Source: Mycolicibacterium sp. YH-1
GTDB taxonomy: Bacteria > Actinomycetota > Actinomycetes > Mycobacteriales > Mycobacteriaceae
Length of the DNA: 64,000 bases
NCBI RefSeq assembly: GCF_022557175.1
Contig: NZ_CP092915.1
Coordinates: 496,001-560,000 of the forward strand
Direction: 5' to 3'
Positions 1 to 64,000 of the stretch are shown in pieces. A program made the translations under genes and the position numbers. Position 1 is the stretch's first letter. Each line of letters starts with the position of its first letter. Below the pieces are notes generated by a model. The model saw nothing but the letters and a program-made list of their open reading frames with translations. It was not told the DNA's origin and did no database searches.

Positions 1-1
1 A

Positions 2-445
2 ACGGTGGTGGTGTTGGTGGCCGTTCTCGTCGGTGGCGGCATCTGGTGGGTGTTCTTCCGGGACCAGCGATCATCGGCGGACTGTGCGCCGGTGAGAGAG
101 CTGCTGTCCTTCAATGAGACTCAGATCAACGCGCTCAACGCCAAGACTCACGTCCCCGAGGAGGGGTCCTATGAGGCCGCGACCGAGCCCAGTGACCTCG
201 ACTACCTGGCCTGGTCGGATGGCCTGTCCGATCGTGCCGCCAAGGTGACCGCGGAAGGGCTCGCGGACCAGGCGCAGGAGCTGGCGAAGACGGCCAAGCG
301 CCTGGTCGACGCCAAGATCAGCTACAACTCCCAGACCAGCGCTCCGGGAAGTCCGCCACGGCAGGCCGCGGGGATGATGGTCACCGCGTTCAACGATCAG
401 TACGAGGCGGAGATCAGCCAGCTGGCGGCGGTGTGCCCGGCGTGA
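2..445 (+). CDS. Membrane-anchored hypothetical protein (5' end may be cut by the window)
   Basis: The product is not a recognised family. The visible part opens with a hydrophobic stretch (residues about 1-17), then a soluble domain with two cysteines (ADCAPV near residue 27 and AVCPA at the C-terminus) that could form a disulfide outside the membrane. The reading frame stays open to the window edge. GTG at position 5 could be the start, but an upstream start outside the window is equally possible. The 3' end overlaps the end of the convergent nitroreductase gene by 32 bases. It is probably an exported mycobacterial protein of unknown role. Confidence 0.6.
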   Translation, partial: TVVVLVAVLVGGGIWWVFFRDQRSSADCAPVRELLSFNETQINALNAKTHVPEEGSYEAATEPSDLDYLAWSDGLSDRAAKVTAEGLADQAQELAKTAKRLVDAKISYNSQTSAPGSPPRQAAGMMVTAFNDQYEAEISQLAAVCPA

Positions 446-1076
446 ACGCCGCGCCCCAGCGGCCGGTGAACGCGATCTGATCGAGCGGTAGTCGCTCGCG
501 GGGACGGGAGTCCCGCTCGACGATCTCGGGGGCCGCGGTGGCGTAGTCACCCAGCACGCCGACCGCGACGACAGCGATCGGTCGCACGTCGTCGGGGATG
601 CCGAACGCCGACCGCGCGGCGTCGACGTCGAACCCCGCCATCGGGTGGGCGATCAGATCCCGCGACACCGCCTCGATGGTGAGGTTCGCGATCGCGGCGC
701 CGGCGTCGACCGCCGAGTACAGGGCGGTCCTCTCGTCGGGTCCCTGATCGGCGCACACCAGGATCAGTGCGCTCGCCGCGTGCGCATACGAGTTACCCCG
801 CTTCAGCGTCGCGGCCAGTGAGGTGAACGTCTCATCGGGTTCGATCTGTCCTCCACCCGTTCCGGTCCGCAACCCGATCACGAAGCGCACCGGTTGCCGG
901 TGTCCCCACGTCGCCGCCCACCGCGCCGCCTCCACGAGCGCCGTGATCTGAGCTGCTGAGACGGTGGAATCGGGGTCGAACGCCCGTGGACTCCACCGGG
1001 CCGCGACGTCCGGATGGATGGGCACCCGTGTGTCGGCCAGCCGGTCGGCGGGGCGCTGGGTCGCTCGCTTGCTCAC
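414..1076 (-). CDS. Nitroreductase family protein
   Basis: This 220-residue protein looks like a small FMN-dependent nitroreductase. The N-terminal part has a WSPRAFDP element resembling the R-S-x-R-x-F FMN phosphate contact of the family, followed by an [13 protein letters not shown] segment and later HPMAGFD and a C-terminal RERLPLDQI tail. Such enzymes reduce nitro groups, quinones or flavins with NAD(P)H; the true substrate cannot be told from sequence. It is transcribed away from lysC with about 118 bases between the starts. The ATG start gives a normal family length. Confidence 0.8.
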
Positions 1077-1140
1077 GCGATCCCACGCTACCGGCGTGAC
1101 CTCGGCAGGAGGTGACGAGAAACCAGGTGCGCAGACCCCC

Positions 1141-1146
1141 TATTCT
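1141..1146 (+). promoter_or_regulatory. Possible -10 element of the lysC promoter
   Basis: The hexamer TATTCT fits the mycobacterial SigA -10 pattern (TAnnnT). It would place the start of transcription around 1153, about 40 bases before the lysC GTG. No convincing -35 is seen, which is usual for mycobacterial promoters. This is inference from pattern only. Confidence 0.3.
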
Positions 1147-1194
1147 TGGAGGGACCCGACCGGGTCGAACCGGAACGCCCAGAGAGGCTGGACA

Positions 1195-2460
<1,266 letters not shown>

Positions 2461-2492
2461 TCATGGGGCGAGCGAAGCGACGGGATTTATAG

Positions 2493-3527
<1,035 letters not shown>

Positions 3528-3570
3528 CACCCGCCACGCTGTGCGCCGAAATCGACGTTCTGGCGGGAAA

Positions 3571-4701
3571 ATGCGGGTAGGCCTCGCCATTTCGTCGATC
3601 TCGGTGTTGGCCTTGGCGGTCGCCGCGCCGGTCCACGCGGATCCACCGGCTCCGGTGCCGGGCCCCGTGCTGGGGCCGCTGGCGCCTGGGCAGGCGATCC
3701 GGATCGGTCCGGCGGCTGGAACGGGAACGCCGACAAGGGATTACGGTATCGGCGCCACCGACCTGTGTGAGTTCATGGAGTTTCCGAGCGGGATCCTGCA
3801 GGTGTGCGGTGACAGCTTCGCGGGTCAGGGCGTCGGGTTCGGCGGCTGGTACTCGCCGATCGCCCTGCATGTCGACACCGATTCCATCGGGGACCCGGGC
3901 GGGGTGCGCTACGACGGGGTGACCGGCGTGTACAAACCACTGCTGGCTGACCCCACGCCGCCGGGTTCGTCGCAACTGCCCGCGGGCGTCGTCCAGATCA
4001 ACCGCGAGAACTACATGCTCGTCACGACCACCAAGAGCCTGGTGCCCGCGACATCGCGACTGGTGAAGGCCAATGCGGCGCAGGGGAATTGGCCGACGGT
4101 GCCGAAGTCGGAGCGTTCCGAGGAATACGCAGGGGGCAGGCAGTCCCAGATCAGCGGGTACTACGACCCCATCCCCACACCCGACTCGCCCAGCGGGTGG
4201 GTCTTCATCGTGGCCAACGACTTCGACCGCAGCGGACCGGTCGAGCTGTATCGCGTGACACCGCAGCACTTCACCGATAGGAGCACCTGGCAGGCCTGGT
4301 CGGGGCTACCCGGGCCTGACGGCGGTTGGGGTAAGGCTCCGACACCGTTGTGGAATGACGCCGTCGGCGAGATGAGCGTGCGCCAGATCGATGGCAAGGC
4401 GGTCCTGTCGTACTTCAACGCGACCACCGGAAACATGGAGGTGCGGGTGGCCGCCCACCCGACGGGACTGGGCACCGCGCCGGTGACCACGGTGGTCTTC
4501 GCCGCGGACTGGCCCGACCGACCCGATGATCTGCCCCCGCCACACGACAACCGGCTCGCCCAGCCCTACGGCGGGTACATCTCGCCGGGCTCCACCATCG
4601 ATGAGGTGCGGGTGTTCGTCAGCCAGTGGAACACCCTGCCCCGGGGTGACAACGCGCCATATCGCGTCATCCAGTTCGCGGTGAATCCGCTCAAGCCCTA
4701 G
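3571..4701 (+). CDS. Secreted DUF4185 domain protein
   Basis: A 376-residue exported protein. The N-terminus has a signal peptide (a short basic start, a hydrophobic core, then PVHA before DPPAPVPG). The rest matches the DUF4185 style of beta-propeller-like secreted proteins common in mycobacteria, with motifs such as GATDLCEFMEFPSG, VCGDSF, GGWYSPIALH and YGGYISPGS. These proteins have been linked with glycan binding or hydrolysis, but no activity can be assigned here. ATG 3571 is chosen because it opens the signal peptide; GTG 3541 would add ten basic residues and is an alternative. A strong stem-loop follows the stop. Confidence 0.8.
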   Translation: MRVGLAISSISVLALAVAAPVHADPPAPVPGPVLGPLAPGQAIRIGPAAGTGTPTRDYGIGATDLCEFMEFPSGILQVCGDSFAGQGVGFGGWYSPIALHVDTDSIGDPGGVRYDGVTGVYKPLLADPTPPGSSQLPAGVVQINRENYMLVTTTKSLVPATSRLVKANAAQGNWPTVPKSERSEEYAGGRQSQISGYYDPIPTPDSPSGWVFIVANDFDRSGPVELYRVTPQHFTDRSTWQAWSGLPGPDGGWGKAPTPLWNDAVGEMSVRQIDGKAVLSYFNATTGNMEVRVAAHPTGLGTAPVTTVVFAADWPDRPDDLPPPHDNRLAQPYGGYISPGSTIDEVRVFVSQWNTLPRGDNAPYRVIQFAVNPLKP

Positions 4702-4707
4702 GCGCAG

Positions 4708-4743
4708 CGACTCGGCCCGCCACCGAGGTGACGGGCCGAGTCG
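4708..4743. terminator. Bidirectional stem-loop between convergent genes
   Basis: A perfect 12-base-pair stem: CGACTCGGCCCG at 4708-4719 pairs with CGGGCCGAGTCG at 4732-4743 around a 12-base loop. It lies between the stop of the DUF4185 gene (+) and the stop of the CsbD-like gene (-), so it can serve both. There is no T-run, as is normal for mycobacterial terminators. Confidence 0.7.
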
Positions 4744-4752
4744 GCTGAAGGC

Positions 4753-4926
4753 CTACTTCTTGAAGGCGTCCTTGACCTTCTCGCCCGCATCCTTGAGATT
4801 GGCCTTGACCTGGTCGGCCTTGCCCTCGTTCTCGGTGCTCTTGTCGTTGGAGGCCTTGCCGGCCGCTTCCTTGGCCTGGCCGCCGAGGTCCTCGACCTTG
4901 TTCTTGGCCTTGTCCACAAAGCTCAT
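4753..4926 (-). CDS. CsbD-like stress protein
   Basis: A 57-residue, highly charged protein, translated here from the minus strand: it starts MSFVDKAKNKVEDLGGQAKE and ends with AGEKVKDAFKK. The K/E/A-rich composition with no hydrophobic core is typical of the CsbD/YjbJ family, small proteins made in bulk under general stress in many bacteria; their molecular role is unknown. It is lysine- and asparagine-rich compared with its neighbours. It is convergent with the DUF4185 gene and shares the stem-loop beyond its stop. Confidence 0.8.
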   Translation of the reverse strand: MSFVDKAKNKVEDLGGQAKEAAGKASNDKSTENEGKADQVKANLKDAGEKVKDAFKK

Positions 4927-5093
4927 ACTGACTCCTATTGGCTATCCGTCCGGTCCGTTGACCGGACACTTGGGCGGAGTACCACGGCACGGCCACGCCA
5001 AACCCCTTGCGGGTCAACTCACAGTCGGACTCTCACAGCGGATTCATAGCCTGTTCTTCACCAACGCATTGCGAGCGAGGTCACGATCGAGGA

Positions 5094-5573
5094 ATGAGCG
5101 AAACCCCACCCCCTGCGCCGTCGACCCCGCCGTCCTCCGAACCCGCGACCGGGCCGATCACGCCCCAGGAGGCCCCGCCGCCGCAGTTCGCGCCCGCACC
5201 GGCCAGTGTCGGCCCGTACCCGCCCGAACCCCGCAGGTCGAGCCGGCTCAACCAGGTCGCCGCGTGGGTGGGCATCGTCGCGGGCGTCGTCTTCATCGTC
5301 ACCGTCATCTTCGGTACCGGTTTCGTGCTCGGCGCGCACTCCGGTGGTGGACATCACCGCGGTGGTGGCGACCGCGACGGCTCGATGGAGCACCGGCAGG
5401 GTCCGCCCCCGATGTTCCAGATGGGTCCGATGGGTCCGATGGTGCGTCCCGGGCCGGGCTTCGTCTTCCCGGGTGGTCCCGGCGGCACCATGGGCCCGGG
5501 TGGCCCCTTCGGTGACGGATCCGGTCAGTCGAGCCAGGGGCCGTCCTCGATTAACCCCACGCCGCCGCGCTAG
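5094..5573 (+). CDS. Proline/glycine-rich single-pass membrane protein
   Basis: A 159-residue protein of unknown function. Residues 1-48 are a proline-rich cytoplasmic tail (PPPAPSTPPSSEP). One transmembrane helix follows at about 56-78 (VAAWVGIVAGVVFIVTVIFGTG), then a histidine-, glycine- and methionine-rich outer segment with GGGHHRGGGDRDG and repeated MGPMGPM/PGGPGG units. The ATG at 5094 has GAGGA just upstream; an earlier in-frame start at 5007 adds an unrelated polar stretch and is less likely. The His/Met-rich tail could bind metal, but that is only inference. Confidence 0.75.
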   Translation: MSETPPPAPSTPPSSEPATGPITPQEAPPPQFAPAPASVGPYPPEPRRSSRLNQVAAWVGIVAGVVFIVTVIFGTGFVLGAHSGGGHHRGGGDRDGSMEHRQGPPPMFQMGPMGPMVRPGPGFVFPGGPGGTMGPGGPFGDGSGQSSQGPSSINPTPPR

Positions 5574-5612
5574 GCGCGACTGCGCCGCATCGCGGCGCGA
5601 CTCGAATCCTGA

Positions 5613-5662
5613 CGCGCCCACTGGGATATCCGCGCCCAAACGCGGGTACCCCAGTGGGCGCG
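5613..5662 (+). promoter_or_regulatory. Long perfect hairpin in the katA leader region
   Basis: CGCGCCCACTGGG at 5613-5625 pairs with CCCAGTGGGCGCG at 5650-5662, and after one A/C mismatch the stem continues (5627-5634 with 5641-5648) to a six-base loop CCCAAA. The hairpin of 21 base pairs ends only 35 bases before the katA ATG. It may end transcription of the upstream gene, or act as a stability or attenuation element in the catalase leader. Confidence 0.6.
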
Positions 5663-5697
5663 GCCCAGCCCAACGGCCGCGGCAGAGGAGATGAGTG

Positions 5698-7149
5698 ATG
5701 ACCGAGAAGATCGCGACGACGGATGGTGGCGCCGCCGTACCCAGCGTCGAGCATTCGCTATCGGTCGGCCCGGACGGACCGATCCTGCTCCAGGACCACT
5801 ACCTGATCGAGCAGATGGCCAACTTCAACCGGGAACGCATTCCGGAGCGTCAGCCTCACGCCAAGGGCGGCGGCGCGTTCGGCACGTTCGAGGTGACCAA
5901 CGACGTCAGTCAGTACACCAAGGCCGCAGTGTTCCAACCCGGCACCAAGACCGAGATGGTCGCTCGGTTCTCCACCGTCGCCGGCGAGCGTGGCAGCCCA
6001 GACACGTGGCGCGATCCGCGCGGATTCGCGCTGAAGTTCTACACGTCCGAGGGCAACTTCGACATGGTCGGCAACAACACTCCGGTGTTCTTCGTGCGTG
6101 ACCCGATGAAGTTCCAGAACTTCATCCGATCGCAGAAACGCATGGCCGCCAACAACCTTCGCGATCACAACATGCAGTGGGACTTCTGGACGCTGTCGCC
6201 GGAGTCGGCGCACCAGGTCACCTATCTGATGGGTGATCGCGGCATCCCGAAGAGCTGGCGGCATATGAACGGCTACTCCAGCCACACCTACAGCTGGGTC
6301 AACGCCAGCGGTGAGATGTTCTGGGTGAAATACCACTTCAAGACCGACCAGGGCATCGACTTCCTCACGCAGGAGGACGCGGACCGTATTGCCGGCGAGG
6401 ACGGTGACTACCACCAGCGCGATCTGTACGACTCGATCGAGGCGGGAAACCACCCCACGTGGACGCTGAAGATGCAGATCATGCCGTTCGAGGACGCCAA
6501 GACCTACCGGTTCAACCCGTTCGACCTGACGAAGATCTGGCCGCACGCCGACTACCCGCTGATCGATGTCGGCACGATGAAGCTGGACCGCAACGTCGTC
6601 GACTATCACGCGCAGATCGAGCAGGCCGCCTTCGAGCCCAACAACATCGTGCCGGGCACCGGACTGAGCCCGGACAAGATGCTCCTGGCCCGTGGGTTCT
6701 CCTACTCCGACGCCCACCGCGCCCGACTCGGCGTCAACTACAAGCAGATTCCGGTCAACGAGCCCAAGGTTGAGGTGAACGCCTACTCCAAGGACGGGGC
6801 GATGCGGATTCGCAATGCCACCGACCCGGTCTACGCGCCGAATTCGATGGGCGGCCCCGTGGCGGAGGACCCGAAGCGCGTCGCCGAGGCGCACTGGGTG
6901 TCCGACGGGGACATGGTCCGATCGGCGTACACGCTGCGGGCCGAGGACGACGACTGGGGGCAGCCGGGCACGCTGGTCCGCGACGTCCTCGATGACGCCG
7001 CGCGCGATCGGTTGGCCAGCAACATCATCGGCCACGTGCTCGACGGCGTGAAGGAACCGGTGCTCTCGCGGGTCTTCGAGTATTGGCGAAACGTGGATGC
7101 TGACCTGGGGAAGAAGGTCGAAGAGGGAGTGCGCGCCGGTAAGGGCTAG
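5698..7149 (+). CDS. katA: Catalase, small-subunit heme type (clade 3)
   Basis: Breaks down hydrogen peroxide to water and oxygen in the cytoplasm. The 483-residue length fits small-subunit, NADPH-binding catalases. The catalytic histidine is in [10 protein letters not shown] (H54) and the catalytic asparagine in [10 protein letters not shown] (N127), with the same 73-residue spacing as bovine catalase. The heme-ligand tyrosine is in [14 protein letters not shown] (Y336). ATG 5698 follows AGAGGAG at a good distance; GTG 5695 directly before it is less likely. A 21-base-pair hairpin lies in the leader and a strong terminator hairpin follows 24 bases after the stop. No katG or furA is seen here. 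Confidence 0.93.
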
Positions 7150-7173
7150 CCCCGGTGCCCCAACCCGCCCGCC

Positions 7174-7227
7174 GAGACTGCGGGGAGATCGCGTTGTGCG
7201 TGAAATGTGCGATCTCACCGCAGTTTC
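7174..7227 (+). terminator. Terminator hairpin after katA
   Basis: Two 19-base arms, 7174-7192 and 7209-7227, pair with a single mismatch and one G-T pair around a 16-base loop. It begins 24 bases after the catalase stop. The arms contain GAGATCGC and GCGATCTC. Confidence 0.7.
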
Positions 7228-7357
7228 GATGAGGGCGGCGTGCGGTATGACACGCCGATGAATGTCAATGCTGTAATTCTGATGTGGTCTGTGGGACCAT
7301 TGAGAACTTTGATGTTCCTGTGGCGTGCGGCGCTCATTCGTGAGAGCGTCGCTAACC

Positions 7358-7894
7358 ATGACGCGCATAGGACACCGCCGATGGCTGCTGGTGGCGGTGG
7401 TGGCGGGCCTGATGGCGACGGTCGTCGGCTGCGGGTTGCGACCCGAACCGCTGGAACGCGCCGCCGTCAGCATGTTCGAGGTCGGTGACTGCGTCCAGCT
7501 TCCGGTCGGCACCCCCGATGCGCCCGGCGACCTGCGCGCCGACGAGGTGTCGTGCAGCGTCGACGCCAGCTACACCGTTGGCGCGACCGCCGATGCCTCC
7601 GGTGCATGCCCGAGCAACGAATACCAGCGTCTGTCAGGCGATCTCGTCGATCCCACGACATCGCGTCTGTGCCTGGTGCCCAACCTGGTCGCCAACCACT
7701 GCTATGTGCTCGACATGCCGATAGGCGTCATGCAGCGTGCCGACTGCGCCGACCGTGGCCAGGAGGGCCTGCTCGTCCAGGTCACCCAGCGGCTCGACGT
7801 GCGCGATCAGGCGGCGTGCCCGTCGGACGCCGGCCAGTACGCCTGGCCCTACCCGTCGCCGGCCCGGACGTACTGCACGCTGACGATCTTCTGA
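7358..7894 (+). CDS. Probable lipoprotein, cysteine-rich
   Basis: The 178-residue product starts with a basic n-region and a hydrophobic segment ending in the lipobox-like TVVGC, so Cys25 is probably lipidated after signal cleavage. The outer domain carries eight further cysteines (for example VGDCVQL, EVSCSVDA, SGACPSNEY, NHCYVLD, RADCADRG), which points to a disulfide-rich folded domain. I do not recognise the function; it resembles the septum-formation or LppU-like small lipoproteins of actinobacteria. ATG 7358 is preferred because the earlier start at 7325 only extends the signal region. Confidence 0.72.
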   Translation: MTRIGHRRWLLVAVVAGLMATVVGCGLRPEPLERAAVSMFEVGDCVQLPVGTPDAPGDLRADEVSCSVDASYTVGATADASGACPSNEYQRLSGDLVDPTTSRLCLVPNLVANHCYVLDMPIGVMQRADCADRGQEGLLVQVTQRLDVRDQAACPSDAGQYAWPYPSPARTYCTLTIF

Positions 7895-7934
7895 CGCGCC
7901 TCGGGGACCGGGTGGAACTGGCATCATCGAAGCC

Positions 7935-8363
7935 ATGAGCATCGAAGTCGTCTACACCGCAGAGTCCACCGCGTCGGGCGGAGGCCGTGACGGCCACGTC
8001 AAGTCCACCGACGGGAAGATCGATCTCGACACCCGCCCGCCCAAGGAGATGGGCGGCAGCGGCGAGGGCGTGAACCCCGAACTGCTGTTCTCGGCGGGCT
8101 ACGCCGCGTGCTTCCTCGGCGCACTGCGCCTGGTCGCGCGCACCGAGAAGATCGCCATCGACGACGCCAGCGGTATCACCGCGCAGATCGGGTTCGGCAA
8201 GGACTCCGAGGGTGGGTTCGGCCTCACCGCCCATCTCATCGGCTACCTGCCAGGCCTCGAGCAGAGCGCCGCCGACGATCTCATGCAGAAGGCGCACGGT
8301 GTGTGCCCGTACTCCAAGGCCACCCGCGGAAACATCGACGTCAAGCTGTCGGCGAAGGTCTGA
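7935..8363 (+). CDS. ohr: Organic hydroperoxide resistance protein (Ohr/OsmC family)
   Basis: A thiol peroxidase that reduces organic hydroperoxides, in Ohr usually re-reduced by a lipoylated protein. The 142-residue protein has the two reactive cysteines in GYAACFLGAL and HGVCPYSKATRGNI, and the N-terminal VYTAESTASGGGRDGHV and SGEGVNPELLFSAGY motifs of the Ohr subfamily. No OhrR regulator lies next to it. The following secreted-protein gene starts two bases after its stop, suggesting shared transcription. Together with katA and the ergothioneine operon it gives the locus a redox-defence character. Confidence 0.92.
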   Translation: MSIEVVYTAESTASGGGRDGHVKSTDGKIDLDTRPPKEMGGSGEGVNPELLFSAGYAACFLGALRLVARTEKIAIDDASGITAQIGFGKDSEGGFGLTAHLIGYLPGLEQSAADDLMQKAHGVCPYSKATRGNIDVKLSAKV

Positions 8364-8365
8364 GC

Positions 8366-9010
8366 ATGCGTCGTGCCGCCATCGCCGCGATGACGGGCCT
8401 GTGCACCGCCGCCGCGTTGGCGGCACCGGCGAGCGCACGACCATCGGACCCCGGGGTGGTGTCGTACGCCGTGCTCGGCAAGGGCTCGGTCGGCAATATC
8501 GTCGGTGCGCCAATGGGCTGGGAGTCGACGTTCACCGCGCCGTTCCAGGGGTTCTGGGTCGACACCCCGGTGTGCAACAACTGGGCCGATATCGGGCTGC
8601 CCGACGTGTACGCCGACCCCGACCTGGCGTCGTTCAGCGGTGCGGTCGCTCAGCGCGCCGCCAACGATGACACGCACATGGTCAAACAGGCTGTCGGGGT
8701 GTTCGCCACGAATGACGCCGCCACCCGGGCGTTCGGCCGGGTCAACGACAGAACCGTGGGGTGTTCGGGCCAGACCACCACGATGCACATGGACGATTTC
8801 GTCAACGAGGTCTGGACTTTCACCGGAGGTCCTCCCGACGGCAACGACGCCGTGTGGATGAAGCAGGAAGCGGGTACAGACCGTCGGTGCTTCACTCAGA
8901 CCCGGCTGCGCGAGAACGTTCTGCTGCAAGCGAAAGTCTGTCAACCTGGCAATGGTGGGCCGGCGGTGAACGTACTGGCCGGAGCGATGCAGAACAGCCT
9001 CGGGCAGTAG
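8366..9010 (+). CDS. Secreted PknH-like sensor domain protein
   Basis: A 214-residue exported protein. Residues 1-28 form a signal peptide ending in APASA. The mature part resembles the extracellular sensor domain of the Ser/Thr kinase PknH, found in many mycobacterial secreted proteins and lipoproteins. Typical features are VCNNWADIGLPDVYADPD, an FAT-D-A-TRAF helix and a TFTGGPPDGNDAVW strand, with four cysteines positioned for two disulfides. There is no kinase domain. The start lies two bases after ohr. In M. tuberculosis a similar gene (Rv3705c, from memory) also sits next to egtA. Confidence 0.8.
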   Translation: MRRAAIAAMTGLCTAAALAAPASARPSDPGVVSYAVLGKGSVGNIVGAPMGWESTFTAPFQGFWVDTPVCNNWADIGLPDVYADPDLASFSGAVAQRAANDDTHMVKQAVGVFATNDAATRAFGRVNDRTVGCSGQTTTMHMDDFVNEVWTFTGGPPDGNDAVWMKQEAGTDRRCFTQTRLRENVLLQAKVCQPGNGGPAVNVLAGAMQNSLGQ

Positions 9011-9146
9011 CCGCCACGCAGCCGCGGGACCGATTTTTTGGGGGTTCACGGGAATATCGCGCGACATTGTCAGTGTCCTCTCCCAAGATGGAGTGCGTGG
9101 ATGCTGCGGGCGGGCGGGTTTCCGCGGTCGGGAGGGGACGGTTGAC

Positions 9147-10427
9147 ATGACCACCACCGACACGGGCCGGGGTCTGCCGCGCACCAAGCACGCTGACCGC
9201 GAACTCTCCAGCGCCGCCAGCGCCGCCCTGCACATCGGTGGCGCATGCCTGCGTGACGGCCCCGTCGGACAGGTCGGCCTCGAGGTCGAGGCCCACTGTT
9301 TCGACCTGACCGATCCGATGCGGCGCCCTGAGTGGTCGGAACTGAGCGATGCCATCGCGTCGGTTCCCAAACTCCCCGGTGGCAGCGCCATCACCGTCGA
9401 ACCGGGTGGCGCGGTCGAACTGTCCGGACCGCCGCTGGACGGGCCGCTCGCCGCGATCACCGCGATGCGCGCCGACCGCACCGTGCTGGCCGAGGCCTTC
9501 GCCCGCCGGGGCCTTGGCCTGGTTCTGCTGGGCGCCGATCCGCTGCGGCCCGCGGCCAGGGTCAACCCTGGGGACCGCTACCGCGCCATGGAGCAGTTCT
9601 TCGACGCCAGCGGCACCGGTGCCGCTGGCGCCGCCATGATGACGTCGACGGCCTCGGTGCAGGTGAACGTCGACGCCGGGCCGCGCGACGGCTGGGTGGA
9701 TCGGGTGCGTCTCGCGCACGCATTGGGCCCGACGATGATCGCCATCTCCGCGAACTCGCCACTGCTGGGCGCCGAGTTCACGGGCTGGCGCAGCGCGCGG
9801 CAGCGGGTGTGGAGCCAACTCGACGATGCGCGGTGCGGTCCCGTCCTCGGCACCACCGACGACGACCCCGTCAATGACTGGGTCCACTACGCACTCAAGG
9901 CCCCGGTGATGCTGGTGCACACACCCGAGGCGATCCCGGTCACCGAGTGGGTCCCCTTCGCCGACTGGGCCGACGGCACGACGAGGCTCGGTGACCGCCA
10001 ACCGACCGAGGCCGATCTCGACTACCACCTCACCACGCTCTTTCCGCCGGTGCGGCCCCGCGGCTTCCTGGAGATCCGTTACCTCGACAGCCTGCCCGAC
10101 GACATCTGGCCGGCGGTGGTCTTCACCATCGTCACCCTGCTCGACGATCCGGTGGCAGCTGATATCGCCACCGCTGCAACCGAATCGGTGGCCACCGCGT
10201 GGGATCGGGCTGCGCAGATCGGGCTGGGCGACCGGCGTCTGCGCCAGGCGGCGGTCACATGTGTGGCTGCCGCCGCCGAGCGTGCGCCCGCGGAGCTTGT
10301 TCCCGCGATGGAGAGCCTGCTCGCCGAGGTCGAGCACGGCCGCAGCCCCGCCGACCGCTTCTGCGACCGCGTCGTCGACCACGGAATCGCCACGGCGGTA
10401 GTGCAACTGGCGACGGAGGAGGCATGA
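9147..10427 (+). CDS. egtA: Glutamate-cysteine ligase of ergothioneine synthesis
   Basis: EgtA joins glutamate and cysteine to gamma-glutamylcysteine, the sulfur donor for EgtB. The 426-residue protein has the GCS2-family look: [12 protein letters not shown] near the N-terminus for metal and nucleotide binding, [27 protein letters not shown], and [20 protein letters not shown] 9147 follows GGAGGGGAC; the upstream in-frame start at 9093 adds an unrelated cysteine-rich stretch. It is the first of five genes whose starts each overlap the previous stop, so translation of the whole pathway is probably coupled. Confidence 0.93.
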
Positions 10428-11749
10428 CCGCCCGCGACGTGCTCGCGCGTGAGCTGACGCTGGCGCGCGAGCGGACCCTGCGGCTGGTGTCCTTCGATGA
10501 CGCCGAGCTGCACCGCCAGTACGACCCACTGATGAGCCCGCTGGTGTGGGATCTCGCGCATATCGGCCAGCAGGAGGAACTCTGGCTGCTGCGCGCCGGT
10601 GATCCCAACCGGCCGGGCATGCTGCCGCGCGCCGTCGAGGGGCTCTACGACGCGTTCGAGCACTCCCGGGCCAGCCGGGTGGACCTGCCGCTGATGCCGC
10701 CCACCGACGCGCGCTCCTACTGCGAGACCGTCCGCGCCAAGGCACTCGATGCGCTCGACGCCCTGCCCGGGGACGCATTCGACCCGACGGACTCGATGGC
10801 CGACCCGGCGTTCTCGTACGCGCTGGTGATCAGCCACGAGAACCAGCACGACGAGACCATGCTGGCGGCGCTCAACCTGCGGTCCGGACCCCCGATCCTG
10901 GACCCGGGCACACCGTTGCCCGCGGGCCGGGCGGGTGTTGCCGGGACGTCGGTGCTGATCCCCGGTGGCCCGTTCCTGCTCGGCGTCGACGGCGGTACCG
11001 AACCGTACTCCCTGGACAACGAGCGCCCCGCCCACATCGTGGACGTGCCCGCCTTCCGAATCGGGCGCGTGCCGGTCACCAACGCCGAATGGCGGGAGTT
11101 CATCGACGACGGCGGCTACCGCGAGCCGCGCTGGTGGTCGAGTGCTGGCTGGGCGCACCGGCGGGAGGCGAATCTGACGGCGCCGATGTTCTGGAACGAC
11201 GGCGTGCACAAGGGCACGCGCATCCGGTTCGGCCACGTCGAGGACGTGCCCGGCGACGAGCCCGTACAGCACGTCGGCTACTACGAGGCGGAGGCCTATG
11301 CGGCGTGGGCGGGTGCCCGGCTGCCCACCGAGGTGGAATGGGAGAAGGCCGCCGCCTGGGACCCCGTCTCCGGTACGCGTCGCCGATTCCCCTGGGGTGC
11401 TTCAGAACCGACCGCGCAACTGGCGAACCTCGGTGGCGACGCGCTTCGCCCCGCACCTGTCGGCGCCTACCCCGCCGGCGCCTCGGCGTACGGCGCGGAG
11501 CAGATGCTCGGCGACGTGTGGGAGTGGACATCCTCGACGCTGCGGCCGTGGCCCAACTTCACGCCGATGATCTACGACCGGTACTCGCAACCCTTCTTCG
11601 ACGGCGCAGGCGGCGGCGAGTATCGGGTGCTGCGCGGCGGCGCGTGGTCGGTCGGGGCGGGCATCGTGCGGCCCAGCTTCCGCAACTGGGATCACCCGAT
11701 TCGCCGGCAGATATTCTGCGGTGTCCGCCTGGCGTGGGACGCCGCCTGA
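10424..11749 (+). CDS. egtB: Hercynine oxygenase (sulfoxide synthase) EgtB
   Basis: EgtB is a non-heme iron enzyme that uses oxygen to join gamma-glutamylcysteine to hercynine as a sulfoxide. The N-terminal DinB-like domain supplies the iron ligands, seen here as H46 in WDLAHIGQQ and H138/H142 in [10 protein letters not shown]. The C-terminal FGE-sulfatase domain follows from about residue 190 with [20 protein letters not shown] and VLRGGAWSV. The length of 441 residues is normal. The start overlaps the egtA stop by four bases (ATGA). Confidence 0.95.
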
Positions 11750-12441
11750 TGTGCCGTCACCTCGGTTGGCTCGGCCATTCCGCGTCCGTGGCGTCGCTGG
11801 TTCTCGATCAGCCGTACGGCCTTCTGGTGCAGTCGTATTCGCCACGTCGTCAGAAGAACGGCCTGATGAACGCCGACGGTTGGGGGGTGGGCTTCTTCGA
11901 TCACGGAACGGCGCGCCGCTGGCGCAGTGCGGCACCGCTGTGGGGTGACACCTCGTTCGCGTCGGTTGCCCCGGCGCTGCGCAGCGAGTGCATCGTCGCC
12001 GCGGTTCGCTCGGCGACTGTCGGCATGCCCATCGAGGCGTCGGCGTCGGCCCCGTTCAGCGACGGCGCCTGGCTGCTGTCGCACAACGGCGTCGTCGACC
12101 GGTCAGTGCTGCCGGCCTCAGCCACCGCCGAGTCCACCGTCGACAGCGCTCTACTCGCCGCGCTGATCTTCGAGCGCGGTCTCGACTCGCTGGGCGACAC
12201 CGTGGTCGAGGTCGGTGCCGCCGATCCCAATGCTCGACTGAATATATTGGCCGCCAACGGTTCCCGTATGCTGGCCACCACCTGGGGGGACACCCTGTCG
12301 GTGCTGCGGCGCGACGACGGAGTCGTGCTTGCCAGCGAACCCTACGATGACGACCCGGCGTGGCAGGAGATCCCGGACCGGCACCTCGTCGATGTCGTCG
12401 GGTCCAACATCGCGCTGAGTCCCTTGAAAGGATCGTCATGA
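11749..12441 (+). CDS. egtC: Gamma-glutamyl-hercynylcysteine sulfoxide hydrolase EgtC
   Basis: EgtC removes the gamma-glutamyl group from the EgtB product. It belongs to the N-terminal-nucleophile class II glutamine amidotransferases: Cys2 directly follows the initiator methionine (MCRHLGWLG). The GWGVGFF and LLSHNGVVD motifs of the fold follow. The 230-residue length is normal. The start overlaps the egtB stop by one base (TGATG). Confidence 0.95.
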
Positions 12442-13403
12442 CGCTGTCCCTGTCGAACTACCTCGCCGCGGACTCCGCCGCGAACGCGCTGCGACGCGAT
12501 GTTCGCGACGGGCTCACGAGGACCCCGAAGTCGTTGCCGCCGAAGTGGTTCTACGACTCGGTCGGCAGCGACCTGTTCGACCAGATCACCCGGCTGCCCG
12601 AGTACTACCCGACGCGCACCGAGGCGCAGATCCTGCGGGCCCACGCGGCCGACGTGGCGGCGGCCTCCGGTGCGGACACGCTCGTGGAACTCGGCAGCGG
12701 CACGTCGGAGAAGACGCGCATCCTGCTCGACGCGATGAGCGAGGCCGGATCCCTGCGCAGGTTCATCCCGTTCGACGTTGACGCCGGTGTGCTCGAGGCG
12801 GCCGGCGCGGCGATCGGCGCCGAGTACCCCGGGGTGGAGGTCGATGCGGTGTGCGGTGACTTCGAGGAGCACCTCGAGAAGATCCCGACCGGCGGCCGTC
12901 GACTGGTCGTGTTCCTCGGGTCGACCATCGGCAACCTGACTCCAGGCCCGCGCGCGGAGTTCCTCGCTGCGCTGGCACGGACTCTCGCACCCGGTGACGC
13001 GCTGCTGCTGGGTACCGACCTGGTCAAGGACACCGAGAGATTGGTCAGGGCCTATGACGACGCGGCCGGCGTCACGGCCAGGTTCAACCTCAACGTGCTG
13101 GCGGTGGTCAACCGCGAGTTGGACGCCGACTTCGACCTGGCCGCCTTCGAACATGTCGCCCGGTGGAACGCTGACGACGAGCGAATCGAGATGTGGCTGC
13201 GCGCCCGCACCGCGCAGCGCGTACACGTTGGCGCAGTGGATCTCACGGTCGATTTCGCCGCAGGGGAGGAGATGCTGACCGAGGTGTCCTCCAAGTTCCG
13301 GCCCGAGGGTGTGGAGGCCGAGTTGGCGGCGGCCGGGCTGCGTCGTACCCACTGGTGGACCGACCCCGCGGGCGACTTCGGCCTGTCGCTGTCGGCACTG
13401 TGA
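12438..13403 (+). CDS. egtD: L-histidine N-alpha-methyltransferase EgtD
   Basis: EgtD trimethylates histidine to hercynine with three S-adenosylmethionine molecules, the entry step of the pathway. The 321-residue protein has the SAM motif [12 protein letters not shown] (about 82-93) and the substrate-pocket tyrosine in LPEYYPTR (Y56). [13 protein letters not shown] and the C-terminal [10 protein letters not shown], containing the glutamate/serine pair that holds histidine, are also present. The start overlaps egtC by four bases after GAAAGGA. Confidence 0.95.
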
Positions 13404-14506
13404 TGGCGTCACGGCCGACGTCCACGGAGCCGGCCCTCGCGCAGACGTGGCGTGCCGCCAGGCCGCCGGTGGCCGGGGTGCACCTGGACAGCGCGGCGTG
13501 TTCACGGCAGAGTCTGGCCGCCATCGAGGCGGCCGCCGCGCACGCCCGGCACGAGGCGGAGGTCGGCGGCTACGTCGCGGCCGAGGCCGCCGCCCCTGTG
13601 CTCGACGCGGGTCGCGCCGCTGTCGGCGCGTTGACCGGCTTCGCCCTCACCGACGTCAACTTCACCACGGGCTCGAATCACGCCCTCGACATTCTGCTCG
13701 GCGACTGGCGGGGCGAGCGCACGCTGGCCTGCCTGCCCGGCGAGTACGGGCCCAACCTGCTGATCATGGCGCGACACGGTTTCGACGTGCGGGCGCTGCC
13801 GGTCGACGGCTCCGGGCGGCTGGACGTTGGCGCGGTAGCGGCCGCGCTGGCCGCGGATCCCCCTGCGCTGGTTCATCTCACCACGCTGGGTAGCCACAAG
13901 GGGATCGTGCAGCCCGCAGCCGCCCTCGGCGCGGTCTGCCGTGCCGCAGGTCTACCACTTGTCGTCGACGCCGCGCAGGCCTTCGCGCACGTCGACTGTG
14001 CTGACGGCGGGGCCGACGCGATGTACTCCTCGTCGCGCAAGTGGACGGCGGGTCCGCGCGGGCTCGGCTGGTTGGCCGCCCGGCCGGGGCTGCTCTCTGA
14101 GGGGGTGTTGGCGCGCATGGCGCACGCCGAGGTGAATGTCGCTGCGCAGGTGGGACTCTCGATCGCGCTGGGTGAACACGTGGAAGCCGGCCCGGCGCAT
14201 GTGCGTGCCCGACTGGCCGAGGTCGGTGCGACCACCCGGGTGGCACTGTCCGATGTGGCGGGCTGGCAGGTCGTCGAACCGATTGAGGAACCCAGCGCGA
14301 TCACCACGCTGATCCCACCCGACGGCGTCGATCCGCAGGCCGTGCGGGCGCGGCTGATCGCCGAGCACCGCATCGTCACCACCTACGCCGGTGTGGAGCG
14401 CGCGCCGAAAGAGATGACGGGCCCGGCACTGCGGGTGTCGCCACACGTCGACGTCACGACCGACGATCTCGAGGTGTTCGCGGCGGCGCTGACCGCCCTG
14501 TCCTAG
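13403..14506 (+). CDS. egtE: PLP-dependent C-S lyase of ergothioneine synthesis EgtE
   Basis: EgtE cleaves the hercynylcysteine sulfoxide to ergothioneine. It is an aminotransferase class V fold protein of 367 residues. The PLP-binding lysine is in [13 protein letters not shown], preceded by the phosphate-contact aspartate segment [24 protein letters not shown] forms the N-terminal pocket. The start overlaps the egtD stop by one base (TGATG). The gene ends the egt operon, and an eight-base-pair hairpin follows at once. In other species EgtE can be replaced by other lyases; here all five genes are present. Confidence 0.93.
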
Positions 14507-14509
14507 CGG

Positions 14510-14529
14510 CGGGCGCGACACCGCGCCCG
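14510..14529 (+). terminator. Terminator hairpin of the egt operon
   Basis: CGGGCGCG at 14510-14517 and CGCGCCCG at 14522-14529 form a perfect eight-pair stem with the tetraloop ACAC, three bases after the egtE stop. No T-run follows. Confidence 0.6.
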
Positions 14530-14535
14530 GGCCTG

Positions 14536-14588
14536 CCCGATCGGACGGTTCTGGTGATCCGGTCGGTCGGTAACGGCGGCGAACCGTT
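14536..14588 (+). promoter_or_regulatory. Candidate control region of the methanol dehydrogenase gene
   Basis: Upstream of mno there is CCGATCGG (14537-14544), also found before the second alcohol dehydrogenase gene (18503-18510), and an inverted repeat AACGG-N7-CCGTT (14572-14588). NarL-type regulators such as MnoR bind short inverted repeats, so these are candidate sites. The support is weak because the motifs are short and GC-rich. Confidence 0.3.
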
Positions 14589-14654
14589 GTGACCACCACC
14601 ACAGCGGGTCCACCGTGGTCTCGGTAACCCAACCGAACACGGGAGATCGATCCA

Positions 14655-15926
14655 ATGGCCATTGAGCTGAATCAGATTTGGGAATTCCCGATCAAGGAGT
14701 TTCATCCGTTTCCACGCGCTCTGCTCGGCGTCGGCGCCCACGATATTATCGGTGTCGAAGCCAAGAACCTCGGCTTCAAGCGCACCTTGCTGATGACCAC
14801 CGGCCTGCGCGGGTCGGGCATCATTGAGGAACTCACCGGCAAGATTGAGTACCAGGGCGTCGAGGTCGTCCTCTACGACAAGGTCGAGTCCAACCCCAAG
14901 GACTACAACGTCATGGAGGCCGCCGCCCTCTATCAGCAGGAAAAGTGCGACAGCATCATCTCCATCGGCGGTGGTTCCAGTCATGACGCCGCGAAGGGCG
15001 CCCGCGTGGTGATCGCCCACGACGGCCGCAACATCAACGAGTTTGAGGGCTTCGCCAAGTCCACCAACAAGCAGAACCCGCCGCACATCGCCGTATCGAC
15101 CACGGCCGGAACGGGTTCGGAGACATCGTGGGCCTATGTCATCACCGACACCTCAGACATGGATCACCCGCACAAGTGGGTGGGCTTCGACGAGGCGACG
15201 ATCGTCACGTTGGCGGTCGACGACCCACTGCTCTACTACACCTGCCCGCAGCACTTCACCGCCTACTGCGGGTTCGACGTGCTGGCCCACGGCAGTGAGC
15301 CGTACGTGTCCCGGCTGGACTTCGCTCCGTCGCTCGGAAATGCCTTGTACTCGGTCGAACTCGTCGCCAAGCACCTGCGCGAGGCGGTGTTCGAGCCGAA
15401 GAACCTCAAGGCCCGCGAGGGCATGATGAACGCGCAGTACATCGCCGGTCAGGCGTTCAACTCCGGCGGTCTGGGCATCGTGCACTCGATCAGCCACGCC
15501 GTCAGCGCATTCTTCGACAGTCACCACGGCCTGAACAACGCGATCGCGCTGCCACGGGTCTGGGAGTACAACCTGCCCGCTCGCTTCGAGCGATACGCGC
15601 AATTGGCTTCAGCGATGGGCGTCGACACGCGCAACATGACCACCGTGCAGGCGGCCGACGCCGCCGTCGAGGCGGCTATCCGGCTGTCGCAGGACGTCGG
15701 CATCCCGGACAACTTCGGCCAGGTGCGTACCGACTCCTACGACAAGAACCGGATGAACACCGGGAAGTACGCCGGTCGTGGCGAGGTCATCAAGGGTGAC
15801 GACAAGACCGTGCTGGCCATCTCCGAGCACATCCAGGGTGACTGGTGCACGCCGGGCAACCCCCGTGAGGTCACGGTCAACTCGATGATTCCGGTTGTGG
15901 GGCATGCGATCAACGAGTCCTACTGA
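14655..15926 (+). CDS. mno: NDMA-dependent methanol dehydrogenase (mycofactocin-linked)
   Basis: The 423-residue iron-type (group III) alcohol dehydrogenase matches the NDMA-dependent methanol dehydrogenases of mycobacteria and Amycolatopsis (Mno, also called Mdo) along its length as I remember them. Motifs include the MAIELNQIWEFPIKEFHPFP start, SIISIGGGSSHDAAKGARV for nucleotide binding, and the metal-ligand region FDVLAHGSEPYVS with HSISHAVSAFFDSHHG. The tightly bound NAD(P) is not released and is thought to be re-oxidised through mycofactocin, which fits the mft genes 8 kb downstream. The start follows GGGAG. The gene uses more AAG/AAC codons than its neighbours, typical of high expression. 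Confidence 0.9.
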   Translation: MAIELNQIWEFPIKEFHPFPRALLGVGAHDIIGVEAKNLGFKRTLLMTTGLRGSGIIEELTGKIEYQGVEVVLYDKVESNPKDYNVMEAAALYQQEKCDSIISIGGGSSHDAAKGARVVIAHDGRNINEFEGFAKSTNKQNPPHIAVSTTAGTGSETSWAYVITDTSDMDHPHKWVGFDEATIVTLAVDDPLLYYTCPQHFTAYCGFDVLAHGSEPYVSRLDFAPSLGNALYSVELVAKHLREAVFEPKNLKAREGMMNAQYIAGQAFNSGGLGIVHSISHAVSAFFDSHHGLNNAIALPRVWEYNLPARFERYAQLASAMGVDTRNMTTVQAADAAVEAAIRLSQDVGIPDNFGQVRTDSYDKNRMNTGKYAGRGEVIKGDDKTVLAISEHIQGDWCTPGNPREVTVNSMIPVVGHAINESY

Positions 15927-16992
15927 GCCCCGGGGGGGACGCGACCGATCCCTCGTCGGTCGCGCCCCCACCCGGCTATTCGCCGACGCTGAGGACCTCG
16001 GTGCGGCGCTGCGCGACCAGGGCTACATCGCCGACGATGATCTGGCGACGGTCGTCCACCTCGCGACCGCGCTGGATCGGCCCCTTCTCCTGGAGGGGCC
16101 GGCCGGCGTCGGCAAGACCGAACTGGCCAAGGCGCTCGCCGCGGCGGCGGGGCGGCGCCTGGTCCGGCTGCAGTGCTACGAGGGCCTGGACGACAACCGC
16201 GTCCTCTATGAGTGGGACTACGCCAAGCAACTCCTGCACGTGCAGATGTTGCGGGACCGGATCACCGAATCCACCTCGCACCTAACTGATCTCGACGAGG
16301 CATCGCGCTTCCTGGCGGCGCGCGACTTCGGGCTGTACACCGAGGACTTCCTCTCCGCGCGCCCGCTGCTGGACGCGGTGCGCTCCGAGGAACCGGTGGT
16401 GCTCCTGGTCGACGAGGTGGACCGCACTGAGGAGGCGATGGAGGCACTGCTGCTCGAGGTGCTTGCCGAGCGTCAGGTCACCATCCCAGAGATCGGCACG
16501 TTCACCGCGCGGTCCATACCGTGGGTGGTGTTGACGTCAAATGACACCCGCGAGCTGTCGGCGGCGCTGAAGCGGCGCTGCCTGCACTTCCACGTCGGAT
16601 TCCCGTCGGTGGACCGCGAACGCGAGATCGTGTCGGTGCGTGCACCGCACGTAGAACAGGACGTTGTCACCGATGTCGTCGAGCTGGCCAGTACGCTGCG
16701 CGATCTGCCACTGCGCAAGGGTCCCTCGATATCGGAGGTGGTCGACGCCGCCCGCGCCGCAAGCATCCTGCGCCGCAACGGGGTGTCCGACGAGAGGGGG
16801 CGCGATGTGCTGATGTCGGCGCTGGTCAAGTTCACGAGTGACCGGGACATCGCGCTCGGGCACTTCGCCTCGGTGCCGTCCCCGGCGGCCGTGTCCGAGC
16901 CCGCCCAGGAACGCGCCACAGTCGCGTCCCGGCCTGCCAACACCACGACCTCGGCGTTCCGCGGGCGTGGCGGCGGGCTCCGCCGTGCTTGA
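15904..16992 (+). CDS. MoxR-type AAA+ ATPase beside the methanol dehydrogenase
   Basis: A 362-residue AAA+ ATPase with Walker A GPAGVGKTE (about 65-73), Walker B VVLLVDEVDR, sensor 1 VVLTSNDTREL and an arginine-finger-like LKRRCLHFHV. MoxR ATPases work with VWA-domain proteins to activate metal enzymes or insert metal or cofactor. The next gene encodes such a partner, overlapping by eight bases. ATG 15904 is inside the last codons of mno; no start is visible closer to the conserved part, so the two genes overlap by 23 bases. The C-terminal 40 residues are low-complexity (PANTTTSAFRGRGGG). A role in maturing the flanking alcohol dehydrogenases is inference from position. Confidence 0.85.
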   Translation: MRSTSPTEPRGGRDRSLVGRAPTRLFADAEDLGAALRDQGYIADDDLATVVHLATALDRPLLLEGPAGVGKTELAKALAAAAGRRLVRLQCYEGLDDNRVLYEWDYAKQLLHVQMLRDRITESTSHLTDLDEASRFLAARDFGLYTEDFLSARPLLDAVRSEEPVVLLVDEVDRTEEAMEALLLEVLAERQVTIPEIGTFTARSIPWVVLTSNDTRELSAALKRRCLHFHVGFPSVDREREIVSVRAPHVEQDVVTDVVELASTLRDLPLRKGPSISEVVDAARAASILRRNGVSDERGRDVLMSALVKFTSDRDIALGHFASVPSPAAVSEPAQERATVASRPANTTTSAFRGRGGGLRRA

Positions 16993-18487
16993 CCCCAGTG
17001 ACCTCCTGGACGTGGTCGCGGCCGCGTTCGGCAGGTTGCTGCGGGTCGCGGGTGTCGCGACGTCGCCAGTCGAGATGATCGAGGTCCGCAGGGTTTTCGG
17101 GCTTATCGGCACACGCGACCGGGCCGCGTTGCGGGCGGCGCTGCGGGCCACCTGCGCTAAGTACGCCAGGGAGCAGCCGGGTTTCGACCGCGCCTTCGAG
17201 GCGATGTTCGGTGACCGGGCCGCCGCGTCCGCAGCCTCCGATATAGGCGCCGCCGGTCGGGCGCACACCGCTGCGGGGCTGCCCGAGGAACTCGATATCG
17301 CCGAGGATCAGGAGATCGGTCGTTACGCCGAGTACAACGAGCGGGCTGCCGAGGTCGGTGAGTTCTTCGACGCCCCAGACGCCGTGAAGGGCTTCAACCC
17401 GCACAAGGACGACGACGACATCAGCGTGTCGGGAGCGGATAACGAACTCACCGTGTCTGCCCAGACAGATGAGGGTCGCCGCGGCGTCCGCTACACCGTG
17501 GAGGTGGACCGGGCCGGCTCCACCGTTGTCGGCGACCTCGCCGACTCGGTGGGGCCGGTGGTGGCCGGGACACTGAGTTTCGACGACCCGGACTCGATCC
17601 TGGCGTGGCTGGACGCCTACGACCCGAACCGCACCTACGGCGATGACGACAGCACCGAGCGGCTCACCGCCGAGCAGTTGGCCCGGCTCACCCGCGCCGT
17701 CGAGGAGTTCGTCACCGCGTTGGCGGGCCGCGCGGGGTTGGCCGCGAAGCCCGAGACGGCCGAACGCAGCACTGCATCGGCCCCGGCGGCCGATGTCGAT
17801 CTCGCCTGTCACGAGGTGCTTCGCCGGATGCGAGGAGCGCCGCGACCGCGACCCAGGGAGTTCGGCCGCGGCCGGCTGGACATGCGCCGCACCACGCGAG
17901 CCAGTCAGCGCACCGACGGCGTGCCGTTCCGGCTTGTGATGCGCACGCCACGACCCGACCGCGTCCGGTTGCTCGTCATCGCCGACGTGTCACTGTCCGT
18001 GCGACCGGTCACCGCGTTCACCCTGCGGCTGGCCCAGGCCATGCACCGGCGGGCGGATCGCTGTCGGGTGGTGGCCTTCGTCGACCGGGCCGTTGACGTC
18101 ACCGAGACGCTGCTGCGCAGCGGCGGTGACGACGTCCTGGCGGCAGTGCTGGCCGACGCGAGGCTGGATCTCGAGGCCAGCAGCGACTACGGCCGCATGC
18201 TCGAGGACATGCTGACCGGGCACGCCGACGCCCTCGACTCGCGCACCGCGGTACTGGTGGTGGGCGACGGGCGCTCGGGCGGGTTGCCGCCCCACGTCGA
18301 ACGGCTCAAGACCCTGCGTCGCCGCGTTCACCGCCTGGCGTGGATCACCCCGGAGCCTGATCGGTACTGGTCGCAGGCCACGTGTGCGATGCCGGACTAC
18401 GCGCAGGTGTGTGACGAGGTGTTCGTCGCCCGCGATGCCGCGCAGCTCGCCGCACGGGCCGGTGAACTCGCTCACGCCCTGTCCTAG
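16985..18487 (+). CDS. VWA-domain (CoxE-like) protein, partner of the MoxR ATPase
   Basis: A 500-residue protein with a von Willebrand A domain in the C-terminal third. The metal site is visible as IADVSLSVRP (D-x-S-x-S, D334), later VVGDGRSGG and LAWITPEPDRYWS. The middle (about 130-250) is acidic and looks disordered. CoxE-like proteins pair with MoxR ATPases, as in carbon monoxide dehydrogenase maturation. GTG 16985 overlaps the ATPase gene by eight bases; the longer frame back to 16838 is a shadow of the ATPase sequence. Target unknown; the two neighbouring alcohol dehydrogenases are the obvious candidates. Confidence 0.85.
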   Translation: MLDPSDLLDVVAAAFGRLLRVAGVATSPVEMIEVRRVFGLIGTRDRAALRAALRATCAKYAREQPGFDRAFEAMFGDRAAASAASDIGAAGRAHTAAGLPEELDIAEDQEIGRYAEYNERAAEVGEFFDAPDAVKGFNPHKDDDDISVSGADNELTVSAQTDEGRRGVRYTVEVDRAGSTVVGDLADSVGPVVAGTLSFDDPDSILAWLDAYDPNRTYGDDDSTERLTAEQLARLTRAVEEFVTALAGRAGLAAKPETAERSTASAPAADVDLACHEVLRRMRGAPRPRPREFGRGRLDMRRTTRASQRTDGVPFRLVMRTPRPDRVRLLVIADVSLSVRPVTAFTLRLAQAMHRRADRCRVVAFVDRAVDVTETLLRSGGDDVLAAVLADARLDLEASSDYGRMLEDMLTGHADALDSRTAVLVVGDGRSGGLPPHVERLKTLRRRVHRLAWITPEPDRYWSQATCAMPDYAQVCDEVFVARDAAQLAARAGELAHALS

Positions 18488-18507
18488 GGCGGACTGACCT
18501 ACCCGAT

Positions 18508-18530
18508 CGGGCAGGTGGGTGACCTGCCCG
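18508..18530 (+). terminator. Hairpin between the VWA gene and the second alcohol dehydrogenase
   Basis: CGGGCAGGT (18508-18516) and ACCTGCCCG (18522-18530) form a perfect nine-pair stem around the five-base loop GGGTG, 20 bases after the VWA stop. It could end the mno-MoxR-VWA transcript, or be an operator since it overlaps the CCGATCGG motif. Confidence 0.5.
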
Positions 18531-18596
18531 TCTGCATGTTGTGACGGGCCGTCCGGACCGTATGGTGGAAGTCGGACTGTTAGGTGGATCACACTC

Positions 18597-19829
18597 ATGA
18601 CGATGGCGGCACTCGTACCCGAATACGACCGCGGCACGGTGGGCGGAGGGGCCTCCGCGGTCGCCCCCTCCGCGGAACCGCCCCGGCTGCTCAAGTTCCA
18701 CGCACCCGAGATCGTGTTCGGCATCGACTCCATGGTGGAGGCCGCGCGCGCCGCCCTCCGCCTCGGTGCGTTGCGGCCGCTGCTCGTCACCGACCCCGGC
18801 CTGATCGAGGCGGGCTGGGTCGCCGAACTCGTCGGCCACCTCAGGGCGCAGGGCGTCGACGCCCGGGTGTGGAGTGCCCTGACACCGAACCCGAAGGACT
18901 ACGAGGTCGCGGCGGGTTACGAGTACTACCGCGAACACGGCTGCGACGTTCTCATCGCGCTTGGCGGCGGGTCGGTGATCGACGCGGCCAAGGGTGTCGC
19001 AATTCTGGCCGCCAACGGTGGGAACATTCTCGACTATGCCGGCGTGGACAAGGCGACCATGCCCATCCCGCCGTTGGTGGTGGTGCCGACCACGTCGGGC
19101 ACCGGAGCTGACGTGTCGCAGTTCTGCATCGTCACCGACACGGCTCGCGGCACCAAGATCACGATCCTGGGTCGCGCGCTGGTTCCCGACATCACCGTCA
19201 TCGACCCGCGGGTACTCACCACGATGCCCGAATGGCTCAACGCCGCAACGGGTCTGGACGCACTCACGCACGGTATCGAGGCATTCGTCTCGCTGGGGCA
19301 CAACCAGCTGACCGACCATCATGCGCTGCGCGCCGTGGTGATGGTGACCGACAACCTGGTACGCACCATCGAGAAGCCGAATGAGATGAGTGCGCGGGTG
19401 TTGATGGCGCAGGCCAGCCTCGAGGCGGGTCTGGCGTTCACCAACGCGATCCTTGGGGCCGCCCACGCGATGAGTCATCAGGTCGGTGGCCTCCTCGACC
19501 TGCCGCATGGTGTGATCAACGGAGTCCTGCTGCCCCACGTGATCCGGTTCAACGCCGAGGTGGATCCCACACCGTTTGCCACCATCGCCAACTGCCTGGG
19601 GCTGGTCGACCAACGTGCACCCGCGGCCGACGCCGCCTGCGCCCTCGCCGACCGGGTGCAGCGACTCGCGGCCGACGTCGGCGGACCGCGCGGGCTGGCC
19701 GAGCTGGGTGTCAGCGAGGACGACCTGCCCCGCCTGGCGAAGACCGCGCTGCAGGACGCATGCATGACCACCAATCCGCGCCAGGCCGACGAGGCGCAGA
19801 TGGAAGCGTTGTTCCGGGAGGCGATGTGA
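18597..19829 (+). CDS. Iron-type alcohol dehydrogenase (1,3-propanediol dehydrogenase-like)
   Basis: A 410-residue group III alcohol dehydrogenase. The nucleotide-binding motif is LIALGGGSVIDAAKG. Metal ligands are in TGLDALTHGIEAFVS and in AHAMSHQVGGLLDLPHG, the family signature. It resembles the DhaT-like enzyme that in M. smegmatis lies beside the mnoSR genes and is needed for growth on 1,3-propanediol; whether it too uses mycofactocin is inferred. ATG 18597 follows AGGTGGA. The stop overlaps the kinase start by four bases, so enzyme and sensor are cotranslated. A proline/alanine-rich N-terminal extension of about 30 residues precedes the fold. Confidence 0.85.
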   Translation: MTMAALVPEYDRGTVGGGASAVAPSAEPPRLLKFHAPEIVFGIDSMVEAARAALRLGALRPLLVTDPGLIEAGWVAELVGHLRAQGVDARVWSALTPNPKDYEVAAGYEYYREHGCDVLIALGGGSVIDAAKGVAILAANGGNILDYAGVDKATMPIPPLVVVPTTSGTGADVSQFCIVTDTARGTKITILGRALVPDITVIDPRVLTTMPEWLNAATGLDALTHGIEAFVSLGHNQLTDHHALRAVVMVTDNLVRTIEKPNEMSARVLMAQASLEAGLAFTNAILGAAHAMSHQVGGLLDLPHGVINGVLLPHVIRFNAEVDPTPFATIANCLGLVDQRAPAADAACALADRVQRLAADVGGPRGLAELGVSEDDLPRLAKTALQDACMTTNPRQADEAQMEALFREAM

Positions 19830-21211
19830 CGGCGGCGCCGGGGCTGGGTGGTGGCAGCAGGCGGGTCAGCACACCGGATTTGGAACGGCTCACCGGCGTC
19901 CGATCCGGCAAGGGCACCTTCTACCCGGAGTTCCGGGTTGCCGCGCAGCGCACCGAAAGGGTCGTCGCAGCCCTGGACGCGATCTCGCGGGCGCTGGTGC
20001 AGACGGTGCACGGGCCCGAACCGCTGGTGCGGGCGGTCGCAGAGGCCGCTCGTACCCACCTGGGTGCCGACTGGGTGCTGCTCGCCCTCGCTGACGGTGC
20101 GCTGCCCGAGGCGCGGCCGCGTCACCTGATCCTCGACGTCGACGGGACCATGTACTCGTTCGAGGGTCTCGCCGGTGCGCGGGATCCCGGCCCTCACCTG
20201 CCGGACGCGGTCCTCAATCGGCTCAACGACGTCCTGCGCGGGCAGCTGGCTCAGTTCCGGCTGCCCGTGATCGAGAGTCACCACGCGCATGTGCCGATCG
20301 AACTCGATGGCGGCGTGATCGGCGCCTTCGCGGCGTGGACGCCGAGCCACCGCACGCTCGACGGCACCGACGAGACCGTCATGCGAATTCTCAGCAGCCA
20401 GACGGCGGTGGCGCTGCAGAACTGCGCGCTGTTCCAGACCTCGCAGGCCCTGCTGGCAGAGTCCCAGGCCCGATACGCCGAACTACTGGCCACCCAGCGT
20501 GAACTCGATGCGGCACAACGACATCAGGTGCTCGACTCGGAACGGCACCGCATCGCGCGCGAACTGCACGACAGCGTCACCCAGTGCGTCCTGTCGGCGG
20601 GTATGCAGATCGAGGTGGCCCGCAGTGAGCTGAATGCCGCAGGCGGCCACACGGAGGAACCAGGCGCCCGCCTGGATCTGGCCAGGGACCTCACCCGCTC
20701 GGCGGTTGAGCAGCTGCGCTCGGCCATCTACGCGCTCAACCACCCGGACCACGCAGGCCGGAGCAGTCTGCCCGACTTGCTCGAACAGCTTGCGACGGTG
20801 CACATGCCGGAGGACCTACAGGTGTCGCTGCAGGTCTCGGGCACCGTGATCGAACTGCCAAGTGACGTCGAGCACGCCCTCCTGCGCATCGCGGGGGAGG
20901 CGCTGTTCAACACCGCGATGCACGGGCACGCCAGGAGAGCGATCGTGAGGCTGGGGTACCGGCCGGGCGCGGTCAGCCTGTCAATCTCCGATGACGGCAC
21001 CGGGGAACCCGACAAGCTGCGAATCGCGTTGCGTCTGGCGGAGGCGACCGACGTCGACGGCCACCATCGCGGCCTGGTCAACATGCGGGCCCGGGCCCAG
21101 GAGTACGGCGGCACCTTCGAGGTGCAACGGTCGCGCATCGGCGGTGTCCGGGTGGTCGCCACCATCCCGGTCCATCCAAGAGCAAGAGAAGGAGTCGGCA
21201 ATGACTGCTGA
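19826..21211 (+). CDS. mnoS: Sensor histidine kinase of the alcohol-oxidation locus
   Basis: A 461-residue cytoplasmic kinase. A GAF-like sensor domain spans about residues 45-200. The HisKA_3 dimerisation helix carries the phosphorylated histidine in ARELHDSVTQ (H248), and the ATPase domain has SISDDGTGEP and GLVNMRARA. No membrane segment is visible, so it should sense a soluble signal such as an alcohol, an aldehyde or redox state. In M. smegmatis the equivalent MnoS-MnoR pair controls the adjacent alcohol dehydrogenase genes. GTG 19826 overlaps the dehydrogenase stop. Confidence 0.85.
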   Translation: MTAAPGLGGGSRRVSTPDLERLTGVRSGKGTFYPEFRVAAQRTERVVAALDAISRALVQTVHGPEPLVRAVAEAARTHLGADWVLLALADGALPEARPRHLILDVDGTMYSFEGLAGARDPGPHLPDAVLNRLNDVLRGQLAQFRLPVIESHHAHVPIELDGGVIGAFAAWTPSHRTLDGTDETVMRILSSQTAVALQNCALFQTSQALLAESQARYAELLATQRELDAAQRHQVLDSERHRIARELHDSVTQCVLSAGMQIEVARSELNAAGGHTEEPGARLDLARDLTRSAVEQLRSAIYALNHPDHAGRSSLPDLLEQLATVHMPEDLQVSLQVSGTVIELPSDVEHALLRIAGEALFNTAMHGHARRAIVRLGYRPGAVSLSISDDGTGEPDKLRIALRLAEATDVDGHHRGLVNMRARAQEYGGTFEVQRSRIGGVRVVATIPVHPRAREGVGNDC

Positions 21212-21857
21212 CCTCACGACACGCACTATCCGTCTGGTCCTGGTCGACGACCATGCGATCCTGCGCCAGGGATTGCGCTCTCTGCTCGAACGCGAGGACG
21301 ACTTCGTCGTGGTCGGCGAGGCATCGTCGGAGGGGGAGGCAGAGGCGGTGGTACGCGCAGTGTCCCCGGATGTGGTGCTGCTCGACCTCAAGTTGTCCGC
21401 CGGTTCGGACTTCGAGGGGTTGTCGTTGTGCGCCAAGCTGTCTGCGGCGCATCCCCAGGTCGGACTGCTGGTGCTCACCACGTTCCTCGACGAGGATCTG
21501 GTGGTCCGTGCGGTGCACGCCGGTGCCAGGGGATACGTTGTCAAGGATGTCGACACCACTGAGCTGGTTCGGGCCATTCGGGCGATCTCGTCGGGGGAGA
21601 GTGCCTTCGACGCCCGCAGCGCCGCCGCCGTGGTGCGTTCACTGAACGGGCGCACCGAACCGCGTCAACAGTTGACCGACCGGGAACTGGACGTGCTGCG
21701 CCTGCTGGCGACGGGACTGTCCAATCAGAAGATCGGCGAGACGTTGTTCATCTCGGGGACGACGGCCAAGTTCCACGTCAGCAACATCATGCGCAAGCTC
21801 GAGGTCAGCCGGCGTGCCGAGGCGGTCTATGCGGCCAGCAAGCGCGGCCTGATCTAG
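21201..21857 (+). CDS. mnoR: LuxR/NarL-family response regulator
   Basis: The 218-residue regulator has an N-terminal receiver domain with acidic pair D16/D17, phospho-acceptor D62 in VVLLDLKLS and the conserved lysine in GYVVKDVD. The C-terminal LuxR-type helix-turn-helix includes LTDRELDVLRLLATGLSNQKIGE and TAKFHVSNIMRKL. It overlaps the kinase gene by 11 bases and has AGAAGGAG before ATG 21201. The stop overlaps the convergent mftM stop within a CTAG. Likely targets are the mno and second dehydrogenase promoters. Confidence 0.88.
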   Translation: MTADLTTRTIRLVLVDDHAILRQGLRSLLEREDDFVVVGEASSEGEAEAVVRAVSPDVVLLDLKLSAGSDFEGLSLCAKLSAAHPQVGLLVLTTFLDEDLVVRAVHAGARGYVVKDVDTTELVRAIRAISSGESAFDARSAAAVVRSLNGRTEPRQQLTDRELDVLRLLATGLSNQKIGETLFISGTTAKFHVSNIMRKLEVSRRAEAVYAASKRGLI

Positions 21858-22693
21858 CGGTCCAGAACCAGCCAGCCGCCGTGGAATTCGTGCGCGCGCG
21901 CCCTGGCCACGGTTGCCCGTCGGGCGTCGGCGATGGCGCACAGGGCGCCCATGTCGAAGCGCTGGACGTGTCCGTAGCAGGCTCTCGGGACCTCCTCGAA
22001 CGGCACGGCCACGATCACGCGGCGGCGCGCCAGTCGCACTGCCTCATCGAGGATTGCATCGGCAGTCACCGTATCCACGTGCTCGAGCAGATGAAGCACC
22101 GTGACGGTGTCCGCCGCTCCTGCGGCCAGCGGTACGGTCGTCGCGTTGCAGCCGATGGTGCGCAACGGCCTGCGCAGGCGCACGCTCATCCTGTCCAGCA
22201 GCCGCATGGTCGGCGCGCTGAGATCAGTCGCCGTGACGGTGAGCCCGGCTGCCGCGGCGCGTAGCGGGAAGAATCCGAAACACGAACCGAGATCGATGAT
22301 CTCGTTGCCGATCACCAGAGAAGCCGCATGCTCGTGGATGGGTGCGAATGCGGCGTCGCCGCGCTCGAGACGGTCGACGGAGTTGCGGTAGAACCGATAC
22401 CAGGGGTCGCCGCCGTCATCGTCCAGCGTGGACTCGATGACGCCGGTGAACACGGCCTCGAACTCCGGCTGGCCGCGAAGCACGCCGGAATCGTCGAGTT
22501 CCGTGGCCAGCAGCTCGGCGAGGTCGTCGGACATCTCCTCGGGACGCAGATCGTGGGCCACGTCGAGCACACCCGTGCGGCGGGTGGTGCAGAATCTCTT
22601 CGTGCACAGCGCATCACGGTCGACATGGGCGTGGACGTGGGCCATGTGAGCGCCGGTGCGGCGGCGGACCCGGACGGTGAGCTGGTCGACCAT
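21854..22693 (-). CDS. mftM: Mycofactocin oligosaccharide methyltransferase
   Basis: A SAM-dependent methyltransferase of about 279 residues. The SAM motif is IIDLGSCFGFFPLRAA, followed by VTATDLSAPTM and VTVLHLLEHVDT. The place beside mnoSR and divergent to mftA, and the overall sequence, match MftM, which in M. smegmatis methylates the second glucose of the oligoglucosyl chain of mycofactocin. ATG 22693 (MVDQLTVRV) is preferred; the open frame continues upstream to 22834, but that part would cover the mftA promoter region. The N-terminal arginine-rich segment with CTKRFCTTRR is unusual. Confidence 0.8.
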   Translation of the reverse strand: MVDQLTVRVRRRTGAHMAHVHAHVDRDALCTKRFCTTRRTGVLDVAHDLRPEEMSDDLAELLATELDDSGVLRGQPEFEAVFTGVIESTLDDDGGDPWYRFYRNSVDRLERGDAAFAPIHEHAASLVIGNEIIDLGSCFGFFPLRAAAAGLTVTATDLSAPTMRLLDRMSVRLRRPLRTIGCNATTVPLAAGAADTVTVLHLLEHVDTVTADAILDEAVRLARRRVIVAVPFEEVPRACYGHVQRFDMGALCAIADARRATVARARAHEFHGGWLVLDR

Positions 22694-22851
22694 GCGGATC
22701 ACGCTATGTCGCGGCGGCCCCCGGCACGCGCCCCGATCGGGTCTCATCGTCGACCCGTCCGGGCGGGTGAACAACTGCCCGTTCGGCGGGTGCCCCGGCG
22801 CCGAGCGAACCCTAGCGTGGGTGTTGTCCGTCACACCTGGAGGTAATCACG

Positions 22852-22953
22852 ATGTCCGACCACGACGCGCAAAACGATTCCACCGCAGACGACCTCGTCG
22901 AGGAGACACTGGTGGAGGAAGTCATGATCGACGGGATGTGCGGGGTCTACTGA
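22852..22953 (+). CDS. mftA: Mycofactocin precursor peptide
   Basis: A 33-residue ribosomal peptide too short for normal gene calls. It ends in the family signature IDGMCGVY; the last two residues, valine and tyrosine, are converted by MftC into the redox-active core of mycofactocin. The leader is acidic (DDLVEETLVEE), as usual. It starts 8 bases after TGGAGGT and its stop overlaps the mftB start by one base (TGATG). Confidence 0.95.
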   Translation: MSDHDAQNDSTADDLVEETLVEEVMIDGMCGVY

Positions 22954-23210
22954 TGTTCGACCTCGACCAACGCTGGCTGCTGCACCACCAGGTCGAGCTG
23001 CGGCCCGAACCGTTCGGTGCGTTGCTCTACCACTTCGGCACCCGCAAGCTGTCCTTCCTCAAGGATCTCACCGTCGTCGCCGTGGTGCGTGCGCTTGCGG
23101 ATCATCCGTCGGCGCGGGCCGCGCTGCGTGCCTGTGATGCCGATCGACCTGCGTACGTCAAAGCGCTTTCCACCCTGGCGGATTCGCACATGCTGGTGCG
23201 TGCGTCATGA
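22953..23210 (+). CDS. mftB: Mycofactocin precursor chaperone
   Basis: An 85-residue RRE-type protein that binds the MftA leader and presents it to MftC. It has the usual FDLDQRWLLHHQVELRPEPFGALLYHFGTRK-type beta-strand region (residues 2-33) and a helical C-terminal half. ATG 22953 overlaps the mftA stop by one base, and the mftC start overlaps its stop by four bases, so all three are translationally linked. A longer frame exists upstream but runs through mftA. Confidence 0.93.
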   Translation: MFDLDQRWLLHHQVELRPEPFGALLYHFGTRKLSFLKDLTVVAVVRALADHPSARAALRACDADRPAYVKALSTLADSHMLVRAS

Positions 23211-24355
23211 CGCTGGTCGACCAGTTCGAACTGGGCCTCGACGCGCCGATCTGCCTAACCTGGGAACTCACCTACGCCTGCAACCTGTCGTGCGTGCACT
23301 GCCTATCCTCGTCGGGTCGGCGAGATCCACGTGAACTCACCACCGAGCAGTGCAAGGCCGTCATTGACGAACTCGAACGCATGCAGGTCTTCTACGTCAA
23401 CATCGGCGGCGGGGAGCCCACAATCCGCTCCGACTTCTGGGAACTCGTCGACTACGCCACGTCGCATCACGTGGGCGTCAAGTTCTCCACCAACGGCGTG
23501 CGCATTACCCCCGCCGCCGCGGCCAAGCTCGCCGCCAGTGACTACGTCGACGTCCAGATCTCACTGGATGGTGCCACCGCCGCCGTCAACGACGCGGTTC
23601 GCGGACCGGGCTCCTACGACATGGCCATCCGGGCACTGCGGAACCTGGCGGCGGCCGGCTTCAAGGATGCGAAGATCTCCGTTGTCGTCACCAGACACAA
23701 CGTCGACCAACTCGACGACTTCAAGGCTCTGGCAGACGAACACGGGGCCACATTGCGCATAACCCGGCTCCGCCCCTCCGGGCGAGGCGCCGACGTGTGG
23801 GACGAACTGCACCCCACGGCCGCGCAGCAGCGTCAGCTGTATGACTGGCTGGTGGCCCGCGGCGATAACGTGCTCACCGGAGACTCCTTCTTCCACCTGT
23901 CTGCCTATGGCGAGTCGTTACCCGGTCTCAACCTGTGCGGCGCCGGCCGGGTGGTGTGCCTGATCGACCCAGTGGGTGACGTCTACGCGTGCCCGTTCGC
24001 CATCCACGACCAGTTCCTGGCGGGCAACATCGTCTCGGACGGCGGCTTCGGTTCGGTCTGGCGCGATTCCACGCTGTTCACCGAACTCCGCACGCCGACC
24101 ACCGGTGGGGCGTGCGCGAAGTGCTCGCACTTCGACTCCTGCCGCGGTGGCTGCATGGCCGCGAAGTTCTTCACCGGCCTGCCGCTGGACGGGCCTGACC
24201 CGGAATGCGTTCAGGGATATGGCGAACCGGCCCTGTCGGCCGAACGGCTGGTGCCCAAACCCGCGGTGGACCACTCCCGTTCCATCCCACTAGCCGTCAT
24301 CAACCGTCCACCCAAACGGGTGTGCGACGTCAGTCCGCTGGCCGGACTGCTGTAG
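23207..24355 (+). CDS. mftC: Mycofactocin radical SAM maturase
   Basis: MftC decarboxylates the C-terminal tyrosine of MftA and then links it to the preceding valine. The radical SAM cluster cysteines are C25, C29 and C32 in ACNLSCVHC. The C-terminal SPASM domain binds two more iron-sulfur clusters with cysteines in NLCGAGRVVC, YACPF, GGACAKC, FDSCRGGC and PECVQG. The 382-residue length is typical. It starts inside the mftB stop (ATGA). Confidence 0.96.
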   Translation: MTLVDQFELGLDAPICLTWELTYACNLSCVHCLSSSGRRDPRELTTEQCKAVIDELERMQVFYVNIGGGEPTIRSDFWELVDYATSHHVGVKFSTNGVRITPAAAAKLAASDYVDVQISLDGATAAVNDAVRGPGSYDMAIRALRNLAAAGFKDAKISVVVTRHNVDQLDDFKALADEHGATLRITRLRPSGRGADVWDELHPTAAQQRQLYDWLVARGDNVLTGDSFFHLSAYGESLPGLNLCGAGRVVCLIDPVGDVYACPFAIHDQFLAGNIVSDGGFGSVWRDSTLFTELRTPTTGGACAKCSHFDSCRGGCMAAKFFTGLPLDGPDPECVQGYGEPALSAERLVPKPAVDHSRSIPLAVINRPPKRVCDVSPLAGLL

Positions 24356-24370
24356 AGGAAGGCCCACGAC

Positions 24371-25546
24371 ATGGCGAAGACCACCTGGTTCGAGACCGTC
24401 GCCGAAGCCCAGCGAAGGGCGGCCAGGCGGCTTCCGCCGAGCGTCTACTCGGCGCTGGTTGCCGGATCCGAGCGCGGCACCACCATCGATGACAACCTGG
24501 CCGCGTTCACCGAACTCGGATTCGCGCCACACCTCGCAGGCCTGTCCGGCAAGCGTGATCTGACGACGACCGTCATGGGGCAGGCGATCTCGCTGCCGGT
24601 GCTCATCTCACCCACAGGCGTTCAGGCGGTGCACCCCGACGGTGAGATCGCCGTCGCACGGGCCGCCGCGGCCCGGGGCACCGTCATCGGCCTGTCCTCC
24701 TTCGCGAGCAAGTCCATCGAGGCGGTGGCCGAGGCCAACCCGCAGACCTTCTTCCAGATGTACTGGACGGGTGGCCGCGACAGACTCGTCGCCCGTATGG
24801 AGCGGGCCAGGGCCGCGGGTGCAGTGGGGCTCATCCTCACCACCGATTGGTCGTTCTCCAGCGGGCGAGACTGGGGCAGCCCTGCGATCCCAGAGAGAAT
24901 TGATCTGCGGGCGATGATTCGCCTTGCACCAGAGGGGCTTCGACGACCACGCTGGCTGGCCGACTTCGTCAAGTCCGGTCGCGTACCCGACCTGACCACC
25001 CCCAACCTCGCCGAGCCGGGCAGCCCCGCGCCGACCTTCTTCGGTGCATACGGCGAATGGATGCAGACCCCGCTGCCGACATGGGACGACATCGCCTGGC
25101 TGCGTGAGCAGTGGGGCGGGCCGTTCATGCTCAAAGGCGTCATGCGCGTCGACGACGCCCGCCGTGCCGTCGACGTCGGGGTCAGCGCGATCTCAGTGTC
25201 CAACCACGGCGGCAACAACCTCGACGGCACACCAGCCCCGATCAGGGCGCTGCCCGCGATCGCCGAGGCAGTGGGTGACGACGTCGAGATTCTGCTCGAC
25301 GGCGGGGTGCGTCGCGGCAGCGATGTGGTCAAGGCACTGGCCCTCGGCGCGCGAGCCGTGATGCTGGGCCGCGCCTATCTGTGGGGGCTCGCCGCCGGAG
25401 GACAGGCGGGCGTGGAGAACGTCCTCGACGTCATCCGAGGCGGGATCGACTCCGCACTGCTCGGATTGGGCCACTCGTCAGCGCACGACCTGAGCCCCGC
25501 CGACCTGGTGATACCCGCCGGCTTCCGGCGTGACCTCGGCGTCTAG
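24371..25546 (+). CDS. mftD: Pre-mycofactocin synthase MftD
   Basis: An FMN-dependent enzyme of the lactate/glycolate oxidase family, 391 residues. In the pathway it oxidatively deaminates the released AHDP intermediate to pre-mycofactocin, forming the redox-active dicarbonyl. Motifs: SPTGVQAVHPDGE near the N-terminus, MYWTGGRDR, MLKGVMRVDDA (substrate and FMN contacts), and the signature SNHGGNNLDGT with the active-site histidine. It lies 15 bases after mftC with AGGAAGG before the ATG. Normally mftE, mftF and mftG follow; here RidA (convergent) follows instead. Confidence 0.94.
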   Translation: MAKTTWFETVAEAQRRAARRLPPSVYSALVAGSERGTTIDDNLAAFTELGFAPHLAGLSGKRDLTTTVMGQAISLPVLISPTGVQAVHPDGEIAVARAAAARGTVIGLSSFASKSIEAVAEANPQTFFQMYWTGGRDRLVARMERARAAGAVGLILTTDWSFSSGRDWGSPAIPERIDLRAMIRLAPEGLRRPRWLADFVKSGRVPDLTTPNLAEPGSPAPTFFGAYGEWMQTPLPTWDDIAWLREQWGGPFMLKGVMRVDDARRAVDVGVSAISVSNHGGNNLDGTPAPIRALPAIAEAVGDDVEILLDGGVRRGSDVVKALALGARAVMLGRAYLWGLAAGGQAGVENVLDVIRGGIDSALLGLGHSSAHDLSPADLVIPAGFRRDLGV

Positions 25547-25563
25547 GTCTGACCGCCATCGGC

Positions 25564-25998
25564 TCAGGCCGGGACGGACGCCGCGACGAGTTCGACCTCC
25601 ACCGGTGCACCAGATGGAAGGCACCGCACGCCAATCGCACTGCGCGCGGGCAGCGCCCGTGAGCCCAGAGTGGCCACGATCGCATCGGAGGCGCCATCGG
25701 CCACGGCGGACAGATCGTGGAAGTCCGGCGCACAGGCGATGTAGACGGTCATGCGCAAGCACCGCACGCCGGCATCCGCGGGCAGCGCCACCCGGACGGC
25801 TGCCAGTGCGTTGGCGGCCGCGAGTCGCGCTGCGGCGCGGGCCTGTTCGATGGAGACCGTCGAGCCGACCTCCCCGGTGATGGTGAGCTGCCCGTCCCGC
25901 CGCGGTGTCATGCCCGCGCTGTACGCGACGCCGGCATGCACGACAGCAGACGCGTAGTCGCCCTGCGGGTCAGGAGGCTGATGGCGCTCAGTCGACAC
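25564..25998 (-). CDS. RidA/YjgF-family enamine-imine deaminase-like protein
   Basis: A 144-residue protein of the RidA superfamily, whose members hydrolyse reactive enamines and imines or act in catabolic operons. It has GVAYSAGMTPRRDG, the ARAAARLAAANALAAV helix and a C-terminal LPARSAIGVRCLP with the conserved arginine of active RidA forms, followed by VEVELVAASV. The arginine in PARSAIGV suggests activity. GTG 25998 overlaps the end of the gamma-glutamyltransferase gene by 11 bases. It is the last gene of the leftward operon and converges with mftD across 17 bases with no terminator seen. Confidence 0.82.
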   Translation of the reverse strand: MSTERHQPPDPQGDYASAVVHAGVAYSAGMTPRRDGQLTITGEVGSTVSIEQARAAARLAAANALAAVRVALPADAGVRCLRMTVYIACAPDFHDLSAVADGASDAIVATLGSRALPARSAIGVRCLPSGAPVEVELVAASVPA

Positions 25999-27586
25999 CG
26001 ATCGCCACCCCCTCCTGTCTGGGATCGGCTGCACCGCTGAGGATTCCGCGTTCGTCTCGGGAGATGATCTGGGCGCTGCCGTCCGCCCCGTACGCGGGTT
26101 GCACCACGACGTGGTGGCCGCGTGTCCGCAACTCGTCGCGGACGGACTCCGCTGTCGTCGCCTCGACCCGCAGTTCGTCGGGTTCGCCGATGACGTGGGC
26201 GTCCGAGCCGGGGTACACGGTGAACCGGGGCGCCGAAACGGCTTGATGCGGGCCCAGCCCGTGGTCGACGAGGTGCGACAGCAGCTGCATGTTCCATTGC
26301 ACCTGGCCGTCACCGCCGGGGGTGTTCCCGACGTGGAGCAGTTGGTTGAGATCGTCGGTGACGATCCAGGCGTTGAGGGTGTGCAGCGGTTTGCGCCGTG
26401 GCGCGACCTCGTTCGGATGGCCGGAGAGCAGGTAGGCGCCGCGCCCGAGCCGATTGTTAAGCACCACACCGGTTCCGGGAATGGAGAACTTGGCGCCGAA
26501 GGTGAGTGCCAGCGAGTGGATGAAGCTCACGGCGCGGCCCTCGGCGTCGACGGCGACCGTGGAGGTGGTGTCACCGGCGAGCACGCCGAACGCGGAGGGG
26601 TCTGCGACGGAGGACTCCAACTGGTCACGCTGGGACTGAATCCGGCTGGGGGCGAGCACATCGTGAGCGCCGGTGTTATCGCTGCCGCACAGTTCGAAAC
26701 GGTCCCGAAAGGCAAGTCGCGCGGCGCGCGCCATCCGGTCGATCGCCTGGGCGCCGAGCCACGACATGGAACCGACGACACCGTCGCACAACGCCGCCTG
26801 CTGCAGCATCATCCAGCCGGCAGAGGGCAGCGGGGTCTGGTGCACGAGCGCACCGCCGTATCGCGCCGTGATCGCCGGCTCCGCATCCACCGACGCGCCT
26901 GCCGCCCATTCGTCACCGCTGAACGGGGCGCCGCCTGCGGTCAGCGCCGTGACGGCTCGTTCGGCCAGCTCGCCGTGATAGAAGCCTCGAGGGTCGCGGG
27001 CCAGCTGGCGGATGGTGCGGGCCAGGTCGGGCTGGCGGAGCCGATCCCCGACGTCGACCGCGGTGGATCGTGCGGCGAACACGGCGGCGAGGCCCTCGTC
27101 AGTGCGGATGCTGTCAAAGGCCTCGCGCACGTCCCGGGCGGTCTTGGCCGAACACGGCAGTCCGGTCTCGGCGAGGCGAGCGGCGGGCTCCCACAGCTCT
27201 TCGAGCGCTGTCGTCGCGCCGTGGGCGTGCATCGTGGCGAGTGCCGCGGGCGCACCGGGGACGGTCACGGACAGGGGGCCGTCCAGCGGAATACTCGACA
27301 GGCCCTTGGCGCGGTAGAAGTCAGCGGTGCCCCCGTCTGGCCCGAAACCCGAACCGTTGACCGTCCACACCCGACCGTCGGGTTCCCGGACGATCGCGAA
27401 GGCATCTCCGCCGACTCCGCATTGCCCGGGAAGGGTCAGCCAGGTGACGGCGGCCATGGCGAGGGTGGCATCGATCGCGTTACCGCCCTCGGCGAGCACC
27501 CGCGCGCCGGCGAAGCTCGCGGCCGGATGGCTCGAGCTGACCATACCGCCGGCCGACAGCGCCGGCGGGCGCGCGGGAGCCGTCAT
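25988..27586 (-). CDS. Gamma-glutamyltransferase family protein
   Basis: A 532-residue Ntn-hydrolase of the gamma-glutamyltranspeptidase family, normally autoprocessed before a threonine into two chains. The processing threonine is in LAGDTTSTVAVDAEG (about residue 343), followed by SFIHSLALTFGAKFSIPGTGVVLNNR and the oxyanion GGDGQVQWNMQ region. No signal peptide is visible, which is unlike periplasmic GGT and closer to catabolic or acylase-type members. It sits between Rieske and RidA genes with overlapping ends, so its substrate is probably a pathway intermediate, such as a gamma-glutamyl amide, rather than glutathione. That is inference. Confidence 0.85.
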   Translation of the reverse strand: MTAPARPPALSAGGMVSSSHPAASFAGARVLAEGGNAIDATLAMAAVTWLTLPGQCGVGGDAFAIVREPDGRVWTVNGSGFGPDGGTADFYRAKGLSSIPLDGPLSVTVPGAPAALATMHAHGATTALEELWEPAARLAETGLPCSAKTARDVREAFDSIRTDEGLAAVFAARSTAVDVGDRLRQPDLARTIRQLARDPRGFYHGELAERAVTALTAGGAPFSGDEWAAGASVDAEPAITARYGGALVHQTPLPSAGWMMLQQAALCDGVVGSMSWLGAQAIDRMARAARLAFRDRFELCGSDNTGAHDVLAPSRIQSQRDQLESSVADPSAFGVLAGDTTSTVAVDAEGRAVSFIHSLALTFGAKFSIPGTGVVLNNRLGRGAYLLSGHPNEVAPRRKPLHTLNAWIVTDDLNQLLHVGNTPGGDGQVQWNMQLLSHLVDHGLGPHQAVSAPRFTVYPGSDAHVIGEPDELRVEATTAESVRDELRTRGHHVVVQPAYGADGSAQIISRDERGILSGAADPRQEGVAIGVD

Positions 27587-27942
27587 CCCAAGCCTCTGCG
27601 GGCGCGTCGACTGGGGACGATCGCGGCGTCGCCGGGATCCACGCCGACGAAGATCTCACCGTCGCGTTCCTCGACGGGATAGGTCTTGATGGGCACGGTC
27701 GCGGGCGGGCAGATGGGTTCACCGGTCTTCAGATCGAATGCGCTGCCGTGGCAGGAACATCCGATACCGTCGTCGACCAGCTTCCCCGATGACAGCAGGC
27801 AGTCCAGATGGGTGCAGTAGTTCGACGTCGCATATGCGGTGCCGTCCAGGCGGGCCACCGCGAACTCGTGGTCGCCGGCGAAGAACCGTCGCACCATGCC
27901 CTCCGGCACCTGCCCGGACCGGGCGACTCGCTTGAATTCCAT
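27583..27942 (-). CDS. Rieske-type [2Fe-2S] ferredoxin (second of the operon)
   Basis: A 119-residue small Rieske protein. The cluster ligands are C43-x-H45 (YCTHLDC) and C62-x2-H65 (GCSCHGSAFD). It has the usual GEPICPPATVPIKTYPVEERDGEIFV C-terminal part and resembles the ferredoxins of Rieske dioxygenase systems. It overlaps the gamma-glutamyltransferase gene by four bases and follows the aldehyde dehydrogenase stop by 26 bases. The operon thus encodes two Rieske ferredoxins but no Rieske oxygenase large subunit. Confidence 0.88.
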   Translation of the reverse strand: MEFKRVARSGQVPEGMVRRFFAGDHEFAVARLDGTAYATSNYCTHLDCLLSSGKLVDDGIGCSCHGSAFDLKTGEPICPPATVPIKTYPVEERDGEIFVGVDPGDAAIVPSRRARRGLG

Positions 27943-27968
27943 TGCAATCTCCGTATTTTGGTGAACAG

Positions 27969-29408
27969 TCAGGCGACTGGATTGAGATAGACGGTTTTCT
28001 CGAGCGTGTAGAACCCCATCATCGACGGGCCCGCCTGTTCCTTGAAGGTCTGGGTGCTCGACGCCTTGTACCCGCCGAACGGCGCGTTCATGGCCATCCC
28101 CGTCGTCGGCTGGTTGATCTTCACCAGACCACTCCTCGACCGGGACGCGAATTGCGTTGCGGCGGCGATGTCATTGGTGACGATGGCCGCGCTGAGCCCG
28201 TACTCCGTCGCATTGGCCAGCAGGATCGCCTCGTCGAGGGACACCGCTCGCTGAAAGGCGAGCAGCGGTCCGAAGACCTCCTCGCGGACGATGCGCATCG
28301 TGGGCGTGGTGTCGGAGAAGACCGTCGGGCGGACGAAGAAGCCCCCGCCGCCCACCGTCGTGCCGCCGCAGCGCAGCGTCGCCCCGTCATCCTCACCGGC
28401 ACGCACGTAGGCCAGAAACGTCTCGAGCTGAGCGGCGCTGGCCAGCGGGCCCATGTTGACGCCGGTGTCCGCGCCGGGGCCGACAGACAGCGCCTCGGTC
28501 TTCGCGACGACGCGCTCCAGTAGCTCGTCGTGGACGGCGTCGACGGCGATCACTCGGCTCGTCCCGGTGCACGCCTGGCCGCTGAGACCGAAGGCGCCCT
28601 TGATGATCAGCGCCGCGGCCGCGTCGAGGTTCGCGTCCTCGGCCACCACGACGGGGTTCTTGCCGCCCATCTCGAGCTGCACCCGCCGGTCGGGACCCAC
28701 CTCGCGGTGGATCAACCGTCCCACCCGGGTTGACCCGGTGAACGTGACGGCTGCGACTCGGGGGTCGGCCACCATCGCCGCCCCGGCGTCGGCACCGCCG
28801 TGCACCAGGGCAATCGCGTTCGGCGGCAGCCCGCCGGCCAGCATCGCCTCGACCAGGCGCTGGCCCATCAGCGGCGTGACCTCAGACGGTTTGAACAGCA
28901 CCGGGTTACCCGCGGCGAGGGCAGGGCCGAGCTTGCGTGACGGGATGTTCAACGGGAAGTTCCACGGGGTGATCGCAGCGACGATGCCCACCGGCTCGCG
29001 CAGTGTGTACACCAGGCCGGCCCCGGCCGCGGGGTAGGTGTCCCCGGTGGTGCGGGTGGCCTCGCCTGCGTAGAACCGGAGATTCGCCGGTGTCCGGCTG
29101 ACCTCCATGGTCGCCTCGGCGGTGGTCTTGCCCTCCTCCCGGACGAGTTCGGCGATCAATTCGGCAGACCTCGACTCGAGGTGCGTCGCCGCAGACTCCA
29201 GGATTGCTGCCCGACGCTCCGGCGAGGTCGCGGCCCATTCGGGTGCGGCCTTGTCGAGTGCGTCGATGGCGCCGCGGACGTCGGCCGCGCCTGAGGCCGG
29301 GAAGCTGCCGATCACGTCGTCCTGGCAGGCCGGATTGCGGCGTTCAAACGTCTCGCCGGAAACCGCTGGCACCCAACGGCCGTCGATGAAATTGGCACCC
29401 TCGAACAT
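27969..29408 (-). CDS. NAD(P)-dependent aldehyde dehydrogenase
   Basis: A 479-residue aldehyde dehydrogenase superfamily enzyme, oxidising an aldehyde to an acid. Motifs are ITPWNFPLNIPSRK, VTFTGSTRVG, the glutamate in VQLEMGGKNPVVV and the catalytic cysteine in SGQACTGTSRV. The C-terminal SSTQTFKEQAGPSMMGFYTLEKT is typical of the gamma-carboxymuconic/ketoglutarate-semialdehyde branch, but substrate assignment is unsafe. ATG 29408 overlaps the ferredoxin reductase stop by one base. It should handle the aldehyde made by the oxygenase or amine steps of this operon. Confidence 0.88.
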   Translation of the reverse strand: MFEGANFIDGRWVPAVSGETFERRNPACQDDVIGSFPASGAADVRGAIDALDKAAPEWAATSPERRAAILESAATHLESRSAELIAELVREEGKTTAEATMEVSRTPANLRFYAGEATRTTGDTYPAAGAGLVYTLREPVGIVAAITPWNFPLNIPSRKLGPALAAGNPVLFKPSEVTPLMGQRLVEAMLAGGLPPNAIALVHGGADAGAAMVADPRVAAVTFTGSTRVGRLIHREVGPDRRVQLEMGGKNPVVVAEDANLDAAAALIIKGAFGLSGQACTGTSRVIAVDAVHDELLERVVAKTEALSVGPGADTGVNMGPLASAAQLETFLAYVRAGEDDGATLRCGGTTVGGGGFFVRPTVFSDTTPTMRIVREEVFGPLLAFQRAVSLDEAILLANATEYGLSAAIVTNDIAAATQFASRSRSGLVKINQPTTGMAMNAPFGGYKASSTQTFKEQAGPSMMGFYTLEKTVYLNPVA

Positions 29409-30640
29409 CACTGCACCGCCTCTTCCGTGTCGACGAGATCCCATAGGTCGGTGTCCTCGTCGGCGAGCACCGTGGCCTCGACGGGGCGGCCGAGTAGTTC
29501 ACGCGCAACCATCACGTCGTCTCCGCGGTCAATCGCGAACGCAGCACAGAGGATGCCGTCGTCGACATAGAAGGCGGTGAAGTCCCGCTCGGCGGGGTTA
29601 CCGCGGATGACGATGTCGCAGGTTTGCGTTGCGGCACCGAGGAACTGGATGTTGTGGTCGAACTGGTCCGACCAGAACCAGCTCGCCTCGTCTGAGACGG
29701 CGTCGCGACCGAGCATGGCGTTGGCGACCGCAGCGCCCTGCTTGTTGGCGTTGTCGAAGTGCTCGAACCGGACGTGGCGCCCGGCCCGTGCGGAGTGGCG
29801 GCGAGCGACGTCGCCTGCGGCGAATACGTTGGGAATCGAGGTCCGGCCCTGCGCGTCCACGACGATCCCGTCGTCGATGTGCAGCCCCGCCTCCGCGGCG
29901 ACAGCGGTGTTGAGCACGATTCCTATCCCCACCACGGCGATGTCGGCTTCCAGCGGCGGCCCGTCGTCGATTTCGATGACGACGTGATCGTTGGTGGTGC
30001 GAAGGGAACGGACCACGGCGTTGGTGCGGAGATCGACGCCCCGATCGCGATGCATTCGCGCGCACTCGGCGCCCATACGTGCGCCGACGACGGCGGTCAG
30101 CGGCACTGCGGCGGCCTCCAGTATCGTGACGTCGACGCCCAGGGCCACTGCTGTGGCGGCGATTTCAAGCCCGATGAACCCGGCGCCGATCAGTACCAGC
30201 CGCTGACCAGGTGTCAAACAACGCTGCAGTCGTTGCGCGTCACCGATGGTGCGTAACTGGTGCACCAGTTCGGGCCGTGGCCCCGGCGCCGGCAGTGTGC
30301 GCGGGCGGCCGCCGGTCGCGATCAGCACCGAATCCGCGAGAATCGGTTTGTGCCCGGCGATTTCGATGGTCCGCGTGTTCGGGTCGAGTCGCGTCACCGC
30401 CGCGCCGGTCAGGACCTCGACAGCGTTGGCGGTCCGCCAGGCCTCGGGCAGTATCTGCAGCGACTCGAGAGTATCGGTGCCGGCGAGGAATTCCTTCGAC
30501 AGCGGTGGCCGCTGGTACGGCATGTGCGGCTCATCGCCGACCAGGATGATGCGTCCGTCGAATCCTCGGCGGCGCAGGGTGCGGGCCGCCACCGCGGCGG
30601 TCTGTCCCGCACCTATGGCGACGAATGTCTGAACGGTCAT
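29408..30640 (-). CDS. FAD-dependent ferredoxin reductase
   Basis: A 410-residue flavoprotein of the rubredoxin/ferredoxin-NAD(P) reductase type that feeds Rieske ferredoxins. The FAD motif is VAIGAGQTAAVAARTLRR, the NAD(P) motif VLIGAGFIGLEIA, and the second FAD segment NVFAAGDVARRHS. MPYQRPPLSKEFL is the standard family element. The reading frame is open far upstream, but ATG 30640 is correct: it begins at the FAD motif and overlaps the Rieske stop by four bases. Electrons would go NAD(P)H to this protein to a Rieske protein to an oxygenase. Confidence 0.92.
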   Translation of the reverse strand: MTVQTFVAIGAGQTAAVAARTLRRRGFDGRIILVGDEPHMPYQRPPLSKEFLAGTDTLESLQILPEAWRTANAVEVLTGAAVTRLDPNTRTIEIAGHKPILADSVLIATGGRPRTLPAPGPRPELVHQLRTIGDAQRLQRCLTPGQRLVLIGAGFIGLEIAATAVALGVDVTILEAAAVPLTAVVGARMGAECARMHRDRGVDLRTNAVVRSLRTTNDHVVIEIDDGPPLEADIAVVGIGIVLNTAVAAEAGLHIDDGIVVDAQGRTSIPNVFAAGDVARRHSARAGRHVRFEHFDNANKQGAAVANAMLGRDAVSDEASWFWSDQFDHNIQFLGAATQTCDIVIRGNPAERDFTAFYVDDGILCAAFAIDRGDDVMVARELLGRPVEATVLADEDTDLWDLVDTEEAVQ

Positions 30641-30990
30641 CCGTGGGCTTCCTCTCCGGCGGTCGTGATGGTGGACAGCTGAGCCGTGGTGTCGACGTAG
30701 ATGGTGTCCGCCTCCACCCGCACCGGGTAGGTGGGTTGGCAGCGGTCCTGGCCCTCCTCGTATCCGGTTTCCAGGTCGAACTGCCACTGGTGGCCCGGGC
30801 AGATCACCTTGCCGTGCAGCAGTGTGCCCTTCGACAGCGACCGATCCTGGTGGATGCAGGAGTCCGCCATCGCGTACACCCGCCCGGCCGCGGCGAAGAG
30901 TGCGACGGCCACACCGCCGCACTCGACCCGCAGTTTGCGGCGACGATTCAGGTCTGTGATCGTCGCCACCGCAATCCATTCCGCGGTCAT
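30637..30990 (-). CDS. Rieske-type [2Fe-2S] ferredoxin (first of the operon)
   Basis: A 117-residue Rieske protein with ligands C45-x-H47 (SCIHQD) and C64-x2-H67 (ICPGHQWQFD). It is of the small ferredoxin type used by oxygenases and is only distantly similar to the second Rieske gene at 27583. ATG 30990 begins a compact domain; the frame upstream to 31161 is non-coding shadow of the preceding gene. It opens a six-gene leftward run with overlaps of 1-11 bases and one 26-base gap. An 11-pair inverted repeat lies 25 bases upstream. Confidence 0.88.
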   Translation of the reverse strand: MTAEWIAVATITDLNRRRKLRVECGGVAVALFAAAGRVYAMADSCIHQDRSLSKGTLLHGKVICPGHQWQFDLETGYEEGQDRCQPTYPVRVEADTIYVDTTAQLSTITTAGEEAHG

Positions 30991-31014
30991 GCCGGGTACC
31001 TTCCTGGCCAGGCG

Positions 31015-31046
31015 CGTGCACCGTGAGCGAGGGCCCACGGTGCACG
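31015..31046. promoter_or_regulatory. Perfect inverted repeat with GTGCAC arms
   Basis: CGTGCACCGTG (31015-31025) and CACGGTGCACG (31036-31046) are perfect complements with ten bases between them. The element lies between the diiron oxidase stop and the first Rieske gene. It contains the GTGCAC core that recurs in the promoters of this island, so it may be an operator; it could equally be a stem-loop that ends or processes the transcript. Confidence 0.6.
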
Positions 31047-31076
31047 ACGCACGGGATGTTCGGCTGCTGGAGCGGC

Positions 31077-31796
31077 TCAGACGGCCGCCGACTCCAGATC
31101 CGGAGCGACGTAGTGGTCGTAGAGGCCCTTGGTGTAGGAGAAGCGCATCTCCGCGCCCCACCGGACCAGTTGCAGGCAGCGCTGCTGCAGCTGTGGGGTG
31201 TCGGCATGGTCGAGCACGATCTGATACCCGCGCTCACCGTGCACCACGTCGGAAGTGATGTGCAGGTCGAAGAACTCGATCTCGTCCTCGGTGAACTTGT
31301 ACACCTCGCGAAGGGGAACGATCTGCTTGGTGTAGATGCTCGGCACCTGCGACTCCAGGCCCACCACCAGCGCTGCCGTCGCGACGACGAAGTGCTCACG
31401 CTGCGACACCGCGTAGCACCACGCCTGCAGGCCACGCGTGATCGGGTTCATGTTCGAGGGATCCTCGATGCGTTCCTTCGTGGTGCCGCACGCCTCGCCG
31501 AACTTGATGAGGAGGTCGGTGTGCCGGATATCGGCGAGTTCCTCCTCGTACATGTTCTGCAGCGTGAAGTCCTTGGCTCCCGTGAACTCGTCGGGGGTGT
31601 TCGAGTAGATGTTGGCCAGGTAGTCGGCGAACGGTCCGACATAGTGGAAGTGGTTCTCGGCCCACCGCGCGAAGTGCCGCTTCTGCAGCTTGCCCTCCGC
31701 CCATGCCTTGCTGAATGAGGCGTTCTTGGCCTCGCGCCCCTTGATGGCGTTCTCGAGTTCTGCGCGAAATTCTTCGCGCCCGAGGAGTGCGGTCAT
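31077..31796 (-). CDS. Heme-oxygenase-like diiron oxidase (HDO; PqqC/CADD-like)
   Basis: A 239-residue all-helical protein of the PqqC/TenA/CADD superfamily. All six ligands of HDO diiron enzymes can be placed: E85 and H92 in EEELADIRH, E148 in VVGLESQ, and H179, D183, H186 in LHITSDVVHG. The spacing (7, 56, 31, 4, 3) is nearly that of Chlamydia CADD (E81, H88, E142, H174, D178, H181, from memory). HDOs use oxygen for decarboxylation, C-C cleavage or N-oxygenation (UndA, BesC, SznF). No pqq genes are present, so this is not PqqC. The nearby Rieske ferredoxins and reductase could supply electrons. Substrate unknown. Confidence 0.82.
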   Translation of the reverse strand: MTALLGREEFRAELENAIKGREAKNASFSKAWAEGKLQKRHFARWAENHFHYVGPFADYLANIYSNTPDEFTGAKDFTLQNMYEEELADIRHTDLLIKFGEACGTTKERIEDPSNMNPITRGLQAWCYAVSQREHFVVATAALVVGLESQVPSIYTKQIVPLREVYKFTEDEIEFFDLHITSDVVHGERGYQIVLDHADTPQLQQRCLQLVRWGAEMRFSYTKGLYDHYVAPDLESAAV

Positions 31797-31953
31797 CGAA
31801 GTGTCCTTTCTGGCTGTTTCACGAAATCGATTGATTTGTACTGTCTTCGGCGCCGATGTAGCGAATTCGGTGCTGTACCAAGGACATTAACCAAACCCGC
31901 TGCGGTCAGCCATGGACAGAATCGCCCGCGAATGCGCCCCGCGCTGGTCAATA

Positions 31954-31959
31954 TGCACA
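31954..31959. promoter_or_regulatory. TGCACA motif upstream of the diiron oxidase gene
   Basis: The context is GGTCAATATGCACAGG. It lies about 155 bases before the diiron oxidase start on the minus strand, just past the GlcG/HbpS stop. It matches motifs before the PucR gene and before the permease gene at 36023. Candidate binding site for the PucR-family regulator. Confidence 0.4.
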
Positions 31960-31967
31960 GGTGCGTG

Positions 31968-32417
31968 TCAACGCGCGACGGACGCGGTCAGCGCCTCGAA
32001 CTCCGCCAGGATCGCGGCGCCGACGGCCTTGTCCTGCTTCCCGTTGCCGCCGCTGATCCCCACCCCGCCGACGATCTGACCATCGAAGACCAGCGGGAAT
32101 CCGCCGACGAAGATGGCGAACTTCCCGGGCAGCATGTGGCTGATTCCGAACGCCTCGTTCCCCGGCAGCGCCGGCCCGTCCGGCGGCTCGTTGAAAAGGT
32201 GCGTGGCCCGCTCATGTCCGGCGGCGGTGAAGGCCTTGGCGATCGCGATGTCCACACCCGTCAGCCGGGCACCCGGCAGGCGGTGCAGGGCGAGGACGTT
32301 GCCGCCGTCATCGCAGATGCAGAGTGTCTGTTTCACGCCGAGTTCCTCGGCCTTTGCCCGGCCCGCGGCCAGCAGTGGCAGCGCATCGTCCAGGGTGATC
32401 CGGTGAATTTGGTGCAT
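31968..32417 (-). CDS. GlcG/HbpS-family protein
   Basis: A 149-residue protein of the GlcG/HbpS (DUF336) family, recognisable from ITLDDALPLLAAGRAKAEELG, CICDDGGNVLALHRLPGA and the glycine-rich IVGGVGISGGNGKQD. Members bind heme, cobalamin or small ligands or occur as accessory genes in glycolate, diol and aromatic catabolic clusters; the true activity is unclear. It is divergent from the PucR-type gene and points toward the diiron oxidase gene, 171 bases downstream. Confidence 0.8.
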   Translation of the reverse strand: MHQIHRITLDDALPLLAAGRAKAEELGVKQTLCICDDGGNVLALHRLPGARLTGVDIAIAKAFTAAGHERATHLFNEPPDGPALPGNEAFGISHMLPGKFAIFVGGFPLVFDGQIVGGVGISGGNGKQDKAVGAAILAEFEALTASVAR

Positions 32418-32513
32418 GGTGGTCGGCTCTCGCTTTCTCGCAGGGGGCCAGCGATAGGTGATCGGCTGTCGATGGCATGTCTACCAACGCGGGTCGACGA
32501 GCGGGATAGTCAA

Positions 32514-32553
32514 TATGACCGGCAGATAGCCGGTTTCCGGGTCATACTGCACA
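32514..32553. promoter_or_regulatory. Candidate operator in the PucR/HbpS divergent promoter
   Basis: An inverted repeat TATGACC (32514-32520) and GGTCATA (32540-32546) is followed directly by ACTGCACA (TGCACA at 32548-32553). The left half reads CAATATGACC, close to the CAATATGCAC found before the oxidase gene. Its position between divergent genes and just before the regulator start suggests autoregulation. Confidence 0.45.
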
Positions 32554-32581
32554 TGGTGTGGGTGCAGGAGATCCGGTACCG

Positions 32582-34288
32582 ATGAGGTACGAATCGAAAG
32601 AACGCAGGGTGTTCATGACGGCTTCACCGACCAACAACGACCGCATGACGGTGCACGGCCTGCTCGACGAGTCCCTCATGTCGGGCGCTCGCGTGGTAGC
32701 CGGCGCGGACCGGCTCGACGTGGAGCTGAACTGGGTGCTGCCACTCAACGAGGTGTTGTCGCAGCCCGACCGACTCGAGGCGGTCGCGGTCTACGCCCGC
32801 CCCGAGGCGTTGGTCGGCCACAGCGGTGCCATGTCCGCGCTGGTCGCCCGCGGCGCCGCGACCCTCCTGGTGGATGGTGTGTTGCCACTGAGCTTCTCCC
32901 GATCCGTGCTGCCGCCTGCGCTCGTCGTCATCGAGATGGGCGTCCCGGTGGGTTTTGGCGCGCTCAATCGCCTGCTCGCGGAGCGGGCCCTCAACCAGGA
33001 AGTGCACGTGATGCGCTACTCGACGCACGTGCATGACTTGCTCGCGGGGCTTTTCCATCGCGGCGCGGGACTGCGGATCCTGATCCAGGAGGTGTCGAAC
33101 CTGGCGCACAATCCGGCGGTCGCGCTTGACTCGCGCGGCCATCTGGTGGCCCACCACGGCCTGGCCGCCGATGCCGTTGCGCCGCTGGCGGAGTCGGTGG
33201 GCGAGATGCTCGCCGCCGACCTGCCTGCCGCGGCGCGGCGAATCGACGGCCATGACACCCGGGTACAGACCGTCACGGGGCCGCACGACAGCGTCTGGAC
33301 GTGTGTGGCCAGCGCGATTCGGCTCGGCAAGTCGTTCGAGGGGTGGGTGGTGATCCTGGTACCCGACGCCCACCCGGGTAGCCATGACCTCGCGTGTCAC
33401 GTCGTCCTCACCGAACAGGCCACCGCCATTGTCGGCTCGGAGATGCTGCGCCAACGCAGCGTGGATGAGGCCGAGGAGCGCGCCCGCGGCGACTTCGTTC
33501 AAGCCCTCGTGCACGGAAGCTTCTCCAGCGAACATGACATGCGCGCAAGGGCCGAGCATCACGATATCGACCTCGACTCCCGGTTCGGGGTGTTCGTCGC
33601 TCCCGGTGTGCTGCCGCACGGGACGGACAGCCCGACCGCGAGCATGGTGCGTCTTGCCCGGTACGCGGCCGGCGTCGCACCGCACCGATCGGTGCACGCC
33701 TACGTGACAGTTATCGGTGACGTCCTCGTCGTCGTGCGGACGCTGCGCAGCGAACAAGACGATGCGATGCGTGAGGAGATGGACGAGTATGCGTGCGCCA
33801 TGTCATCAGAACTCGAGCGGCGCCGCGGTATGCGGGCACCGGTGTCCTACGGCCGCCCGGCACGCGGTGCCGGAGAGGTCCGCGAGAGCTACCGGGAAGC
33901 ACGTGTCGCCCTCGGCATTGCCCGCCGCCTGCACCGCACCGGCGCAACGTCGTATCAAGAGCTGCGCAGCTTCACCGTTCTGGCGCAGATCGCCGATTCG
34001 GAGCACAGCCGCCAGCTGGTGAGAGAAGTGCTGGGGCCGTTGAGGTCCGGACCTGATCTACTCGACACACTCATCGCCTACCTCGCCGAGGGCGGCAACG
34101 TGAACGCGACCGCTCGAGTGCTCAACGTGCACCGCAACACCATGTTGGCCAAGCTGGACCGGATCTCGCGCGCACTCGGGATGGACATTCGTGTCTCGGA
34201 GAACCAGTTCACAGCGTGGCTGGCAATTCGCCTCGGACTACTCGACGAAGTGCAGTCTGCGGTCGATCGTGAGGCCAGCTTCCGCTGA
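32582..34288 (+). CDS. PucR-family transcriptional regulator
   Basis: A 568-residue regulator. The N-terminal PucR domain (TVHGLLDESLMSGARVVAGADRLDVELNWV region, about residues 22-50 onward) probably senses the inducer. A GGDEF-like middle domain has SYREARVALGIARRL. The C-terminal PucR-type helix-turn-helix contains YLAEGGNVNATARVLNVHRNTMLAKLDRI. Such proteins activate genes for purine, amine or amino acid breakdown. ATG 32582 follows AGGAG at 11 bases; ATG 32615, after AGGG, is an equal alternative and would cut 11 residues. Its stop abuts the convergent MFS stop with no base between. It is the only local regulator of the island and the likely reader of the TGCACA motif. Confidence 0.85.
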   Translation: MRYESKERRVFMTASPTNNDRMTVHGLLDESLMSGARVVAGADRLDVELNWVLPLNEVLSQPDRLEAVAVYARPEALVGHSGAMSALVARGAATLLVDGVLPLSFSRSVLPPALVVIEMGVPVGFGALNRLLAERALNQEVHVMRYSTHVHDLLAGLFHRGAGLRILIQEVSNLAHNPAVALDSRGHLVAHHGLAADAVAPLAESVGEMLAADLPAAARRIDGHDTRVQTVTGPHDSVWTCVASAIRLGKSFEGWVVILVPDAHPGSHDLACHVVLTEQATAIVGSEMLRQRSVDEAEERARGDFVQALVHGSFSSEHDMRARAEHHDIDLDSRFGVFVAPGVLPHGTDSPTASMVRLARYAAGVAPHRSVHAYVTVIGDVLVVVRTLRSEQDDAMREEMDEYACAMSSELERRRGMRAPVSYGRPARGAGEVRESYREARVALGIARRLHRTGATSYQELRSFTVLAQIADSEHSRQLVREVLGPLRSGPDLLDTLIAYLAEGGNVNATARVLNVHRNTMLAKLDRISRALGMDIRVSENQFTAWLAIRLGLLDEVQSAVDREASFR

Positions 34289-35665
34289 TCAGGTCGGTTG
34301 CGGGTCCGGTCCGACGAAGGACCCGGCCAGGCCCAGAGCGACGACGACCGCTGATGCGGCGAACACCGCCGGATACGTCGACACCTCGAGCGCCACCGCC
34401 ACCCACGCCGCCCCCATCGCAGAACCGGTGAACCTGACCAGGTTGTACAGGCCAAGACCGGTGCCATCGGCCCCCGCGGGCGAACGGGTCGCGCCGGTGG
34501 CCGCGGGTGTCTGCACCAGTGCGATTCCCGTACCGGTCACGACGAGGAGGGTGATCAGCACGGCAGGCACGAGTCGTTCCTGGGCCACCCCGACCGTCAG
34601 CGCGATCTGCGCGAGCAGGAGGACCACGAGTCCGGTCCGCAGTACCCGCCTCGGACGCAGCCGGTCGAGCCAACGTCCCACCAGGGGTCCGAGCAGCACC
34701 ATCGTGGCCGGTACCGCGAACAACACCACGCCCGCCATCGACGTGGACGAGCCCCTGCCGACGAGGTAGAGCGGGATCGCCAACAAAGTTGCACCCAGGC
34801 AGAACATCTGGGCGAAGCCGGCCAGGGTGCTGCGCGCGAACCGTGACTCCGCGACGAGGCGGATCCGCACGAAGGGATGCTCCACCCGTGCGCAATGCCA
34901 GGCGAACCAGGCCAGCGCCGCAAACGCGGCCGCCACCATTCCGCCGACAGCCCAGACCGGGATGTCGGGCCGCGGGATCAGCGCCAGCCCCAGCACCAGC
35001 ATCGCCGTTCCCACAGTCAGCGCGGCAGCACCGGCGACGTCGAAGGGCATCCGGGCGCCGGGATAGGACGGGATGTAGCGCAGAGCCCCGACGAATCCGG
35101 CCAGCGCCACCGGAACCAGTGGTACGAATACCCAACGCCATCCCCAGGTGTCGGCGACCAGCCCACCCATCGTCGGCCCGATCGCCTGGCCGAAACCGTT
35201 CACCGATGCCCACGCTCCCATCGCACGGCCGCGGCCCTCGGTTGAGAACATCCAACTGATCAGACCCATCACTGCCGGTCCGAACGCGGCCGCGGCAACG
35301 CCCCCCAACGTGCGCCACCCGATCAACAGGGGCAATGACGGTGCTGTCGCGGCACCGATCGCACACACCGCGGTGCCGAGCAGCGCCGCGCAGTAGATGC
35401 GTCGTCGGCCGAACCGGTCGCCGACCCAGCCGGCCAGCGGCATGGTCGCCGCCATCGCCAGCAGAAAGCCGACCACCACGAACACGCCGCTGCCCAGCGG
35501 GGCGTCGAACTCGTCGAGTATCGCGCCGAGTGGGACGTTGACGACGTTGTTGCTCACCGTCCCGACCAGTGTCCCCGCGAGCAGCGCGGCAAGGCCCAGC
35601 GGCGTGCCCGTGTCCGGATCCACCACGGGCGGATTCGTCTCAGCTGAGGAGCGTACCTCGGTCAT
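34289..35665 (-). CDS. MFS transporter, DHA2-like
   Basis: A 458-residue membrane protein with 12 or more predicted helices. The major facilitator signature is GWVGDRFGRRRIYCAALLG between helices 2 and 3, followed by GWRTLGGVAAAAFGPAVMGLI and a motif-C-like GQAIGPTMGGLVADTWGWRW, typical of drug/proton antiporters. It could export toxic intermediates of the island or be a metabolite carrier. It is divergent from the permease gene at 36023, and its stop abuts the stop of the PucR gene. Confidence 0.85.
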   Translation of the reverse strand: MTEVRSSAETNPPVVDPDTGTPLGLAALLAGTLVGTVSNNVVNVPLGAILDEFDAPLGSGVFVVVGFLLAMAATMPLAGWVGDRFGRRRIYCAALLGTAVCAIGAATAPSLPLLIGWRTLGGVAAAAFGPAVMGLISWMFSTEGRGRAMGAWASVNGFGQAIGPTMGGLVADTWGWRWVFVPLVPVALAGFVGALRYIPSYPGARMPFDVAGAAALTVGTAMLVLGLALIPRPDIPVWAVGGMVAAAFAALAWFAWHCARVEHPFVRIRLVAESRFARSTLAGFAQMFCLGATLLAIPLYLVGRGSSTSMAGVVLFAVPATMVLLGPLVGRWLDRLRPRRVLRTGLVVLLLAQIALTVGVAQERLVPAVLITLLVVTGTGIALVQTPAATGATRSPAGADGTGLGLYNLVRFTGSAMGAAWVAVALEVSTYPAVFAASAVVVALGLAGSFVGPDPQPT

Positions 35666-36022
35666 TGTTGTCGGAATGCCGCCTGTTCGCTTCGAAACAT
35701 GTTGTGAGCCTAGCTATCACACCCACTGTCGCATGTCGGGGTGCCCATTTGGAGTGGGGCGACAGGCGAAGGTGCACACCTCACAGGGGACGAGTTGGGC
35801 GAATATGCACAGCCGCCGGGAATCGCCGCGCCGCCCGTGCTCGCGGCGCGATGATCGTTACACCGTCGAAACGCCACGACACATCACCGACAAGATCGGA
35901 GCTTATGCACAGGGGAAAGCCCTCGGGGCTGTGCACTCTTGTCGTTGACCAGGACCGTGACCACGCCGACGATTCCAGCATCAAACTGCACAGCCCCCAG
36001 CAGTTAACGAAGGGTCCCCTCA
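35666..36022. other. 357-base divergent intergenic region with repeated TGCACA motifs
   Basis: No gene is seen here. On either strand the hexamer TGCACA occurs five times in about 220 bases: 35773-35778, 35806-35811, 35906-35911, 35930-35935 (as TGTGCA) and 35987-35992. Two copies have the longer forms AATATGCACAG and CTTATGCACAG and are exactly 100 bases apart. About 0.1 copy is expected by chance. The region is also less GC-rich than the coding DNA. It probably holds the promoters of the MFS gene (-) and the permease gene (+) and their operators. Confidence 0.55.
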
Positions 36023-37609
36023 ATGGACACGCATATCACCGTGGCGCACTGGATCTATCTAGCCGGCATCGTCGTCATTCTCATCACGATGGCGGTACGT
36101 AAGAACATCGTCGTGCCCGCAGTCACCGGGACGATGCTGACCGCATGGGCGTTCTCCGGCAGCATCGTCACGGGCCTGTCGTCGATCTTCAACGCCAGCC
36201 TGGTCGCGGCGAAGGAGCTGTTCAACATCTTCCTGATCATCGCGTTGGTGACCGCGATGCTCGGCGCGCTGCGACAGATGGGCGCAGACAAGCTCATGGT
36301 CACACCGTTTCGTCGTGTTATGCGCACCGGAACCAGCAGTTTCATCGTGTTGGCGGTCGTCACGTACGTGATCTCGTTGTTCTTCTGGCCGACGCCCGCC
36401 GTACCGCTGGTGGGCGCCGTGCTCATTCCGGTCGCCATCCGGGCCGGCCTGTCGCCCCTGTCGGTCGGCATGGTGATCGCCATCGCAGGGCAGGGTATGG
36501 CCCTGTCGGCGGACTACATCATCAAGGTCGCCCCCGGTATCTCCGCCAAGGCCGCAGGCGTCGACCCGGACGCCGTCGCGGACAAGGCACTGGTCCTCTC
36601 GCTGATCGTCGGCGTGACAGCGCTGATCATCACCTTCGTGATGCAGCGACGCACCTGGCGCACGCCGTCGGCGGACCTGCTCGTCGCCTGGGAGAACGAG
36701 GCCGACCGTCTGGGGATCGAACCGATCGACGAGTCGGCTCGGCGCACGGATGGAGATCAGGACACCGGCGGTGCAGCGGATGCGCCCACCCCTCGGCCCC
36801 CCGTTCCGGTCGCCGACGGCTCGACGGCAACCGAACCCGTCACCCGCACGGCGACGGCGGTGCTGTCCGCTCCGGATGTGGATCAAGGTTTGCCGCCAAA
36901 GGTGTTGCCTTCGAAGATCTTTGCAATACTCGTGCCGCTGGTCTACCTCGGCTTCATCGTCTACCTGCTGCTCGGCAAGTTCACGACAGCCGTCCCACCG
37001 CTCAAGGGCGGCGACGCCGCAGCGATCGTCGGGGGCCTCGCCGCCATCATCCTGTTCGCCGCCTCCGCCACCAACGACAAGCGCAACTTCCTGGAAACCT
37101 CCTCTCGGCACGTGGTCGACGGTTTGGTGTTCGCGTTCAAGGCGATGGGCATCGTGCTGCCGATCGCGGGATTCTTCTTCATCGGAAACGGCGACTTCTC
37201 CGGTGCGATCCTCGGTATGCCAGAGGGTGTTCCGGGGCCGGCGATTCTCTTCGACCTCATCAACGCCGCGCAGTCACACCTGTCTCCGAACCCGTTCGTC
37301 ACCTCGTTCGGCATCCTGCTCGTCGGCCTCATCGCCGGTCTCGAGGGCTCCGGTTTCAGCGGCCTGCCACTGACCGGTTCGCTTGCGGGCGCGCTCGGTC
37401 CGGCCGTCGGGATGGATCCGAGCACACTGGCGGCCATCGGGCAGATGGGCAATATCTGGTCCGGCGGCGGCACCCTCGTCGCGTGGTCGTCGCTGATCGC
37501 GGTGGCCGGTTTCGCCCGAGTTCCGGTCCTCACCCTCGCGCGGAAGTGCTTCCTGCCCGTCATGGCCGGACTGGTGCTATGCACCCTGTTCGCCATCCTG
37601 GTGTTCTGA
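36023..37609 (+). CDS. Multi-pass permease, ion-transporter type (paralogue 1)
   Basis: A 528-residue membrane protein with about 12 helices in two halves, split by a long polar linker (about residues 210-295, rich in T, P and D). Recurrent elements are FFWPTPAVPLVGAVLIPVAIR, IAIAGQGMALSADYIIKVAP and GSGFSGLPLTGSLAGALG. It resembles GntP/DctM-like ion-coupled carboxylate transporters in layout, but I cannot assign a family with certainty. The gene at 41981 encodes a clear paralogue with the same three motifs. Its promoter region carries the TGCACA cluster. It probably imports the substrate of the island. Confidence 0.75.
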   Translation: MDTHITVAHWIYLAGIVVILITMAVRKNIVVPAVTGTMLTAWAFSGSIVTGLSSIFNASLVAAKELFNIFLIIALVTAMLGALRQMGADKLMVTPFRRVMRTGTSSFIVLAVVTYVISLFFWPTPAVPLVGAVLIPVAIRAGLSPLSVGMVIAIAGQGMALSADYIIKVAPGISAKAAGVDPDAVADKALVLSLIVGVTALIITFVMQRRTWRTPSADLLVAWENEADRLGIEPIDESARRTDGDQDTGGAADAPTPRPPVPVADGSTATEPVTRTATAVLSAPDVDQGLPPKVLPSKIFAILVPLVYLGFIVYLLLGKFTTAVPPLKGGDAAAIVGGLAAIILFAASATNDKRNFLETSSRHVVDGLVFAFKAMGIVLPIAGFFFIGNGDFSGAILGMPEGVPGPAILFDLINAAQSHLSPNPFVTSFGILLVGLIAGLEGSGFSGLPLTGSLAGALGPAVGMDPSTLAAIGQMGNIWSGGGTLVAWSSLIAVAGFARVPVLTLARKCFLPVMAGLVLCTLFAILVF

Positions 37610-37617
37610 TTCCGCTG

Positions 37618-38340
37618 ATGCGACAACCTGATCGGCCGCAGCTGGCCCTAGCCTCCATGATCGCTCTGACCTTCGTCACAGGCGTCGTCGACGCGGTCGG
37701 ATTCCTCGGACTCGACCGCGTGTTCACCGGCAACATGACGGGCAACATCGTCATCCTCGGCATGGGCGTCGCAGGTGCCGATGAACTGCCCGTACTGGGC
37801 CCCGCGGTGGCCCTGGCCGGATTCACCGCCGGCGCCTTCGCCGCGGGCTGGGTGCTGAGAGATCGCCCCGCCGGATCGCCTGCGTCCACCTGGGACCTGC
37901 GCGTCACCGTCCTGCTGAGTGTGGGCGCGGCGGTCCTGCTCGCATTGACCGTCGTCGCCGTCGTCATGGAGAACTTCGGCACGCACATGCAGGTGGTCAT
38001 CGCCACTGCCATCGCCGCGGTGATGGGTCAGCAAGCCATGGTCGCACGCAAGCTGGCGGTGAAGGACATGACCACTGTCGTGGTGACCTCCACATTGACG
38101 AGCCTGGCCGGTGAGACCTGGGTACGCGGGACGTCGGGCGCCATCGTCAACCGCAGGTTCAGCGCGATCCTCGTCATCTTCCTCGGCGCGCTGGCCGGTG
38201 CGGCGCTGCTGCAGATCCACATGGCCATCCCGCTGGGCGTTGCCGCCGCGGGCACCGTGGTCGTGGTGATCACCGGGCACCTTCTGTTACGCGAAAAGCG
38301 AGTCAGAAGACCCGATTTCGCTGAGACGAACCGCTCCTAG
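37618..38340 (+). CDS. DUF1275 (YoaK-family) membrane protein
   Basis: A 240-residue protein with about six transmembrane helices and the DUF1275 hallmarks TFVTGVVDAVGFLGLDRVFTGNMTGN-like start (residues 18-43) and later ATAIAAVMGQQAM and TSTLTSLAGE. Function is unknown; members are often beside transporters. It begins eight bases after the permease stop and is surely cotranscribed with it. The stop overlaps the convergent amidase stop within CTAG. Confidence 0.85.
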   Translation: MRQPDRPQLALASMIALTFVTGVVDAVGFLGLDRVFTGNMTGNIVILGMGVAGADELPVLGPAVALAGFTAGAFAAGWVLRDRPAGSPASTWDLRVTVLLSVGAAVLLALTVVAVVMENFGTHMQVVIATAIAAVMGQQAMVARKLAVKDMTTVVVTSTLTSLAGETWVRGTSGAIVNRRFSAILVIFLGALAGAALLQIHMAIPLGVAAAGTVVVVITGHLLLREKRVRRPDFAETNRS

Positions 38341-39686
38341 CGGATGTCGAGCAGCGCCGGCTCTCGCAGGTGATGTGCGGTTCGAGCCTGGTAGGCGGCA
38401 GCGAGATTGAGCACCGTCGACACGTCTCGACCCGCGATCTGCACACCGATGGGCAGACCGTCGGTGGTCATGCCGCACGGCACCGTGACAGCGGCCAGGC
38501 CGCACCAGCTGAACGGTCCGCACAGCCGCATCAGGGTCCCGACAATGGGGGCGCGACCCTCGTCATCGGCACGGTGCACACAGTCGTCCACCAGGGGTGC
38601 GGCTATCGGGGTCGTCGGGAGGACAAGGACATCGACGTCGGCCATGCCTGCGCGTAGGCGCCGTTCGAGGACCTCGAGTTCGCGCACGGCGTCCGCTCGC
38701 GCCTCCGGGGTGATGCGCTCGGCGTTCGCGAAATAGCTCGCCAGCTCCTCGCCGTATCGGTCGAGACGCTGTGGATACCATCCCGCGTTGCGGTGCACGT
38801 CGAGAAAGTCCGCCAACACGTAGACGGCACGCGGGGCGCTCCACGCAGGAAATGGCGGCACATCGGCGGTCACGACGCCGGCTCCGGCGGCCGCCAGCAC
38901 GTGCACGGCCTCCTCCACAGCGTCCCCGACCTCGTCGTCCAGCTCGCCGAGCGCTGCGCGCGCGACGGTGCCGACGCGCACGCCCATGGCCGAGCCAGGG
39001 ATGGGACACGGTGTGCCGGACAAGATTTCGAACATCAGCGCGAGGTCCAGTGCGTCTCTCGCGATCGGACCGCAGGTGTCGAGGCGGGGCGAGAAGGGGA
39101 GAATGCCGCCCACCGGTATATCCCGTGGAAGGGAGCGCAGCCCCGAGACGCCGCACAGTGCGGCAGGCACGCGTATCGACCCCCCAGTATCGCTGCCCAG
39201 CGCGGCTAGGCACTGCCCGGAGGCAACCGCCACCGCTGATCCGCCGCTCGAACCCCCTGGGATCCGCTGTGGATCCCAGGGATTGCGGGTCGGGGGAGTC
39301 GTGACCCCGTGCGCGAACTCATGGGTGTTGACCTTGCCGACGATCAGGGCGCCGGCCGCCCGGAGGCGCTCGACGGCCGGCGCGTCGGCGCGTGCAGCAT
39401 TTGATTCGGTGGCAGCGGATCCACCGCGGGTCGGCAGGCCGCGCACGTCGATGACATCCTTGACCGCGATCGGAACGCCATGCAGCGGACCGCGGACTCG
39501 GCCCGCGTCGGCCTCCCTCGTCAGTTCGATGGCGTCGTCGCGCACACCGTCCTCGTTGATCGCGACGAAGGCCCGCAGCAGCGGATCGACCTCCCGTATC
39601 CGTTCAAGTGACCGCTCGAGCAGCGTTAGGGGCGTCAGTTTCCTGTCGCGGACCTGTTGCGCCGCAACATGAACGGTCATGGGCAT
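38337..39686 (-). CDS. Amidase of the amidase-signature family
   Basis: A 449-residue hydrolase that cleaves a C-N amide bond. The Ser-cisSer-Lys triad is visible: lysine in PIAVKDVIDVRG, then the signature GGSSGGSAVAVASGQ with the cis-serine, and the nucleophile serine in GSDTGGSIRVPA. ATG 39686 is 13 bases from the preceding aldehyde dehydrogenase stop; ATG 39680 is an alternative. The partner subunits of GatCAB are absent, so it is a catabolic or detoxifying amidase. It may release an amine or ammonia from the island's substrate. Confidence 0.88.
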   Translation of the reverse strand: MPMTVHVAAQQVRDRKLTPLTLLERSLERIREVDPLLRAFVAINEDGVRDDAIELTREADAGRVRGPLHGVPIAVKDVIDVRGLPTRGGSAATESNAARADAPAVERLRAAGALIVGKVNTHEFAHGVTTPPTRNPWDPQRIPGGSSGGSAVAVASGQCLAALGSDTGGSIRVPAALCGVSGLRSLPRDIPVGGILPFSPRLDTCGPIARDALDLALMFEILSGTPCPIPGSAMGVRVGTVARAALGELDDEVGDAVEEAVHVLAAAGAGVVTADVPPFPAWSAPRAVYVLADFLDVHRNAGWYPQRLDRYGEELASYFANAERITPEARADAVRELEVLERRLRAGMADVDVLVLPTTPIAAPLVDDCVHRADDEGRAPIVGTLMRLCGPFSWCGLAAVTVPCGMTTDGLPIGVQIAGRDVSTVLNLAAAYQARTAHHLREPALLDIR

Positions 39687-39699
39687 CGAGCCTGTGGAG

Positions 39700-41124
39700 C
39701 TACTCGACGGAGAAGTGCACATTCTTCACCTCGGTGAACTGTTCGACACCTTCGATTCCGCGGGTGCGCCCGAGGCCGGAAGCCTTGAATCCCCCACTCG
39801 GCATCTCTGGATAGGACTTGTTGTAGCCATTGACCCAGACGGTGCCGGCGTCGATTGCACCCGCCACCCGCCACGCGCGGTTGACGTCGGACGTCCACAC
39901 CGCTCCGACCAGACCGAACGATGTTGCGTTGGCGGACGATACCGCCTGGTCCTCATCATCGAACGGTTCGATCGTGACGACCGGGCCGAAGACGTCATCC
40001 TGGACGATCGGGGAGTCCAGGTCGACGTCTGTGACGACGGCCGGGGAGATGAAGCCGCCCGGCAGGCCCGCCGGGTGCAGTTCCCTGCCCCCGGTCAGGA
40101 CGGTGGCGGTCCTGCGGGCGTCATCGAGGACTCCGGCGACCCGTCGGGCATGCGCCGGGGAGATCAGCGGCCCGATGTCGGTCTCGTCGGATCGGGGATC
40201 TCCGACCCGCAATCGGGCTGTCCCCTCGACGATTCGCTCCACCACCTGGCGGTGGACCGCCTTGTCGACCAGCACTCGCGTGCAGGCCATACACATCTGG
40301 CCTGCGGTGATGAACGCCGCCGACAGGATGGCGTCGCACGCCCTGTCCACGTCACTGTCACGAAACACGACGGCGACACCTTTGCCGCCGAGTTCGAGCA
40401 GTGGGCGAGTCAGGTCCGCAGCTGCCGCCGCCATGATGTGCCGACCGACCTCAGACGAGCCCGTGAACGAGACGGCGCGAATGAGCGGGTGGCGCACCAG
40501 GGCGTCGCCGACGACGCGATCGCCGATGACGACCTGGACCGCGTCCTCGGGCACTCCCGCGTCGTGGCCGAGCGCCACGACGCGTGCGGTCACTGACGCC
40601 GTCTGCGGGGACGGTTTGACCACGGCTGTCACACCCGCTGCCAGCCCGGGCGAAAGGTCCCGCAGCAGCAACAGAACGGGCCAGTTCCACGGCACGATGA
40701 ACGCCGACAGCCCCACCGGCTGGCGGACGAGGTGCAGGATGTTCCCGTCGGCGAGCGTGCCGGCCCGCCCCCCGATGAACCGGCACAGGCCGGCGTTGTA
40801 TTGCAGCGCCTCAGCGGCGCCGGCCACCTCCGCGCGCGCCTCTCGCACCGGCTTTCCCGTTTGCGCCACCAGGGCGCCGACGAGTTCGTCGGCGTGGACC
40901 AAGAGATTCTGCGCCCACAGCGTCATCACCTTGGCCCGGTGTCGGTGGTCCCGAGCCCAGTCCCGAAGGCCTGCATGCGCTGCCGTCACCACCCGATCGA
41001 GTTCATCCGGGGTGGTCGCGGCGATAGCCCCGAGCGGGGCGAGCGACGTGGGGTCGATCGGCGTCGCGTCCTCGTCGGAACCCCAGGTGACTGGCCGGGA
41101 TACCGGTGGCGCCGTGCTCGTCAC
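39700..41124 (-). CDS. Aldehyde dehydrogenase (betaine/aminobutyraldehyde type)
   Basis: A 474-residue aldehyde dehydrogenase. Motifs: FIVPWNWPVLLLLRDLSPGLAAG, AVSFTGSSEVGRHI, catalytic glutamate in LLELGGKGVAVVF and catalytic cysteine in AGQMCMACTRV. VNGYNKSYPEMPSGGFKASGLGR is typical of enzymes acting on amino- or betaine aldehydes, but this is not decisive. GTG 41124 overlaps the SDR stop by four bases. With the SDR upstream it forms an alcohol to aldehyde to acid pair; with the amidase it forms the leftward unit SDR-ALDH-amidase. Confidence 0.87.
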   Translation of the reverse strand: MTSTAPPVSRPVTWGSDEDATPIDPTSLAPLGAIAATTPDELDRVVTAAHAGLRDWARDHRHRAKVMTLWAQNLLVHADELVGALVAQTGKPVREARAEVAGAAEALQYNAGLCRFIGGRAGTLADGNILHLVRQPVGLSAFIVPWNWPVLLLLRDLSPGLAAGVTAVVKPSPQTASVTARVVALGHDAGVPEDAVQVVIGDRVVGDALVRHPLIRAVSFTGSSEVGRHIMAAAAADLTRPLLELGGKGVAVVFRDSDVDRACDAILSAAFITAGQMCMACTRVLVDKAVHRQVVERIVEGTARLRVGDPRSDETDIGPLISPAHARRVAGVLDDARRTATVLTGGRELHPAGLPGGFISPAVVTDVDLDSPIVQDDVFGPVVTIEPFDDEDQAVSSANATSFGLVGAVWTSDVNRAWRVAGAIDAGTVWVNGYNKSYPEMPSGGFKASGLGRTRGIEGVEQFTEVKNVHFSVE

Positions 41125-41921
41125 GCGAACACCTGACCGCCGTCGACCAAGATCGTCTGACCCGTGACAAAACCGCTGGTCTGGCTCGCGAGCCACAGCA
41201 CGGCGCCCACCAGGTCGCTCGGAGTCATCTCACGGGCCAGTGCGCGGGTCTGGGCGGAGCGGGCGGCGTAGCCGTCCGGGTTTATCGCCTCGGTGGCCGA
41301 GTCCGAGACCAGCCCCGGGGCAACGCCATTGACCCGGATGTTGTGAGCGCCCAGCTCGCGCGCGGCGGCGCGGGTGAGCCCGTCGACCGCGGCCTTGGAC
41401 GCAACGTAGTGCGCGAAGCCGGGCACACCGGCTCTAGCGACAGTGGAGCTGATGTTGACCACTCGGCCACCCCCGCGCTCGATGAACAGTGGCGTGACGG
41501 CCTTGATGGCCTGCCAGCTGCCCCGGACGTTGACCCGGAGCGTGGTGTCCCAGTCGTCGTTGCTCAGCTCGCGTAGCGACCGCTTCGGTCCCAGCGACCG
41601 ATAGATGGCCGCATTGTTGATCAGCGCGTCGAGGCCGCCGAATCGTTCGACGGCGAGGACCGCGGCCGCCGCGAGGTCGTCATCGGACGTGACGTCGACC
41701 GTGGTGAAAACTGCCTTGCCCGGGCCGAGTTCGGTGGCGCGGTCGGCGAGTTCCTGTCCTGCTTCGGCGGTCTGCGCAACGTCGGTGGCGATGACGTCGG
41801 CCCCCGCAGAGACGAGGGCGCAGACATACTCGGCGCCGATGTCACCGGTGGCACCGGTGACCATGACGACGTCACCAGTGAGGTCGATGGATGGTCTGGA
41901 GGACACGTTGATTCCTTTCAC
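41121..41921 (-). CDS. Short-chain dehydrogenase/reductase
   Basis: A 266-residue SDR. The cofactor motif is VTGATGDIG, where the middle glycine of the classical TGxxxGxG is shifted and replaced by aspartate. The catalytic set is present: LINNAAIY, serine in VVNISSTVA and Y-x3-K in HYVASKAAV. The end FVTGQTILVDGGQVF is standard. The long insertion typical of mycofactocin-coupled SDRs is not obvious. It is the first gene of the SDR-ALDH-amidase unit, 59 bases after the second permease gene. Confidence 0.87.
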   Translation of the reverse strand: MKGINVSSRPSIDLTGDVVMVTGATGDIGAEYVCALVSAGADVIATDVAQTAEAGQELADRATELGPGKAVFTTVDVTSDDDLAAAAVLAVERFGGLDALINNAAIYRSLGPKRSLRELSNDDWDTTLRVNVRGSWQAIKAVTPLFIERGGGRVVNISSTVARAGVPGFAHYVASKAAVDGLTRAAARELGAHNIRVNGVAPGLVSDSATEAINPDGYAARSAQTRALAREMTPSDLVGAVLWLASQTSGFVTGQTILVDGGQVFA

Positions 41922-41980
41922 ATGCGTTGTTATTTCTCACTCAAATGCGTTGTCATGGCGTCACGTTCAATCCGGTGAAC

Positions 41981-43558
41981 TCACCAGATGAGCGCCGCCA
42001 GGGCCACACTCAGGATCAGGCCGGACACGACGGGCACGAACAGCCGGCGGGCAAGCGTCGTCACGGGTATGCCGGTGAAGCCGGCGACGGCGACGAGCGA
42101 GGACCAGATGATGAGCGTTCCGCCACCGGTCCATCCGGCCGCGTTCTGCGCTATGGCCGCCAGGGTGGCGGCGTCCGCGCCGGACGAGTGGGCGAGCGCG
42201 TCAGCCAGTCCTCCGGTGAACGGAAGGCCGGCCCAGCCCGAACCATCCAGACCGATGAGCATGCCGGCGATCAGCATGGCGAACATCACCAGCACCGGAT
42301 TGTCGGGGATGAAACGCTCACCGCTGCCGATGATGTCGAAGAGGAACGCGGGTGGTTCGACGTCCTCGGGGAGCAGCATGATGCGGCCGGCGAAGTCCGA
42401 GATGCCGATGAGCACGAAGCCGGCGACCGGGATGACGACACCCATGGCGCGGAAGGCGACCACCAGTCCGTCGACGAAGTGTTGCCCGGTCCGGTCCAGA
42501 CGGTCGGTACCTCCGGTGGTGAGGCTGACGACGAGTGTGAGGAGCAGGGCGAGGCCCCCGACGAGGGCGGCGCCGCTGCCGCTCTCCACCGGCGGTACCC
42601 AGTCGGTGAGCCTGCCGAGCAATATGAACGCGACCAGCGCACCGAAGACAATCGGAACCAGTATGGCGAACAACTTGGCCCGCATCCCGTCGGTGGGCAC
42701 GACATCGTCCGAGAGGTCGACCGATGCGTCGGGTAGCTCGTCTACGTCGTCGGCCGATCCGTTTGTGGACGGAGGCGGGGCGATGACCTGCTCCCTCTTG
42801 GTCAACAACGCCCGGCCGACGGCGGTGGACACGCGATCGCCCAACGTGGCTGTAGCGGCGCCGCCAGCGGTTGCCTCAGCGTCCTGGCGGTTGGCTCGTC
42901 GCGTCGCGGTCAGCACTCGTTCCGTCGACCGAGCGCGGACGTGCAACACGTACGTCATCGTGATGGCGACCGCGCCCACCACCCAGCTGAGGATCAGCGC
43001 CCGGTCGGCGATGAGGCCGGCCGAGACACCCGCTCCGCTGGCCGACAGGCTCGGAGCCACGCCGATCACGTAGTCGGAGGCCAGTGCCATGCCCTGCCCG
43101 GCGATCGCCATCGCCATGGCGGCGGCCAGTGGCGAGAGACCCGTGCGGATGGCGGCAGGCAGCAGTATCGCGGCGATGAGACCAAGGGCTGGAGTCGGCC
43201 AGAAGACCATCGACAGCAGGTACGTGACGCCGAATAGGACGAAGTAGGACAGCGTGCCGTTCTTCATAAGTCGTGCAATGGGATTGATCATCCGCTGCTC
43301 TGCGCCGACCCTCTTCATCGCGCCGAGCATGGCCGTGACCGCGGTCAGAACCAGGAAGATGTTCAAGAGTTCCGTCGTGGCGACCGCGGCTGCACTGAAC
43401 ACGCTGCCGACGCCCTTCAGGAGGTCACCGGTGTACACCCACGTCGTCAGAAACGTCGCGATAATGGCGGGGACCACCACACTCTTTCGCGCGACCATGA
43501 AACCGATCAGCGACAGGATTCCGACGATGTAGACGCCGTGCGCTGCGGTCAGGTGCAT
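41981..43558 (-). CDS. Multi-pass permease, ion-transporter type (paralogue 2)
   Basis: A 525-residue membrane protein, clearly paralogous to the permease at 36023. Shared elements are ELLNIFLVLTAVTAMLGA, MVFWPTPALGLIAAILLPAAIR, MAIAGQGMALASDYVIGVAP and GSGWAGLPFTGGLADAL, with a polar linker between two membrane halves (about 220-290). Family assignment is uncertain, as for paralogue 1. It heads the leftward unit permease-SDR-ALDH-amidase. Its upstream region has a CRP-like palindrome and shares the nine-mer GTGCACTCT with the promoter of paralogue 1. Confidence 0.75.
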   Translation of the reverse strand: MHLTAAHGVYIVGILSLIGFMVARKSVVVPAIIATFLTTWVYTGDLLKGVGSVFSAAAVATTELLNIFLVLTAVTAMLGAMKRVGAEQRMINPIARLMKNGTLSYFVLFGVTYLLSMVFWPTPALGLIAAILLPAAIRTGLSPLAAAMAMAIAGQGMALASDYVIGVAPSLSASGAGVSAGLIADRALILSWVVGAVAITMTYVLHVRARSTERVLTATRRANRQDAEATAGGAATATLGDRVSTAVGRALLTKREQVIAPPPSTNGSADDVDELPDASVDLSDDVVPTDGMRAKLFAILVPIVFGALVAFILLGRLTDWVPPVESGSGAALVGGLALLLTLVVSLTTGGTDRLDRTGQHFVDGLVVAFRAMGVVIPVAGFVLIGISDFAGRIMLLPEDVEPPAFLFDIIGSGERFIPDNPVLVMFAMLIAGMLIGLDGSGWAGLPFTGGLADALAHSSGADAATLAAIAQNAAGWTGGGTLIIWSSLVAVAGFTGIPVTTLARRLFVPVVSGLILSVALAALIW

Positions 43559-43652
43559 GTTGCCCTCCGGGTTGGTTTCGGCGCCGCCACATCAGTGGAT
43601 GACTGGTCAGGGTTGGAACAGTCGATGACGTGCCCTGCGGGCTTCAGGAGGG

Positions 43653-43674
43653 CACCGTGATCGAGATCACGGTG
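43653..43674. promoter_or_regulatory. CRP-like palindrome upstream of permease 2
   Basis: Arms CACCGTGATC and GATCACGGTG are perfect complements around a two-base centre. The inner part reads GTGA-N6-TCAC, the core of CRP/Cmr sites in mycobacteria. It lies about 95-115 bases upstream of the permease start, which fits activation by cAMP-CRP and therefore carbon control of the island. Confidence 0.6.
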
Positions 43675-43701
43675 TAGACGTTAAGGGTCGCTGGGGGGCC
43701 A

Positions 43702-43719
43702 GACAAAGGTCACTTTGTC
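43702..43719. promoter_or_regulatory. Perfect inverted repeat upstream of permease 2
   Basis: GACAAAG (43702-43708) and CTTTGTC (43713-43719) with four bases between. The AT content stands out from the surroundings, as expected for an operator. The regulator is unknown. Confidence 0.5.
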
Positions 43720-43874
43720 CAGCAGGGTGCAAACTGGCCGTGCACTCTGCACCTGGTGTTCACGGCTCGGTCAGGTATGACCGGCGTCGAAGTGTCAGCG
43801 GAATCGGACCGCTGGGGACCGCATTCGGCCACAACGAAGGGCCGCAGGGCGTTTCGCCACTACGGCCCGTTCGC

Positions 43875-43894
43875 CTCAGCCGACTCGGGCTGAG
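43875..43894 (-). terminator. Hairpin after the methyltransferase gene
   Basis: CTCAGCC (43875-43881) and GGCTGAG (43888-43894) pair around six bases. Read on the minus strand it lies 17 bases past the methyltransferase stop. Confidence 0.5.
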
Positions 43895-43911
43895 CCGGAT
43901 TCAGTCCACCG

Positions 43912-44604
43912 CTAGCCCGGTTTGTGTGCGGTGAGCAGGAACGCGGGTAACTTCATGCGTCCCTTGTCATCACGGTCGTGCTTCGGCAGCGGCAGGTCGA
44001 CGCCTGGCGGCGCAGCCATGATGTTGGCGTGGATGAACGCGGGCCGGACGTCGGCCACCGCCCAGTACTTACCCACGGCGTCGCGCAACTCGGTCTCGTC
44101 CACCTCGTTGGGCTTGGCGTCCCATTCGTCGGGGAACGCACCCTTGGCGAACACCAGGATGTAGTACACGGCACCCGGCGCGGCGGCCCGCAGCACCGAC
44201 TGCTGGTACCCGTCGCGGCCCTCGACGGGCAGCGAGTGGAACAGCGTCGAGTCGATGATCGTGTTGAACCGGCCGTCGAAACCGGTGAACGCGGTGATAT
44301 CGCCCTGGACGAAGGTGGCGTTGGGCAGGTTGCGCTCCGCGGCGGCCTGCGTCGCCGCGGCGATCGCCGTCGGCGACAGATCGATGCCGACCACGGTGTA
44401 ACCGTCAGCGGCCAGCGTCAGCGCCAGTTCGGCGTGCCCGCAGCCCGCGTCCAGCACGTCACCGGTGACCTTGCCATCGCGGATGAGTGCCGCCAGCTCA
44501 GGCTGTGGCTCGCCGATGTTCCACGGTGGTGGTCCCTCGAAATCGCCCTCCCCGCGGTAGGCGCCGTCCCAGTCCAGTACCTCAGGATTCATTGAGTCAC
44601 TCAT
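43912..44604 (-). CDS. Class I SAM-dependent methyltransferase
   Basis: A 230-residue methyltransferase. SAM motif I is VLDAGCGHAELALTLAADG, motif II VVGIDLSPTAIAAA, and the acidic motif NTIIDSTLFHSLP. It resembles the thiol/halide (TPMT-like) and tellurite-resistance branch of small methyltransferases, and in M. tuberculosis a similar gene (Rv3699, from memory) sits at the same place. ATG 44604 is chosen; ATG 44613 would add three residues. It lies 10 bases after the GCS2 ligase gene, third in a three-gene leftward operon. Confidence 0.85.
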   Translation of the reverse strand: MSDSMNPEVLDWDGAYRGEGDFEGPPPWNIGEPQPELAALIRDGKVTGDVLDAGCGHAELALTLAADGYTVVGIDLSPTAIAAATQAAAERNLPNATFVQGDITAFTGFDGRFNTIIDSTLFHSLPVEGRDGYQQSVLRAAAPGAVYYILVFAKGAFPDEWDAKPNEVDETELRDAVGKYWAVADVRPAFIHANIMAAPPGVDLPLPKHDRDDKGRMKLPAFLLTAHKPG

Positions 44605-44614
44605 GAATTCCAAC

Positions 44615-46093
44615 CTACGCGGGGCCGTCCCAGGTGTGCACGGGCTCGTTGCTGTGCATGCGCTGGCAGTAGAGTCGCAGCATCTCGGCCAGCGCCTGGG
44701 GCCTGGTCAGGCCTCGCTCCTGCAGCGCGTGCACCGTCTGCACCTGCCAGACCGCACCGTTGCGGCCCGTCCTCGCCCGCCCCTCGATGACGCCGAGAAA
44801 TCGCTCACGCACCTCGGTGGCGACACCCCGTCGGCGGAGGCCCTCGTGGGCCATCGGCAGCAGTTCGCGCAGGACTAGTTCATCGGCCGCGACACGTCCC
44901 AGACCGGGCCAGTACAGCTGCGCGTCCATACCGTGTCGCGCCGCGGAGCGGAAGTTCTGTTCGGCGGCAGCGAAACTCAGCTTCGTCCAGACGGGGCGGT
45001 CGTCGTCGGCCATCGTCCGCAGCGCCCCGTAGTAGAAGGCGGCGTTCGCGATGGTGTCCACGACGGTGGGGCCGGCGGGCAGGACGCGGTTCTCCACCCG
45101 AAGGTGGGGCCGGCCGTCCACCACGTCATAGACGGGACGGTTCCACCGGTAGATGGTGCCGTTGTGTAGACGAAGCTCCGGCAGCGTCGGCGTCCGCCCC
45201 GCCGCGAGTTCGGCCACCGGGTCCTCGTCGGAGAGTTCGGGAAGCAGTGACGGGAAGTACCGCACGTTCTCCTCGAACAGGTCGAATATCGAGGTGATCC
45301 AGCGTTCCCCGAACCACACCCGCGGCCGCACGCCCTGCGTGCGCAGTTCGTCGGGACGAGTGTCGGTGGCCTGGGCGAAAAGTTCGATGCGCGTCTCCGC
45401 CCACAGCTCGTGGCCGAAGAAGTAGGGGGAGTTGGCGCCAAGGCACAGCTGCGGCCCCGCCAGCACCTGAGCGGCGTTCCAGTTGTGGGCGAAGTCGGCG
45501 GGGGAGACCTGCTGGTGCAACTGCACGCTGGTGCACGCGGATTCGGGCGCGATGGATGCTGCCTGCACACTGAGCCGTTCCGGACCGGAGATGTCGATGA
45601 CCATGTCCTCGCCGCGCGCGGTGAAGATCGAGTCGTTGAGCGCCCGGTAGCGAGTCGACTCGCTCATCCAGTCGCCCGACAGATGCTCGGGCATGAGGGT
45701 GGGCAGGATGCCGATCATCACGATGTGTGCGCCGTCGGTGTTGGCCCTCTCCTCTGCGGCGTTGAGGCTGGCGCGTATCTCGAGCTCGAGGCCAAGGGCG
45801 GCGTCCCCCGGCAGCGGCCGCGGTGGGACGTTGAATTCGATGTTGTAGGCGCCCAATTCGGTCTGGAAGGCGGGGTTGGCTATCGAGGCCAGCACCTCGG
45901 AGTTGCTCATCGCCGGCTGGTATTGGCCGTCGACCAGGTTGCACTCGATCTCCATACCGGTCAGCGGCCGTTCGAAGTCGAAGCTGGACTGGCGCAACAT
46001 CGTCTCGAAGACGTCCAGGCTCAGGGCTACCTTGCGCCGGTACTGCTGCCGTTGCGCTCGACTGAACTCGGTCTGACTGACCTCATCGCCCAC
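44615..46093 (-). CDS. Glutamate-cysteine ligase-like (GCS2) protein
   Basis: A 492-residue ATP-dependent carboxylate-amine ligase related to plant-type glutamate-cysteine ligases. Visible are LTGMEIECNLVDG (N-terminal metal and nucleotide strand), YNIEFNVPPRPL, TSVQLHQQVSPADF, CLGANSPYFFG and HLRVENRVLPAGPTVVD. It is not EgtA, which is encoded separately at 9147, so the window holds two ligases of this superfamily. GTG 46093 starts the gene, nine bases from the upstream methyltransferase stop. Substrates unknown; an amino acid coupled to glutamate is plausible. Confidence 0.83.
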   Translation of the reverse strand: MGDEVSQTEFSRAQRQQYRRKVALSLDVFETMLRQSSFDFERPLTGMEIECNLVDGQYQPAMSNSEVLASIANPAFQTELGAYNIEFNVPPRPLPGDAALGLELEIRASLNAAEERANTDGAHIVMIGILPTLMPEHLSGDWMSESTRYRALNDSIFTARGEDMVIDISGPERLSVQAASIAPESACTSVQLHQQVSPADFAHNWNAAQVLAGPQLCLGANSPYFFGHELWAETRIELFAQATDTRPDELRTQGVRPRVWFGERWITSIFDLFEENVRYFPSLLPELSDEDPVAELAAGRTPTLPELRLHNGTIYRWNRPVYDVVDGRPHLRVENRVLPAGPTVVDTIANAAFYYGALRTMADDDRPVWTKLSFAAAEQNFRSAARHGMDAQLYWPGLGRVAADELVLRELLPMAHEGLRRRGVATEVRERFLGVIEGRARTGRNGAVWQVQTVHALQERGLTRPQALAEMLRLYCQRMHSNEPVHTWDGPA

Positions 46094-46102
46094 GACACGA
46101 GC

Positions 46103-46885
46103 CTAGTGGCGGGTGGCCACCACCACCTGAGGACTCGTCAACCCACCGCGCAGATCGACGTCGATGGCCGGGTCGGCATGTGCGGCCAGCGCCCGCAGCG
46201 CCGATGGGCTGTAGCAGCGCAGTGAGCTGATGACCCCGTCGTGGACGAACGGCACGAACGGGGCGAACGGCAACATCACGGCGAGTTGCACCAGGTGCAG
46301 CGGTGCCGGAAGCCGGGGCAGGTCGATGATCAGCAGCTTCTTGGCCGCGCGCGTGCCCTCGGCGAAGACCCTGGCCGCGGCGGCTGGCGGCAGATGATGG
46401 AACGACAGCGCGAACACCGCGAGATCGAAGTGGCCGTCGGGGGCGTCGATCGAGGTGGCGTCCATCGCTGCGACGGTGGCGCGCGGATGGTCCCCGAGTT
46501 CACCGGCGGCGATCGCGGCGACCGAGTTCGGCTCGAGGTCCGTCACCGTCAGGTGCGCGGTCGGGTGCATCTCCAGCAGCTTCGCCGAGAGGCCACCGTG
46601 ACCCGAGCCCAGTTCGAGGATTCGCGGATCGGGGACCTCGGCGACCTCCTCCAGCGCGATGGCGGCGAACCGCTCGTGGTTGCCGAACCACTCGCCGGTG
46701 CGTTCCAGCGCGCGCACCACACTGCGCTTGCGCGCCTCGTCGGCGGGGTTTCCGTCGGAGTCGCGATCCAGGTACTCGTCGCGGTCGGTCTGCAGCATGC
46801 GGTCCAGGCATGAGGCATCCGGCCCGCCGCGGGGCATGCGGGTTATGTCCTTGAAGTCGGATGGTGGCGAGGCCATGTAGACCAT
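46103..46885 (-). CDS. Class I SAM-dependent methyltransferase, first of the GCS2 operon
   Basis: A 260-residue methyltransferase with SAM motif ILELGSGHGGLSAKLLEMHP, a second motif LTVTDLEPNSVAAI, and FALSFHHLPPAAAARVFAEGTR typical of ubiE-like and small-molecule methyltransferases. A hydrophobic segment near residues 200-220 (QLAVMLPFAPFVPFV) may touch membrane or lipid. ATG 46876 (MASPPSD) is an alternative start. It is divergent from glpK with 40 bases between starts and leads the operon methyltransferase, GCS2 ligase, methyltransferase. Confidence 0.8.
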   Translation of the reverse strand: MVYMASPPSDFKDITRMPRGGPDASCLDRMLQTDRDEYLDRDSDGNPADEARKRSVVRALERTGEWFGNHERFAAIALEEVAEVPDPRILELGSGHGGLSAKLLEMHPTAHLTVTDLEPNSVAAIAAGELGDHPRATVAAMDATSIDAPDGHFDLAVFALSFHHLPPAAAARVFAEGTRAAKKLLIIDLPRLPAPLHLVQLAVMLPFAPFVPFVHDGVISSLRCYSPSALRALAAHADPAIDVDLRGGLTSPQVVVATRH

Positions 46886-46925
46886 GATGGACGACTACAC
46901 AGCCCCCAGCCACGAGGAGTGAGCG

Positions 46926-48443
46926 TTGGCCGACTTCGTTGCCGCCATCGACCAGGGCACCACCAGCACCCGGTGCATGGTCTTCGATCACAATGGCGCC
47001 GAGGTGGGGCGTCATCAGCTCGAGCACGAGCAGATCCTGCCGCGGGCGGGATGGGTCGAGCACAACCCGGTGGAGATCTGGGAACGCACCTCATCGGTGG
47101 TGATGTCCGCGCTCAACGCCACCGGCCTGTCGGCCAGTGACCTCGCCGCGCTCGGCATCACCAACCAGCGCGAGACCGCACTGGTGTGGAACAAGCGGAC
47201 CGGAAGGCCCTACTACAACGCCATCGTGTGGCAGGACACCCGAACCGACCGGATCGCATCGGCACTGGACCGTGACGGCCGCGGTGACATCATCCGGCAG
47301 AAGGCCGGACTGCCTCCCGCGACGTACTTCTCGGGCGGCAAGGTGCAGTGGATCCTCGAGAACGTCGACGGTGTGCGCGCCGACGCCGAGCGGGGTGACG
47401 CGCTCTTCGGCACGCCCGACACGTGGGTGCTGTGGAATCTGACGGGCGGCCCGCGCGGCGGCGTACACGTCACCGATGTCACCAACGCCAGCCGGACGAT
47501 GCTGATGAACCTCGAGACGCTGGACTGGGACGATGAGCTGTTGTCGTTCTTCGGTATTCCGCGCCAGATGCTGCCCGAGATCAAGCCGTCATCGCATCCG
47601 GAGTCCTACGGCACCACCCTTGCGCACGGTCCCGTCGGCGGCGAGGTGCCGCTGACCGGAATCCTCGGCGACCAGCAGGCCGCGATGGTGGGCCAGGTGT
47701 GCCTGAGTGCGGGCGAGGCCAAGAACACCTACGGCACCGGCAACTTCCTGCTACTCAACACCGGCGAGAAGATCGTGCGGTCCTCCAATGGCCTGCTCAC
47801 CACCGTGTGCTATCAGTTCGGGGACGCGAAACCCGTTTACGCACTTGAGGGTTCGATAGCCGTCACCGGGTCGGCCATACAGTGGCTGCGCGATCAGCTG
47901 GGCATCATCAGCGGTGCCGCGCAGAGCGAGTCACTGGCCCGCCAGGTCCCCGACAACGGTGGCGTCTACTTCGTGCCCGCGTTCTCTGGGCTGTTCGCAC
48001 CGTACTGGCGCTCGGATGCCCGCGGCGCGATCGTCGGATTGTCGCGGTTCAACACCAACGCACACGTGGCGCGCGCGACATTGGAGGCGATCTGCTACCA
48101 GAGCCGCGACGTCGTCGATGCCATGGAGGCCGATTCCGGTGTGCACCTTGAGGTTCTGAAGGTCGACGGTGGCATCACCGCCAACCGTCTGTGCATGCAG
48201 ATTCAGGCCGATGTGCTGGGCGTTGACGTGGTCAAACCCGTCGTCGCGGAGACCACCGCGCTGGGTGCGGCCTACGCCGCCGGATTGGCGGTCGGCTTCT
48301 GGGAGGGCCCGGATGACCTGCGAGCCAACTGGCAGGAGGACCAACGCTGGACGTCGACGTGGAGCGACGATCAGCGCGCCACCGGTTACGCGGGTTGGCA
48401 GAAGGCGGTGCAGCGCACGCTGGACTGGGTCGACGTTCAGTGA
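46926..48443 (+). CDS. glpK: Glycerol kinase
   Basis: Phosphorylates glycerol to sn-glycerol 3-phosphate with ATP, feeding glycolysis and lipid synthesis. The 505-residue FGGY-family protein opens with [16 protein letters not shown] and has [24 protein letters not shown], the glycerol-contact region SHPESYGTT, the phosphate loop [11 protein letters not shown] and [16 protein letters not shown] 46926 is supported by GAGGAG six bases before it. A 12-codon open frame (46884-46922) ends three bases before the start. A large nested hairpin follows the stop. Confidence 0.95.
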
Positions 48444-48488
48444 TTTCGGCGCGTTTTGGAGCGCTCAGCGCTCCATTTCGCGCCGAAA
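48444..48488. terminator. Nested bidirectional hairpin between glpK and the aldo/keto reductase gene
   Basis: Outer arms TTTCGGCGCG (48444-48453) and CGCGCCGAAA (48479-48488) enclose an inner stem TGGAGCGC (48457-48464) with GCGCTCCA (48468-48475). It begins directly after the glpK stop and ends three bases before the convergent stop, so it can end both transcripts. Confidence 0.75.
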
Positions 48489-48491
48489 CCG

Positions 48492-49346
48492 CTAGGGAGC
48501 GAAGTCAGCGGGGAGTTCGATATCCGCGACGGCCATGTTCTCCTCGAGGTGCGCCACCGATGACGTGCCGGGTATCAGCAGCACGTTGGGCGCCACCGAC
48601 AGTGTCCACGCCAGCGCGATCTGGGCAGGCGTGCGCCCCAGCTCGGCGGCGGCCTTCTGCACCGCGGCATTGCCCAGGACTGGATTCTCGGCGAAGAAGC
48701 CCGAACCGAGGGGGAAGAACGGCACGAACGCGATGCCGTGTTCGGTGCACAGGTCGAGTACCGGCTGTGAACTGCGATCGACCAGGTTGTACGCGTTCTG
48801 CACGGTGACGATCTCCGTGCGATCGAGCGCGATCTGAAGGTGCTCGACGGAGACGCTGCTCAGCCCGATGCCACCGATGAGGCCCGCGTCGCGCGCGGTG
48901 ATCATGGCGCTTAGCTGACGGTCGAACAGTTCGCGGTCGACCTCGGCGACGGCGCTGGGATCCCCTGAGTGAACGCGCAGGTTGACCGCGGCCAGCTGGT
49001 CCACGCCGAGTTCGCGGAGGTTCACCTCGATGTCGGCGCGCAGTTCGTCGGGTTGTTGCGCGGCGTTCCAGTTGCCGGCGTCGTCGCGGCGGGCCCCGAC
49101 CTTGCTGACCAGGGCGAGGTCGGCGGGATACGGGTGCAGCGCCTGGCGAATGAGCTCGTTGGCCACGTCTGGGCCGTAGAACTGAGCGGTGTCGATGTGG
49201 TCGACCCCGAGTTCGACGGCACGTCTCAGCACGGCAAGCGCCTGATCGCGGTCGCGTGGCGGCCCGAAGACTCCGGGGCCGGGCAGCTGCATGGCCCCGA
49301 AGCCGATGCGCTTGACGGTGAACGGGCCCAGCGGGAATGTCGTCAT
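48492..49346 (-). CDS. Aldo/keto reductase
   Basis: A 284-residue NADPH-dependent oxidoreductase. The catalytic tetrad can be placed: aspartate and tyrosine in DHIDTAQFYGPD, lysine in LALVSKVGARR and histidine in AAVNLRVHSGD. The (beta/alpha)8 fold continues with GGIGLSSVSVEHL and the cofactor loop VLLIPGTSSVAHLEEN. The substrate is unknown. It is transcribed toward glpK. Upstream, a hairpin separates it from the PadR gene. Confidence 0.88.
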   Translation of the reverse strand: MTTFPLGPFTVKRIGFGAMQLPGPGVFGPPRDRDQALAVLRRAVELGVDHIDTAQFYGPDVANELIRQALHPYPADLALVSKVGARRDDAGNWNAAQQPDELRADIEVNLRELGVDQLAAVNLRVHSGDPSAVAEVDRELFDRQLSAMITARDAGLIGGIGLSSVSVEHLQIALDRTEIVTVQNAYNLVDRSSQPVLDLCTEHGIAFVPFFPLGSGFFAENPVLGNAAVQKAAAELGRTPAQIALAWTLSVAPNVLLIPGTSSVAHLEENMAVADIELPADFAP

Positions 49347-49364
49347 GAGTAATACCTACGCGAA

Positions 49365-49409
49365 TTCGGCGCGGTTTCATCCGCTTGAGCGAAACGAAAC
49401 CGCGCCGAA
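49365..49409 (-). terminator. Hairpin after the first PadR gene
   Basis: TTCGGCGCGGTTTC (49365-49378) and GAAACCGCGCCGAA (49396-49409) form a perfect 14-pair stem with a 17-base loop, eight bases past the PadR stop on the minus strand. The TTCGGCGCG core is the same as in the glpK terminator. Confidence 0.7.
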
Positions 49410-49417
49410 ATCACGAA

Positions 49418-50191
49418 TCAGTCGGACTCGCCCAGGATCTGGTAGATCTCCCGGCGGGCGTTGTTGACGATGTCGACGACCCGCTGCTGCTGATCAGCGG
49501 ATGCGGCGTGCGCTGACTGCGCGACCGCTCCCATCAGCTGTCCGATGGCGCTGTGCAGGTTGACCGCACCCGGGTCGGCGCTCTCGGTGATCGCGTCCCA
49601 CGGGGCCGTCTCGATCTTCTCGGCGGCGGCCCGGCCCTCCTCGGTCAGTTCGAAGAGCTTCTTGCTTCCGCCGGCCTCGGTGGCGACGAGCAGACCCTCG
49701 TCGACGAGCAGCTGCAGCGTCGGGTAGACCGAGCCGGGGCTGGGCTTCCACATCTGCCGACTGCGCTCGTTGATCTCCTGGATCATCTCGTAGCCGTGCA
49801 TCGGCCGGTCGAGGAGCAGCGTGAGGATCGCGGCGCGGACGTCACCTCGGCGGCTGCGTCCACCGCCGCGCGGCCCGCCGCGCCTGCCGCCGCGGCCAGG
49901 TCCGAAGCCGAACTCGAGGAAGGGGCCGAGGCCGCCACCGGGGACGAATGGCCCGAAGCCGGGTCCGAATCCGCCGTCGCCGCGGTGATCGCGGACGTGG
50001 TCACGGAAGTCCTGGCGCGCCTGCCTGCGGCTTTCGTGAAATGCGCGCCGGTCCTCGGGGCTGAACGCGCGGCCGAAGCCGAAGCCGGGACGTTGTCCTC
50101 CGAATGGGCCTCGTCCTTCAAACGGGCCCTGTCCTTCAAACGGGCCCTGTCCTTCAAACGAGTTCTCTGGGGGTGTGAATGGGTTGTTCAT
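49418..50191 (-). CDS. PadR-family regulator with a glycine/phenylalanine-rich N-terminal extension
   Basis: A 257-residue protein. The C-terminal half is a PadR winged helix: RRGDVRAAILTLLLDRPMHGYEMIQEI, PSPGSVYPTLQLLVDEGLL and SKKLFELTEEGRAAAE, then a helical dimerisation part. The first 120 residues are low-complexity, with three FEGQGP-type repeats encoded by 18-base tandem units and many G, F, P and R residues, a disordered region that is uncommon in PadR proteins. ATG 50191 follows GAAGGAG; the longer frame to 50269 crosses the operator. A ten-base inverted repeat in the promoter suggests autorepression. Confidence 0.85.
   Translation of the reverse strand: MNNPFTPPENSFEGQGPFEGQGPFEGRGPFGGQRPGFGFGRAFSPEDRRAFHESRRQARQDFRDHVRDHRGDGGFGPGFGPFVPGGGLGPFLEFGFGPGRGGRRGGPRGGGRSRRGDVRAAILTLLLDRPMHGYEMIQEINERSRQMWKPSPGSVYPTLQLLVDEGLLVATEAGGSKKLFELTEEGRAAAEKIETAPWDAITESADPGAVNLHSAIGQLMGAVAQSAHAASADQQQRVVDIVNNARREIYQILGESD
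50114..50167. repeat. 18-base tandem repeat inside the PadR gene
   Basis: Two exact copies of TCCTTCAAACGGGCCCTG (50114-50131, 50132-50149) and a third diverged copy (50150-50167). On the coding strand they encode FEGQGP-like hexapeptides. Copy number may vary between strains because slippage keeps the frame. Confidence 0.85.
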
Positions 50192-50225
50192 GAGTGGTTC
50201 TCCTTCGGCGGGAAACGCCGAATGC

Positions 50226-50256
50226 GTTTCCGATACGTTGACGATATATCGGAAAC
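50226..50256. promoter_or_regulatory. Inverted repeat, candidate operator of the first PadR gene
   Basis: GTTTCCGATA (50226-50235) and TATCGGAAAC (50247-50256) are perfect ten-base arms with 11 bases between, about 35-65 bases upstream of the PadR ATG. The spacer contains CGATATATCG overlapping the right arm. Position and symmetry fit a dimeric regulator. Confidence 0.65.
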
Positions 50257-50283
50257 TATCGCGATGCAACGACTAATTTGACT

Positions 50284-50811
50284 TCACTTCTTCGCTCGCT
50301 CGTCGATGCCCGCCACGGCCCACCGCGCCCAGTCGGCTTCGAGCCGGGCTCGGCGCAGGCCGAACTCGAGCGCGGTCCCGCCGTAGAAGTCCGCGTCGGT
50401 GTCGTCCCATTTGATCGAATCACGCAGTTGTTCAAGGGATTTAATGTCGTCATCAGCGCGCTGGGCCACCGTGAGCATGTACTCACGGGCGTCGGCGGCA
50501 GGGATCTCGCTGAGCAGGAAGACGCGCAGCAGCGCGGCGCTTCGAACCGGCGGATCGTCCTGCGGTGAGGTGATCCAGCGGACCAGTTCCTCCCGGCCGG
50601 TGTCGGTGGCGCGGTACTCCTTGCGGCCCCGCGGCCCGACGGCGGACACCTCGATCAGGCCGGCGTCGGCCAGCTTGTTGAGTTCGCCATAGAGCTGACT
50701 CTGGGTCGCCGGCCACACGTTCGCCATCGACTTCTCGAAGCGTTTGAGCAGGTCATAACCACTTCCCGGGGCTTGGACCAGCATGCCGAGTGCTGCGATG
50801 CGAAGGCTCAC
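50284..50811 (-). CDS. PadR-family transcriptional regulator
   Basis: A 175-residue regulator of normal PadR form: SLRIAALGMLVQAPGSGYDLLKRFE, the recognition part PATQSQLYGELNKLADAGLIE, the wing GRKEYRATDTGREEL and a C-terminal dimer helix (Vir_C-like) with ADDDIKSLEQLRDSI. The GTG start at 50811 matches the usual MSLR opening of the family, but GGAG is too close to it to be a normal ribosome site, so a leaderless or unusual start is possible. It is divergent from the carotenoid oxygenase gene; the shared 152-base region has two matching inverted repeats. Confidence 0.87.
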   Translation of the reverse strand: MSLRIAALGMLVQAPGSGYDLLKRFEKSMANVWPATQSQLYGELNKLADAGLIEVSAVGPRGRKEYRATDTGREELVRWITSPQDDPPVRSAALLRVFLLSEIPAADAREYMLTVAQRADDDIKSLEQLRDSIKWDDTDADFYGGTALEFGLRRARLEADWARWAVAGIDERAKK

Positions 50812-50828
50812 CTCCAGAGCGTACGACT

Positions 50829-50852
50829 CGACATTTCAGTTGTGACATGTCG
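50829..50852. promoter_or_regulatory. Operator 1 in the PadR/carotenoid oxygenase promoter
   Basis: CGACAT (50829-50834) and ATGTCG (50847-50852) with 12 bases between. The same architecture occurs in operator 2, 71 bases away. ACAT/ATGT half sites are known for PadR proteins. This copy is close to the PadR start. Confidence 0.65.
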
Positions 50853-50899
50853 ACGCGGGGCGACCAGTATCGCGAGGGCCCACGATCACGTTTCACTAT

Positions 50900-50923
50900 T
50901 GACATGTCATAAGTGGAATGTCA
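50900..50923. promoter_or_regulatory. Operator 2 overlapping a -35 element of the carotenoid oxygenase gene
   Basis: TGACAT (50900-50905) and ATGTCA (50918-50923), again with 12 bases between. A consensus -35, TTGACA (50899-50904), overlaps the left arm. Binding there would block RNA polymerase, so repression by the neighbouring PadR protein is likely. Confidence 0.65.
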
Positions 50924-50963
50924 GGATGGGCGTATCGTCCGATTCCAGCCCAAGGAGTGCGAT

Positions 50964-52301
50964 ATGACCGACACCCATGACGTGGCACCAGCCGACAATC
51001 TGCCCGCGACCGGGAACTTCTTTCAGACCGGCAACTACGCGCCCGTCCCCGACGAACTCACCGAGTACTCGCTACAGGTCGACGGCGCCATCCCCGCCGA
51101 TCTCGACGGTTGGTACCTGCGCAATGGACCCAATCCCCGCCAGGCGACCGCGCACTGGTTCACCGGTGACGGCATGATCCACGGCGTCAGGATCGAGGAC
51201 GGCCAGGCCAAGTGGTACCGGAACCGGTGGGTGCGCACCGACAGCTTCATCAAGGACTTCCCGCTCTACAACGCCGACGGCACCCGCAATCTGCGCTCGG
51301 CCGTGGCCAACACCCATGTGGTGAACCACGCTGGAAAGACGCTGGCGTTGGTGGAGTCGTCGCTGCCCTATGAGATCACCAACGACCTGGAGACCGTCGG
51401 CGCGTACGACTTCGGCGGCAAGCTCGTCGACTCGATGACCGCACACCCGAAGATCTGCCCAACCACCGGTGAGATGCACTTCTTCGGCTACGGCAACATC
51501 TTCGCGCCGCACGTCACCTATCACCGCGCGGACGCCAACGGAGAGCTGGTGATCAACCGGCCGCTGGAGGTGAAGGCGCTGACGATGATGCACGACTTCG
51601 CGATGACGGCGAAGCACGTGATCTTCATGGACCTGCCGGTCGTGTTCAACATGGACGTCGCCATGAAGGGTGAGGGCGACATGCCCTACCGCTGGGACGA
51701 CTCCTACGGCGCGCGCCTCGGCGTGCTGAGCCGAGACGATCCGTTCGGCGAGGTCCGGTGGTTCGAGATCGATCCGTGCTACGTCTTCCACGTGGCGAAC
51801 GCACACGACACCGCGGACGGAAACGGCATCGTCCTACAGGCGGTCCGCTACCCCGAGTTATGGCGTGACAACGGTGGATTCGACGTCGAGGCAGTGCTGT
51901 GGTCGTGGACGATCGACCTGGCGTCGGGCGCCGTGACCGAGCGCCAGCTCGATGACCGCGCCGTGGAGTTCCCGCGCATCGACGACCGCCTCGCCGGTCT
52001 GCCCGCGCGGTACTCGGTGTCGGTCGGCGCCAATGGTTGGGTGCGCCATGACCTGCAGACCGGATCGGCCGTCGTGCACGATCTCGGCGCAGGGGGACCG
52101 GGGGAGGCGGTGTTCGTGCCGGCATCCGGGGCGCCTGACGAGGGCAGCGGTTGGTACCTCGGTTACGTTTACGACCCCGCGCGTGACGGCAGCGATCTGG
52201 TGATTCTGGACGCGTCCGATTTCGCGGGAGACCCTGTCGCCAGGATCAAGCTGCCAACTCGCGTGCCCTACGGGTTCCACGGGAACTGGATCAGCGCCTA
52301 G
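50964..52301 (+). CDS. Carotenoid cleavage oxygenase family protein
   Basis: A 445-residue non-heme iron enzyme (RPE65/CCO family) that cleaves double bonds in carotenoids, retinoids or stilbene-like compounds. Four histidines expected to bind iron are seen in MTAHPKICP, TMMHDFAMT, YVFHVANAHD and the C-terminal GFHGNWI. YLRNGPNP and HWFTGDGMIHG are family landmarks. ATG 50964 follows AAGGAG. A PadR-controlled promoter suggests induction by a small hydrophobic or phenolic ligand, which would fit a lignostilbene- or carotenoid-type substrate; this is inference. Confidence 0.9.
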   Translation: MTDTHDVAPADNLPATGNFFQTGNYAPVPDELTEYSLQVDGAIPADLDGWYLRNGPNPRQATAHWFTGDGMIHGVRIEDGQAKWYRNRWVRTDSFIKDFPLYNADGTRNLRSAVANTHVVNHAGKTLALVESSLPYEITNDLETVGAYDFGGKLVDSMTAHPKICPTTGEMHFFGYGNIFAPHVTYHRADANGELVINRPLEVKALTMMHDFAMTAKHVIFMDLPVVFNMDVAMKGEGDMPYRWDDSYGARLGVLSRDDPFGEVRWFEIDPCYVFHVANAHDTADGNGIVLQAVRYPELWRDNGGFDVEAVLWSWTIDLASGAVTERQLDDRAVEFPRIDDRLAGLPARYSVSVGANGWVRHDLQTGSAVVHDLGAGGPGEAVFVPASGAPDEGSGWYLGYVYDPARDGSDLVILDASDFAGDPVARIKLPTRVPYGFHGNWISA

Positions 52302-52337
52302 CGCCTCGTTGGCCGTCCTGCGGTTTAGGGTGGCCGA

Positions 52338-53486
52338 ATGCCGGGATTCGGGTTCGACACGCTGGCGCTGCTGGTCGTGATCGGCATGGCGGGCCCGCTG
52401 CTCACCATGATCCCGCGCCTGGCTGTACCCGTCATCGTGGGCGAGCTGGCCGCCGGAATGCTTGTCGGCAAAACGGGTTTCGATATCGTCGACACAACGG
52501 ACCCCACGTTCGTGCTGCTCGCCAACATCGGCTTCGCGCTCGTCATGTTCGTCGTGGGTACCCATGTCCCCGTTCGGGATACGTCATTGCGCGCCGGTGT
52601 GCCGAAGGCGATCCTGCGTGCGGTGCTCGTCGGGGTGGTCGCCGCGGTGCTCGGGGTGCTGCTGGCACACGCCTTCGGCACCGGGCACGCCGCGCTGTAC
52701 GCGGTGCTGATGGCGTCCTCGTCGGCCGCCATCGCGTTGCCCGTGATCGACGGTCTCAAGCTTGATGGGCCGCCCGTGCTATCGGTCAAGGCGCAGATTG
52801 CCATCGCCGATGCCGCCTCGATCATCTTGCTGCCATTGGTGATCAACCCGAGCAAGGCGGCGCATGCGGCGCTCGGTGCACTGGCCATCGCCGGTTGTGC
52901 TGGCGTGTTGTACTTCGTGCTGAGGCATTTTGAACGCAACGGCACACACGACCGGCTGCGCGAGTATTCGAAGCGCCACGCCCTGGCGCTGGAACTGCGC
53001 ACCAGCCTCATCCTGCTGTTCGCTTTGTCGGCGCTGGCGGTCAGCGCCCACGTGTCGATCATGCTGGCCGGTTTCGCGCTGGGTTTGGTGGTCAACGGGA
53101 TCGGTGAGCCGAAACGGCTTGCCCGCCAACTGTTGGGCATCACCGAGGGCTTCTTCGGGCCACTGTTCTTCGTCTGGCTCGGGGCGTCGCTGCAGGTTCG
53201 TGAACTCGCCGATCATCCCGAGTTCATCGCACTGGGTCTCGCACTCGGGGTGGGTGCCGTCATCGCGCACTGCGCTGGACGCCTGCTGGGCCAGCCCCTT
53301 CCGTTGGGGACGATGGCCGCCGCCCAGCTGGGTGTGCCGGTCGCTGCCGCCGCGCTCGGCACCGAGCAGAACCTGCTGGGCCCCGGGGAGCCGGCGGCCT
53401 TGATCCTCGGCGCACTGCTGACGATCGCGGCGACGTCGATTGCCGGCGGGTTCGCCAAGCGTCGTCAGCAGGCGTCGAGCCGGTAG
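52338..53486 (+). CDS. Cation:proton antiporter (CPA2 family)
   Basis: A 382-residue membrane protein with about 12 helices of the Na+/H+ or K+/H+ exchanger type. Typical helices are VPVIVGELAAGMLVGKTGF (helix 2-3), MASSSAAIALPVIDGL and IAIADAASIILLPLV with the acidic ion-site residues, and FFGPLFFVWLGASL. There is no RCK domain. It starts 36 bases after the carotenoid oxygenase. Its 3' end overlaps the convergent AraC gene by 22 bases. Confidence 0.87.
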   Translation: MPGFGFDTLALLVVIGMAGPLLTMIPRLAVPVIVGELAAGMLVGKTGFDIVDTTDPTFVLLANIGFALVMFVVGTHVPVRDTSLRAGVPKAILRAVLVGVVAAVLGVLLAHAFGTGHAALYAVLMASSSAAIALPVIDGLKLDGPPVLSVKAQIAIADAASIILLPLVINPSKAAHAALGALAIAGCAGVLYFVLRHFERNGTHDRLREYSKRHALALELRTSLILLFALSALAVSAHVSIMLAGFALGLVVNGIGEPKRLARQLLGITEGFFGPLFFVWLGASLQVRELADHPEFIALGLALGVGAVIAHCAGRLLGQPLPLGTMAAAQLGVPVAAAALGTEQNLLGPGEPAALILGALLTIAATSIAGGFAKRRQQASSR

Positions 53487-54436
53487 GTGTTGGGGCTTAC
53501 GCCGTACGCGCGCTTGAACGCGCTGCTCAGCGCGAAGGGCGTGCCGTAGCCGACCTGGCGTGCGATCGCGGCGATGGTCGCCTGGCTCGACCTCAGCAGG
53601 TCGGCGGCCAGTGCCAGACGCCACCCGGTCAGGAATGCGATGGGGGACTCGCCGATCTCTCCGGTGAAGCGGCGCGCGAACGCGGCCCGTGAGTTCCCCA
53701 CGGCGGCAGCGAGTTCGGACACAGTCCACGGATGGGCGGGATTGTTGTAGATGAGCCTCAGCGCAGGCCCGACGACAGGGTCCCGCTCGGCGTTCCACCA
53801 TGCAGGCGCACGCTCGTCGCGGTCGAACCAGGTGCGCAGCACATCCATCAGCAGCAGATCGAGGAGCCGGTCCAGATAGGCCGCCTGGCCGGTGCCGTCA
53901 CGCCCCGCCTCCGCGGCGAGCAGGCCGACCAGCGGGGTCTGCCACTCGTCGCCACGCAGCACGAGCACCGTCGGAAGTGCGTTCAGCAGACGAAGACTCA
54001 CCTCGCTGTGCCCCTCGTAGGCACAGATCACGGCACGATCCGCCCCTGCGGTCGCATTGCCCCATGTCCGCACGCCCACCGACATCTCGAAGCGAAGGCT
54101 CTCGCCGCTCAACGTCGTGCACCGGTTTCCCGGATGGACCACCACCTGTGGTTCGGTGTCGGCGTCGTGCGCGAAGCGATAGTGCTCTGTCCCGCGCGTG
54201 ACGGCGACGTCACCGGGACTGAGGTCGAGCACGTCACCCGACTCCGTGACGATGACGGACTCGCCGTGCGTGACGCAGATCAGTGACAGCGGGGCGTCGT
54301 CCTGGATGCGCATCGCCCAAGGTGGGTCCAGCGAGGTCCGCAGCACGAACGCTCCGCGCGCGCGGACACCGTCGAGGAGCCCACCCAGTGCGTCCACACC
54401 GAAGAATGTAGACGATGGCGTATGCAAATGAGCCAT
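53465..54436 (-). CDS. AraC-family transcriptional regulator
   Basis: A 323-residue regulator with an N-terminal cupin domain (LDLSPGDVAVTRGTEHYRF) for ligand binding and a C-terminal AraC DNA-binding domain with two helix-turn-helix units: WTVSELAAAVGNSRAAFARRFTG and ATIAAIARQVGYGTPFALSSAFKRAYG. It matches the AraC/cupin_6 group that often controls neighbouring exporters or oxidoreductases. GTG 54397 is an alternative start nearer to the usual family beginning. It is divergent from the DUF1772 gene, which it may regulate. Confidence 0.87.
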   Translation of the reverse strand: MAHLHTPSSTFFGVDALGGLLDGVRARGAFVLRTSLDPPWAMRIQDDAPLSLICVTHGESVIVTESGDVLDLSPGDVAVTRGTEHYRFAHDADTEPQVVVHPGNRCTTLSGESLRFEMSVGVRTWGNATAGADRAVICAYEGHSEVSLRLLNALPTVLVLRGDEWQTPLVGLLAAEAGRDGTGQAAYLDRLLDLLLMDVLRTWFDRDERAPAWWNAERDPVVGPALRLIYNNPAHPWTVSELAAAVGNSRAAFARRFTGEIGESPIAFLTGWRLALAADLLRSSQATIAAIARQVGYGTPFALSSAFKRAYGVSPNTYRLDAC

Positions 54437-54478
54437 TTGGCCATGGAACGTCTCGCGGTCCAGCGATTGACTGAGGTC

Positions 54479-54973
54479 ATGTCAACGAGCCCGTACGTCA
54501 TCGCCACCACCGCGGCTGCGGTGTCGACCGCCGCCGTCGGCGGTCTCTTCTACGCGTTCTCCACCTTCGTCATGAAGGGACTGGACCGCACCGAACCAGT
54601 TGAGGCGATCACCGCCATGCGGGGCATGAATGCCGAAGCCCAGGCGAATGCACCGTTCCTGATGCTCTTCGTGGGATCGGCCCTGCTGGCACTCGGCGTC
54701 GGCATTGCTGCAGCGCTTCGCCTGTCGACACCCGGCGCGCCCTACGTGTTGGCCGGCGCCGCACTGGGCCTGGTGGCGTTCGTCGTCACCATGGCGTTCA
54801 ACGTCCCGCTGAACAACCGGCTCGACGCTGTCGACCCGGCCGTCCTGTCTACGGCTGAGGCAGTACGCCAGTGGCGTGACTATCTGGTGCCGTGGACGGC
54901 GTGGAACCACGTTCGGACGGTTGCGCCACTGGTGGGCTCGGCTCTGATACTGGTCGGCTTGGCGCAGCGCTGA
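54479..54973 (+). CDS. DUF1772 membrane protein
   Basis: A 164-residue protein with about four transmembrane helices. The DUF1772 pattern is visible: GGLFYAFSTFVMKGLDRTEP near the N-terminus, FNVPLNNRLDAV and WTAWNHVRTVAPLVGSALI near the end. Some family members are anthrone oxygenases, so a small oxygenase role is possible. ATG 54479 is chosen because earlier in-frame starts fall in or near the start of the divergent AraC gene. Its last 125 bases overlap the 3' end of the convergent MFS gene. Confidence 0.8.
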   Translation: MSTSPYVIATTAAAVSTAAVGGLFYAFSTFVMKGLDRTEPVEAITAMRGMNAEAQANAPFLMLFVGSALLALGVGIAAALRLSTPGAPYVLAGAALGLVAFVVTMAFNVPLNNRLDAVDPAVLSTAEAVRQWRDYLVPWTAWNHVRTVAPLVGSALILVGLAQR

Positions 54974-56504
54974 ATCGGTTGCCGCGGAACGTGAATGCGA
55001 CCACGACCGCTGCCACCAGGGTGAGCAGGCCCGCGATGATCGCCGTCGGCGCGATACCGGAGTCGAAGGCCACCTTCGCCGAGTCCAGCAGCTTGTCGGC
55101 CACCGCGGGCGGCAACTGCTGGGCCACTGCCGTCGCGCCGCCGATGCTCTCCGCCGCGTCGGCGGTTTGTCCGGCGGACAGGCCTTGTGGCACTTGGACA
55201 TTGGCGCGGTAGAACGCCGTGAAGATCGTGCCCAGGATGGCGGTGCCGACCACCGCGCCCAGTTCGTAGGCGGTCTCCGACACCGCTGAGGCCGCGCCGG
55301 CCTTGGCCGGTGGCACCGATGACACGATGGTGTCGTTGGTGATCGTCTGTGAGATGCCGACGCCGACCTCCAGCACGATGAACGACGCCACCACGGCGGC
55401 CACCGTCAGGTCGTGGCGGAACAGCAGGATCATGCCGAAGCCGAGCGAGACCAGCACCAGACCCGTGACGACCAGGGCGTGCGGGGCGAACCACCTGACC
55501 AGTCGCACCACCCCGATGCCCGCCACCATCGACAGGACCGCGCCGGGCAGCGTCACCAGACCGGCCGCCAGGGGACTCAGCCCCAGCACGAGCTGGAGAT
55601 GTTGGGACACGAAGAAGATGAACCCTATGAGCCCCACGATCGACAGGAAGTTCGCCAGGATCGACGACGCGAACGGGGCGTAGCCGAAGAGCTTGATGTC
55701 GATCATCGGTGTGGCGCTTTGATTCTGGCGCCGCACGAACAGCAGGGCGGAGACGACCGTCACGACCAGTGCGCCGCCGACCATCCAGGACAGGCCGTCG
55801 TGGGCGCCGGACTTGATGGCCCAGACCAGCGGAAGCATCGTCGTCAGCGACAACACGACGCTCGTCGGATCGAGTGGCCCGGGGTTGGGGTCACGCGACT
55901 CGGGCACCAGCCGCGGTGCGAATATCAACAGCGGCAGCAGGATCGGCACCGCGACAAGGAACACCGCACCCCAGTGGAAGTGCTCGAGCAGCACCCCACC
56001 CACGATCGGGCCCAGCGCGGACCCGGCGGTGAAGAACGATGCCCAGATCGCGATCGCGAGCCGGCGCGAGGACGCGTCCTCGAAGATGTTGCGGATCAAC
56101 GACAGCGTCGACGGCATCAGCATGGCGCCGAAGAAGCCGAGCACGGCGCGTGCCAGGACGAGGTAGCCCGCACTGGGTGCGAATGCCGCCGCCGCCGACA
56201 CCGCCGCGAAACCGGTCGCGCCGATCATCAGCATGCGACGCCGTCCGATCCGGTCGCCGAGGCTGCCCATCGCCACCAGAAGCGTGGCGAGCACCAGCGA
56301 GTACACGTCGACGATCCACAACTGGGTGGTGGCCGCCGGGCGGAACTCCTGGGCGATGCTGGGTAGAGCGAACGCCAGGATGGTGTTGTCGACGGCGATC
56401 AGCAGTACCGGCAGCAATAGGACGGCCAGAGCCGCCCACGCCTTGCGCGGGGTCGTGATGGACTGCTGGCTCGACGCCTCGTTGGCGTCATGCCGGATGG
56501 ACAT
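54849..56504 (-). CDS. MFS multidrug exporter, DHA2 (14-helix) family
   Basis: A 551-residue proton antiporter with about 14 helices. Signatures: LLIAVDNTILAFALPSIAQEF in helix 1, LVAMGSLGDRIGRRRMLMIG between helices 2 and 3, and GSALGPIVGGVLLEHFHWGAVF (motif C) in helix 5. It resembles EmrB/QacA-type pumps. The C-terminal tail (about 35 residues, P, S and T-rich) is encoded entirely in the overlap with the DUF1772 gene. The TetR gene lies 56 bases upstream on the same strand with an operator before it. Confidence 0.9.
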   Translation of the reverse strand: MSIRHDANEASSQQSITTPRKAWAALAVLLLPVLLIAVDNTILAFALPSIAQEFRPAATTQLWIVDVYSLVLATLLVAMGSLGDRIGRRRMLMIGATGFAAVSAAAAFAPSAGYLVLARAVLGFFGAMLMPSTLSLIRNIFEDASSRRLAIAIWASFFTAGSALGPIVGGVLLEHFHWGAVFLVAVPILLPLLIFAPRLVPESRDPNPGPLDPTSVVLSLTTMLPLVWAIKSGAHDGLSWMVGGALVVTVVSALLFVRRQNQSATPMIDIKLFGYAPFASSILANFLSIVGLIGFIFFVSQHLQLVLGLSPLAAGLVTLPGAVLSMVAGIGVVRLVRWFAPHALVVTGLVLVSLGFGMILLFRHDLTVAAVVASFIVLEVGVGISQTITNDTIVSSVPPAKAGAASAVSETAYELGAVVGTAILGTIFTAFYRANVQVPQGLSAGQTADAAESIGGATAVAQQLPPAVADKLLDSAKVAFDSGIAPTAIIAGLLTLVAAVVVAFTFRGNRFSAAPSRPVSEPSPPVAQPSERGSTPSTAPDSHATGVLPQP

Positions 56505-56560
56505 TGTCACTCCTGTAGAACGGAAAAGCGGAAGGTTGCGGACGGGCGGACGGCCGCGTC

Positions 56561-57139
56561 TCAGCTCGAGTTCGGGTTGATCGTGCCCTCGACCAGGCTC
56601 GCCATGATGGCGTCGACGATCTGCACGCGCGGCGCACTGTTGAGCTGCACGGCCTCGTAGCCCGCGTTCAGCAGCGCCCAGAAGACCAGCCGCGGCCAGT
56701 CGGGCGGTCCGGCCGTCCCTCGGCTCGACGCGCGGTTGAGCACCTCGGTGATGAGTTCGTCGCCGCCGTCGAGTTCGGCCGCGAGTTCCCGGTCGGCCAT
56801 GATCGTGGGCTCGCCGCTGTAGACGAAGCGCACGATCGGGCCGAGATCGAGTTGGCACTCGACCACGCGGCGCAGTGCCTCCACCGGTGGTCCGCAGTCG
56901 GGTTCGGCGCGCTCGATGGCCGCGTTGCTCAGCGCGTGGACGTGAAGTGCGAGCGCGCGCAGTAGGTCGGTGCGCTCGGGGAAGTAGCGGTGCAGGGTGC
57001 TGCGTCCCACCTCGGCCGCGGCCGCGATGTCACCGAGTGACGTGGTGGGGTCGTCGGCGAGCAGGGTCATCGCCGCATCGAGAATTGCCCGACGCGTGCG
57101 AGCGCGCGAGCCACCTTCGATCGATTGCGGAGCTGTCAT
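56561..57139 (-). CDS. TetR-family transcriptional regulator
   Basis: A 192-residue repressor. The N-terminal helix-turn-helix reads RARTRRAILDAAMTLL, then TSLGDIAAAAEVGRSTLHRYFPERTDLL; the C-terminal ligand domain is helical and variable. It precedes the MFS exporter on the same strand and is preceded by a perfect palindrome (57170-57187), so it most likely represses itself and the pump, and lets go when a toxic compound binds. Confidence 0.88.
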   Translation of the reverse strand: MTAPQSIEGGSRARTRRAILDAAMTLLADDPTTSLGDIAAAAEVGRSTLHRYFPERTDLLRALALHVHALSNAAIERAEPDCGPPVEALRRVVECQLDLGPIVRFVYSGEPTIMADRELAAELDGGDELITEVLNRASSRGTAGPPDWPRLVFWALLNAGYEAVQLNSAPRVQIVDAIMASLVEGTINPNSS

Positions 57140-57169
57140 GAGGCTTAATGTAGCACATCATGACCAAAG

Positions 57170-57187
57170 TGGGACATCGGTGTCCCA
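57170..57187. promoter_or_regulatory. Palindromic operator upstream of the TetR gene
   Basis: TGGGACA (57170-57176) and TGTCCCA (57181-57187) with four bases between, about 31-48 bases before the TetR start and directly beside the end of the RDD gene. The arrangement is standard for TetR autoregulation. Confidence 0.65.
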
Positions 57188-58069
57188 TTATTCGGGTGGC
57201 GCGAAACCCGGGGTCTGTGGTGGAGCGACGGGAACGGGTGCGTACGCCGCCGGCGCAGGCGCGTACGCCGGTGGTGGAGCCGGTGCGTAGCCGGGTGGGA
57301 ACTGGGGCGGCGGCGCGGCCGGACGCAACCTGATGAGCTCGCGGCGGTGGCGCTCGGCCAGCACCGCGGCGAGCACCAACTGCGGCGGCGTGCCGGGCGG
57401 CGGTGGCGGCGAGATCTGCGCGACGACGTCGGCGGTGATCCGGTACGCCATCTGGTCGCGGAACTCGGGCTGCAATTGGGTGGCCCTGGAGAGGAACTGA
57501 CGCGCGCGCTCGGCTTGCGCCGCACCGAGCCCGGAGAGTTGCAGCGAGGCCGCCCACCACGCCAGCTGCGGCGGCATGATCGGCGGCGGGCTGAGCTTGG
57601 GCGCGCGCTCGCTGATCACCATGGTGCCCGCGAAGATGTCGCCGATGCGCTTGCCCCTGGCCGACAACAGGCTGCAGATCACCGCCGGACCACCGGTGAA
57701 CATCCAGAGTTCGATGAAGCCGGCGAGGGCGCGAAACAACGCCTGCCGGAACCGTTCCGGTCCACCGTCGTCGGAGACGACGCGCAGGCCCATCGCCATC
57801 TTGCCGAGCGACCTTCCGCGCGTGGTGATCTCGAAGATGATCGGGTAACCGACGACGGCGAGCACCGTGAAGATGATCAGCACCGCCGCGGAGAACGCCG
57901 AGTCGAGGTCTCGCAGCGTGGCCGCCCACAGCGCCACCCCGATCACGTAGCCGACGAAGATGACGGTCAGGTCGATGAACGCAGAGAGGGCGCGCACCGG
58001 CAACTGGGCGATCTGCACGTCCAACACCACGGCGTCGCCGGTCACCATCGGCTCGGGTTGGGCCACCAT
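57188..58069 (-). CDS. RDD-family membrane protein
   Basis: A 293-residue protein. The RDD domain occupies about residues 25-155 with three helices and the family motif around RALSAFIDLTVIF and TTRGRSLGKMAMGLRVVSDDG. The C-terminal 60 residues are proline/alanine/tyrosine-rich (YAPAPPPAYAPAPAAYAP). ATG 58069 starts at MVAQPEP. A gene of this type (Rv3695 in M. tuberculosis, from memory) heads the MoxR-associated block there too. It is divergent from the SpoIIM-like gene with only 28 bases between the chosen starts. Confidence 0.85.
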   Translation of the reverse strand: MVAQPEPMVTGDAVVLDVQIAQLPVRALSAFIDLTVIFVGYVIGVALWAATLRDLDSAFSAAVLIIFTVLAVVGYPIIFEITTRGRSLGKMAMGLRVVSDDGGPERFRQALFRALAGFIELWMFTGGPAVICSLLSARGKRIGDIFAGTMVISERAPKLSPPPIMPPQLAWWAASLQLSGLGAAQAERARQFLSRATQLQPEFRDQMAYRITADVVAQISPPPPPGTPPQLVLAAVLAERHRRELIRLRPAAPPPQFPPGYAPAPPPAYAPAPAAYAPVPVAPPQTPGFAPPE

Positions 58070-58097
58070 GACAGCAACGCTACTAGGATTCCCAAGT

Positions 58098-59090
58098 GTG
58101 GATGTCGACGCGTTCGTGCTGGCACACCGCGCGTCGTGGGACCGCCTCGAAGAGCTGGTGAAGCGGCGCCGCAAGCTGACCGGTGCCGAGGTGGACGAAC
58201 TCGTCGACCTGTACCAGCGGGTGTCTACCCATCTGTCGATGGTGCGGTCGGCGTCGGCGGACTCGGTCATCGTCGGTCGCCTGTCAGGCCTAGTCGCGCG
58301 CGCCCGTGCCGCGGTGACCGGCGCGCATGCGCCGCTGTGGAGCGAGTTCGTTCGCTTCTGGCTGGTGTCCTTCCCTGTGGTCGCCTACCGGTCGTGGCGG
58401 TGGTGGCTGGGATCGGCGGTCGCCTTCTTCGTGGTCGCCATCGTGATGGGCGCCTGGGTGGCGGGCAACCCCGAGGTGCAGTCGATGATCGGAACACCCG
58501 CCGACATCGAGCAACTGGTCAACCACGACTTCGCCTCGTACTACAGCGAGAACCCGGCCGGGTCGTTCGCGCTGCGGGTGTGGGTGAACAACGCGTGGGT
58601 GGCGGCCCAGTGCATCGGCTTCGCGATTCTGCTCGGAATCCCGATCCCCTACATCCTTTTCCAGAACGCCGCGAACGTCGCCGTCTCCGGTGGCCTGATG
58701 TTCAACGCGGGCAAGGGTGATGTCTTCCTCGGCCTGCTCGCGCCGCACGGTCTGATCGAACTCACCGCGGTGTTCCTGGCGGCCGCCGCGGGGATGCGCC
58801 TCGGGTGGTCGGTGATCTCGCCCGGTGACCGGCCACGCAGCCAGGTCCTCGCCGAACAGGGGCGCGCCGTCGTGTCGGTCGCCGTGGGTCTGGTTGCGGT
58901 GCTGCTGATCGCCGGCCTGATCGAGGCACTCGTGACACCGTCATCGCTGCCGACGTTCGCCCGGATCGCCATCGGTGTGGCCGCCGAGGTCGCGTTTCTC
59001 GGCTACGTGGTGCACTTCGGGCGCAAGGCCGCCCGGGCGGGGGAGACCGGTGACATCGAGGACGCCCCCGACGTCGTCCCGACGGGATGA
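58098..59090 (+). CDS. Stage II sporulation protein M-like (DUF95) membrane protein
   Basis: A 330-residue membrane protein of the SpoIIM/DUF95 family. It begins VDVDAFVLAHRASWDRLEELV, a typical opening, and has helices around 95-120, 170-195 (VNNAWVAAQCIGFAILLGIPIPY), and AGMRLGWSVISPGDR. Such proteins often pair with RDD, DUF58 and MoxR genes, as here. GTG 58098 is preferred because it begins at the conserved sequence after AGGA; ATG 58068 is in frame and would overlap the start of the divergent RDD gene. No sporulation role is expected in a mycobacterium. Confidence 0.85.
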   Translation: MDVDAFVLAHRASWDRLEELVKRRRKLTGAEVDELVDLYQRVSTHLSMVRSASADSVIVGRLSGLVARARAAVTGAHAPLWSEFVRFWLVSFPVVAYRSWRWWLGSAVAFFVVAIVMGAWVAGNPEVQSMIGTPADIEQLVNHDFASYYSENPAGSFALRVWVNNAWVAAQCIGFAILLGIPIPYILFQNAANVAVSGGLMFNAGKGDVFLGLLAPHGLIELTAVFLAAAAGMRLGWSVISPGDRPRSQVLAEQGRAVVSVAVGLVAVLLIAGLIEALVTPSSLPTFARIAIGVAAEVAFLGYVVHFGRKAARAGETGDIEDAPDVVPTG

Positions 59091-59091
59091 G

Positions 59092-60414
59092 TCACAGCCT
59101 GCCGGTGGCCTTCAGCGACAGATAGCGGTCCGCGAGGGCAGGCGCCAGATCCTCGGGTTGGGCATCGACGACGTCGACGCCGTGGCGGCGCAGCCTCGTC
59201 GCGATGGACATGCGGTCATTGCGGGCACGCTCGGCGGACGCCGCGTCGTACACCTGCGCGGCATCGGCGCGGCCCGCGGCCAGCGTGTCCACCCGGGGGT
59301 CGGCCACCGCGGCGAGCATCACCTGATGCTTGGCGGCCAGTTGCGGTAGCACCGCCAGCAGCCCCTCGTCGAGTGCCGACGCGTTGAGGTCGGTGAGCAG
59401 CACGACGAGTGCGCGCCGCCGGAAGCGCCGCAGGACGGTGGCCACCGTTGCGGCCGCATCGGATTCGACGAGTGCGGGCTGCAGCGGTGCCATCGCATCG
59501 ACGAGATGGGCCAACACCTCGGTGCGCGACGCGTTGTAGACGCCTGCCCGGGGCACGCGGTCGTGCGCGATGAAGTCGACGTGGTCTCCGGCCCGGGAGG
59601 CCAGTGCCGCCAACAGGAGTGCGGCGTCCATCGACCAGTCCAGACGCGGCCATCCGCTGGGGTCACCCGCCGTGGGATCGACGCCGACCCGGCCAGCCGA
59701 CGTGCGCCCCGTGTCGAGCACGATGACAATGCGACGGTCGCGTTCGGGCCGCCAGGTCCGCACCACGACATCGGATCGTCGTGCCGTTGCCCGCCAGTCG
59801 ATCGAGCGCACGTCGTCACCCACCACGTATTCGCGCAGCGAGTCGAATTCGGTGCCCTGCCCGCGGATCAACACCGGCACCATGCCGTCGAGTTCACGCA
59901 GGCGGGCCAGCCTCGACGGCAGATGCTTGCGCGACAGGAACGGGGGAAGGATCCGGATCCGCCACGGCACGGGTTGCGATCTCTGTCTGCCCGCCAGCCC
60001 CAGAGGGCCGATCGAGCGTGCGGTGACCGCTGCGGACACCTGATCTCCGCGGCGGTTGGGCCGCAATGTCGTGACGACCCGAAGGCTTTGCCCCGCAGCG
60101 ATATCGACGGCGTGTGTGCGGGGTTCGGCCCGCGCCGACGGCGGCCACGCGTCGCGGACCACACCGCGGAACCGGCGACCTCCGTCGTTCTCGATCACCA
60201 GTACCGCGTCGATGGTCTCGCCGAGCCGGGCCGAGGTGTCGCCGCTCCGGCGCAGGCTCAGCTTGCGGGTGTTCGCGGCCAACGCGACATCGGCCAGCAC
60301 CGCCAGCACCAGCAGGGCGAACAGCGCGGCGAAAGCGGCTGCAGGCCATGGTGCGAACCCGATCGGCAGGACACAGATCAGGGCGACCAGGCCGGTGCGG
60401 CCGGTGAGGATCAC
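59092..60414 (-). CDS. DUF58 (VWA-like) protein of the MoxR block
   Basis: A 440-residue protein with two N-terminal membrane helices (about 6-47), then a DUF58 domain with DSLREYVVGDDVRSIDWRATARR, the family hallmark, and a VWA-like part with the metal-site segment IVIVLDTGRTSAG. DUF58 proteins work with MoxR ATPases, probably in folding or activating a membrane or envelope partner. GTG 60414 overlaps the MoxR stop by one base. Its stop is one base from the SpoIIM-like gene stop. Confidence 0.88.
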   Translation of the reverse strand: MILTGRTGLVALICVLPIGFAPWPAAAFAALFALLVLAVLADVALAANTRKLSLRRSGDTSARLGETIDAVLVIENDGGRRFRGVVRDAWPPSARAEPRTHAVDIAAGQSLRVVTTLRPNRRGDQVSAAVTARSIGPLGLAGRQRSQPVPWRIRILPPFLSRKHLPSRLARLRELDGMVPVLIRGQGTEFDSLREYVVGDDVRSIDWRATARRSDVVVRTWRPERDRRIVIVLDTGRTSAGRVGVDPTAGDPSGWPRLDWSMDAALLLAALASRAGDHVDFIAHDRVPRAGVYNASRTEVLAHLVDAMAPLQPALVESDAAATVATVLRRFRRRALVVLLTDLNASALDEGLLAVLPQLAAKHQVMLAAVADPRVDTLAAGRADAAQVYDAASAERARNDRMSIATRLRRHGVDVVDAQPEDLAPALADRYLSLKATGRL

Positions 60415-61382
60415 TAGCGCGGTACCGGGACCGCGGCCAGGATCCCGTCCAGCACACCGTCGGGTGTTGCGCCCTCGAGCTCGGCCTCGGGCCGAAGGGC
60501 CACGCGGTGCCGAAGGGTCGGACGGGCCATGGCCTTGACGTCGTCCGGGGTGACGTAGTTGCGTCCCGACAGCCAGGCCCAGGACCGCGATGTCGACAAC
60601 AGCGCGGTCGCACCGCGCGGGGACACCCCGAGCTGCAGCGATGGCGAATGCCTTGTCGCCCCGACGATGTCGACGATGTAGCCGAGCACCTCATCGCCGA
60701 CCAGCACCTGGCGCACGGCCTCGCGCCCGGCGGCCAGTTCGTCGGGTCCCGCGACGGGGCGAATCGCCGACAGGTCGCGCGGGTCGAAACCCTGGGCGTG
60801 CCTCGACAGGATTGCCACCTCCTGATCGCGCGGCGGCAGCGGCACATTGAGCTTGAGCAGGAAGCGGTCGAGCTGGGCCTCGGGCAACTGGTAGGTGCCC
60901 TCGTACTCGATGGGGTTCTGGGTGGCGGCGACGATGAAGGGGTCGGGCAGCGGCCGGGCCTCGCCGTCGACGCTGACCTGCCGTTCCTCCATGGCCTCCA
61001 GCAGGGCGGCCTGGGTCTTCGGCGGCGTCCGGTTGATCTCGTCGGCGAGCAGCAGGTTGGTGAACACCGGGCCGGAGCGGAACTCGAACTCCGCGGTGCG
61101 CGCGTCGTAGATCAGGGACCCGGTGATGTCTCCCGGCATCAGGTCGGGCGTGAACTGGACCCGCTTGAAGTCCAGCTGCAACGCCGCCGACAGGGTGCGC
61201 ACCAGCAGCGTCTTGGCGACGCCGGGCACCCCCTCGAGCAGGACGTGGCCGCGGCACAACAGGGCGATCACCAGTCCGCTGACCACTGCGTCCTGGCCGA
61301 CGACGGCCTTGGCGATCTCCGTCCGCAAGGCCAGCAGTGCATTTCGGGCAGCGTCGGCGCTCACGGTGGTTGGCTGTGTCAC
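60414..61382 (-). CDS. moxR: MoxR-family AAA+ ATPase
   Basis: A 322-residue AAA+ ATPase. Walker A is LLEGVPGVAKTLLV, Walker B LLLADEINRTPPKTQ, sensor 1 FIVAATQNPIEYEGTYQLPEAQLDRF, and the lid domain contains SPRGATALLSTSRSWAWLSGR, all standard for the MoxR proper subfamily. It is a different branch from the ATPase at 15904. GTG 61382 overlaps the DUF4350 stop by four bases. It probably remodels a partner together with the DUF58 and DUF4350/4129 proteins; the target is not known. Confidence 0.9.
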   Translation of the reverse strand: MTQPTTVSADAARNALLALRTEIAKAVVGQDAVVSGLVIALLCRGHVLLEGVPGVAKTLLVRTLSAALQLDFKRVQFTPDLMPGDITGSLIYDARTAEFEFRSGPVFTNLLLADEINRTPPKTQAALLEAMEERQVSVDGEARPLPDPFIVAATQNPIEYEGTYQLPEAQLDRFLLKLNVPLPPRDQEVAILSRHAQGFDPRDLSAIRPVAGPDELAAGREAVRQVLVGDEVLGYIVDIVGATRHSPSLQLGVSPRGATALLSTSRSWAWLSGRNYVTPDDVKAMARPTLRHRVALRPEAELEGATPDGVLDGILAAVPVPR

Positions 61383-62524
61383 GACTGAGATACCTGTCTT
61401 TCGATGTCGTCCAGTTGGCGGGCGAGGGTTACCAATTCGGCATCGGTGGCCGGAGGTGGACCGAACAGCATGTGCCCGTGGGTATTCGGATCGCCGCCGA
61501 TGCGCGCGGCGACGGCGGCGGCGACGGCAGGGGGCGCCGCGGTGGCCGCGAGGCCAAGGCGCGGCAGCATGCGGTGCAGCGCGCCCGTGCGCAGGGCATC
61601 GGCGGCGCGATCCCGTGAGCGCCGTGAGCGATACAGTCGGCCACGGCCCTCGACGGTCTCGGAGGCGCGCACCACCACCGGCAGGTCCTCGGCGACCAGT
61701 GGGCCCACCCGCCGGCCGCGCCACAGCGCGACGAGCAGCACGACCAGACACAGCTGCAGCACAATCCAGTTCACCCGGTCGGGGATGAGATCCATGATCG
61801 AGGCCGTGGCGTCGGACTCGCCCTCGATCAGTGTCGGGGTGTACCAGATGACCCGCTCGCGGCTGCCCGCCAGATTCATCGCCAGCGCGGCGTTGCCCTG
61901 TTTCGTCAGGCCGGAGTTGGTCATGAAGTCGGCGGTCCCGACCACGGTGACGGTGCGCCCGTCCTCGGCGTAGCGGACCACCGCGCCGCCATAGCAGCTC
62001 GTGACTTCGACGTCGCCGGTCGCCTCGTAGGTGGTGGCGGTCCCGAGTTGGGTCTCCCCGGCGCGGGTGGCCGCGCGCAGATCGCAGTCGGGCTCGCCGC
62101 CGAAGCTGGTCTCGTCGGCGACGCCGATCTCGGGGGCCAGGGCCTCACGGGTGCGCGATACGGGTTCGACGAGGAGTCGGTCGCCGGGGAGGTCGGCGAG
62201 ACGACGCAGTCCGTCGTCGTCGACCAGGAAGAAGGTCTCGGCGATGACGAGCAGGGTGTCCGGGCGTGCGTCGCGCTCAACGTCGGCCAGCGACCGAGCC
62301 TCGATGACATCGACGCCGCGGTCACGCAGCAGGGACACCAGGGCCAGCGCACCGTCCGGCGATGTGGCCGTGGGGTCCATGCGGCCGCCGGGTCGCGGAG
62401 CGGTCAGGTACGTGCTGAGCGTCGACACCGCGGCGATGATGACCAGGGCCAGCACCACCCACTTCGTCGTGCGCCAGGGCCCGGTCGCCTTGAGACCGGC
62501 AGGCGCGGTGGGGGTCTGCGTCAT
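61379..62524 (-). CDS. DUF4350 membrane protein
   Basis: A 381-residue protein with a helix near the N-terminus (WVVLALVIIAAVSTLSTYL), an extracellular DUF4350 domain that looks like a Rossmann or glutamine-amidotransferase-like fold (DGALALVSLLRDRGVDVIEA), and a second helix (VNWIVLQLCLVVLLVALW) followed by a cytoplasmic tail. It is a constant member of actinobacterial MoxR-DUF58 operons; the role is unknown. ATG 62524 overlaps the DUF4129 stop by four bases. Confidence 0.87.
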   Translation of the reverse strand: MTQTPTAPAGLKATGPWRTTKWVVLALVIIAAVSTLSTYLTAPRPGGRMDPTATSPDGALALVSLLRDRGVDVIEARSLADVERDARPDTLLVIAETFFLVDDDGLRRLADLPGDRLLVEPVSRTREALAPEIGVADETSFGGEPDCDLRAATRAGETQLGTATTYEATGDVEVTSCYGGAVVRYAEDGRTVTVVGTADFMTNSGLTKQGNAALAMNLAGSRERVIWYTPTLIEGESDATASIMDLIPDRVNWIVLQLCLVVLLVALWRGRRVGPLVAEDLPVVVRASETVEGRGRLYRSRRSRDRAADALRTGALHRMLPRLGLAATAAPPAVAAAVAARIGGDPNTHGHMLFGPPPATDAELVTLARQLDDIERQVSQS

Positions 62525-63174
62525 CGGATCTCGGCCCATCCGTCGGCCGCACCGGGCGTTGCCGGTGCCGTTGCGCCTGCGGCCCTGCGGGAGCGCAGGT
62601 GGTCGTCGAGGTCGGCGATGGTGCGGTAGGCGGTCTCGGTGCCGGGGCGTTCGCCGTAGGTGACGTCGTTGAAGGTGACTGCGGCACGGCGTAGTTCGGC
62701 CGCCAGGTCCGGCACGGCTGCCGCGGCGTCGCGGGCGAGTTCGGTGGCGGTGCGCCCCGGGACCGGATCGAGTATCGCGGTCTCCTCCAGGTGGCGGGCG
62801 ACGGCGCGCAGGCGGTGGCGGATGGCTGCGGCCCAGTCGCCCTGCGCCGCGTACTGCTCAGCGGTGGCGCGATGCTCGGCCGAGGTCAGCTCGTGGGTGT
62901 CGAACAGGGCGGCACTGCGGCCCCGGTTGGTGCGCATGGTCCGCATCGCCACCCGCACGGCCACCACGGCGGCGATCACCAGGATGATCAGCAGCACGGT
63001 GATGGTGAACCAGCCGCCGGGGATCGACGCGCCCTCCACCATGATCCTGTAGAGCAGCTCGTCGATCCAGTCGAAGAATCGTTCGGTCAGCGATGCGTTG
63101 GGGTACATCGGTTTCGAGAGTTCGCGCAGGGCGGCGTCATGCGCGGCGTCCCGGTCGATGTCTACGGTCGGCAC
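62521..63174 (-). CDS. DUF4129 membrane protein
   Basis: A 217-residue protein with one membrane helix (FTITVLLIILVIAAVVAVRVA, about 57-77) and a C-terminal DUF4129 domain with AEQYAAQGDWAAAIRHRLRAVARHLEE, which also occurs in transglutaminase-like proteins. It is part of the MoxR block. GTG 63174 is one base from the stop of the preceding membrane-protein gene, so translation is coupled. Confidence 0.87.
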   Translation of the reverse strand: MPTVDIDRDAAHDAALRELSKPMYPNASLTERFFDWIDELLYRIMVEGASIPGGWFTITVLLIILVIAAVVAVRVAMRTMRTNRGRSAALFDTHELTSAEHRATAEQYAAQGDWAAAIRHRLRAVARHLEETAILDPVPGRTATELARDAAAAVPDLAAELRRAAVTFNDVTYGERPGTETAYRTIADLDDHLRSRRAAGATAPATPGAADGWAEIR

Positions 63175-63175
63175 G

Positions 63176-64000
63176 TCACCGATGCGGGGTCTGCGAGGTC
63201 AGCCACAGGTAGTCGGTGGAGTCCGGCGATGCACCGGGTGGGACCGTCGCCCCGGTCTGAAGGACGAGGTCGAAGGCCTCCGCGCGGATGCGACGATCGG
63301 CGTAGAGCAGCACGATCACACCCGCGTTGAACGGGGACGTGATGATCTGACCGATCGCCGATCCGATGGACATCAGAATCATCGCGATGACCGCTCCGGT
63401 CGCCGTGGCGGCGCCGACGATCAGCATCTCGCCAGCGATGCTGAAGGGTATTGATACGGCAGCCGCGATGATCCCAGCCACCAGCTGACTGAGCAGCCAG
63501 ATGCCAAGAACGCGCCAGAAGTCGTTCTTGACCAACGCGAACGAGCGCGTGATGGCAGGCATAACGCTGAGTTGTTCGAGCACCACCAAGGTGGGTGCGA
63601 AGACCAGCATCGTGCCCAGGTAGATCAGCCCCGCGATCACTGCCAGAACCACCGGCACACCGACGACGAAGGCAGCCACACCGCCGATGACGACGGCGAC
63701 CATGGCGATGATGCCCGCGGCGACGCTGATGATGACCACGGCGCCGACGATCTCGATCGCGACGATGCCGAACAGCGCGGGCAGGCGTCCTCGGACCCGC
63801 TCCCAGGCCTCCGCGATGGTGATCCTCGCGCCGAAGACCGCGCGGCCCACCACAACGGTGAGCAGGCCGCTCAGCACGATGGACGACACCAACGTGGTGA
63901 AGGCGCTCGCGAGGCCTGACAGCAGCGACCCGACCAGTCCGGCAGTGGTGGGCTCGCCGCCGTTCATGCCGACCGTGTTGTTCAGTTCTCCCATGGCGGC
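63176..64000 (-). CDS. Multi-pass membrane protein, 5' end outside the window
   Basis: The visible part has about six hydrophobic helices (for example TTLVSSIVLSGLLTVVVG, GIVAIEIVGAVVIIS, PVVLAVIAGLIYLGTMLVFAP, LLSQLVAGIIAAAVSIPFSIA) and a C-terminal tail with VIVLLYADRRIRAEAFDLVL, a pattern seen in glycerophosphodiester-phosphodiesterase-like and DUF7544-type membrane domains. The homologue at this position in M. tuberculosis (Rv3689, from memory) is longer, and the frame is open to the window end, so ATG 63994 is probably internal. It leads the leftward MoxR block. Function unknown. Confidence 0.78.
   Translation of the reverse strand, partial: AAMGELNNTVGMNGGEPTTAGLVGSLLSGLASAFTTLVSSIVLSGLLTVVVGRAVFGARITIAEAWERVRGRLPALFGIVAIEIVGAVVIISVAAGIIAMVAVVIGGVAAFVVGVPVVLAVIAGLIYLGTMLVFAPTLVVLEQLSVMPAITRSFALVKNDFWRVLGIWLLSQLVAGIIAAAVSIPFSIAGEMLIVGAATATGAVIAMILMSIGSAIGQIITSPFNAGVIVLLYADRRIRAEAFDLVLQTGATVPPGASPDSTDYLWLTSQTPHR

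What the first reader, a model, noticed from the sequence alone, without database searches (positions are those of the whole stretch)
25564..31796. Undescribed oxygenase system: heme-oxygenase-like diiron oxidase with two Rieske ferredoxins, a reductase, ALDH, gamma-glutamyltransferase and RidA
The 239-residue protein keeps all six HDO ligands (E85, H92, E148, H179, D183, H186) with near CADD spacing. HDOs usually lack dedicated electron carriers, yet here two Rieske ferredoxins and a ferredoxin reductase follow in a tightly overlapped operon that contains no Rieske oxygenase. The other enzymes suit an N-containing substrate whose oxidation gives an imine (RidA) and an aldehyde (ALDH). This combination may be a new catabolic system.
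Basis: partly seen in the sequence, partly recalled or inferred. Interest (0 to 1): 0.8.

Follow-up and report, generated by a model that had tools for sequence, protein, structure and literature searches.

The report
Diiron oxygenase with dedicated ferredoxin chain
Soil bacteria carry a conserved gene cassette in which an unusual iron oxygenase appears to be wired to its own electron-delivery proteins and to enzymes that process its products, probably to break down an unidentified nitrogen-containing acid.

Summary

The linkage is real: HDO is followed by Fd1 and the reductase in 79 of 80 actinobacterial loci, in several gene orders. In 198 genomes of the genus, HDO, Fd2 and GGT occur in the same 23. 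A 63%-identical HDO in the same genome and betaproteobacterial HDOs sit in parallel modules whose electron carriers come partly or wholly from other families.

Best reading: a multicomponent HDO oxygenase for catabolism of a nitrogen-containing carboxylate (substrate unknown). 'GGT' is probably not a gamma-glutamyl enzyme. One HDO with a dedicated redox partner (MboA/MboB) was published in 2026, so this is a new variant, not a new kind.

The parts
31077..31796 (-). HDO: heme-oxygenase-like diiron oxidase/oxygenase, 239 aa; ligands E85, H92, E148, H179, D183, H186
30637..30990 (-). Fd1: Rieske-type ferredoxin, 117 aa, motif CIH...CPGH from residue 45
   Evidence: PF00355 1.4e-14; motif; within 1 kb downstream of HDO in 80 of 80 loci
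29408..30640 (-). FdR: pyridine-nucleotide ferredoxin reductase of the HcaD type, 410 aa
   Evidence: PF07992 1.1e-64 and PF14759 Reductase_C 9.5e-24; HcaD model 367 bits, cut-off 450; two GxGxx-type motifs; 79 of 80 loci
27969..29408 (-). ALDH: aldehyde dehydrogenase, catalytic Cys and Glu motifs present
   Evidence: PF00171 1.4e-147; GQAC and LEMGGK motifs
27583..27942 (-). Fd2: second Rieske-type ferredoxin, 119 aa, motif CTH...CSCH from residue 43
   Evidence: PF00355 7.5e-19; motif; present in the same 23 of 198 genomes as HDO
25988..27586 (-). GGT-superfamily Ntn hydrolase, 532 aa, DTT (nucleophile region) from residue 339; by residues not a classical gamma-glutamyl enzyme
   Evidence: PF01019 4.3e-94; TIGR00066 243.3 bits, cut-off 357.85; residue comparison
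25564..25998 (-). Rid-family (RidA-like) protein, probable imine/enamine deaminase, 144 aa, Arg119 kept
   Evidence: PF01042 1.4e-13; ARSAIGV at residues 118-124; nearest solved relative PA0814
31968..32417 (-). HbpS/DUF336 protein, 149 aa; related to the formaldehyde sensor EfgA
   Evidence: PF03928 1.7e-31; solved relatives 2a2l 3.1e-19, 6bws EfgA 5.1e-18; median 94.9% identity in 22 loci L003-L024
32558..34288 (+). PucR-type transcriptional regulator, divergent (start codon uncertain)
   Evidence: PF13556 1.2e-17; 63 of 64 full loci
34289..35665 (-). MFS transporter
   Evidence: PF07690 3.5e-53; 60 of 64 full loci
36023..37609 (+). Permease of 528 aa, no Pfam or NCBIfam match; fold resembles ion-transporter-superfamily anion/carboxylate carriers
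   Evidence: no match; relatives in 61 of the 80 loci; Foldseek: 9a59_A (MLEN-METQ model) 2.1e-6, then TRAP, ArsB, VcINDY
37630..38340 (+). DUF1275 membrane protein, loosely associated
   Evidence: PF06912 1.1e-32; 26 of 80 loci; also beside the paralogous module (L083:4340-5044)
41981..43558 (-). Second permease of the same family (44% identical), loosely associated
   Evidence: a second copy lies downstream of RidA in 11 of the 80 loci

Best explanation
This is a multicomponent oxygenase whose terminal component is an HDO instead of a Rieske oxygenase, P450 or ferritin-like diiron protein, built into a catabolic cassette. Proposed path: a nitrogen-containing carboxylate enters by the permease. 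NAD(P)H reduces FdR, electrons pass through Fd1 and/or Fd2 to the diferric HDO, and the diferrous site activates O2 and oxidises the substrate next to nitrogen or across a C-C bond. The products are an aldehyde, oxidised by ALDH, and an imine, hydrolysed by RidA here or reduced by an OCD-family enzyme in the betaproteobacterial version. The GGT-family hydrolase probably cleaves an amide intermediate and the EfgA-like protein may sense or buffer the aldehyde; PucR controls the unit. SHOWN by computation: the family of each part, conserved linkage, the HDO fold and ligand set, replacement of the electron-carrier families. INFERRED: electron flow to HDO, catabolic role, carboxylate substrate, imine and aldehyde products. 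UNKNOWN: the substrate.
Confidence: 0.74

Rival explanations
1. The ferredoxins and reductase serve a Rieske oxygenase or P450 encoded elsewhere, and the HDO is an accessory or independent enzyme that happens to share the operon.
For: The reductase and Fd families are those of Rieske dioxygenase systems. The genome has 7 PF00848 proteins elsewhere. P450s were not searched for.
Against: None of the 7 is in the window; the nearest to the second module is about 32 kb away. RO-alpha-like ORFs in 1 of 80 loci. HDO is followed by Fd1 and FdR in 79 of 80, across rearranged layouts, and stays when the carriers are of other families.
Confidence: 0.1
2. The HDO makes a cofactor or metabolite (CADD- or PqqC-like biosynthesis) instead of feeding catabolism.
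For: CADD-type proteins and PqqC are its nearest solved relatives. NCBIfam weak matches to CADD (87 bits) and PqqC (45 bits). One source names many of the listed relatives PQQ synthase.
Against: Far below both curated cut-offs (200 and 240 bits). The residues aligned to CADD's cleaved Tyr27 and to Lys152 (recalled) are Ser29 and Gln158, both invariant. Patchy distribution (2 of 396 in the phylum, 23 of 198 in the genus), with permease, ALDH and PucR/GntR regulators, looks catabolic.
Confidence: 0.08
3. A detoxification module: the HDO system inactivates a toxic amine or nitrogenous acid, with the MFS protein exporting products and EfgA-like/ALDH/RidA dealing with reactive aldehyde and imine.
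For: MFS in 60 of 64 full loci. EfgA is a formaldehyde sensor (PMC8153426, search listing only). RidA handles reactive imines (recalled).
Against: A conserved permease of a carrier type, ALDH and hydrolase, and in the paralogous module a neighbouring aldolase-family and CoA-transferase gene, suit catabolism better.
Confidence: 0.08

Closest known systems
MboA/MboB (mangotoxin biosynthesis, Pseudomonas; PMC13185094, JACS 2026)
   Same: HDO genetically paired with a dedicated NADH-dependent redox partner
   Different: MboB is one flavin/Fe2S2 reductase in a biosynthetic cluster and MboA is a peptide desaturase. Here a separate reductase plus two Rieske ferredoxins sit in a catabolic-type cassette.
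CADD / self-sacrificing p-aminobenzoate synthase (CT610)
   Same: Same fold and ligand spacing; among the nearest solved structures by sequence and the nearest by fold
   Different: 22% identity; positions of the cleaved Tyr and the active-site Lys hold invariant Ser and Gln; below the family cut-off; no redox partner genes known for CADD (recalled)
PqqC
   Same: Heme-oxygenase-like fold; a common database name for these proteins
   Different: PqqC needs no metal (PMC13108848, passage); here the six ligands are invariant
Three-component Rieske dioxygenases (HcaCD, BphA3A4 type; the latter recalled)
   Same: NADH reductase to Rieske ferredoxin to terminal oxygenase; same reductase and ferredoxin families
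   Different: The terminal oxygenase would be an HDO; no ring-hydroxylating alpha subunit found in the cluster
EfgA / HbpS (DUF336)
   Same: The partner protein is an EfgA relative
   Different: Role in the module untested

Membership tests
HDO superfamily | Heme-oxygenase-like helical fold | tested here: met
HDO superfamily | 3 His / 3 carboxylate ligand set | tested here: met
   E85, H92, E148, H179, D183, H186 invariant in 41 aligned sequences, aligned to the CADD site; geometry not measured
HDO superfamily | Diiron (or Fe/Mn) cofactor and O2-dependent oxidation | not testable with these tools
   needs purified protein
CADD / pABA synthase (TIGR04305) | Score above the family cut-off (200 bits) | tested here: not met
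   87.3 bits
CADD / pABA synthase (TIGR04305) | Self-sacrificed Tyr27 and active-site Lys152 (numbers recalled; Tyr cleavage also in the abstract start of PMC11965152, search listing) | tested here: not met
   aligned residues are Ser29 and Gln158, invariant
PqqC (TIGR02111) | Score above the cut-off (240 bits) | tested here: not met
   45.2 bits
HDO with dedicated redox partner (MboAB-like) | HDO gene conserved beside NAD(P)H reductase/Fe-S carrier genes | tested here: met
   79 of 80 loci; other carriers in L083, L084, L085, L086
HDO with dedicated redox partner (MboAB-like) | Turnover depends on that partner | not testable with these tools
   needs an assay
Three-component Rieske dioxygenase system | Rieske oxygenase alpha subunit in the cluster | tested here: not met
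   no PF00848 match in the window; motif ORF in 1 of 80 loci
Gamma-glutamyltransferase (TIGR00066) | Score above the cut-off (357.85 bits) | tested here: not met
   243.3 bits
Gamma-glutamyltransferase (TIGR00066) | Glutamate-binding Arg and Ser-Ser (E. coli R114, S462-S463; numbers recalled) | tested here: not met
   in the alignment to 2e0w they face Ser (of NGSG) and His-Thr (of PLHTLN)
RidA/Rid imine deaminase | Catalytic Arg (E. coli R105; recalled) | tested here: met
   Arg119 in ARSAIGV, residues 118-124; sequence motif only

The most novel reading that the evidence does not exclude
A widespread further architecture of multicomponent oxygenase: an HDO terminal oxygenase with interchangeable ferredoxin/reductase chains (Rieske ferredoxins + HcaD-type reductase, Fer2 + Rieske + C-terminal-Fer2 reductase, or two Fer2 + N-terminal-Fer2 reductase), used in Actinomycetota and Pseudomonadota to catabolise an unidentified nitrogen-containing carboxylate, with its own Pfam-less permease family.
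Probability: 0.6. Interest if true: 0.82.

Novelty: new variant of a known kind. Interest (0 to 1): 0.7.

Why it matters
How HDOs are reduced in cells is largely open: the 2026 review (PMC13108848) contains no occurrence of 'ferredoxin' or 'electron donor', and MboA/MboB is described as possibly the first dedicated pair. Here is an HDO subfamily in two phyla with a complete, genetically linked reductase-ferredoxin chain and signs that the chain has been replaced while the HDO was kept. It would make HDO electron transfer directly testable, extend HDOs from natural-product biosynthesis to catabolism, and give a likely role to many genes that sources now call 'TenA family transcriptional regulator' or 'pyrroloquinoline-quinone synthase' (best 120 hits).

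Tried and rejected
Rejected: CADD or PqqC membership. Rejected: mycofactocin as part of the system; the mft genes lie beside RidA in the window, but mftC appears in 0 and mftD in 1 of 80 related loci. Weakened: a gamma-glutamyl amine route (aniline or isopropylamine type); the GGT lacks the glutamate-binding residues, and I recognised no glutamine-synthetase-like gene among the conserved neighbours (not searched for specifically). Ten literature searches were made. One search gave the HDO papers and the EfgA papers. The searches combining TenA, 'iron-containing redox enzyme' or 'heme-oxygenase-like' with Rieske, ferredoxin (reductase), GGT or ALDH gave no paper; (the latter for a homarine/trigonelline lead) gave one unrelated paper each; (isopropylamine) listed three papers, not opened. 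So I found no published description, within that open-access library and those terms. The Cupriavidus records carry no gene annotation in the collection, so those genes were assigned by tblastn. In one search the Fer2 ferredoxin of L083 was cut at its 5' end, so its length is not the true one.

H1, H4 and H6 were not opened (3 of the 6 HDO-type plasmid hits were; the seventh hit is a pqqC). The 80 loci are the best 80 of 261, so the tallies are for close relatives. The RO-alpha motif is my own and was checked only by its finding the one annotated case.
Full report
WHAT IS THERE. On the minus strand, in order of transcription: HbpS-like 32417-31968, HDO 31796-31077, Fd1 30990-30637, FdR 30640-29408, ALDH 29408-27969, Fd2 27942-27583, GGT-like 27586-25988, RidA 25998-25564. 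Families by Pfam: PF14518 for HDO (2.7e-33), Rieske for both ferredoxins, Pyr_redox_2 + Reductase_C for FdR, Aldedh, G_glu_transpept, Ribonuc_L-PSP, HbpS-like; a PucR-type regulator (32558-34288, +) and an MFS protein (34289-35665, -) lie next upstream, and a 528-aa permease with no Pfam or NCBIfam match lies at 36023-37609, +.

LINKAGE. A scan of one genome per species gave 261 encoded relatives, of which the best 80 were kept. In these 80, Fd1 lies within 1 kb downstream of HDO in 80 and FdR within 2.5 kb in 79; the exception, L046, is a 3.3-kb contig. Of 64 loci with over 8 kb on both sides: Fd1 64, FdR 64, Fd2 64, ALDH 63, PucR 63, HbpS 62, RidA 61, MFS 60, GGT 59 (match over at least half the query); the window's other neighbours, mftC and mftD, appear in 0 and 1 of the 80. 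The layout is not merely inherited: 39 loci have the window's order, while Blastococcus/Prauserella-, Pseudonocardia/Amycolatopsis- and Actinomadura-type loci carry the genes in three other arrangements, and in some of these the ALDH is only 39-44% identical. In 198 genomes of the window's genus (its own included) the HDO (E<=1e-40), Fd2 (E<=1e-30) and GGT (E<=1e-100) each occur in 23, the same 23 (set identity checked). Relatedness of the genomes means these are not 23 independent events. In a phylum-wide sample only 2 of 396 genomes, one being the window's own, carry the HDO at 1e-40, so the cassette is patchy.

PARALLEL MODULES WITH OTHER ELECTRON CARRIERS. The same genome has a second HDO, 63% identical, at G000:C1:6521374-6522081. 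Around it (L083) lie a permease (64%), a Fer2 ferredoxin, a Rieske ferredoxin (30% identical to Fd1), RidA, ALDH, HbpS, GGT, and a reductase-like protein with an NAD-binding domain and a C-terminal Fer2 domain (no FAD-domain match), plus MFS and DUF1275. Its ALDH, RidA, HbpS and GGT are only about 31-34% identical to the window's. In Caballeronia sp. SBC2 (L085, annotated), Cupriavidus metallidurans CH34 (L084) and C. campinensis (L086) an HDO of 64-68% identity sits with ALDH, HbpS, the permease, an OCD/mu-crystallin protein, two Fer2 ferredoxins and a reductase with an N-terminal Fer2 domain, FAD and NAD domains (ferredoxin and reductase domains tested on L085). The ferredoxins are on the strand opposite to HDO, next to it in L085 and about 3 kb away in L084 and L086. 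GGT and RidA were not found there. An actinobacterial genome of another family (G031; L087, L101) has HDO (73-74%), Fer2, Rieske ferredoxin, a RidA-like ORF (recognised by eye), GGT-like, OCD, HbpS and ALDH, but no reductase that I could see. So HDO, HbpS, ALDH and two small Fe-S proteins persist while the carriers change family. This is the strongest sequence evidence that the carriers serve the HDO.

NO OTHER TERMINAL OXYGENASE SEEN. A motif search for Rieske-oxygenase-alpha-like ORFs in 84 loci found one in the 80 actinobacterial loci (L074, about 8 kb from the HDO) and one in the Caballeronia locus, the annotated dioxygenase about 10 kb away, which shows that the motif works at least once. 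The genome's seven PF00848 matches are all outside the window. P450 genes were not searched for.

WHAT THE OTHER PARTS SAY. The permease model (pLDDT 80) matches 9a59_A, titled MLEN-METQ (TM 0.59/0.65, rmsd 6.4 Å; taken to be MleN from its length), then TRAP transporters, ArsB and VcINDY: ion-transporter-superfamily carriers of anions, many of them carboxylates, so an organic acid is the likeliest cargo. HbpS is related to solved proteins including the formaldehyde sensor EfgA (PMC8153426 seen as a search listing only) and, with HDO, is by far the most conserved part in loci L003-L024 (medians 94.9% and 93.3%, against 63-84% for the other eight). The GGT-family protein has 2i3o and 2nlz as best solved matches, has Ser and His-Thr where classical GGT has the glutamate-binding Arg and Ser-Ser, and misses the GGT cut-off; an amidohydrolase is likelier than a transpeptidase. 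RidA keeps the catalytic Arg as Arg119. RidA (imine hydrolysis) and OCD (imine reduction) alternate or coexist across modules, which fits an imine product. These are inferences.

MECHANISM. NAD(P)H to FdR to Fd1/Fd2 to diiron HDO; O2 activation; oxidation of a nitrogen-containing carboxylate to aldehyde and imine products; ALDH, RidA and the Ntn hydrolase finish the route. Confidence 0.74 for HDO as the terminal oxygenase of this chain in a catabolic cassette; low for any particular substrate.

RELATION TO KNOWN WORK. The March 2026 HDO review (PMC13108848; outline, sections 4 and 11, and passages read) says that about a dozen HDOs are functionally validated, centres on natural-product biosynthesis, and contains no occurrence of 'ferredoxin' or 'electron donor'; its figure legend notes that MboA needs MboB. 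The MboA paper (PMC13185094, passages) says MboAB may be the first characterised dedicated HDO-redox partner pair; MboB is a single flavin/Fe2S2 reductase. The Acinetobacter DtpC paper (PMC13232832, passages) describes an HDO-like protective factor, with no occurrence of 'ferredoxin'. The present system is therefore a new variant: separate reductase and two ferredoxins, catabolic setting, two phyla.

LIMITS. All evidence is comparative. The tallies cover the 80 nearest of 261 loci and one genus; E-value thresholds for co-occurrence were set per protein. Ligand geometry was not measured on coordinates.

Noticed in passing
window 36023-37609 and 41981-43558; L083:7037-8563: Permease family with no Pfam or NCBIfam match (the two window copies tested), three copies in this genome, found with the HDO modules in two phyla; perhaps a new ion-transporter-superfamily family.
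   Followed up: partly
L083:10717-11037 and L087 (opposite strand, between HDO and the Rieske ferredoxin): The Fer2 ferredoxin beside this other type of HDO module has CxxxxCGTD: the third cluster Cys is Asp in both copies seen, suggesting an Asp-ligated [2Fe-2S] cluster or a lost cluster.
   Followed up: partly
window 38337-41921 (-): Amidase, a second ALDH and an SDR form a second catabolic-looking operon beside permease copy 2; SDR found in 0 and amidase in 11 of the 80 related loci.
   Followed up: partly
window 14655-15926 and 22852-25546 (+): NDMA-dependent methanol dehydrogenase (TIGR04266, 967 bits) and mycofactocin mftB, mftC, mftD; a short ORF at 22852-22953 ends in a mycofactocin-precursor-like IDGMCGVY (read by eye; no NCBIfam match at 1e-30). 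Not part of the HDO module.
   Followed up: partly
window 9093-14506 (+): Ergothioneine biosynthesis genes egtA, egtB, egtD, egtE (NCBIfam).
   Followed up: yes
G000:C1:244202-244720 (L088): A third PF14518 protein with a stronger Pfam score (187 bits) than the module HDO; not examined.
   Followed up: no
L083:13873-15363: GGT-family paralog in the second module seems to lack the clear DTT nucleophile stretch of the window copy (read), so it may be inactive or cleave differently.
   Followed up: no
L084:8400-8741, L085:11078-11428, L086:6333-6638: Protein of about 101-116 aa encoded between the two ferredoxins of the betaproteobacterial modules, without Pfam match in the L085 copy; possibly an effector subunit.
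   Followed up: no
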